Counted from the first letter of the stretch, positions 1 through 32,610 are shown. The stretch is 32,610 nt of DNA from Rhodospirillales bacterium (GCA_947469635.1 CANIRG010000016.1:1-32610); one strand, 5' to 3'. A program made the numbers and translations. The notes: a model not told the origin generated them from the sequence alone.

Positions 1-1
1 C

Positions 2-136
2 ACGCTCAATGCCTGCATCGCCGCCTACAACAACACTCCCCGAAAATGTCTTGGGTACAAGACCCCCGCTGAGGTACTTCTTCCTAAACTGTTGCACTTC
101 AAACGTGAATCCACACCCTCGCTACGCTCGGGATGA
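2..136 (+). CDS. IS30-family transposase, C-terminal fragment (5' end outside window)
   Basis: Frame 2 is open from the window edge to a TGA at 134-136 and encodes 44 residues. They contain YNNTPRKCLGYKTPAEV and then LLHFKRESTP, which match from memory the conserved end of IS30-type DDE transposases (a PRKxLGYxTPxEV block close to the C-terminus). The product would cut and join DNA at the element's ends. Only the tail is visible, so I cannot say whether the element is intact. No start codon or catalytic DDE residue lies inside the window. The last residues (PSLRSG) come from the left arm of the inverted repeat at 116-180, so the C-terminus may have been altered by that repeat. No terminal inverted repeat of an IS is recognisable downstream. 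Confidence 0.8.
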   Translation, partial: TLNACIAAYNNTPRKCLGYKTPAEVLLPKLLHFKRESTPSLRSG

Positions 137-180
137 CACTGGCGCTTGACCGAAAATTGTCATCCCGAGCGTAGCGAGGG
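116..180. repeat. 23-bp perfect inverted repeat shared by two convergent gene ends
   Basis: The left arm at 116-138 (CCCTCGCTACGCTCGGGATG plus ACA) is the exact reverse complement of the right arm at 158-180, with a 19-nt spacer. The arms resemble the dispersed 'GTCATCCCGAGCG-AGCGAGGGATC' repeats common in alphaproteobacterial genomes (from memory). The left arm encodes the transposase tail PSLRSG-stop. The right arm, read on minus, encodes the amidase tail PSLRSG-stop. The hairpin sits between convergent genes and could act as a bidirectional terminator, although no clear U tract follows on either side. Confidence 0.85.
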
Positions 181-1593
181 ATCTCGGGGACGCCGGTTCG
201 CCCACGGGCGCGCAGCTTCGAGCTGGCCGGCCAGACGGAAAAGCACAGCCTCCGCGCCGAAGGCGGCGGAGAACATCACGCCTACCGGCAGGCCCTCGGG
301 CGTCCAATGCAGGGGCACCGACATGCTGGGCTGGCCGCTCATGTTGAAGAGGCCGGTGAAGGGCGAGAACGTCAGGATCGCTTCACGATAGGCCGCCATG
401 TCGGGGTTGTTGGTGTGCTGGGCGCCCAGGAGCACCGGCGGCTTGGTCATCGTCGGGCTCATCAGCACATCGTATTTCTCATGAAAGGCCGCCATGCGCC
501 GGCCGTGGCGATGGATGGCGCGCTGGGCTCGGGCATAGGCTTCGGCCGGCAGGGTCGCCGCGAAGTCGGCGGCGTCCTGCACCACCGTATCGACCTCGCC
601 GCGCCTGGGCTCGACGCCGCCGTTCAGCAGCAGGACAGACACCCGCAGGTTGGTCGCCACGAGCACCCAGAGCGACTGGGCGAGCTCCGGCCAGTCGACT
701 TCCGGCAAGGCCGGCTCGACGTGATGGCCGAGCTCTTCCATCAGCCTGGCCGCATTCTCGACGGCCTTGGTGCATTCGGGATCTACCGCCACGCCCGAGA
801 AGGGCGTGAGCTGGAGGGCGACGCGCAGGCGGCCAGGCGGCGTGCCGACCTCCTTCAGGAAGGGACGCTCCACAGGCGGCGCGCAATAGGGATCGCCCGG
901 CGCAGCGCCGTGGGTGCAGTCGAGCATCGCCGCGCTGTCGCGCACGGAGCGGGTCAGCACATGGTTGATGGCGAGGCTGCCCCAGCCCTCGCCCACCATC
1001 GGGCCGGACGGCGTGCGCGCCCGCGTGGGCTTGAGGCCAAACAGGCCACAGGCGGAGGCGGGGATGCGGATCGAGCCGCCCCCATCGCTGCCATGGGCCA
1101 GGGGCACGATGCCTGCGGCCACCGCGACGGCCGCGCCGCCGGAGGAGCCGCCCGAGGTCCGCGTCGGGTCCCAGGGATTGCGCGTGATGCCGGTCAGGCT
1201 CGTCTCGGTCGAGGCGGCGATGCCGAGCTCCGGCGTGGTCGTCTTGCCGAAGATGACCACGCCCGCGCGCTTGTAGCGCTGGACGAGCGTCGAATCGTGG
1301 TCGGCAGGCGGCGCGTTGCGGGCGAGCCGCGAGCCGTTGCGGGTGGGCGTGCCTTCGAGCGCAACGGAGACGTCCTTCAGCAGGAACGGCACGCCGCGGA
1401 AGGGACCCTCGGGCAGGCCCGCCGCGATCGCCGCGCGGGCCCTGTCGGGAAAGAGCTGCGAGAGGGGGTTGAGTGTGCTCTGCACGGCGTTGGCGCGCGC
1501 GACGGCCTCGTCGAGCAGCTCCTGCGGGCTCGCCTTTCCGGCGGCGACCAGGGCAGCCAGTGCCAGCCCGTCGTTGGTGTCGTAAGCGCTCAT
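160..1593 (-). CDS. Amidase (amidase signature family)
   Basis: The 477-residue protein hydrolyses an amide or related C-N bond; the substrate is unknown. The Ser-cisSer-Lys triad is visible: Lys about 73 in FLLKDV, the glycine/serine-rich TSGGSSGGAA at about 147-156 carrying the cis-Ser, and the nucleophilic Ser about 174 in GSDGGGSIRIPAS. Length is normal for the family. The ATG at 1591-1593 directly abuts the TAG of the upstream FAD oxidoreductase (TAGATG), so the two are probably translated from one mRNA and may act in one nitrogen-compound pathway (inference). The last residues, RDPSLRSG, lie in the inverted repeat at 158-180 and look like a recent replacement of the native C-terminus. 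Class is certain, substrate is not. Confidence 0.93.
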   Translation of the reverse strand: MSAYDTNDGLALAALVAAGKASPQELLDEAVARANAVQSTLNPLSQLFPDRARAAIAAGLPEGPFRGVPFLLKDVSVALEGTPTRNGSRLARNAPPADHDSTLVQRYKRAGVVIFGKTTTPELGIAASTETSLTGITRNPWDPTRTSGGSSGGAAVAVAAGIVPLAHGSDGGGSIRIPASACGLFGLKPTRARTPSGPMVGEGWGSLAINHVLTRSVRDSAAMLDCTHGAAPGDPYCAPPVERPFLKEVGTPPGRLRVALQLTPFSGVAVDPECTKAVENAARLMEELGHHVEPALPEVDWPELAQSLWVLVATNLRVSVLLLNGGVEPRRGEVDTVVQDAADFAATLPAEAYARAQRAIHRHGRRMAAFHEKYDVLMSPTMTKPPVLLGAQHTNNPDMAAYREAILTFSPFTGLFNMSGQPSMSVPLHWTPEGLPVGVMFSAAFGAEAVLFRLAGQLEAARPWANRRPRDPSLRSG

Positions 1594-2949
1594 CTACATC
1601 ATCCCCGGTTCGCCGAGGTTGGTTCCGTCGATCATGCGGCTGTAGCGGAAGGGATAGGGGTCGACGATCGGCGGATCGCCGGCGATCAGGTCAGCCGCGA
1701 GCCGCCCCGCCGCCGGCCCGATGCCGAAGCCGTGGCCGGTATAGCCGGTGGAGAGGTACAGGCCCGGCATCGTGTCCACGGCCGAGATCACCGGGATGCC
1801 GTCGGGTGTCGAATCGATCATGCCGCCCCAGGATTGCGCCACCTGCAGGCCGGCCAGCGCTGGATAGTGCTCGGCGAGCTTGGTGAGGCCCTGCTTCACA
1901 AGGTCGGGGTCGGCGGCCGGATCGAGCGTGCGTTGCCGTTCGAAGGGGGACACGCCGTCGAACGACCAGCGTGCCAGGGCTTCCGGTCCTTCGAAGAACG
2001 AGCGGCCGATGCCGAACTTCAATCCCGCGCGCCGCTTCTTGAAGGTCGGCCAGAACTGACGGGCATACATGAGGCCCTGCGGCGACAGCTCGACCAGCCC
2101 GCGCCCGCCCAGCCCGACCGTATAGCCACCGTCGAGACGGCGACGGATCGTGACGTCGGGCAGCGACAGGCCGCCGTCGGTGACCGTCGGTGCGGCGGCC
2201 GTGGCGAATGAGGTGGAGCGCACGCCGGCCTGCGGCAGGCGAATGCCGTGGCGACGGCAGAAGAGCGAGCTCCAGACGCCGCCCGCGCACAGAACGGCAC
2301 GGGTGCGGATCGCGCCCTTCTCGGTGATGACGCCCGAGACCTTGCCGGCCTCCGTCTCGAGGCCGCGGGCGGCGCAGTCCTGATGAATCGTTACTCCCAG
2401 CCGCCGAGCACCCTCGGCGATGGCAGGCCCGGCAAGCGAAGGCTCGGCGCGGCCGTCGGTCGGCGAATGTATGCCGCCGATCCAGTCACCCGTGCTGCCG
2501 GGCGTCAAGGCCTTGGCCTCCGCGGGGCTCAGCACGCGGCTGTGCATCTGATGGTCGCGGGCACGGAGCGTCCAGGCCTCCCACATCGCGAGGTCGGCGG
2601 GCCGGTCGGTGACGTAGACGATGCCGGTGCGGCGAAAGCCCAGTTCCACACCCAGCTCGCGCCCGAGGTCCCCCCAGATTGCCAGGCTCTTCATGGCCAG
2701 CGGCAGCTCACGCAGGTCTCGATGCTGCTGGCGGCACCAACCCCAGTTGCGGCTGGTCTGCTCACCGCCGACCCGGCCTTTTTCGACCAGGGCAACCGAG
2801 TGCCCCTTCTTCGCCAGGGCATAGGCGGCGGCGCAGCCGGCGATGCCGCCGCCGATCACCACGACATCGGCCGTAGCCGGCAGTCCTTCGTCGCTCGCAA
2901 CAGCCTGTACGGAAGGAGACATCGACACCCCTGGACCCTTGTCGGTCAT
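1594..2949 (-). CDS. FAD-dependent oxidoreductase, DAO (glycine/D-amino acid oxidase) family
   Basis: The N-terminal dinucleotide-binding fold is shown by [21 protein letters not shown] (quoted in part: GGGIAG at about 33-38) followed by an acidic end of the second strand (LVEKG). The C-terminal flavin-binding element is [19 protein letters not shown]. Family members oxidise secondary or primary amines of amino acids such as sarcosine, glycine or D-amino acids; the substrate here is unknown. I chose the ATG at 2949 (451 aa) over the track's 2985 because a good Shine-Dalgarno (ATAGGAGACC) precedes it and because 2985 leaves only 19 bp before divergent htpG. It is the first gene of a unit with the amidase. 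No signal peptide is seen, so it is probably cytoplasmic. Confidence 0.9.
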
Positions 2950-3004
2950 GGCTGGTCTCCTATATCCATCGGCGGTTGAATTCACGTCAAATGGACAAAG
3001 AAAA

Positions 3005-4897
3005 ATGAATGGCGATCCCGCTGCGGCCCAGCCGCATCAATTCCAGGCCGAAGTCGCCGAGCTGCTGAACCTGATGGTTCACTCCGTCTACTCGGAGACC
3101 GACATCTTCCTGCGGGAGCTGGTCTCCAACGCTTCCGATGCCTGCGACAAGATCCGCTATGACGCCATCGCCACGCCCGAGCTGCTGGCCGGGGACGACA
3201 GGCTGGCGATCCGCATCGTGCCCAATGCGGAGGCCAAGACCCTCACGATCTCCGACAACGGGATCGGCATGGACCGCCAGGAGCTGATCGACAATCTCGG
3301 CACGGTCGCGAAATCCGGCACCAAGGCTTTCCTGAAGGGAATGAAGGACGCGAAGGAAGGGCTGGGCCTGATCGGCCAGTTCGGCGTCGGCTTCTATGCC
3401 GCCTTCATGGTGGCCGACCGGATCGAGGTGACGAGCCGCCGGGCAGGGGCGTCGGAGGCCTGGGTCTGGACCTCCGCCGGCGGGGCGGGCTTCGAGATGG
3501 TGCCGGCGAGCGAGGAACAGGCCAAGCGCGTGCCGCGTGGCACCGAGATCGTGCTGCACCTCAAGGACGATGCAGCGAAATACCTGCAGCCGTTCGAGCT
3601 GGAGCGGATCGTCAGGACCTATTCGGACCATATCCTCTTCCCCATCGAGCTGGTCGACGACAAGGGCGAGGCACGCCAGATCAATGCCGCCAGCGCCCTG
3701 TGGCAGCGCTCGAAGTCCGAGGTGAAGCCGGAGGACTACGCCCAGGCGTATCGCACGCTGGCGATGGCCTTCGACGAGCCGGCCCTCACGCTGCATTACA
3801 AGGTCGAGGGGCGGCAGTCCTATGCCGTGCTGCTGTTCGTGCCGACCACGCCGCCGTTCGACCTCGCCGACCCCGGCCGCAAGGGACGGGTGAAGCTCTA
3901 TGTCCGCCGCGTCTACATCACCGACGATGCCGAGCTGCTGCCGCCCTACCTGCGGTTCGTGCGCGGCGTCGTCGACAGCGAGGATTTGCCGCTCAACCTC
4001 TCGCGCGAGATGCTGCAGAACAACCCGCAGGTCGTGCAGATCCGCAACGGCCTCACCACGCGTGTCATCAGTGAGCTGGAGAGCACGGCGACCAAGGACG
4101 CCGATACCTTCACCAAGGTCTGGACGGCGTTCGGGCCAGTGCTGAAGGAAGGTCTCTACGAGGATCACGAGCGCCGCGGCCAGCTTCTTGCCCTGGCACG
4201 CTTTCCCTCGACCGCCGGAGACGGGCTGCGCTCGCTCAAGGACTATCTCGCCGACCTCAAGCCCAACCAGACCGAGATCTATTACCTGGTGGGCGAGAGC
4301 ATCGATCGCCTCAAGTCCAATCCCAAGCTGGAGGCCGCTCGGGCCCGAGGCATCGAGGTGTTGCTGCTGACCGACGCGATCGATGCTTTCTGGACGACCA
4401 TGCCGCAGGAGTTCGAAGGCAAGCCGCTGAAGTCGCTGAGCCAGGGAGATGTCGACTTCGGATTGGTGCCTCTCGTCGACAAGGCCGAGGGCGAATCGGA
4501 CAAGAAGACCAGCGTCGAAGACGACACGGCTGTCATCGAGGCCGTGAAGGGTGCGCTCGGTGACAAGGTCTCAGAGGTGCGGGCGTCCCAGCGCCTGACC
4601 GAAAGCGCCTCCTGCCTCGTGGCCACCGCCCAGGGCCGCGATCGCGAGCTGGAGCGCCTGCTCGCGCGCCAGAACCGCGGCAGCGGCGCCAAGCCGATCC
4701 TCGAGCTGAACATGGGCCACGACATGGTTCGGGCGCTGGGGACGGCGCGGACCGCCGGCCGCGAGGACGATGTGCTGGATCTGGCGAGCCTGCTTCTCGA
4801 CCAGGCCCATATCCTCGATGGCGAAATCCCCGCCGATCCGGCTTCTTTCGCGAGAAGGCTCAATGCCTTTGTGGTTCGCGGGCTCCGAACCGGCTAG
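3005..4897 (+). CDS. htpG: Molecular chaperone HtpG (Hsp90)
   Basis: The 630-residue product is a bacterial Hsp90, an ATP-dependent cytoplasmic dimeric chaperone; the length matches the family (about 620-640). GHKL ATPase motifs are present in order: ELVSNASDA (about 38-46), ISDNGIGM with [11 protein letters not shown], and [14 protein letters not shown]. The middle-domain block [11 protein letters not shown] holds the conserved catalytic-loop arginine. The C-terminus ends in the dimerisation region. The ORF track starts at 2843, but homologues begin near MNGDP..QFQAEV, so I place the start at ATG 3005. The upstream purine-rich AAAGAAAA is a poor Shine-Dalgarno. It is divergent from the FAD oxidoreductase, with a 55-bp shared promoter region and no heat-shock element that I can recognise. 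Confidence 0.97.
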
Positions 4898-4961
4898 AGC
4901 CATGCATTGTCGTAATTGTGCACTGGCCTGAGGCCAATTCGTCGGGCAAAGTCGCAGCCCA

Positions 4962-5767
4962 ATGCTCAAAATAGAAGCACTAACAAAGGTCTATGGGGGG
5001 TAGCGGCCGTCGACAACGTCACCTTCGACGTTCCGGCGGGCCAGATGGTCGGGATCATCGGCCGCTCCGGCGCCGGGAAGTCGACCCTGCTACGCATGAT
5101 CAACCGGCTGACCGACCCGACCTCGGGCCGCATCCTGTGGCAGGAGGCTGACGCCGTCGATGTCGGCGCCCTGCGCGGTCGCCGCCTGCGCGAATGGCGG
5201 GCGCGCTGCGCCATGGTCTTCCAGCAGTTCAACCTCGTGCCGCGTCTGCAGGTGCTGACCAACGTCCTGATCGGCCGCATCAGCTATCGCGGCACCCTGC
5301 CCGGCCTGCTCGGCTTCTTCTCCGACCAGGACCGCGCGCTCACGGTACGGGCGCTCGAACGGCTCGACATGGTCGACCATGCGCTGCATCGCGCCGATGC
5401 CCTGTCGGGCGGCCAGCAGCAGCGCGTCGCCATCGCCCGCGCGCTGGTTCAGGAACCCAAGATCCTCCTGGCCGACGAGCCGATTGCCTCGCTCGACCTG
5501 CGCAACGCCACCATCGTCATGGATGCGTTGCGCCGCATCAACAAGGAAGACGGCATCACCGTCATCGCCAACCTGCATCTGTTGCAGTCAGCACGGGACT
5601 ATTGCGACCGCATCATCGGCATGCGCAAGGGCACGATCGTGTTCGATGGCCCGCCCTCGGCGCTGACCGACGCGCAGGCTCGCGAGATCTATGCTGTCGG
5701 CGGCGATGGGACCGAAGAAGAGGTCGCCATGGTCATGGACGCCACCTCGGCTCCGGTCCGGCACTGA
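4962..5767 (+). CDS. phnC: Phosphonate-type ABC transporter ATPase PhnC, apparent one-base frameshift near the start
   Basis: This is the ATPase of a phosphonate/phosphate-ester importer. Walker A (GRSGAGKST), signature ([14 protein letters not shown]), Walker B ([12 protein letters not shown]) and an H-loop (ANLHLLQSA) are all present. The natural N-terminus, [13 protein letters not shown], starts at ATG 4962 but reaches a TAG at 5001 straight after six G (4995-5000). One extra G, or a -1 ribosomal slip on GGGGGG, would join it to [12 protein letters not shown] and give a normal 268-residue protein. The track's alternative start at 4916 is a TTG in the downstream frame and would replace the first beta strand and the A-loop tyrosine (KVYGG) with unrelated residues. 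Whether this is sequencing error, mutation or slippage cannot be decided here. The gene lies 64 bp after htpG and 26 bp before phnD. Confidence 0.88.
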
Positions 5768-5793
5768 ACCAAAAAAGAGAACAGGGAGAAACC

Positions 5794-6720
5794 ATGATCG
5801 AGCGCACCTTGCGAAGGGCTGTTCTGGCCGGCCTGGCATCGGCCGTCCTCGCCGCCGTCCCGGCCTCGGCCGACGAATTCATCGGCGGCTGGCAGACGAA
5901 GTTCCCGGTCGTGAAGTACGGCGTCATCCCGGTCGAGACGCAGGGCCAGACGACCAAGTCGATGGATACCTTCCTGGCCCATGCCCAGAAGGAAACCGGC
6001 GCGAAGTGGGAACTCTACACCGCGACCGACTATTCCGGCGTGATGAACGCGCTGATCGCGGGCCAGATCCACGTCGCCTGGCTCTCGGGCTTCAGCTACT
6101 GCCAGACCCACGGCGATTCCAAGGGCGGCGTCGAGGCGCTGGTGGCGGCCCAGGAGCCGGACGGCTCGATGGGCTACAATGCCGTGATCGTCGTCAAGGC
6201 CGACAGCCCCTACAAGACCTACGAGGATCTCAAGGGCAAGGTCGTCGCCCGCACCGATCCGCTCTCGGGCTCGGGCTATCTCATCCCGACGGCGGCCTTC
6301 CGCCAGATGGGCAAGCCGGTCGACCAATATTTCCAGAGCCCGCTGGCCGGCGGTCATCCGCAGGCGGTGCTGGGCGTGCTGCGCGGCACCTACGAAGGCG
6401 CCTTCACCTGGACCAGCAAGGACGACAATATCGGCAACCTGCGCCAGATGATGAACAAGAACCTGCTCAAGCGCGAGCAGATCCGCATCGTCTGGACCTC
6501 GCCGCAGCTTCCGTCGCCGCCGGTGGTGATCCGCAAGGACCTGCCGCTTGAGATGCGGGCCGACATCGAGAAGCTCTTCATCCGCCTCAAGGACCACAGC
6601 ATGCCGCTGGCCGAGTCGGTGGCCCAGGGCAAGACCAACGGCATGGTCCGCGTCTATCACGAGGACTATCGCCTGATCTGCCAGGCCGCCGACCTCGAGC
6701 GCGAATCGCGCAAGAAATAG
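5794..6720 (+). CDS. phnD: Phosphonate/phosphite/phosphate ABC transporter periplasmic binding protein PhnD
   Basis: The 308-residue protein begins with a cationic and hydrophobic signal peptide (MIERTLRRAVLAGLASAVL) and a likely cleavage after PASA. The mature part has the PhnD-type fold signatures: YGVIPVET, a substrate loop near WLSGFSY, and YEDLKGKVVARTDPLSGSGYLIP, which corresponds to the family's DLKGK..DP.STSGYL block. It would capture an organophosphonate or related oxyanion in the periplasm and deliver it to the two PhnE permeases. I chose ATG 5794, inside the larger track ORF, because GGGAGAA lies just upstream and the signal peptide begins there. The ligand cannot be inferred from sequence alone. 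Confidence 0.93.
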   Translation: MIERTLRRAVLAGLASAVLAAVPASADEFIGGWQTKFPVVKYGVIPVETQGQTTKSMDTFLAHAQKETGAKWELYTATDYSGVMNALIAGQIHVAWLSGFSYCQTHGDSKGGVEALVAAQEPDGSMGYNAVIVVKADSPYKTYEDLKGKVVARTDPLSGSGYLIPTAAFRQMGKPVDQYFQSPLAGGHPQAVLGVLRGTYEGAFTWTSKDDNIGNLRQMMNKNLLKREQIRIVWTSPQLPSPPVVIRKDLPLEMRADIEKLFIRLKDHSMPLAESVAQGKTNGMVRVYHEDYRLICQAADLERESRKK

Positions 6721-6742
6721 CGCGGGAGCGTTCGGGTCCGAC

Positions 6743-7612
6743 ATGTCGATGAGTGAGGGAGCCGCCCGGTTCGAGCGGCAGTACGCGGAGTATCGCCGCG
6801 GCAAGACGCTGTGGACCGCCGTGTTCTGGGCGGGCTTCGTCGTCTGCTTCGTCGTGTCGATGATCGTGGCGCGCTTCGACGTGGTGGCGTTGGCCGCCGG
6901 CCTGCCGCGCACCACCGAGTTCCTGGTCAAGCTGATCCCGCCGATCGGCTGGTCGACCTTCGCCCACGACATGGGCGAATGGTACTGGGGCCTCGGCAAG
7001 TGGCTCACCAGCCTCCTCAACACGCTGCTGATGGCCTATCTCGCGACCGTGCTGGGCACCATCATCGGCGGCGCGCTTTCGTTCTTTGCGGCGCGCAACC
7101 TGGTGAAGCATTACGCCGTCTACTGGGTCACGCGCCGCGTGCTGGAGATTGCCCGCACCGTGCCGGACATTGTCTGGGCGTTGCTCTTCGTGCTCGCGTT
7201 CGGCATCGGCCCGCTGGCCGGCGTGCTCGCCATCACCATCCATACGCTCGGTGCGCAGGGTAAATTGTTCGCCGAGGTCAACGAGAACGTGAGTCGTCTG
7301 CCGATCGAGGGCATCCGGGCGTCCGGCGGCAACTGGCTGCACGAGATGCGCTACGGCGTGCTGCCGCAAGCCCTGCCGAACTACATGTCCTACACCTTCT
7401 GGCGCATCGAGCTGAACGTACGCTCGGCGACGATCGTGGGCTTCGTCGGTGCCGGCGGCATCGGCCACGACCTGTTCACCTCGATCCAGCTGCTCTATTT
7501 CGCCGATGCCGGCGCCATCCTGCTGATCGTGGTGGGCACCATCATGCTGATCGACATTTTGAGCGAACGCTATCGCCATCTCCTGATCGGCAAGGAGCAG
7601 CTCAGCCAATGA
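6743..7612 (+). CDS. phnE: Phosphonate-type ABC transporter permease (PhnE-like, first copy)
   Basis: The 289-residue polytopic membrane protein has several hydrophobic segments, the first at about 25-45. A PhnE-type coupling region at about 190-235 reads GIRASGGNWLHEMRYGVLPQ and then VGFVGAGGIGHDL, the family's equivalent of the EAA loop that contacts the ATPase. It forms the translocation path together with the next gene, with which it shares an ATGA overlap (7609-7612). A second in-frame ATG at 6749 is an equally possible start. Two different PhnE permeases in a row resemble rhizobial phoCDET rather than the single-permease Escherichia arrangement. Confidence 0.92.
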   Translation: MSMSEGAARFERQYAEYRRGKTLWTAVFWAGFVVCFVVSMIVARFDVVALAAGLPRTTEFLVKLIPPIGWSTFAHDMGEWYWGLGKWLTSLLNTLLMAYLATVLGTIIGGALSFFAARNLVKHYAVYWVTRRVLEIARTVPDIVWALLFVLAFGIGPLAGVLAITIHTLGAQGKLFAEVNENVSRLPIEGIRASGGNWLHEMRYGVLPQALPNYMSYTFWRIELNVRSATIVGFVGAGGIGHDLFTSIQLLYFADAGAILLIVVGTIMLIDILSERYRHLLIGKEQLSQ

Positions 7613-8502
7613 GCCTCACCGCCTCCGAGATCGAAACAGCGCGCGCCCGCCTGCCGCGTGCCTTTGCCGCCGACCCTGCCGAGCAGTGGAAGCGCCGGCT
7701 GGTGTGGGGGGCCGCGACCGCGCTCACCATCTACTGCCTCTATCGCTTCGGCTTCTTCACCTGGATCTTCGCCGACGGTGTGCTGAAGTTCGGTTCGGTC
7801 GTGGTCGCCCAGCTCTTTCCGCCCACGGGCTTCGACCAGTTGCCGATGTTCCTGCGGGTCATGGGCGAGACGCTGGCCATGGCTTTCCTCGGCACCGTGC
7901 TGGGGGCGGTCGTGGCCTTTCCTTTGGCCTTCCTCGCCTCCAAGAACATGATGCCGTTCCGGCCGCTGCAGTTCGGCACGCGCCGTTTCGCCGACCTGCT
8001 GCGCGCCTTCGACTATCTGATCTGGGCGCTGATCTTCGTGCGTGCGATCGGGCTCGGCCCCATGGCCGGCATCATGGCCATCGCCATCGTCGAGGTCGGC
8101 ACCTTCATCAAGCTCTATTCCGAGGCGATCGAGAATCTCGACCGCAAGCAGATGGACGGCATCCGCGCCGCCGGTGGCGGCCGCCTGCACGTCATCCGCT
8201 ATGGCGTGCTGCCGCAGGTCATGCCGATGATGATCTCCAACACCCTCTACATGTTCGAGCACAATGCGCGCTCGGCCTCGATCCTGGGCATCGTCGGCGC
8301 CGGCGGCATCGGCTTCCTGCTGTCGGACCGTCTGCGCGCCTACGAGCTGCAGGAAGCCTGCCTGATCATCCTGATCGTGATCCTGACGGTCTACGCCATC
8401 GACTTCCTGTCCAAGAAGCTGCGCGAGAAGATCATCGGCGACGACCGCCATGCGCCTGTTGCCGACGACGTGCCGCAATTCACCGAACCGAAAGCAAAGT
8501 AG
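7609..8502 (+). CDS. phnE: Phosphonate-type ABC transporter permease (PhnE/PhoT-like, second copy)
   Basis: The 297-residue membrane protein is paralogous to the preceding gene. It has the same coupling-loop pattern, GIRAAGGGRLHVIRYGVLPQ, followed by ILGIVGAGGIGFLL at about 225-240, and several hydrophobic helices. The start ATG overlaps the previous stop by four bases, which implies translational coupling and equal stoichiometry, as expected for a heterodimeric permease. Its N-terminal 35 residues are hydrophilic and probably cytoplasmic. Its TAG (8500-8502) is immediately followed by the ATG of the nucleotidyltransferase gene, tying that enzyme to the importer. Confidence 0.92.
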   Translation: MSLTASEIETARARLPRAFAADPAEQWKRRLVWGAATALTIYCLYRFGFFTWIFADGVLKFGSVVVAQLFPPTGFDQLPMFLRVMGETLAMAFLGTVLGAVVAFPLAFLASKNMMPFRPLQFGTRRFADLLRAFDYLIWALIFVRAIGLGPMAGIMAIAIVEVGTFIKLYSEAIENLDRKQMDGIRAAGGGRLHVIRYGVLPQVMPMMISNTLYMFEHNARSASILGIVGAGGIGFLLSDRLRAYELQEACLIILIVILTVYAIDFLSKKLREKIIGDDRHAPVADDVPQFTEPKAK

Positions 8503-9255
8503 ATGCGCGCCATCATCATTGGAGCGGGCCGTGGCAGCCGGCTGATGCCGACCACCGAGAACTCGCCCAAGTGCTTCGCCGAGATCCAGGGCAAGCGCAT
8601 CCTCGACTGGACCGTGGAGGCGCTGAAGGGCGGCGGCTGCACCGAGATCGTGTTCATCGGCGGCTATCGCATCGACTCGGTGAAGCGCGAGTATCCCGAG
8701 TTCGTGTTCCGCGAGAACAAGGACTGGGAGAACAACAACATCCTGGTGTCGCTGATGTGCGCCGAGGATTTGATGGATCGGCCCTTCGTCACCAGCTACT
8801 CCGACATCCTGTTCACCAGGGAGGTCGTGCGCGGGCTGGTGGACTCGAAGGACGAGCTGTCGCTCGGCATCGATACCGACTGGCGCGAGCACTACAAGCC
8901 GCGGACCCAGCACCCGCCGCACGATGCCGAGAAGGCGATCACCAGGGGCGGCAAGGTCGAGCGCGTCTACCGCACCATCCCCTACGACGACGCCACCGGC
9001 GAGTTCATCGGCGTCGCCAAGTTCGGCGAGAAGGGCGCGCAGCAGTTCCGCGACTTCTATCACCGCCGCAAGGCGGAGTTCTGGGACAAGCCCTATCGCG
9101 AGGCCGCGATCTTCCAGAAGGCGTACCTGATCCACATGTTCCAGGACATGATCGAGCAGGGCACCCCGTTCGGGCATTTCGATACGCCGGGCAAGTATCG
9201 TGAGATCGACACGCAGGAAGACATGAACCTCGCCCAGACGCTGTGGAAGCCGTGA
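8503..9255 (+). CDS. Nucleotidyltransferase, LicC/PntC-like (CTP:phosphocholine or phosphonate cytidylyltransferase type)
   Basis: The 250-residue protein begins with the nucleotide-binding signature MRAIIIGAGRGSRL..PTTENSPKCF, where the G-x-G-x-R loop and the PK lysine contact the NTP. YSDIL at about 99-103 supplies the metal-binding aspartate and IDTQEDM near the C-terminus the second metal site, an arrangement seen in LicC (phosphocholine) and PntC (2-aminoethylphosphonate) cytidylyltransferases and in sugar-phosphate nucleotidyltransferases. Position directly after a phosphonate-type importer (zero spacing) favours a phosphonate or phospho-amino-alcohol acceptor (inference). No fused transaminase domain is present, unlike some PntC proteins. 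Sugar-1-phosphate nucleotidyltransferase is the main alternative. Confidence 0.8.
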   Translation: MRAIIIGAGRGSRLMPTTENSPKCFAEIQGKRILDWTVEALKGGGCTEIVFIGGYRIDSVKREYPEFVFRENKDWENNNILVSLMCAEDLMDRPFVTSYSDILFTREVVRGLVDSKDELSLGIDTDWREHYKPRTQHPPHDAEKAITRGGKVERVYRTIPYDDATGEFIGVAKFGEKGAQQFRDFYHRRKAEFWDKPYREAAIFQKAYLIHMFQDMIEQGTPFGHFDTPGKYREIDTQEDMNLAQTLWKP

Positions 9256-9262
9256 GCCAATA

Positions 9263-10324
9263 ATGAAAACACTGCCGCTGTTTCCGTCGTCGATCGTGGG
9301 TTCGATCCCGCGCCCTCTCGTCGTGCGCGAGCTGATCGAGAAGCCCGTGTGGGACGAGACCGACACCAACACCATGGATGCCGCCATCCGCTTCGTGGTG
9401 GCAATGCAGGAGCGCGCCGGCCTCGACGTGGTGAACGACGGCGAATGGCGCCGCCGTTCCTACATCGGCGTCATCGCCGAGCTGGCGCACGGCTTCACCC
9501 TCGAGATCAATCCCGCCGACGGGCGGCCCTGGACCGTCGTGACCGAGACGCTCACGCCCAAGCCGGCCGGCTTCATCGCGGCCGAGGCGAAGTTCGTGAA
9601 GCAGGTCGCCAAGGTCGCGACCAAGATCACCCTGCCGGCGCCGGCGCTGCTGGGCGAGCGCCTGTGGGATGCCGAGCGCTCCAAGCCGGCCTATCCCGAC
9701 CGCGACGATTTCGTGCGCGCCTGCGTGGCGCCGCTGCGCGCCGAGATCGCGCTGCTGCAGGACATGGGCGTGGAGATCGTGCAGATCGACGATCCGCACC
9801 TCTGCCTGTTCGTCGATCCCGACGTGCGCCGGAAGTACGACAATCCCGACCGTGCCGCCGACTTCGCCGTCGACATGATCAACGAGACGGTGAAGGGCTT
9901 TGGCGGCATCAAGTTCGCCGTCCACCTCTGCCGCCGCGCCGGCGCCCGCGTACGTGGCGAGAAGCACCATGCCGGCACCTACGGTCCGATCCTGCCCCAG
10001 CTCAACAAGCTCCAGGTCCAGCATCTCACGATGGAGTTCACGGCCGCGGGCGCCGACGATCTCGAGAGCCTGGGCCGCCTGCGCGAGGATTTCGAATTGG
10101 GTCTGGGTGTGGTCGACGTGACGCCCGGCGCTCCCGAGGCTGCTACGCTCATCGCCTCCCGCGTCGAGCGGGCACTGACGCGCATCGACAAGAAGCGCAT
10201 CACCCTCAACCCCGATTGCGGCTTCGCGCCGGGCTCGGCCGCCAAGGTCGACACCGACGAGGTCTATCTCAAGCTCAAGGCCGAAGCCGAGGCCGCCCGG
10301 ATGCTGCGCGAGAAGTACGCGTAG
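9263..10324 (+). CDS. MetE C-terminal-like (cobalamin-independent methionine synthase family) zinc methyltransferase
   Basis: The 353-residue protein corresponds to the C-terminal catalytic barrel of MetE without the N-terminal duplicated domain. The zinc site is readable: His221 and Cys223 in AVHLCRR, Glu258 in TMEFT and Cys319 in NPDCGFAPG, matching the His-Cys-Glu-Cys ligands of MetE. The early GSIPRP and NDGEWRR motifs fit the family. Such short 'core' proteins activate a thiol for alkyl transfer; related members handle substrates other than homocysteine, for example epoxyalkane:coenzyme M transferase. It lies 7 bp after the nucleotidyltransferase gene and closes the importer operon. Its role beside a phosphonate-type transporter is unknown; a methyl or alkyl transfer involving the imported compound is speculation. 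Confidence 0.85.
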   Translation: MKTLPLFPSSIVGSIPRPLVVRELIEKPVWDETDTNTMDAAIRFVVAMQERAGLDVVNDGEWRRRSYIGVIAELAHGFTLEINPADGRPWTVVTETLTPKPAGFIAAEAKFVKQVAKVATKITLPAPALLGERLWDAERSKPAYPDRDDFVRACVAPLRAEIALLQDMGVEIVQIDDPHLCLFVDPDVRRKYDNPDRAADFAVDMINETVKGFGGIKFAVHLCRRAGARVRGEKHHAGTYGPILPQLNKLQVQHLTMEFTAAGADDLESLGRLREDFELGLGVVDVTPGAPEAATLIASRVERALTRIDKKRITLNPDCGFAPGSAAKVDTDEVYLKLKAEAEAARMLREKYA

Positions 10325-10327
10325 TCC

Positions 10328-10357
10328 CTTTCCTCCCCATTCAAATGGGGAGGAAAG
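10328..10357. terminator. Bidirectional hairpin between convergent genes
   Basis: CTTTCCTCCCCAT (10328-10340) and ATGGGGAGGAAAG (10345-10357) form a perfect 13-bp stem with a TCAA loop. It lies 3 bp after the stop of the MetE-like gene and 16 bp after the stop of the convergent metallophosphoesterase. A strong U tract is absent on both sides, so the termination role is inferred from position and stem strength. Confidence 0.65.
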
Positions 10358-10373
10358 ATCAGAGCGAGAAAAC

Positions 10374-11162
10374 TCAGAGCAAAAACGTGTTCGTGCGATC
10401 CAGGAAGTCGTGCATGTGCACGATCATCTGGTCGTCTTCGAGCAGGCAGACGCCGTAGGCGGGCGGCTCGTGGCTGCCGGCGATGCGGCCTTCGATGACG
10501 AAGTCGAGCGCCACCTGGTGGCTGGTGGCGCGCAGGGTCGAGATCGGGATGCCGCGCCAGCTTCCTGCCACCGGCCGGTGTAGATGGCCGAAGAAGAGGT
10601 GGCGGATATTGGTCCGGCCTTCGATGGCGTCGTGGAAGGGCTTGGGCTCCAGCAGCGAGATATCGTCCATGCGCTTCAGCCGCACCTTGAAGGGCGGATG
10701 ATGCATGAAGACGATCACCGGCCGATTGCCCGCTTGGTCGAGCGTCGATTTCAGCCAGGCGCCGCGCTTCTCGCAGAAGGTGCCCCAGGGCTTGCCGGGC
10801 TCGTTGGTGTCCAGGCAGATGCCCAGCACGCCCTCGCCCATCTCGAAGCTGTACTGGATGAAGCCGTTGTCGTCGACCTGGGTGGCCGGAAAGGCCGCGC
10901 GGAAGTTCGCGCGGTCGTCGTGGTTGCCGACCAGCATGTGATAGGGGATCGTGAGCTTGTCGAACTCGCGCCGCAGCGCCGCGTAGGCCTCCGGCTGGCC
11001 CTTGTGGCAGAGGTCGCCGGTCACGACGGCATAGGCCGCATCACCGTGATTGCGGTTCACGTCGGCGATGCACATCGCCAGCCGGTCGATCGGATTGAGG
11101 CCGTACAGCAGCTCCCCCGGCGGGACGAGATGGGTATCGGTGATGTGGATGAATTTCAGCAT
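10374..11162 (-). CDS. Calcineurin-like metallophosphoesterase (GpdQ/CpdA-type phosphodiesterase)
   Basis: The 262-residue protein carries the dinuclear-metal phosphodiesterase motifs in order: ITDTHL (about 6-11), VTGDLCHKG (about 47-55), GNHDDR (about 77-82), MHHPPF (about 154-159) and FGHLHRP (about 194-200). The set fits class III cyclic-nucleotide or glycerophosphodiester phosphodiesterases (CpdA, GpdQ). I start it at ATG 11162, preceded by ACAGGAC, because MLKFIHITDTH is the normal N-terminus; the track adds 20 unlikely residues. It converges on the phosphonate-type operon and could cleave a phosphodiester or phosphonate monoester in the same pathway (inference). Cyclic AMP hydrolysis is the alternative. 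Confidence 0.88.
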   Translation of the reverse strand: MLKFIHITDTHLVPPGELLYGLNPIDRLAMCIADVNRNHGDAAYAVVTGDLCHKGQPEAYAALRREFDKLTIPYHMLVGNHDDRANFRAAFPATQVDDNGFIQYSFEMGEGVLGICLDTNEPGKPWGTFCEKRGAWLKSTLDQAGNRPVIVFMHHPPFKVRLKRMDDISLLEPKPFHDAIEGRTNIRHLFFGHLHRPVAGSWRGIPISTLRATSHQVALDFVIEGRIAGSHEPPAYGVCLLEDDQMIVHMHDFLDRTNTFLL

Positions 11163-11294
11163 CGTCCTGTATTCCGTCGCCCTCGGGCAGTAGCGACCGT
11201 ATTCGTTGGGTCGGCTCGACACTTCTATGATGGCTAGCGTCGTAACGCCTTACCAAAGGTGACCGTTATTTTTCTGTTATTTTAACGGGAGCGG

Positions 11295-11325
11295 CACCCC
11301 TTCGCCGCACCGCGGCGAAGGGGTG
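11295..11325 (-). terminator. GC-rich hairpin after the solute-binding-protein gene
   Basis: CACCCCTTCGCCG (11295-11307) pairs perfectly with CGGCGAAGGGGTG (11313-11325) around a 5-nt loop, 15 bp past the stop of the minus-strand binding-protein gene at 11341. It probably ends the eight-gene minus-strand operon. The remaining gap to 11163 is AT-rich in part (a TTATTTTTCTGTTATTTT stretch at about 11266-11283) and must hold the promoter of the metallophosphoesterase, but I see no confident -35/-10 pair. Confidence 0.7.
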
Positions 11326-11340
11326 GCCGTGAGCAATCCT

Positions 11341-12600
11341 CTACTTGGGCAGCAGCGCCTGCGTGTCGGCCGTCATCTTTTTCAGCACGTCATCGGGCTT
11401 GCCGCTGCCGTTCACGACGGTCTGCAGATGGTCCTTGATCACGTCTGTGATCTTGAGCCCGTTCTCGCCGGGGAAGGCATACCAGGCGGTCATGCTCGGC
11501 AGCTGGCTGATGGCGACCTGGTGGTTCGGGTTGGCGGCGTAGAACTCGCCCAGCATCTTGGGGTCCTTGGCCGGCAGCGCATTGGCCGGGAAGTAGCCGG
11601 TGCCCTTGACCATGATGGTGGCGCCGACGGGGCCGGTGGCGAACTTGATGTATTCCCACGCGGCCTTCTGCTTGGCCGGATCCTTGGCCAGCATCATGGC
11701 GACGTTGCCGCCGGCGGGCAGGCGGCTGTCGGCGCCGGCGCCCAGCGGGAAGCGGGCGGTGCGGAGCGCGAACACGCCCTGCGTCTGCTTGGTGACGCCG
11801 CCCAGGCGCGAGGTCGAGTGCGCCCAGATGCCGAGACGGCCGGCCACGAAATCCTGCAGCGCGGTTGCCTGGCTGATGTCGCCCATCGTGCCGTCGCTCA
11901 CCATGCGGCCGAGCGTGGTGATCGCCTTCTGGCCCGGCGGGCCGTCGAAGGCCACCTTCTTCTCGTCGGCCGACAGCATCGTGCCGCCGTTGGAGAAGAC
12001 CAGCGATTGCCACATCCAGTTGCCGGTGATGTCCCAGTCGTAGTGGAAGCCGCGGACCTTGTTGGCCGGATCGTTGATCTTCTTGGCCAGCGCGAAGATG
12101 CCGTCCCAGGTCGCCGGGAACTTGTCGGGGTCGCCGCCGGCCTTCTTCACCAGGTCGGCGTTGAAATAGATGATCGGCGTCGAGAGCGAGAAGCCCATGC
12201 CGTACTGCTTGCCCTTGACCTGGCCCAGCGTCAGCAGCGCGCCGTCGTAGCCCTTGGTCGCCCAGTCCTTTTCCGCCGCGATGAAGCTGTCGAGCGGGAT
12301 GGCGATGTTGCGGTCGGCGAGGATACGCTGGCGGTTGAGGCCCTGAAACGTCACGTCCGGGAGCTGGCCGGTCACGGCGTTGCGCAGCACCTGCTGCGTC
12401 GCGTCCTCGTATTCCTTGGTCGGCTGGGTGAACTTGACCTTGATGGTCGGGTTCGCCGCCATGAACTGCTTGGCGATCTCCTCCTGCACTTCCTTGAAGA
12501 TGTCGGGGATCGCGTACTGGACCGTGATCTCGGTCTGTGCCGCCGCGGAGCCCGCGACGAAGGCCGCGGCTGCGGCCGCAATCGTCATCAACTTGCGCAT
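11341..12600 (-). CDS. Extracellular solute-binding protein, family 1 (sugar-type ABC transporter)
   Basis: The 419-residue protein starts with a signal peptide (MRKLMTIAAAAAAFVAGSAAAQT, cleavage likely after SAAA). The mature part has the family-1 pattern: an early VQYAIPDIF strand, QFMAANPTIKV, a tryptophan-rich middle (WDITGNWMWQSL) and a C-terminal AWEYIKFATGP helix, as in UgpB/MalE-type proteins. It would bind a sugar, polyol or glycerol-phosphate-like ligand in the periplasm. It is the last gene of the operon, 56 bp after the second permease, with an excellent Shine-Dalgarno (AGGAGGGACAG), which fits the need for excess binding protein. The ligand is unknown. Confidence 0.93.
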   Translation of the reverse strand: MRKLMTIAAAAAAFVAGSAAAQTEITVQYAIPDIFKEVQEEIAKQFMAANPTIKVKFTQPTKEYEDATQQVLRNAVTGQLPDVTFQGLNRQRILADRNIAIPLDSFIAAEKDWATKGYDGALLTLGQVKGKQYGMGFSLSTPIIYFNADLVKKAGGDPDKFPATWDGIFALAKKINDPANKVRGFHYDWDITGNWMWQSLVFSNGGTMLSADEKKVAFDGPPGQKAITTLGRMVSDGTMGDISQATALQDFVAGRLGIWAHSTSRLGGVTKQTQGVFALRTARFPLGAGADSRLPAGGNVAMMLAKDPAKQKAAWEYIKFATGPVGATIMVKGTGYFPANALPAKDPKMLGEFYAANPNHQVAISQLPSMTAWYAFPGENGLKITDVIKDHLQTVVNGSGKPDDVLKKMTADTQALLPK

Positions 12601-12656
12601 CGTTCTGTCCCTCCTGAGACGCTTCCTCTGTCACACGGCTATGTTGCCGTTTTCCT

Positions 12657-13490
12657 TCATCCCTTCATGCCGCTCAGCGTAACGCCCTCGATGAAGCGGC
12701 GTTGGGCGGCGAGGAAGAGCAATACCAGCGGCGCTGTGATTACCACTGTTCCGGCCATGAGAGGCCCGAAATCGCTGCCCGCCTCCTCGTTGCGGAAGAA
12801 TAGCGTGCCGAGCGGCGGCGTGGCGAGGTCGCCGGTCTGGATGACGATCAATGGCCAGAAGAAATCGTTCCAATGAGTGACGATCGAGATGACGCCGAAA
12901 GCCAGCATGGCGGGCATCGCCAGCGGCAGCATGATCCGGCACAGGATCTCGAACTCGCCCAGCCCGTCGATGCGGGCGGCGTTCATCAGGTCGTCGGGCA
13001 CGGTCTTGAAGAACTGCCGCATCAGGAAGATGCCGAAGGCCGAGAAGGCAAAGGGCAGGATCAGGGCGGCGTAGCTGTCGAGCAGGCCCAGCTGGTAAAG
13101 CATGACATAGCGCGGGATCGCCGGTGCCTGGGCGGGGATCATGAGGCCGATCAGCACCAGGGCGAACAGCACGTCGCGGCCGCGGAACCGCAGCTTGGCC
13201 AGCGCATAGGCGCAGGGCAGCGCCACGGCGAGCTGCAGCGCGAAGATGCCGGCCGTCACGATCACGCCGTTCAGCAGGTAGCGCAGCAGCGGCACCTTGG
13301 TGAAGGCCTTGTGGTAGTTCTCGGCCGCGAACCATTTGTGCGGCAGCAGGGAGAGCTGGGTCGAGAAGATCTCGTTGGGCGGCTTCAGCGACGTCGACAC
13401 CATCCACACGAACGGCGCCAGCACGATCACGAGGCCGAGCCACAGCACGACGTGGCGCAACAGCTGGCCGAGGAGGGGACGGCGGTTCAT
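12657..13490 (-). CDS. Sugar ABC transporter permease, MalG/UgpE type
   Basis: The 277-residue protein has the carbohydrate-uptake-1 permease pattern: a first helix (VVLWLGLVIVLAPFVWMVSTSLK), then LRNG-like spacing and the EAA loop MNAARIDGLGEFEILCRIMLP at about 190-210, which contacts the ATPase. Late helices include the WNDFFWPLI motif typical of MalG-like proteins. The true start is ATG 13490, which forms an ATGA overlap with the upstream permease stop; the long track ORF beginning at 14144 is a shadow extension into that gene. It forms a heterodimeric channel with that permease. Confidence 0.92.
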   Translation of the reverse strand: MNRRPLLGQLLRHVVLWLGLVIVLAPFVWMVSTSLKPPNEIFSTQLSLLPHKWFAAENYHKAFTKVPLLRYLLNGVIVTAGIFALQLAVALPCAYALAKLRFRGRDVLFALVLIGLMIPAQAPAIPRYVMLYQLGLLDSYAALILPFAFSAFGIFLMRQFFKTVPDDLMNAARIDGLGEFEILCRIMLPLAMPAMLAFGVISIVTHWNDFFWPLIVIQTGDLATPPLGTLFFRNEEAGSDFGPLMAGTVVITAPLVLLFLAAQRRFIEGVTLSGMKG

Positions 13491-14377
13491 CCGTAATGCG
13501 TCCTCTTTTCGCCAACGCGGACCTGCAGGAGCGTGAGCGCCAGCACGACCACGAGGAAGACCACGGTGATGGCGGCGCCATAGCCGGTGCGGAAGAAATT
13601 GAAGGCCTCGGTGTACATCGTATAGAGTAGCACCTCGGTCGCCTTGTTGGGCCCGCCCTTGGTCAGCACCTCGACGGTGTCGAAGACCTGGAAGGAGCGG
13701 ATGCCCGACACCACGGTGACGAACAGCGTCGTCGGTCCCAGCATCGGCCAGGTCACGCACCGGAAGCGTTCCCAGGCCGAGGAGGCGCCGTCGATCTCGG
13801 CCGCCTCGTAGAGGTCGCCCGGGATGGACTTCAGGCCGGCCATGAACAGCACCATGTTGAGCCCGACCGACTGCCAGATGCCGATGCCCGCCAGGGTGAA
13901 CAGGGCGCGGTCGGGATTCTTCAGCCAGTCTCCGCCCTTCATGCCGAACTGCTCCACAACGACGTTCACGAGGCCGACCGTGGGATGCAGCAGGAACTCC
14001 CAGACCACGGCCATGGCGATCAGGGTGGAGGTCACCGGCAGGAAGTAGGCGGCACGGTAGAAGCTGCGGCCGGTGCCGACGCCTTCGATCAGCATGGCGA
14101 GGCCGAGGCCGAGGAACACCGAGCCCGGCACCACGACAAAGCAATAGACGAAGGTGTTGCCAAAGCTCTTCCAGAAGACGCGGTCGCCGAACAGCTGGAC
14201 GTAGTTGCCGATGCCGACGAAGTTCATCGTGGCCGACCCGAGCTGCCAGTCGGTCAGCGACAAAGCGAAGACGGCGACAGTGGGCCCGGCCAGCAGCACC
14301 ACGAACAGCGATACCGCTGGCGAGATCAGCGTCCAGGCGATCCGACCCTCAACCACGGACCCGCACTCCCTTGGCAT
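13487..14377 (-). CDS. Sugar ABC transporter permease, MalF/UgpA type
   Basis: The 296-residue protein has about six hydrophobic helices and the EAA loop [25 protein letters not shown] at about 190-210 (signature EAAEIDGA), diagnostic for carbohydrate ABC permeases. The [16 protein letters not shown] segment after helix one is typical of UgpA-type proteins. The track start (ATG 14377) overlaps the ATPase gene by 29 bp. A GTG at 14356 inside GTGGTTGA would cut the overlap to 8 bp and is a reasonable alternative because MPRECGS is unlike family N-termini. It is coupled to the following permease by an ATGA overlap. Confidence 0.92.
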
Positions 14378-15413
14378 CGAAGCGCAGCGTCCGGCCGGGC
14401 AGCGGGCGCAATCCCACCGCCTCGCCGCGCTGGGGATCGCGGTCGCTCAACGCGTCGAGGCGGGCGATCAGCGGCAGCGCCACGCCCGGCACCTCGACAT
14501 GAACCAGGCTCTCCGAACCCATATGCTCGACCAGGCGGATGCGACCGGCCATGGCGCCCGCTGCGTCGGCCGCCACCAGCTCCATCGCCTCGGGCCGAAC
14601 GGCCTGGAAGCCGCCATCGACCGGGATGACGTTGATCTTGGGGCTGCCGACGAACTCGGCGACGGCCAGCGTCTCGGGATCGTCGTAGAGCTTCCGCGGC
14701 GGCGCCACCTGCTGCAGCTTGCCGGCCAGCATGACGGCGACGCGGTCGGACATGGTCATGGCCTCGGCCTGGTCGTGCGTCACGTAGATCATGGTGACGC
14801 CCAGCCGCCGCTGCAGCTCGGTCAGCTCCGCCCGCATCTGCACCCGGAGCTTGGCGTCGAGGTTGCTGAGCGGCTCATCGAGCAGGAAGGCCGCGGGATG
14901 ACGCACCATCGCGCGGCCCAGCGCCACCCGCTGCTTCTGGCCGCCCGAGAGCTGTCCCGGCTTGCGATCGAGGAGCTGACCGATGTCGAGCGACTGCGCC
15001 ACGTCGGCGACTTCACGGGCGATGCCGGCGCGGGCTGCGCGCGTGCCGGGAAGAAACCGGCCGATGAAGGGCAGGCGCTGCCACGCATTCATGCGCCGCA
15101 TGGCGAGCGGCAGGCCGATGTTGCCGGCCACCGTCATATGCGGATAGAGCGCGTAGGACTGGAACACCATGGCGATGTCGCGGTCGCGGGCCCGCAGGCC
15201 GTCGACCCGCCGGCCGCCGATCGAGATCGCGCCCGAATCGTTCCTCTCCAGCCCGGCGATGATGCGGAGCAGGGTGGACTTGCCGCAGCCCGAGGGGCCC
15301 AGCAGCGTCAGGAACTCGCCGTCGGCGATGTCGAGCGAGACGTCGCGCAGCACTTCCACGGCGCCGAAGCTCTTGGTGACGCCGTCGAGCGATATCCCCG
15401 CCTTCTTCGTCAT
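14349..15413 (-). CDS. Sugar-type ABC transporter ATPase, UgpC/MalK family
   Basis: The 354-residue ATPase has Walker A (GPSGCGKST, about 39-47), Q-loop ([12 protein letters not shown]), signature ([14 protein letters not shown]), Walker B ([12 protein letters not shown]) and switch histidine (VTHDQAEAM), followed by a C-terminal TOBE-like region from about 240 with VRPEAMELV. An insertion of roughly 25 residues ([19 protein letters not shown]) sits between the Q-loop helices and the signature and is longer than in MalK. The start at ATG 15413 overlaps the stop of the DapA-family gene by four bases. It energises the two downstream permeases, and its operon position ties sugar-type import to the lyase upstream. 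Confidence 0.94.
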
Positions 15414-16327
15414 CTGGCCCACCGCAGCACCAGCGGATCGGTGCGGCGCGCGATCTCGATCAGGCCGGCGCGGGTGGCGGGATGCAGGGGCAGCACCGGA
15501 TGACGCGTCGCGCCGGAGCGGATGACGCCGCCTTCTTCCATCAGGACCTTGGCGGCGATCAGGCCGCATTGCCGGTTCTCGTAGTTGATCAGCGGCAGCC
15601 AATGCTGGTAGGCGGCCTCCGCAGCCGCCCGGTCGCCGGCCGCGAAGGGATCCATGACCTGGCGGATGCCGTCGGGATAGCCTGCGCCGGTCATCGCGCC
15701 GGTGGCGCCGGCGTCGAGGTCGGCCATCAGGGTGATGCCTTCCTCGCCGTCCCACGGACCCTCGATCGCGTCGCCGCCTTCGGCGATCAGCGCGCGCAGC
15801 TTGTTGGCGGCCTGCGGCACCTCGACCTTGAAGTAGGCGATGTTCGCGATCTCGCGCGCCATGCGGGCGAGCAGCGGCACCGACAGCGGCGTGCCGGCCA
15901 CCGGTGCATCCTGGATCATGACCGGAATCCTGATCGCATCGGAGACGCGGCGGAAGAAGTCGTAGATGGCCTGCTCGGGCACGCGGATGGTGGCGCCGTG
16001 ATAGGGCGGCATCACCATCACCATGGCGGCGCCGGCGGCCTCTGCCCGACGGCTGCGCTCGGCGCAGATCTGAGAGCCGAAGTGCGTCGTCGTCACGATC
16101 ACCGGCACGCGGCCGGCGACATGCGTCAGCACGCAGTCCATCACCTGTTCACGCTCTGCATCGGTCAGCACGAACTGCTCCGACCAGTTGGCGAGGATGC
16201 ACATGCCTTGCGAGCCGGCATCGATCATGAAGTCGGCGCAGCGCTTCTGGCCTTCGAGGTCGAGCTCGCCGTTCTGATCGAACACGGTGGGCGCCACGGG
16301 AAAGACGCCGCGATAGGCCGGTTTCAT
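15410..16327 (-). CDS. Dihydrodipicolinate synthase (DapA/NanA) family aldolase or dehydratase
   Basis: The 305-residue TIM-barrel protein has the DapA-family frame: [14 protein letters not shown] at the start, a PPYHG tyrosine at about 123-127 and the presumed Schiff-base lysine in YFKVE at about 164-168. The usual GTTGE substrate loop is replaced by ANWSEQ, so it is unlikely to be the lysine-pathway enzyme; sugar-acid or keto-acid lyases of this superfamily are more likely. ATG 16327 is preceded by AGGGAGAAG, while the longer track ORF runs back into tctA. It lies 14 bp after tctA and overlaps the ABC ATPase gene by four bases, so it sits between two uptake systems and probably acts on what one or both bring in. 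Confidence 0.9.
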
Positions 16328-16341
16328 CGCCAAGCTTCTCC

Positions 16342-17841
16342 CTAGGGTATGGGCCGTCGTGCGACGGCGACGAGACGCGCGATCAGCGGCCACAGCAGGA
16401 GCAGGAGACCGAGCGACATCAGGGTGGTGACCAGCGGATTGGCCCAGAAGATGGCGGGGGAGCCCTTGGACATGATGAGCGACTGGCGGAATGCATCCTC
16501 CGCCTTGTCGCCGATTACCATGGCCAGGACCATCGGTGCGATCGGATAGTCGAGCTTCTTGAAAATGTAACCGACGACGCCGAAGGCCAGCGCCAGCCAC
16601 AGATCGAACTCGCGGCTGGCGACCGTGTAGGCGCCGACGAAGCACACCACGACGATGATCGGCCCGATCACGGCGAAGGGCGTGCGCAGGATGGCGGCGA
16701 ACATCGGTACCGTCGTCAGCACCAGCACCACGGCCACGACATTGGCGAGATACATGCTGGCGATCAGGCCCCAGACGAAGTCCGGCCGTTCGATGAACAG
16801 CATTGGCCCGGGATTGAGCCCCCAGATCATCAGCCCGCCCAGCATGACCGCCGAGGTCGCCGATCCCGGCACGCCCAGCGCCAGCATCGGCAGCATGGCG
16901 CTGGTGCCGGCGGCGTGGTCGGCCGTCTCGGGTGAGATCACGCCTTCGGGCTCGCCCTGGCCGAAGCGTGCGCCCTTGCGCGAGAAGCGCTTGGCGAGGC
17001 CGTAGCTCATGAACGACGCGGCCGTGGGTCCGCCCGGCGTGATGCCCATCCAGCAGCCGATGGCGCCACTGCGCAGCAGCGCCAGCCAGTGGCGCGGCAT
17101 GTCGGCTGCGGTGCGCAGCACGTCGCGCAGGGAGAGGCGGGCCCTGATGCCGTCGATCTTGAGCCCCTCCTCGATCGTGACCACCAGCTCGCCCAGCCCG
17201 AACAGCCCGATGACGGCGACCAGGAAGCTGATGCCGGGGACGAGGCTGTCGAAGCCGTAGCTCAGCCGCAGGCTGCCCGAGATCGAGTCCATGCCGACGG
17301 CGGCCAGGGAAAAGCCGAGCCCGATCGAGACGATGGTCTTCAGCGGCGACGCGCCGCCCAGCCCGATGAAGCTGGCGAAGGCCAGGAAGTAGACAGCGAA
17401 ATATTCAGGGGAGCTGAACTTGAGCGCGAAGCGCGCGACCCAGCCCGACAGCAGGGTGATCAGCACCACGCCCAGCAGCGCGCCGAAGCCCGCCGACAGG
17501 AAAGCATAGCTCAGCGCCTCGGTCGCCCGTCCCTGCTTGGCCATGGGATAGCCGTCGAAGGTGGTGGCGACGGACGACGGCTCGCCCGGGATGTTGAACA
17601 GGATCGAGGTCGTCGAGCCGCCGAACAGCGCCCCCCAGTAGGTGCTGGTGAGCAGGATGATCGCCGCCACCGGGTCCATGGTGAAGGTGAGTGGCAGCAG
17701 CAGCGACACGCCGTTGGGAGCGCCCAGCCCTGGCAGGACGCCGACCAGCAGGCCCAGCATCACGCCGATCACCATCAGCATGACGTGATAGGCCGTGAGC
17801 GCCACGCCGAAGCCGTGCAGCAGGGAGGCAATGCCGTCCAT
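16342..17841 (-). CDS. tctA: Tripartite tricarboxylate transporter large permease TctA
   Basis: The 499-residue protein has about a dozen hydrophobic segments. It carries TctA signatures: GVLPGLGAPNGVSLLLPLTF near residues 34-53, FNIPGEPSSVATTFDGYPMA at about 82-101 and GITPGGPTAASFMSYGLAKR at about 267-286, followed by the PETADHAAGTSAMLPMLALGVPGS block. It couples uptake of a carboxylate to the ion gradient, using TctC as the binding protein. It lies 2 bp after tctB. Confidence 0.95.
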   Translation of the reverse strand: MDGIASLLHGFGVALTAYHVMLMVIGVMLGLLVGVLPGLGAPNGVSLLLPLTFTMDPVAAIILLTSTYWGALFGGSTTSILFNIPGEPSSVATTFDGYPMAKQGRATEALSYAFLSAGFGALLGVVLITLLSGWVARFALKFSSPEYFAVYFLAFASFIGLGGASPLKTIVSIGLGFSLAAVGMDSISGSLRLSYGFDSLVPGISFLVAVIGLFGLGELVVTIEEGLKIDGIRARLSLRDVLRTAADMPRHWLALLRSGAIGCWMGITPGGPTAASFMSYGLAKRFSRKGARFGQGEPEGVISPETADHAAGTSAMLPMLALGVPGSATSAVMLGGLMIWGLNPGPMLFIERPDFVWGLIASMYLANVVAVVLVLTTVPMFAAILRTPFAVIGPIIVVVCFVGAYTVASREFDLWLALAFGVVGYIFKKLDYPIAPMVLAMVIGDKAEDAFRQSLIMSKGSPAIFWANPLVTTLMSLGLLLLLWPLIARLVAVARRPIP

Positions 17842-17843
17842 CG

Positions 17844-18320
17844 CTATAGCCCGAGCATTCCCTCGAGCGGGCCCTTCAGCAGCGACACCTGAAAGGCTTT
17901 TTCGAGGAGGAGATAGAGGCCGATCGGCACGGCGACGGCGATCGGGAGAGCCACGCGCAGCCGGTACTTGGCCTGGAACACCATGGTCGCCAGCAGGTAG
18001 AGCGCCGTGGCGACATAGAGACCGAGCACGAGGCTTGCGATGACGAAGGCCACGATCGGCAGCGAGAAGGCGAGCACCGGGCGAAGCTGGGCCGCCGTCA
18101 GGAACGGTGTCGTGAACTTGCCGCGGGCAACGACGGTCTGCGCCACGATGCCGGCACTGGCCAGCGCCACGATGAGGCCGGTATAGAACGGGAACGTTCC
18201 CGGCTCGGGCCCTGACTTGCCCCAGCCGATGCCGTATTCGGTGGCGCCGATCATCGTGACGATGCCGAGCGCCGCCGTGGTGCCGGCCGTCGCCAGCTCG
18301 GCGGCATAGCGCGTGATCAT
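17844..18320 (-). CDS. tctB: Tripartite tricarboxylate transporter small membrane subunit TctB
   Basis: The 158-residue protein has four hydrophobic segments (about 10-30, 45-65, 85-110 and 115-145), the length and topology of TctB. The GPEPGTFPFYTGLIVALAS stretch after helix one is the family's most conserved piece. It forms the small membrane subunit beside TctA. It begins 4 bp after the tctC stop and ends 2 bp before tctA, so the three genes form a tight block. Primary sequence in this family is weakly conserved, so the call rests partly on position. Confidence 0.9.
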   Translation of the reverse strand: MITRYAAELATAGTTAALGIVTMIGATEYGIGWGKSGPEPGTFPFYTGLIVALASAGIVAQTVVARGKFTTPFLTAAQLRPVLAFSLPIVAFVIASLVLGLYVATALYLLATMVFQAKYRLRVALPIAVAVPIGLYLLLEKAFQVSLLKGPLEGMLGL

Positions 18321-18324
18321 GGCG

Positions 18325-19320
18325 TCACTTCACGAGCCAGCCTTCCTTCTCGAACACCTTGCGGTTGTTGGCATCGTCCTCGGCAACGAAGGCCTTGAGC
18401 TCAGCGCCCGTCATGAAGCGCGGCGTCTGCACGGTGCGGGTGACGTACTCCCGCCACTCCGGCGTCTCGCTCACCTTCTTCATGAGCTCGACATAGAAGG
18501 CGACCGCATCGGCCGGCACCTTGGCCGGCAGCCAGACCGTGCGCGGCATCTGGAAGCGATCGATGGCGATGCCTTCTTCCTTGCAGGTCGGGATATCGCC
18601 CCAGCCCATGTCGGCCGTCACTTTCGGCCCTGCCGGCAGGCGCGTGGTGCTGAAGACGCAGAGCGGCCGCACCTGGCCCGCCTTCCACTGACCGATGTTC
18701 TCGTTGGGATTGTTGGTGTTGGAATCGGTATGGCCACCCGCGAGCTGCACCGCCGCCGCGCCGCCGCCCTGGAACGGGACATAGATCCATTTCACGCCGG
18801 CCACGCTCTCGATCAGGCTGGTCAACGTCTGGTCGGTGTCCTTGGATTGGCTGCCGCCCATCTTGTAGGTCTCGGGCTTGGCCTTGACCGCGGCGATGTA
18901 CGACTTGGTGTCCTTGAACTCCGACTGGGACGTGACCCAGAGCAGGAACTCGTCGAGCGCCATGGCCGCGACCGGCGTGAGGTCGTCGGGCTTGAACGGC
19001 GTCTTCACGACGTGGGGCAGGAGATAGGCGTTGTTGGTGCCAAAGATCACCTTCTGCGGATCGCCCGAGGAGGAGCGCGCGTAGATGTAGCCCTCGGCGC
19101 CGCTGCCGCCGCCTTTGTTGGTGACGATGATCGGCTGCGGCGAGAGCTTGTACTTGCCCACGATCGACTGCACGACGCGGGCGAAATTGTCGGTGCCGCC
19201 GCCCGGCCCCGAGGTCACCACGAACTCGATGGGCTTGGTCGGCTGCCAGGCGTGCGCGGCCGCGAGGCTTGCCATGGACAAGGCAGCAGAGACCGCGATT
19301 GTCCGTCCGATGCGCAACAT
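18325..19320 (-). CDS. tctC: Tripartite tricarboxylate transporter substrate-binding protein (Bug/TctC family)
   Basis: The 331-residue periplasmic protein begins with a signal peptide (MLRIGRTIAVSAALSMASLAAAHA) and shows Bug-family signatures: PIEFVVTSGPGGGTDNFARVV, NKGGGSGAEGYIYA and the YVPFQGGGAAAVQLAGGHTD loop at about 173-192. It binds a carboxylate, through main-chain contacts in this family, and hands it to TctAB. The Shine-Dalgarno AAGGAAACGC precedes ATG 19320. Only 37 bp separate it from the end of fkbM on the same strand, so either the promoter lies inside fkbM or transcription continues from the opgH unit. Confidence 0.93.
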   Translation of the reverse strand: MLRIGRTIAVSAALSMASLAAAHAWQPTKPIEFVVTSGPGGGTDNFARVVQSIVGKYKLSPQPIIVTNKGGGSGAEGYIYARSSSGDPQKVIFGTNNAYLLPHVVKTPFKPDDLTPVAAMALDEFLLWVTSQSEFKDTKSYIAAVKAKPETYKMGGSQSKDTDQTLTSLIESVAGVKWIYVPFQGGGAAAVQLAGGHTDSNTNNPNENIGQWKAGQVRPLCVFSTTRLPAGPKVTADMGWGDIPTCKEEGIAIDRFQMPRTVWLPAKVPADAVAFYVELMKKVSETPEWREYVTRTVQTPRFMTGAELKAFVAEDDANNRKVFEKEGWLVK

Positions 19321-19357
19321 GCGTTTCCTTCCCTTTACGTTGCCACTTTATCGACGA

Positions 19358-20101
19358 TTACGGCCGCCGCGCATAGATGTCTCCCGAGTTCGCGGCATGC
19401 GGCAGGGCCGTGAGCCAGGCCGCCATCGTGCCGGCGTCTCGCCACTCGCCCAAGGCCTGGCTCTCGCCCAGGGCCGAATTGAAGCGCGTGTAGCCAAGGG
19501 CGGTGCAGCGCTCCACGCAAGCCAAGCCGATATCGCGCTGGATGGTCGTGAACTCGAAGGAGAGCGCGGGGACCGGATGGGAGAGGCCGGCCAATGCTTC
19601 GGCCTCGAAGCCCTCGATATCGAGCTTGATGAACGCGGGCAGGCCGTGGGCGTCGATCAGCGCATCGAGCGTGGTGACCGGGACCTCGATCGACCGCTGC
19701 CAGGACTCGCCCTCCCAGCCGGCCGCCGTGCGGCTGGCGGCGATGAAGTCCTTGGACAAGGTCGAGATCGTCGGATTGTCGATGTTGACCATCATCTGGC
19801 CGGCGCCGACTGTCCTTCCAATTGCGGTAGCGATCAAGGTGACCGAGGTGTAGCGGCCGAAGAGCAGGCTGAGCGTTCGGTACAGCGCCGGCTGCGGCTC
19901 GACGGCAACGACGCGGGCGCCCAGGCGCCTGAAGGCGGCAATCCGATCGCCGACATGGGCGCCGATATCGAAGGCGAGATCACCAGGCGCGATGAACTGC
20001 GCATAGAGCGCATCCATTGCACACGCGCGCGCGCGGTGGCCGTAGTAGATGCGCAACGACCGCAGGACACCGAGCGCGGTTCGGAGGCTTTGCGGCATCA
20101 T
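19358..20101 (-). CDS. FkbM-family methyltransferase
   Basis: The 247-residue protein is a SAM-dependent methyltransferase of the FkbM type: the SAM-binding motif LAFDIGAHVGDRIAAF at about 42-57, an acidic VVAVEPQP at the end of strand two, and the family mark FIKLDIEGFEAEAL at about 160-173. FkbM enzymes usually O-methylate sugars or polyketides. The ATG at 20101 overlaps the stop of the upstream glucosyltransferase gene (ATGATG with TGA inside). The coupling suggests that the product of that enzyme, a periplasmic glucan, is methylated or that both serve one glycan (inference). The track's 669-residue ORF is an out-of-frame extension through the upstream gene. Confidence 0.9.
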   Translation of the reverse strand: MMPQSLRTALGVLRSLRIYYGHRARACAMDALYAQFIAPGDLAFDIGAHVGDRIAAFRRLGARVVAVEPQPALYRTLSLLFGRYTSVTLIATAIGRTVGAGQMMVNIDNPTISTLSKDFIAASRTAAGWEGESWQRSIEVPVTTLDALIDAHGLPAFIKLDIEGFEAEALAGLSHPVPALSFEFTTIQRDIGLACVERCTALGYTRFNSALGESQALGEWRDAGTMAAWLTALPHAANSGDIYARRP

Positions 20102-21813
20102 CGAGCGATGGCTTTCAAGGCCAGCCGCTCCAGGGCTGCCGGTGGGGTGGTCTCCTCCGGCAGGCGACCGATGCCGATGCGGGCGAAGGCGCGCCCCAGC
20201 CGCGGCCACGAGGTGACGACGCAGAAGGGGATCGAGAGCACGAGGCCGCCCGTCAGCAGCACGAACAGATAGGGCAGCGCCGCCGGCTGCAGGGCAGCGA
20301 CGATCGCGAGGCTTGCGCCGCCAAGCACCGTCTGCGGCCAGAGCTGGCGCAGCGCGACCAACCAGGCGACGCTGTGATCGTCGCGCGTCTGCCCGATCCA
20401 GCCGATGGCGCGGCCGAACGGCAGGCCGGCGAAGAACAGCGTGTGGCAGGTCCACATGATCGGCGACAGCAGGAGCGAGAAGATCGTCTCGACCGCGACG
20501 CTCGCCAGGAAACGCAGGCTGCCGCCGAAGGCGTGACGCAGCGTCGGCTGCATCAGCACGTCGATCGTCGTCGCCACCTTGGCGGCGAACCACATCAGAA
20601 GGATGAGTGTCAGGAGTGCCATGCCGTAGCCGGGATCGACGACCGCTTTCGTGTCGGGCGCCGAGGCCAGTGTCATTGTCCCGACGAGCAGCAGGCCGAT
20701 CCAGGCGGGCGAGCCCAGGAACATCAGCATGGCAAAGACGAGCTGGAAGCGGCTGACGGGCTTCAGGCCGGGCCGCGCGATGAAGAACACATACTGCAGC
20801 GTTCCCTGCAGCCAGCGCTGATCGCGTCGGATGAACTCGACGAGGGTTGGTGGATTCTCCTCCCAGCCCAGGTCCTCCTCGGGCAGGACGCGGACGTCGT
20901 AGCCGGCGCGCCGCATCAGGGCGGCCTCGATCTGGTCGTGACTCAGGACCGGGCCACGCAGGATGCCGCGGCCGGGCAGCGGCGGAATCTCGCAATGCTG
21001 CTTGAAGGGCGCGATGCGGATCACGGCGTTGTGGCCCCAGTAGGGGCCGCAGTCGGCCTGCCACCAGGCGCTGCCGATGGTCCAGGAGCGCATGCCGAGG
21101 CGCATGCCGAACTGGAAGAGCCGGGCAAAGGCGCTGGTCGACGGCATGCCGATGACGAGGCCCTGCAGGATGCCGAGCTTCGGATCGTTCTGGACGATGG
21201 AGACCATGCGTCTCAGCGCCGCTGCCGTCATGAAGCTGTCCGCATCGAGCGTCACCATGAGCTCGTGACCGTCGCCCCAGCGCTCGAGGAAGTCGCGGAT
21301 ATTGCCCGCCTTGAAGCCGGCGTTGATCTCGCGCCGCCGGTAGGTGACAGGGAGGCGACCTGCCCATTCCTGCGCGAGTGCGCCGAACGCCTTCTCCTCC
21401 GCGTCGGCAATGTCGGGCCGGCTGGTGTCGCTCAGCACATAGACATGAAATCGGTCGGCGATGCCGCTTGCCGCGATGTCATCCATCATGACGCCGAGAT
21501 TGCGGATCACCCGATCCGGCGGCTCGTTGCGTACGCACATCACGAGTGCCGTCGAGGCGAGGATCGCGGGCGGCGATTCCTGCCGGACCGGATCACGGGC
21601 GAGGCGCATGATGAGGAAGCCGATGGCGGCATTCCAGAAGCCGACGACCATCCAGGGCGTCGTCAGCGCAAACAGCACCAGCAGCAGGAGATCGACCCCG
21701 TCGAAGCCTCCGGGTGACAGGGTGAGGGCGGCGAGCACGAGCAACGCCGCCGTCGACATCGTCACCAGAGCGAGGAACACGAGGCGGCGGGCGAGGACGC
21801 GACGCTCGGTCAT
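20098..21813 (-). CDS. opgH: Glucan biosynthesis glucosyltransferase, OpgH/MdoH-like
   Basis: The 571-residue membrane GT2 enzyme polymerises glucose from UDP-glucose. Visible parts: two N-terminal helices (about 15-65), the GT2 domain with TLDADSFM (metal-binding DxD), QADCGPYWGHNAVIR, then EEDLGWEENPP and the processive-synthase motif QRWLQGTLQY, followed by several C-terminal helices. This matches OpgH, though it lacks the long N-terminal extension of enterobacterial OpgH (about 850 residues). ATG 21813 has GGAG upstream; the track start at 21909 would overlap the divergent dehydrogenase. No opgG or opgC is in the window. It is coupled to the FkbM methyltransferase gene. Confidence 0.9.
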   Translation of the reverse strand: MTERRVLARRLVFLALVTMSTAALLVLAALTLSPGGFDGVDLLLLVLFALTTPWMVVGFWNAAIGFLIMRLARDPVRQESPPAILASTALVMCVRNEPPDRVIRNLGVMMDDIAASGIADRFHVYVLSDTSRPDIADAEEKAFGALAQEWAGRLPVTYRRREINAGFKAGNIRDFLERWGDGHELMVTLDADSFMTAAALRRMVSIVQNDPKLGILQGLVIGMPSTSAFARLFQFGMRLGMRSWTIGSAWWQADCGPYWGHNAVIRIAPFKQHCEIPPLPGRGILRGPVLSHDQIEAALMRRAGYDVRVLPEEDLGWEENPPTLVEFIRRDQRWLQGTLQYVFFIARPGLKPVSRFQLVFAMLMFLGSPAWIGLLLVGTMTLASAPDTKAVVDPGYGMALLTLILLMWFAAKVATTIDVLMQPTLRHAFGGSLRFLASVAVETIFSLLLSPIMWTCHTLFFAGLPFGRAIGWIGQTRDDHSVAWLVALRQLWPQTVLGGASLAIVAALQPAALPYLFVLLTGGLVLSIPFCVVTSWPRLGRAFARIGIGRLPEETTPPAALERLALKAIAR

Positions 21814-21851
21814 GGACTGCGCTCCGATGAAGACACGTGATAGCTTGCGGA

Positions 21852-22820
21852 ATGAGTCGGGCGCTGTGGTACGTCGGAGCAGGTCGCGCGGAAATCCGCG
21901 ACGAGCCATTGGGGCCTTTGATGCCCAGCGCGGTGAGAGTGCGTGCGCTCCACGGCGCGATCAGCCGGGGGACGGAAGCGCTGATCACCCATGGGCGGGT
22001 GCCTCCGTCGGAGTACCAGCGCATGAGAGCGCCCTTCATGGCGGGCGAGTTCCCGTTCCCGGTCAAATACGGCTATGCGACCGTCGGCGTTGTCGAGAGC
22101 GGCTCCGGGGATCTTCTCGGGCGAACCGTCTTCACGCTCCATCCGCATCAGACTGTCTTTGATGTGCCGGCCAACGCAGCAGTGCCCGTGCCGACCGACG
22201 TCCCGGCATCGCGCGCGGTGCTGGCCGCCAACATGGAAACCGCACTGAACGCCGTCTGGGATGCCGGAGCCGGTCCCTTCGGGAGTGTCGCCGTTGTGGG
22301 AGCAGGTGTGGTCGGCGCGCTCACGGGGCTGCTCTGTCAGGAGTTGGCCTCGGCCGATGTGACCCTGGTCGATGTCGATCCGTCGCGCACCAGCGTCGCA
22401 TCGCGGTTCGGCCTCGAGTTCGCGATGCCTGAAATGGCGCCGACCGACTGCGCGCTCGTCATTCATGCCAGCGCAAGCGCAGCGGGCCTTGCGACGGCGC
22501 TGAGGCTGGCCGGCGACGAGGCGACCGTGCTGGAGCTGAGCTGGTACGGCAGCGCCGACGTGCCGGTACCGTTGGGCGGCGCCTTCCACAGCCGCCGCCT
22601 CAAGCTGATCGCCAGCCAGGTCGGCAAGGTCGCGCCGTCGCATCGGCAGGAGTGGACGCATCGTCGCCGCCTCGAGAAGGCGCTGAGCCTGCTTGCCGAC
22701 GAGCGGCTCGACGTGCTGTTCGATACGCCTGTTGCCTTTGAAGACCTGCCCGCCGAGCTTCCGCGCATCCTCGCGCCCGGAAGCGGCGTGCTGTGCCAAC
22801 GTATCGACTATTCCCGCTAG
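21852..22820 (+). CDS. MDR-superfamily dehydrogenase, BchC-like, without zinc ligands
   Basis: The 322-residue protein has the medium-chain dehydrogenase layout: an N-terminal GroES-like domain, then a Rossmann fold with VAVVGAGVVGALTG at about 150-163 and an acidic LVDVD at the end of strand two. The classical catalytic-zinc Cys is Ser38 (AISRGTEAL), and the GHE motif is GYA at about 74-76, so zinc is probably absent. The SRGTEAL and PVKYGYATVG blocks resemble BchC-type bacteriochlorophyllide dehydrogenases (from memory), but no photosynthesis genes surround it. I chose ATG 21852 over the track's GTG 21837. It is 9 bp upstream of the PTPS-like gene and divergent from opgH by 38 bp. Confidence 0.82.
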   Translation: MSRALWYVGAGRAEIRDEPLGPLMPSAVRVRALHGAISRGTEALITHGRVPPSEYQRMRAPFMAGEFPFPVKYGYATVGVVESGSGDLLGRTVFTLHPHQTVFDVPANAAVPVPTDVPASRAVLAANMETALNAVWDAGAGPFGSVAVVGAGVVGALTGLLCQELASADVTLVDVDPSRTSVASRFGLEFAMPEMAPTDCALVIHASASAAGLATALRLAGDEATVLELSWYGSADVPVPLGGAFHSRRLKLIASQVGKVAPSHRQEWTHRRRLEKALSLLADERLDVLFDTPVAFEDLPAELPRILAPGSGVLCQRIDYSR

Positions 22821-22829
22821 GAGAGTGCC

Positions 22830-23231
22830 GTGTACGCAGTCGAAGTCCGCGACCACATCATGATCGCCCATTCCTTCAAGGGCGCGGTGTTCGGTCCTGC
22901 CCAGGCGCTGCACGGCGCGACCTTCGTGGTCGATGCCGCCGTCCTCGCCGACACGCTCGACGAGAACGGCATCGTGATCGACATCGGCCTCGCCCACGAG
23001 GTGCTGAAGTCGGTGCTGGGTCCCTTGACCTACAAGAACCTCGATACCATCCCCGAGTTCGCCGGCCGCAACACGACGACCGAGTTCCTGACGCGGCATA
23101 TTCATGACCGGCTGGCCGAGGCGGCGCGATCGAACAAGCTCGGCCGCGACGGCAAGGAGCTGAAGGCGATCCGGGTCACCATCTCCGAATCGCATGTCGC
23201 CCGCGCCTGGTACGAGGCGCCGCTTTGGTGA
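22830..23231 (+). CDS. Divergent 6-pyruvoyl-tetrahydropterin synthase/QueD-like protein
   Basis: The 133-residue protein has PTPS length and layout: an early MIAHSF histidine (His14), a second histidine in ALHGATF (His28), the ENGIVIDIGLAHEVLKSVL helix, LTYKNLDTIPEF, NTTTEFLTRHIHDRL and the pterin-anchoring glutamate in TISES (Glu120). Key residues differ from the canonical set: the CxxxHGH motif reads AQALHGA, so the catalytic Cys is Ala24 and the third zinc histidine is Ala30, and the LDH catalytic histidine is Tyr68. It may do different chemistry or only bind a pterin-like ligand. GTG start 22830 follows TAGGAGAG. It lies between the dehydrogenase (9 bp) and the glycosyltransferase (GTGA overlap). 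Confidence 0.85.
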   Translation: MYAVEVRDHIMIAHSFKGAVFGPAQALHGATFVVDAAVLADTLDENGIVIDIGLAHEVLKSVLGPLTYKNLDTIPEFAGRNTTTEFLTRHIHDRLAEAARSNKLGRDGKELKAIRVTISESHVARAWYEAPLW

Positions 23232-24277
23232 GGTACGTCGCCTTTGCGGTGCCGGGCGATATCGCGACATTGACCGGGGGCTATGGCTACGACCGCCGCA
23301 TCATCGCCGAGTTGCGTCGCCTCGGCTGGGAGGTCGAGCTGGTGGGCCTGGGCGACGGCTTTCCGAGGCCGAGCGACGCGCAGAAGGCACTCGCGCAGGA
23401 GCGGCTGCTGGCGACACCCGTTGGCTGTCCGGTCGTGATCGACGGGCTGGCGTTCGGCGTGCTGCCGCAAGCCGCCGCGGCGATACAGTCGAATCGGCCG
23501 GTGGTTGCGCTGGTGCATCATCCCCTGGCGTCCGAGACCAATCTCACCCAGCAAGAGATGGAACGGCTTCGCGACAGCGAACGCGCCGCTCTCGCCGCAA
23601 CGCGACTGGTCATCGCCACCAGCCAGGCGACGGCTGATCTTCTGATCGGCCACTACGACGTACCGTCTCGGCAGATCGAGGTCGTGCTGCCGGGCACCGA
23701 TCGCGCCCCTTTCTCCGTCGGCGGTGGCGGCCATCCGTTGCGGCTGCTCTCCGTCGGTGCCGTCGGCGCCCGAAAGGGTTTCGACGTCCTGGTCGAAGCG
23801 CTGGCGCGACTCGCCCCTCTGCCGTGGCGCCTCACGATCGCAGGAGATCGAGGGCGCGATGCGGAGGCGGTGGCGCGGCTCGATGCGGCCATCGCCGGTC
23901 ACGGGCTGGAGGATCGGATCGACTGTGCGGGCGCGGTATCGCCGGAACGTCTTGCCGATCTCTATGCGCGCGCAGACCTGTTCGTGCTGGCCTCGCGCTT
24001 CGAGGGCTACGGCATGGCCTATGCCGAGGCGATCGCCCATGGGCTGCCGGTTGTCGGCACGACCGGCGGTGCGATCCCGCAGACGGTGCCTCTTTCCGCC
24101 GGGCGGCTCGTGCCGCCGGGAGATGTCGACGCGCTGGCAGAGGTGCTGCGCGAGCTCATCGAGGACGACGCAAGCCGTCGCGCATTGGCCGCCGGTGCTC
24201 GCGCTCATGCCTCTACCTTGCCCACCTGGGCCTGCTCAGGCGCGCGCTTCGGCCAGGCGCTGGAGCGGCTGCTCTGA
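23228..24277 (+). CDS. Glycosyltransferase family 4
   Basis: The 349-residue protein is a GT-B retaining glycosyltransferase. The N-terminal domain starts with a glycine-rich GGYGYDRRII; the C-terminal nucleotide-sugar domain has LLSVGAVGARKGFDVLVEAL at about 175-194 and the E-x7-E motif FEGYGMAYAEA at about 259-269, followed by GLPVVGTTGGAIPQ. The start is GTG 23228, whose last two bases begin the PTPS-like gene's TGA; the track's TTG at 23225 is less likely. This coupling suggests that it glycosylates the product of the preceding genes rather than a bulk polysaccharide (inference). Its 3' end overlaps the convergent reductase gene by 42 bp. Confidence 0.9.
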   Translation: MRYVAFAVPGDIATLTGGYGYDRRIIAELRRLGWEVELVGLGDGFPRPSDAQKALAQERLLATPVGCPVVIDGLAFGVLPQAAAAIQSNRPVVALVHHPLASETNLTQQEMERLRDSERAALAATRLVIATSQATADLLIGHYDVPSRQIEVVLPGTDRAPFSVGGGGHPLRLLSVGAVGARKGFDVLVEALARLAPLPWRLTIAGDRGRDAEAVARLDAAIAGHGLEDRIDCAGAVSPERLADLYARADLFVLASRFEGYGMAYAEAIAHGLPVVGTTGGAIPQTVPLSAGRLVPPGDVDALAEVLRELIEDDASRRALAAGARAHASTLPTWACSGARFGQALERLL

Positions 24278-25000
24278 CAGGTCGCAGTCGAACAGCACCT
24301 CGTCGCCCAGCCGATGGACATGCATCGGCACACGCATCGCTTCGTCCATGCGGGCAATCGTCGGCAGGGCGAGGCTCGCGATGCCGGACCCCAGGATGAT
24401 CGGCGCCACCACGACATGCAGCCGATCGAGGCAGCCGGCGGTAAGGAAGCGTGACAGCGTCTGCGCCCCGCCCTCGATCAGCACGCGACGCAGGCCGCGC
24501 GCGGCCAAGGCGTCGAGGATCGCATCGGGTGCGAAGATGCCCGCGGTGTCGGGCAGGGCGATCGTCTCGACGCCATCCACTCGTTGGCGGCACGCGCTTT
24601 CACGCGAGATCACGATGCGGTGAACGCCATCGGCGGCGAAGGCGCGGGCCGTCGATGGAAGGCTGCCACGCGGATCGATCACAACGCGGACCGGATTGGG
24701 ACCGACGACCTCACGCACCGTGAGCTGCGGGTCATCGGCGCGCACCGTGCCCGCGCCGACGACCACGGCGTCGACGAGCGCGCGCAGGCGATGAAGGTGA
24801 GCCAAGCCCTCCGCACCGTTGATGTACTTGGAATGGCCCGACAGCGTTGCGATGCGCCCGTCGAGCGATTGGCCGATCTGTCCCACGATTATGCGCTTGG
24901 CCGCAGTCTGTCTTAGCGGACCGAACAGGCCTTCCCACGGCTCCGGCAGACTCTCCCCGGCTCGAAGTCGATGGGGGACTTCCTCCCAGGTCCGGGTCAT
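24236..25000 (-). CDS. RibD C-terminal-domain (pyrimidine/dihydrofolate-type) reductase, stand-alone
   Basis: The 254-residue protein corresponds to the reductase domain of RibD without the deaminase domain. Diagnostic pieces: IVGQIGQSLDGRIAT (about 42-56), VVVGAGTVRADDPQLTVR (about 86-103), VVIDPRGSLP, the GLRRVLIEGGAQTLSRF nucleotide-binding block near 190 and a C-terminal PIILGSG. Such domains reduce an aminopyrimidine ribosyl phosphate or a pterin with NADPH. ATG 25000 has AGGA upstream. The track ORF of 1200 residues is a GC-rich shadow extension. It converges on the GT4 gene with a 42-bp overlap, an antisense arrangement that could couple the two transcripts. It probably belongs to the same pathway as the PTPS-like and dehydrogenase genes (inference). 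Confidence 0.87.
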   Translation of the reverse strand: MTRTWEEVPHRLRAGESLPEPWEGLFGPLRQTAAKRIIVGQIGQSLDGRIATLSGHSKYINGAEGLAHLHRLRALVDAVVVGAGTVRADDPQLTVREVVGPNPVRVVIDPRGSLPSTARAFAADGVHRIVISRESACRQRVDGVETIALPDTAGIFAPDAILDALAARGLRRVLIEGGAQTLSRFLTAGCLDRLHVVVAPIILGSGIASLALPTIARMDEAMRVPMHVHRLGDEVLFDCDLSEQPLQRLAEARA

Positions 25001-25081
25001 GTCGACGGGCGATTCCTGCGGCAACAAGGCGCCTGTGTAGCGGAACTCCTCAGGTCTGCTAAGTAGTTTCCAGCCCCGCCA

Positions 25082-26443
25082 ATGATCACAACAGCAATCT
25101 CCGGCATCGAGAGACTTGGCGGCTTCAAGTGGATGGTGTTCGCCCTCTGTGCGCTGCTGCTCGTGCAGGGGCAGTTGAGAACGGCTCTCGGAGCTGTCGA
25201 ACGTTTCGGCTATTTTGCAGACTTCGTGCGTTCCGAATGGCTCGGCACGAATTTCTGGCTCGAAACCGCGGAGTGCGCCCGATCGCGGGGCGCGTGGCTG
25301 TCGATGTGCGAGGGCGACAAGCTCGTGCCGTTCTCGGAGCGGTCGATCGGCGACGATCCGGGGCACGCCCTGTTCCTCTCGATATGGTCGCGTCTCGGCG
25401 ACCGTGTGATATCGTTGACCGACATTGCCCGTCTGAACATCGGGCTGAACACGTTCGGTCTCGTGATGCTGGCGAGCCTTCTGTTCGCCCTTCGCGCCTA
25501 TCTGACATCGATCGTCCTGCTCGCGCTCGGGCCCGGCGAATATCTGGGGTGGATGGGACTGTCGCCTCACTGGGGCTTCATCGGCGTCGCGAGCATGGCG
25601 GCCATCCTTCCGATGGCGCTTGTCGCCCGGGAGGAAGGGCTGCTGCCGCGCTGGAGTGGGCTCGGCTTCATCGTAGTCGGCATCGTCTTCCTCGCGATCG
25701 CGGCGCTGGTGCGTGAAGCGATCGGAATCATGGCGTTCCTGGTGAGCCTCGGCGCCGCTGGTACGGTGGTGTGGCGCAGGCTGCAGACGAGGCGGAGCCT
25801 GCTGGGACCGATCGTCGTCGCCGCCTCGATCTTCGTCGCGGCAGCGGCGCCGCAATGGGTGGTCGTAGCGCGCGATGCCTCGTTCGCGATGGAGCCCGCG
25901 GTGCATCGTCCGACGCATGGACTCTCCCACACGCTGTTCATCGGACTTGGCTTCGTGCCGAACAAATTCGGCATTCGCTACGAAGATGCTTTCGCAGGGG
26001 AGGCGGTCCGCAAGATCGCACCCGACGTGCTCTATTGCTCGCCGGAGTACTTCCGGATCCTGTGGACGCTCTACATCGACCGTCTGCTTGCCGATCCGGG
26101 CGAAGTGATCCGCGTCTATTTCGAGAAAGCTGAGATGCTTTTCGACACCCGGACGATCCAGCCGGGACCGACTTTCGGCCTCGCGCTGGTGATCGCGGCA
26201 GCCCATCTTTTCTTCGCGACCCTGCTGGGCCTGTGGGGTCGGATCAGGTTCAGGCAGGGGTTGATCGTCGAGGTCGTCGCTCTGGCCTTTACGGGTTTCT
26301 TCGTCGTCCAGTCGATCCTCGCCGTTCCACTCCAGCTCTACGTCCTGCCCGTGAACGCCTTCCTGCTGGTGCTCTTCGGGGTGCTCGTTGAATTCGTCTG
26401 TCGCTCGATCTGGCGCGTGCTGCCGTGGCACGCTTCTTGGTAG
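25082..26443 (+). CDS. Polytopic membrane protein of unknown function (possible GT-C type)
   Basis: I do not recognise this 453-residue protein. It has roughly nine to eleven hydrophobic segments (for example about 17-35, 120-145, 160-180, 195-230, 240-265, 360-385, 395-445) and two longer soluble stretches at about 40-115 and 275-355. The first soluble loop carries aromatic and acidic residues (FGYFADFVRSEWLGTNFW, WLSMCEGDKLVPF). Size, topology and a large loop after helix one resemble GT-C lipid-linked sugar transferases, but I see no certain motif. It is divergent from the RibD-type reductase (81 bp) and lies beside a glycosyltransferase cluster, which weakly supports an envelope role. The Shine-Dalgarno is poor. 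Confidence 0.7.
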   Translation: MITTAISGIERLGGFKWMVFALCALLLVQGQLRTALGAVERFGYFADFVRSEWLGTNFWLETAECARSRGAWLSMCEGDKLVPFSERSIGDDPGHALFLSIWSRLGDRVISLTDIARLNIGLNTFGLVMLASLLFALRAYLTSIVLLALGPGEYLGWMGLSPHWGFIGVASMAAILPMALVAREEGLLPRWSGLGFIVVGIVFLAIAALVREAIGIMAFLVSLGAAGTVVWRRLQTRRSLLGPIVVAASIFVAAAAPQWVVVARDASFAMEPAVHRPTHGLSHTLFIGLGFVPNKFGIRYEDAFAGEAVRKIAPDVLYCSPEYFRILWTLYIDRLLADPGEVIRVYFEKAEMLFDTRTIQPGPTFGLALVIAAAHLFFATLLGLWGRIRFRQGLIVEVVALAFTGFFVVQSILAVPLQLYVLPVNAFLLVLFGVLVEFVCRSIWRVLPWHASW

Positions 26444-26473
26444 GCTGCGATGGCAATCGAAAAGGAGTCCCGC

Positions 26474-27715
26474 ATGGTCGCAAATGTCCTGGAGATCAAT
26501 CCCGAGCGGCTGTGGGACAGCCTGGAGCGGTCGGCGGAGATCGGGCGCTTTCGCGACGTCGGCCTGCGCCGCCTGGCGCTGTCGGGCGAGGACAAGGAGA
26601 TGCGCGACCTGTTCGTCGTCTGGGCGAAGGAGGCGGGCTGCAGCATCGAGATCGACCGGCTGGGCAACATCTTCGCGCGGCGCGCCGGCAGCGATCCCTC
26701 GCTGCCGCCGGTCGCCATCGGCAGCCATCTCGACACCCAGATCTGCGGCGGGCGCTACGACGGCATCCTGGGCGTGCTGTGCGGCCTCGAGGTCGTGCGC
26801 ACGCTGAACGATCGCGGGCTTGCGACCAAGCGCGGCATCGAGGTCATCTGCTGGACCAACGAGGAGGGCGCGCGCTTCAGCCCGCCGATGATGGGTTCCA
26901 TGGCCTTCGCCAAGGTGCTGCCGCTCGACACGGTGCTCGCCACCACCGACGATGCGGGCATCACCGTGGAGCAGGCGCTCGATGCCATCGGCTATGCCGG
27001 TGCCGCGCCACTTGGCGCGCGGGCCTTCGACTCCTATCTTGAGCTGCACATCGAGCAGGCGCCGGTGCTCGACCGCGAGGGGTGCGACATCGGCATCGTG
27101 GTCGGCGGCTACAAGACCCAGGCGCTGCGGCTCACCATCAGCGGCGACACCGGCCACGCCGGCGGCACGCCGATGGCGATGCGGCGCAACGCGCTGGTCG
27201 GCGCGGGCTACGTCATCGCCGCGGTCAATGACATCGGTCTCGCCTATGCGTCCGACGAGGGCCGCACCACGACGACACGGATCGAGAGCTTCCCCAATCT
27301 TCCCGGGACTTATGCCGAGCAGGTGAAGCTCACCATCGATTTCCGTCACATCGATGCGGCGCGCTTCAAGGCGATGCGCACGGACGTGGATGCGGCGATC
27401 GCTGAGGCGGCGAAGAAGGCGAATGTCGACATCGAAGTTGCCGAGGGCTGGAGCTGGGGCACTGAATTGTTCGCTCCCGAATGCATCGAGCTGCTGAAGA
27501 CCACCGCCAGGGAGCTGGGCCTTCCCTACCGCGAGATGCGCAGCCAGGCGGGCCACGATGCCTATGCCGTGGCGACGATGGCGCCGACGGCGATGATCTT
27601 CACTCCCTGCTTCGAGGGCATCAGCCACAACGTCAATGAGGCGATCGAGCTCGCCCGCTCCGTGCCCGGCGCCAACCTGTTGCTCAACGCCGCCGTAGCG
27701 CGGGCGAACCGATAG
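26474..27715 (+). CDS. Zn-dependent M20 hydrolase, allantoate amidohydrolase / N-carbamoyl-L-amino acid hydrolase family
   Basis: The 413-residue enzyme has the M20 metal-site motifs in order: GSHLDTQICGGRYDGILG (about 83-100; His and bridging Asp), CWTNEEGARFSPPMMGS (about 133-149; Glu pair), LHIEQAPVLDREG (about 189-201; His) and a late QAGHDAYAVATM. The pattern is that of carbamoylases, ureidoglycolate/allantoate hydrolases and beta-ureidopropionases, which release ammonia and CO2 from N-carbamoyl groups. I place the start at ATG 26474 because AAAAGGAGTCC precedes it; the track's 26450 has no ribosome-binding site. No hydantoinase or allantoinase is adjacent, so the substrate is open. Confidence 0.92.
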   Translation: MVANVLEINPERLWDSLERSAEIGRFRDVGLRRLALSGEDKEMRDLFVVWAKEAGCSIEIDRLGNIFARRAGSDPSLPPVAIGSHLDTQICGGRYDGILGVLCGLEVVRTLNDRGLATKRGIEVICWTNEEGARFSPPMMGSMAFAKVLPLDTVLATTDDAGITVEQALDAIGYAGAAPLGARAFDSYLELHIEQAPVLDREGCDIGIVVGGYKTQALRLTISGDTGHAGGTPMAMRRNALVGAGYVIAAVNDIGLAYASDEGRTTTTRIESFPNLPGTYAEQVKLTIDFRHIDAARFKAMRTDVDAAIAEAAKKANVDIEVAEGWSWGTELFAPECIELLKTTARELGLPYREMRSQAGHDAYAVATMAPTAMIFTPCFEGISHNVNEAIELARSVPGANLLLNAAVARANR

Positions 27716-27722
27716 AGACATC

Positions 27723-28163
27723 TCACCGGCCGAGGCGCACGGGCTCGTCGCGCTCCTCGGCGTCGGCGGTCTCGCCGTGAACCTCCTCGCGAATGACCTT
27801 CGCGGTGATCTCGGAGAGATAGGCGGAGAGCGCGGCACTCAGCTCCTGGAACTCCGGCCACAGCACCTCGTCGATGAAGCTCCGCGGTGCCCTGACGACG
27901 ATGGTCTGCCGGTGCATACGGCGATAGCGGAACGGCGTGACCCCGTAGCGGCGACAGAGCGCAATGAAGAGCTGCCGGGACCAGACGTCCGGCACCGAGA
28001 ACCTGACTTCTTCCGCCTTCTCGCCACCCGTTGCTGTCCGCAGGCGCGCCCGGATGCGCTCGGCGGCGGCGTCGGCGGCGGCCTTCTCGCCGGCCGTCGC
28101 GGCGCCGGCGAAGAGCGCCTCGATCTTGCGCAGCTTGTCGCGAAGATCCTGCTCGGAACTCAT
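27723..28163 (-). CDS. Small conserved protein with DUF2786-like N-terminus
   Basis: The 146-residue protein begins SSEQDLRDKLRKIEALFAGA followed by an alanine-rich helix with AERIRARL, resembling the short helical DUF2786 domain (KIRALL-KAEST..EAE pattern). The middle has WSRQLFIALCRRYGVTPFRY and RQTIVVRAP, and the end is acidic (ETADAEERDEP). Function is unknown. ATG 28163 follows GAGG and lies 4 bp after the stop of the SDR gene, so the two are cotranscribed; the track's longer start at 28190 overlaps that SDR. Its stop is 7 bp from the convergent M20 hydrolase stop, with no hairpin between. Confidence 0.8.
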   Translation of the reverse strand: MSSEQDLRDKLRKIEALFAGAATAGEKAAADAAAERIRARLRTATGGEKAEEVRFSVPDVWSRQLFIALCRRYGVTPFRYRRMHRQTIVVRAPRSFIDEVLWPEFQELSAALSAYLSEITAKVIREEVHGETADAEERDEPVRLGR

Positions 28164-28167
28164 GTGC

Positions 28168-28944
28168 TTAGCGGCCTCCCGCCACGGCAAGCGTCGTGCC
28201 CGTGATGTAGTCGGCCTCGTCGGAGGCGAGGTAGAGAACGGCGCTCGCGATGTCGGCGACCGTGCCGATCCGGCGCAGCGGCGTCGCGCGGATGGGTCCG
28301 TGCTCCAGATGCTCGATCTTGCGGAAGCCGGGCGCGGTGCGCTCGGTCTCGATCGGACCCGGCGCCACCGCGTTGACGTTCACGCCATACTCGGCGAGCT
28401 CCAGCGCCACGCCGCGCGTGAAGCCGTGGATCGCGGCCTTGGCCGCGGAGTAGGCCGAGTTGCCGATATAGTAGGCCGTCCACGGCGTGCCCTCGCGGGC
28501 GCCGGAGGAGAGGTTGACGATCCGGCCCGAGCGGCGCTCGCGCATATGCGCCGCCGCCTCGCGCGTGCAGAGGAAGGCGGAACGCAGGTTGAGGCGGATG
28601 ACGTGATCCCAGTCCTCGAGCTTCGCCTCCCAGATATGGCCGGACGTGCCGCCGCCCACGTCGTTGACCAGGATGTCGAGGCGGCCGTACTCGGCGAGGG
28701 CCGAGGCGAACAGTGCCTTCACCGGTGCTTCCTCGGTCACGTCGGCGGTGACCGACAGAACGGGCCGGCCGGCGACCTCGAGCCGGCGTTTCGTCTCGGC
28801 CAGGCCCTCGGCGTCGATATCGACGATGACCAGCGAGGCGCCCTCCTCGCCGAGGCGCAACGCGATCGCGCGCCCGATCCCCGCCGCCGCACCGGTCACG
28901 AGAGCGATCTTGCCGGCCACCCGGTTGCCTGGACTCTGTGTCAT
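28168..28944 (-). CDS. Short-chain dehydrogenase/reductase
   Basis: The 258-residue SDR has the NAD(P)-binding TGAAAGIGRAIA (about 17-28), the acidic VIVDIDAEGL that favours NAD, the NDVGGG structural motif at about 94-99 and the catalytic set Ser (LSSGA) with YSAAK at about 185-189. It oxidises or reduces a secondary alcohol/ketone; the substrate is unknown. It heads a two-gene minus-strand unit with the DUF2786-like protein and is divergent from the next SDR, with 80 bp between the starts. Together with the Rieske oxygenase downstream, the three SDRs suggest a ring- or side-chain-degradation locus (inference). Confidence 0.93.
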   Translation of the reverse strand: MTQSPGNRVAGKIALVTGAAAGIGRAIALRLGEEGASLVIVDIDAEGLAETKRRLEVAGRPVLSVTADVTEEAPVKALFASALAEYGRLDILVNDVGGGTSGHIWEAKLEDWDHVIRLNLRSAFLCTREAAAHMRERRSGRIVNLSSGAREGTPWTAYYIGNSAYSAAKAAIHGFTRGVALELAEYGVNVNAVAPGPIETERTAPGFRKIEHLEHGPIRATPLRRIGTVADIASAVLYLASDEADYITGTTLAVAGGR

Positions 28945-29024
28945 CTGCGCCTCCGTCGTTCGCTCCTGGTCGATTGGCAGGTTAGGCCCGCGCGTCGTAT
29001 GGCAGCAATCGGCTTGGAAGGGCG

Positions 29025-29819
29025 ATGATGGAGCGCATGATGGAAGCGAGCACGGCGATCGTGACGGGCGGCGCGGGTGGGATCGGCAAGGCGGTGGTGC
29101 GTCGCCTGCTCGACACCGGCCTGTCGGTGTTCGTGGTCGATGCCGACCAGAGTTCTCTCGACAGCCTTCTGTCGGAGTTCGGCGCCGCGTCCGGCCGGCT
29201 CGACGGCTGCCGCGCCGACGTGATGGACGAGCGGCAGACGATCGCGGCCGTGGATCGCGCGGCCGCCCGCTTCGGCCACATCTACGCGCTGGTACATGTC
29301 GCGGGCGGTGCCGGGCCGAAACGGGCGCGCGACATCGAGGACTTCCAGTTGAGCGAATGGGCTCATGTCATCGATCTCAACCTGACCAGCGCCTTTCTTG
29401 CCGCACGAGCGGTGGTGCCGCTGATGCGCAAGCAGGGTCGCGGAAGGATCGTGCTCTTCTCCTCGATCATCGCCGATGGCGAGAAGGGACCGCTGACGAC
29501 GGTGACCGGCCGCTTGCCCTATGCGACCGCGAAGGCGGCGCTGCTCGGATTCACCTCGCAGCTCGCCAAGGATCTGGCTGAGGCCGGGATCACCGTGAAT
29601 GCGCTGATGCCGGGACTCATCCTCGGCGAGCAGGGCACGCGGATTCGCGACAAGTTCGACAATCTTCAGCCCGAGCAGCAGGCGGCGCTGCTGGGCGGCT
29701 ATCCCGGCGGCAAACCGGGTACCGGCGAGAGCGTGGCGGCCGCCGTCGAGTTCCTTCTCTCCGAACCGGCCAGCTTCGTGTCGGGTGTCGCGCTGCCGGT
29801 CGATGGCGCCTACCGCTAG
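29025..29819 (+). CDS. Short-chain dehydrogenase/reductase
   Basis: The 264-residue SDR shows TGGAGGIGKAVV (about 14-25), an acidic FVVDAD for NAD preference, HVAGGAG in place of NNAG, and a complete catalytic set with Ser (FSSII) and YATAK at about 166-170. The C-terminal ALPVDGAYR is typical of FabG-like SDRs. The reaction is an alcohol/ketone interconversion on an unknown substrate. Several ATG codons (29025, 29028, 29037, 29040) are possible starts; AAGGGCG lies just before 29025. Downstream is a 218-bp gap containing the inverted repeat at 29917-30002. Confidence 0.92.
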   Translation: MMERMMEASTAIVTGGAGGIGKAVVRRLLDTGLSVFVVDADQSSLDSLLSEFGAASGRLDGCRADVMDERQTIAAVDRAAARFGHIYALVHVAGGAGPKRARDIEDFQLSEWAHVIDLNLTSAFLAARAVVPLMRKQGRGRIVLFSSIIADGEKGPLTTVTGRLPYATAKAALLGFTSQLAKDLAEAGITVNALMPGLILGEQGTRIRDKFDNLQPEQQAALLGGYPGGKPGTGESVAAAVEFLLSEPASFVSGVALPVDGAYR

Positions 29820-29916
29820 TAGCGACCGGTGAGTTACGAAAAGTGACGCTTTAAATAAGCAGGAATCTAACATTGGGAGGCTGGAAGCCTTGGCGCGCGG
29901 CACAAACGGCAGGCCC

Positions 29917-30002
29917 CAGTAGAGACCGACAAGAAACGCGGACGAAACCATGCGTCAACCATAAGTGCATCGCCGGCAACGGGCCTATTTCGGTCTCTAC
30001 TG
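29917..30002. repeat. 13-bp perfect inverted repeat enclosing 60 nt in an intergenic region
   Basis: CAGTAGAGACCGA (29917-29929) is the exact reverse complement of TCGGTCTCTACTG (29990-30002). The 60 nt between contain further small complementary pieces (for example ATGC with GCAT, GCCGGC). It lies between two convergent SDR genes. It could be a structured 3'-UTR or small RNA, or a decayed mobile element. The surrounding gap (29820-30037) is locally AT-rich at 29845-29875 (TTTAAATAAG) and has no ORF that I can support. Confidence 0.7.
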
Positions 30003-30005
30003 CTG

Positions 30006-30031
30006 GGGGGCGCCACGGAGTGGCGCGCCCC
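30006..30031 (-). terminator. GC-rich hairpin after the third SDR gene
   Basis: GCGCCAC (30010-30016) and GTGGCGC (30020-30026) pair around a 3-nt loop, and GGGG (30006-30009) with CCCC (30028-30031) extends the stem past a one-base bulge. It lies 6 bp beyond the minus-strand SDR stop. No U tract follows on minus, so termination is inferred. Confidence 0.55.
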
Positions 30032-30037
30032 GGTGCA

Positions 30038-30814
30038 TCAAGGCTGCGGGTGCGCGCCGCCGTCGATCAGGATGCTCTGGCCGGAGATGTAGCCGGCGTG
30101 CGTGCTGCAGAGGTAGGCGCAGAGGCGGCCGACTTCCAGCGGATCGCCGAAGCGCTTCGCCGGCAGCTCCGCCTTGCGCGCGGCGAGCGCGGCTTCGGGG
30201 CTGATGCCCTCCTGCTTGGCGCGGAAGGTGAAGTTGCTGATCAGCCGGTCGGTGGCGAAGGGTCCTGGCAGGATGTTGTTGATCGTGACGTTGCGGCCGA
30301 CATGGTCGCGCACCAGCGTGCTCACCAGCCCATGCAGGCCGGCGCGCGCGGCGGCGCTCAAGCCCTGCACGTCGATGGGATGGCGCACCACGCTCGACGT
30401 GATGTTGACCACGCGGCCGAAGCCGCGCTCCGCCATGCCGTCCAGCACAGCCGCCAGCATCGCCGCCGGCGCGCGCAGGTTGCCGTCGAGAGCCTTCCCC
30501 CAGTCGTCCGCGCTGTAGCTCTTCAGCTTGCCCGGCGGCGGGCCGCCCGCGTTGTTCACCAGAATATCGGGCGCGGGGCAGGCGGCGAGGATTGCGTCTC
30601 GCACGGCGGCCTCGGCGATGTCGCCCGCCACCGTCCTGACCAGCACACCATGGGTCGCGGCGATCTCCGCCGCCGTTTGCTCCAGCGCCTCGATGGTGCG
30701 GGCGTTGAGGACCAGGTCGACACCCTCGGCGGCCAGGGCTTCGGCGCAGGCGCGGCCCAGCCCCTTGCTTGCCGCGCAGACGATGGCCGTGCGGCCTCGC
30801 AATCCAAGATCCAT
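30038..30814 (-). CDS. Atypical short-chain dehydrogenase-like protein lacking the YxxxK motif
   Basis: The 258-residue protein has an SDR Rossmann fold: a modified glycine motif AASKGLGRA (about 14-22), the DILVNNAGG strand at about 83-91, NITSS with the catalytic-type Ser140 and a C-terminal ILIDGGAHPQP. Where YxxxK is expected it reads LSAAARAG, so the Tyr and Lys appear to be Ser153 and Arg157. An SDR subgroup with GLSxxARAG is known to me, usually annotated FabG-like; its chemistry is unclear. It may bind cofactor without classical dehydrogenation. It is divergent from the small-protein/Rieske unit, sharing the 83-bp region that holds the palindromic operator. Confidence 0.88.
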   Translation of the reverse strand: MDLGLRGRTAIVCAASKGLGRACAEALAAEGVDLVLNARTIEALEQTAAEIAATHGVLVRTVAGDIAEAAVRDAILAACPAPDILVNNAGGPPPGKLKSYSADDWGKALDGNLRAPAAMLAAVLDGMAERGFGRVVNITSSVVRHPIDVQGLSAAARAGLHGLVSTLVRDHVGRNVTINNILPGPFATDRLISNFTFRAKQEGISPEAALAARKAELPAKRFGDPLEVGRLCAYLCSTHAGYISGQSILIDGGAHPQP

Positions 30815-30879
30815 AGCGTGCTTTCCTTTCGCGAGACGACTTTACAAGAGCCTAGCCAGTCTCTAGCGTAGTTCACATA

Positions 30880-30905
30880 GAAACTATCGTTTCACTAATG
30901 AAACG
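30880..30905. promoter_or_regulatory. Candidate operator: alternating GAAAC/GTTTC inverted repeats
   Basis: GAAAC (30880-30884), GTTTC (30889-30893) and GAAAC (30900-30904) form two overlapping palindromes. The outer one, CGTTTC-ACTAAT-GAAACG (30888-30905), pairs at eight of nine positions. It sits in the divergent promoter region between the atypical SDR (minus) and the small-protein/Rieske genes (plus), where a TetR-, GntR- or MarR-like regulator would bind; no such regulator is in the window. The palindrome covers the ATG at 30898, which argues that translation starts further downstream. Confidence 0.65.
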
Positions 30906-31248
30906 AACGGATGGACACTACGTGACCTCGACCGCCGAAACGATGCTGCTGACGGTGTTCCTCCGGCACGACCAGTCGAACAATCTCGACGCGGTCCAGA
31001 CCAGGCTGAAGGACGCCGGCTGGTGGGACCGGTTTCCGCCGGAAGGCGTGGAGATCGTCTCCTGGACCGTGGCGATGGGGTTCGGCCAGATCGTGACCTT
31101 GCGCCTGCCGGCGGCCAAGCTCGCCGAGGTCAATGTCGAGCTGGAGCGCTCGGCCTGGGGCGTGTTCCGGACGGAATGCTATCCGGCCTACGATTTCGTC
31201 CCTGTCCGCGAGCGCATCAAGGAACGCGTGCGCAAGGGAGGCAAGTGA
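30898..31248 (+). CDS. Small conserved hypothetical protein upstream of Rieske oxygenase
   Basis: The protein is 116 residues from ATG 30898, 108 from GTG 30922 or 101 from ATG 30943. I recognise the conserved core MLLTVFLRHDQSNNLD, WWDRFPPEGVEIVSW, GFGQIVTLRLP and FRTECYPAYDF as a common uncharacterised family with a compact alpha/beta (ferredoxin-like) look, but know no function. ATG 30898 lies inside the palindromic operator and lacks a Shine-Dalgarno, so 30922 or 30943 may be the real start. Its TGA overlaps the next ATG by one base (TGATG), and the Rieske oxygenase follows, suggesting a role with that enzyme or its substrate. Confidence 0.82.
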   Translation: MKRTDGHYVTSTAETMLLTVFLRHDQSNNLDAVQTRLKDAGWWDRFPPEGVEIVSWTVAMGFGQIVTLRLPAAKLAEVNVELERSAWGVFRTECYPAYDFVPVRERIKERVRKGGK

Positions 31249-31466
31249 TGGACAAGCCTTATCTCAACCCGCACCAGTCCCGCGACCGCGAGCCCGACGA
31301 CTATCAGAACCTGCTGGGCGATGCGATCGAGCGCAGTTACGCGGCCGGCGTGCACGATCTGGCGGGGCTGGTGGGCCGGCTGAACGAGGCCCGCGTTCCG
31401 TCGCCCAACGGCCAGGCCTGGACGACCGAGCTGTTCGAGAAGGAAATGAAGCGTCTCGGCGCCTGA
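31248..31466 (+). CDS. Small protein with recombinase-like helix-turn-helix
   Basis: This 72-residue protein is too short for its own track line and is hidden in the longer 31023 ORF. The C-terminal half, LAGLVGRLNEARVPSPNGQAW followed by TTELFEKEMKRLG, resembles the small recombinase-type helix-turn-helix found in serine recombinases, but no catalytic domain exists. ATG 31248 follows a strong AGGGAGGC and overlaps the previous stop by one base. It could be a small DNA-binding regulator of this operon or a protein with a repurposed fold. It lies 31 bp before the Rieske oxygenase gene. Confidence 0.82.
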   Translation: MDKPYLNPHQSRDREPDDYQNLLGDAIERSYAAGVHDLAGLVGRLNEARVPSPNGQAWTTELFEKEMKRLGA

Positions 31467-31497
31467 CGGCGGCACGATCAACTCCGAGGATCGATCC

Positions 31498-32535
31498 ATG
31501 ACGGCGGTAACCAGCCAGGCCATCAACAAGCTTCTCGCCAAGGGCGTGCGGAACATCTGGTATCCGATCTGCCCCTCGCATTTCCTCGGCGCCAAGCCGA
31601 TCTCGCTCCGGCGACTCGGGCTCAAGGTCGTGCTGTGGCGCGACGAAGCGGGCGCCCCCATCATGCTGGAGGATCATTGCCCGCATCGCGGTGCGCCGCT
31701 CTCCATGGGCATCCCGATGGGCGACCGCATCGCCTGCGGCTATCACGGCGTGCAGGTGCGCGGGGACGGCACGGTTGTGTCGGTGCCGGGCAGCCCGGGA
31801 TCCAAGCTCGAAGGCAAGAAGTGCGTGAAGTCGTTCCCGACGCGGGAAATCGGTGGCGCGATCTTCGCCTATGCCGGCGACGAGCTTCATCCCGAGCCGA
31901 TCGAGCTCACGGTGCCGGAACAGCTCACCTCGCCCGAGTACAGCTCCTTCCTCTGCTACTGCGAATGGGGCGGCGACTATCGCTACGTCTACGACAACGT
32001 CATGGACCCGATGCACGGGACGTTCCTGCACCGGCAGTCGCATTCCATGTCGTTCGGCGACACCACCGCGACCTTCCAGGTGCGCGACACGGACTCGGGC
32101 TTCGTGTTCGAGAAGCAGGGCCAGCGCAACGTCAACTTCGACTGGACGGAGTTTTGCGATACCGGCGCGCACTGGCTGCGGCTGGAGATCCCCTATCCCG
32201 CGACCGGCGGGCCGGGCGGCAACTTCCATATCATCGGCATCTACACGCCAATCGACGAGAGGCGGGCCGCCGTCTTCCACTGGCGTTGCCGCAAGGTCGA
32301 GGGCTGGCAGCGCGATACCTGGCGCTTCCTCTACAAGAACCGGCTGGAGGCGCGGCACTGGGCGGTCCTGGAGCAGGACCGCGTCATGCTGGAGCAGTTC
32401 GAGCCCGATGCCTTCTTGCGCGAAAACCTCTACCAGCACGACATGGGCGTGGCGCGGCTGCGGCGCGTGTTCCGGACCAAGGCGGAGGCGCAGCTGAAGG
32501 CGCTCGAAGCCGCCGGCCATGCGATCGCGCAGTGA
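31498..32535 (+). CDS. Rieske [2Fe-2S] non-heme iron oxygenase, alpha subunit (phthalate-oxygenase/VanA-like)
   Basis: The 345-residue protein has the Rieske cluster ligands CPHRGAP (about 61-67) and CGYHGVQV (about 80-87), followed by the mononuclear-iron site DNVMDPMHGTFLHRQ at about 166-180 with two histidines. The length and NxMDxxHxxFxH pattern fit the phthalate dioxygenase/vanillate O-demethylase branch, whose members hydroxylate or O-demethylate aromatic acids using a separate reductase. No reductase gene is in the window. GAGGATC precedes ATG 31498. It is the third gene of a unit with the two small proteins. The substrate is unknown. Confidence 0.94.
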   Translation: MTAVTSQAINKLLAKGVRNIWYPICPSHFLGAKPISLRRLGLKVVLWRDEAGAPIMLEDHCPHRGAPLSMGIPMGDRIACGYHGVQVRGDGTVVSVPGSPGSKLEGKKCVKSFPTREIGGAIFAYAGDELHPEPIELTVPEQLTSPEYSSFLCYCEWGGDYRYVYDNVMDPMHGTFLHRQSHSMSFGDTTATFQVRDTDSGFVFEKQGQRNVNFDWTEFCDTGAHWLRLEIPYPATGGPGGNFHIIGIYTPIDERRAAVFHWRCRKVEGWQRDTWRFLYKNRLEARHWAVLEQDRVMLEQFEPDAFLRENLYQHDMGVARLRRVFRTKAEAQLKALEAAGHAIAQ

Positions 32536-32552
32536 GCGCCTTCCATAAAGTC

Positions 32553-32585
32553 TGCGTGGCGGCGACGGCCGAGCCGCCAAACGCA
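32553..32585 (+). terminator. Hairpin downstream of the Rieske oxygenase gene
   Basis: TGCGTGGCGGC (32553-32563) pairs with GCCGCC (32573-32578) and, past a two-base AA bulge, ACGCA (32581-32585), around a 9-nt loop. It begins 17 bp after the oxygenase stop. There is no U tract, so the terminator role is inferred from position. The rest of the window to 32610 shows nothing else. Confidence 0.5.
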
Positions 32586-32610
32586 ACGTGGTCGAATTGC
32601 CTCGTGGTCG

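Follow-up and report, generated by a model that had tools for sequence, protein, structure and literature searches.

Gene organisation of the locus

The window, by which we mean the whole analysed stretch of 32,610 nucleotides from a Rhodospirillales bacterium (GCA_947469635.1, CANIRG010000016.1), carries a compact group of genes. These are listed below with the letters used for the proteins and their families.

19358..20101, minus strand: F, FkbM methyltransferase (PF05050, 4.7e-15)
20098..21909, minus strand: H, MdoH-like membrane glucosyltransferase (NCBIfam MdoH models), divergent from D
21852..22820, plus strand: D, zinc-less MDR dehydrogenase, 322 aa (AlphaFold model, replaced zinc-ligand motifs)
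22830..23231, plus strand: P, PTPS-like protein of the SCO6650 type, 133 aa, GTG start (PF01242, 5.6e-22)
23225 (TTG) or 23228 (GTG) to 24277, plus strand: G, GT4 glycosyltransferase (PF13692/PF00534)
24236..25000, minus strand: R, stand-alone RibD_C reductase (PF01872, 1e-40)

D and P are separated by exactly 9 bp, and P and G share either 4 bp (GTGA) or 7 bp at the P stop codon, depending on which start codon G uses. G, which also matches Glycos_transf_1 at 3e-29, converges on R with a 42 bp overlap at the 3′ ends. F and H overlap by 4 bp; as the longest H reading frame runs into the start of D, the H start codon is probably the ATG at 21813. The coordinates and Pfam matches bear out the original prediction of four gene classes with 9-bp and overlapping junctions and a convergent RibD_C gene. 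The unit in the window exceeds these four genes, taking in the divergent H and its coupled F. The prediction had also noted the absence of queuosine, folate and riboflavin partner genes, and no queC, queE, queF, folE, ribA, ribB or ribH was seen among the window reading frames scanned; queC, queE and queF were also not recognised among the recurrent neighbours of the cluster elsewhere. A defence-system reading of the locus was rejected, as PADLOC returned no match.

The remainder of the window includes a TctABC tripartite tricarboxylate transporter (16342-19320) adjoining the FkbM gene and, at 25082-27715, a 453-aa reading frame, apparently for a membrane protein and with no Pfam match, and then an M20 amidase of the hydantoinase/carbamoylase family. 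In a single run at 5194-10321, genes for the binding protein and two permeases of a phosphonate-type ABC transporter are followed by those for a MobA-like NTP transferase and for a Meth_synt_2 protein resembling MetE. An HSP90-family protein with a HATPase domain is encoded at 2843-4897, adjoining a 634-aa reading frame (307-2211) with no Pfam match.

A conserved unit with variable parts

A scan with P identified the 80 best-matching loci, from alpha- and betaproteobacteria, in nearly all of which D, P and G lie side by side. Because this set represents the best-matching end, alphaproteobacterial genomes were additionally drawn evenly: a strong match to P (E < 1e-43) was present in 29 of 239 genomes besides that of the window, and the cluster is carried by about one genome in eight of this even sample. 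At these 29 loci P is accompanied by D in 28 cases and by R in 22, while G and a class I methyltransferase (M) are each found at 27; none of the four occurs at any of eight QueD-type control loci (Fisher 2e-7 for D and 2e-4 for R). The co-occurrence across the Alphaproteobacteria on which the original prediction had staked its case was thus found. D and G were present at all 12 new loci from a second, phylum-wide draw, R at 11 of them and M at 10. Across all 129 loci, totals that are approximate since a few genomes were reached twice (e.g. L013 and L212) and contig ends truncate some loci, G was present in 124, D in 123, M in 113, R in 90, H in 80, a GTP cyclohydrolase II (C) in 53, F in 35 and a creatininase (K) in 19. 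C is the linked cyclohydrolase that had been proposed as worth seeking near the four genes.

Median gaps between longest reading frames are operon-like (D-P +10, P-G -4 and G-M -4 bp); in locus L202, D lies on the other strand. The cluster occurs well beyond the Alphaproteobacteria within which it had originally been framed, in other proteobacterial classes, in Actinomycetota and on plasmids. Although all four families are individually common, a chance neighbourhood of unrelated metabolic genes is so improbable that it can be set aside, gene order being kept across the proteobacterial classes and Actinomycetota in the neighbourhood survey, which refutes it. The linkage of the families is not due to chance and they form a conserved unit. 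In this respect the original four-gene proposal stands, whilst its size does not, as M, C, K and a membrane module also belong.

The core order is D-P-G-M, with R and often C and K. In most alphaproteobacteria M comes after G; its place in betaproteobacteria is beyond an ABC exporter and H. C adjoins R, and K is found in some clusters. Pfam confirmed as neighbours C, K, a CDP-alcohol phosphotransferase (T), a flippase-like protein (L; LPG-synthase-TM in the annotated plasmid clusters) and a cytochrome b561 (B). The same core resides on annotated plasmids of Streptomyces, Microbacterium, Rhizobium, Agrobacterium, Methylosinus and Thiodictyon, with the arrangements T-D-P-G-M-L-K-C (locus L129) and T-D-P-G-M-L-R-K-C (L141) in Streptomyces. 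Rhizobiaceae clusters contain a gene annotated as a sulfatase, with no Pfam match. Two other Streptomyces plasmids carry solitary SCO6650-type PTPS-like genes (L132:10001-10399 and L135:10001-10426) without D, G, M or R, their neighbours being MBL-fold, cupin, sigma-70 and BTAD-regulator genes.

H and T were together in none of the 129 loci, where approximately 11 such cases would be expected if they were independent. This suggests that they are interchangeable membrane modules, and shared ancestry could lie behind part of the exclusion. R is absent near P in 39 of the 129 loci; given this, and the presence of C in only 53 and K in only 19, the cluster does not always encode the GTP-derived part of the system. 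Glycosylation may likewise be optional, since the GT4 gene does not lie between P and M in the Rhodobacterales loci L130 and L139.

Within the genus of the window organism, 23 genomes were searched for P, H and R alike. The same seven hold P together with orthologues of H (67-77% identity) and R (68-73%), and the other 16 hold none of them (p 4e-6). The cluster genes are therefore gained and lost as a unit. Each of the seven encodes a separate RibD besides the R orthologue. M is absent from between G and R in the window, and genome-wide from six P-bearing genus members including that of the window; three P-bearing members keep it. No dedicated C was found near the window cluster or in the window genome, and RibA-like copies are present across the genus, whether or not a genome carries the cluster. 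Judged as an SCO6650-type cluster (D, P, G and M in that order, R or C close by), the window shows D-P-G and R and lacks M. Because M is gone and no dedicated C lies nearby, the window holds a reduced copy: a shortened version of a mobile biosynthetic cluster.

Active sites of the encoded proteins

Full-length homology links P to SCO6650 (3d7j; E 5.9e-43), its best PDB match, and no other PDB entry matches well. Throughout its family P carries HGA in place of HGH, no Cys and no Asp-His, and LTYKNLD where QueD has LDHHYLN. An alignment of 26 members of the family shows that the pterin-anchoring glutamate (Glu120) is invariant and that two zinc-binding histidines out of three are kept; alanine nearly always replaces the third, and both the catalytic Cys and the Asp-His pair are absent. 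A family-specific signature common to P and the SCO6650 type, FGPAQ..HGATF, is almost invariant. As the catalytic residues are gone yet this motif persists, the active site is altered rather than decayed.

P was rejected as QueD (PTPS-I) on score (37.8 bits against the TIGR03367 cut-off of 89.25) and for want of the CxxxHGH motif (PMC5041015), the three zinc histidines and the Asp-His pair, and as PTPS-II (biopterin synthase) on score (28.0 bits against 125.5 for TIGR00039) and for want of CxxxxxHGH. Judged by sequence, P belongs to an SCO6650-type subfamily devoid of the zinc/Cys/Asp-His catalytic set and not to QueD/PTPS, and the PTPS/QueD-like label of the original prediction is abandoned on these cut-offs and motifs. 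Motif and model score equally contradict the public annotation of P as a 6-carboxytetrahydropterin or 6-pyruvoyl tetrahydropterin synthase. SCO6650 itself is reportedly without zinc and without PTPS activity, and is said not to turn over dihydroneopterin triphosphate. In Streptomyces it is adjoined by SCO6655, a GTP cyclohydrolase II. A 2016 review described the function of the PTPS-V subgroup of COG0720 as still unclear (PMC5041015); SCO6650-type proteins could be this subgroup.

D matched no curated family above cut-off in the Pfam and NCBIfam models. Its AlphaFold model predicts an MDR fold (pLDDT 95), the zinc-ligand positions are replaced (SRGTE and KYGY), and a fold search of the PDB with this model retrieved nothing more specific than polyol, alcohol and quinone oxidoreductases of generic kinds. 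D had been described as a zinc-less, BchC-like MDR protein. The first part of that description holds; the second fails, as D scores 20.2 bits against the TIGR01202 cut-off of 291 and the reaction centre family PF00124 is absent from the window genome; a bacteriochlorophyll role was likewise rejected for the window. As a separate observation, among 240 alphaproteobacterial genomes P was more frequent in those with a reaction centre (6/15) than in those without (24/225; Fisher 0.005, uncorrected for kinship and genome size). H scores 526 bits against the MdoH model PRK05454.2-1 (cut-off 419). The window genome encodes a second MdoH homologue (39% identity; G000:C22:15450-17165) with counterparts in genus members that lack the cluster.

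R was rejected as a bifunctional RibD: it consists of RibD_C only, the N-terminal deaminase domain being missing, and scores 113 bits against the TIGR00326 cut-off of 156.35. It is a second copy, a separate RibD being encoded elsewhere in the window genome (contig C538). Residues matching R183, D199, R206 and E290 of B. subtilis RibG are kept in every R family row, Lys151 is replaced by Arg in most members, and the closest relatives are archaeal and bacterial ribosylamino-pyrimidine reductases. The cluster-linked cyclohydrolase is by Pfam type II (RibA-like) and not FolE, and some genomes carry it as an extra copy (e.g. G004). Its zinc cysteines are kept in 52 of 53 sequences. Tyr105 (E. coli RibA) is kept in the proteobacterial sequences with one outlier row, and is Met in two Streptomyces clusters that also carry K; residue numbering for R and C follows B. 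subtilis and E. coli reference sequences. The combination of Met105 and K matches SCO6655, which is reported to stop at the formylamino pyrimidine. At 14 proteobacterial loci K lies beside a Tyr-type C, and K therefore need not be a deformylase in proteobacteria. As an obligatory deformylase it would fit only the two Streptomyces clusters, and this role was rejected.

A candidate pathway from GTP

GTP cyclohydrolase II converts GTP to 2,5-diamino-6-ribosylamino-4(3H)-pyrimidinone 5′-phosphate, and RibD_C-type reductases convert ribosyl to ribityl groups. The type II cyclohydrolase thus feeds ribosylamino-pyrimidine chemistry. We give roughly an even chance to a dedicated pathway in which GTP is converted to a reduced pyrimidine or pterin, which after methylation and glycosylation would be passed to the envelope. 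C would open GTP to the pyrimidine phosphate (in the window genome this part would fall to the RibA-like enzyme that is found genus-wide and encoded outside the window) and R would reduce its ribosyl group. With no deaminase step after R, the 2-amino group would stay; as the cluster has no deaminase, this would give a pterin rather than a lumazine pattern. P, with its pterin-binding T-fold, and D, a polyol-type dehydrogenase, might convert the ribityl pyrimidine or a pterin made from it. M would methylate and G would add a sugar, and the membrane module (an MdoH-like GT2, or a CDP-alcohol phosphotransferase with a flippase-like protein) would anchor or export the product. We infer the substrates, product, step order, pterin nature and envelope destination, as we do all that follows the cyclohydrolase and reductase steps.

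C, K and R, being riboflavin-branch enzyme types with their substrate residues kept, would also suit a ribityl compound resembling a flavin or lumazine (a cofactor or antimetabolite of the riboflavin branch), with P binding a pyrimidine or lumazine; the kinship of R to ribosylamino-pyrimidine reductases points the same way. We consider this unlikely: neither a ring-closing RibB/RibH-like gene nor a deaminase was recognised among the recurrent neighbours, and P has a pterin-binding fold in which the anchoring glutamate is invariant. The recurrence around the core of GT4, the MdoH-like GT2, CDP-alcohol phosphotransferase, the flippase-like protein, an ABC exporter and FkbM might instead indicate modification of an envelope polysaccharide or glycolipid, with P and R acting on other substrates or in regulation. 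Against a GTP-derived pathway, the GT4 enzyme could indeed have a lipid or glycan as its substrate, with no heterocycle involved. Yet a dedicated R with intact substrate residues and an extra C (in G004) serve no plain glycan synthesis, and H and T swap whilst D, P, G and M stay constant, which leaves this explanation quite improbable.

Very improbable is a conventional pterin glycoside pathway, starting from dihydroneopterin triphosphate (with FolE elsewhere) and using P as a true PTPS, D as side-chain reductase, R as dihydropterin reductase and G as glycosyltransferase. The gene classes fit the scheme for tetrahydrobiopterin glycosides in Chlorobium and cyanobacteria (PMC5683033), but P lacks one zinc histidine, the catalytic Cys and the Asp-His pair and falls far below the QueD/PTPS cut-offs, and the linked cyclohydrolase is type II. 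The pteridine glycoside systems of those organisms (cyanopterin, CtPGT) resemble the cluster in pairing a PTPS-family enzyme with a glycosyltransferase for a glycosylated pterin; the cluster differs in its type II cyclohydrolase, its P without PTPS catalytic residues, and the addition of RibD_C and MDR. The NRPS-pteridine cluster for pepteridine in Photorhabdus likewise makes a bacterial pteridine natural product and encodes a PTPS homologue; it relies on an NRPS and on GTP cyclohydrolase I, and no glycosyltransferase is mentioned in the text consulted (PMC5384830). Streptomyces SCO6650-type clusters contain T, L, M, K and C, whereas the window copy has no M, C or K nearby and H replaces T and L. 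No published description of the cluster or pathway was found in the open-licence literature, a scope outside which the key literature lies.

A known orphan protein of the SCO6650 type is thus here part of a wide, variable biosynthetic cluster that probably builds a sugar-bearing molecule from GTP. One speculative product, to which we assign a low probability, is an N8-ribityl pterin that retains its 2-amino group, there being no deaminase after RibD_C, that is methylated, glycosylated and membrane-anchored via the MdoH-like or CDP-alcohol phosphotransferase module, and that possibly partners cytochrome b561 in a redox or light-absorbing role; if so, it would represent a previously unknown class of molecule. 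The annotation of P as 6-carboxytetrahydropterin synthase would be corrected in many genomes. The orphan SCO6650-type family, with a solved structure and no function, would gain a pathway to work in, and its fixed partners (MDR, GT4, methyltransferase, RibD_C, GTP cyclohydrolase II and membrane module) make that function directly testable.
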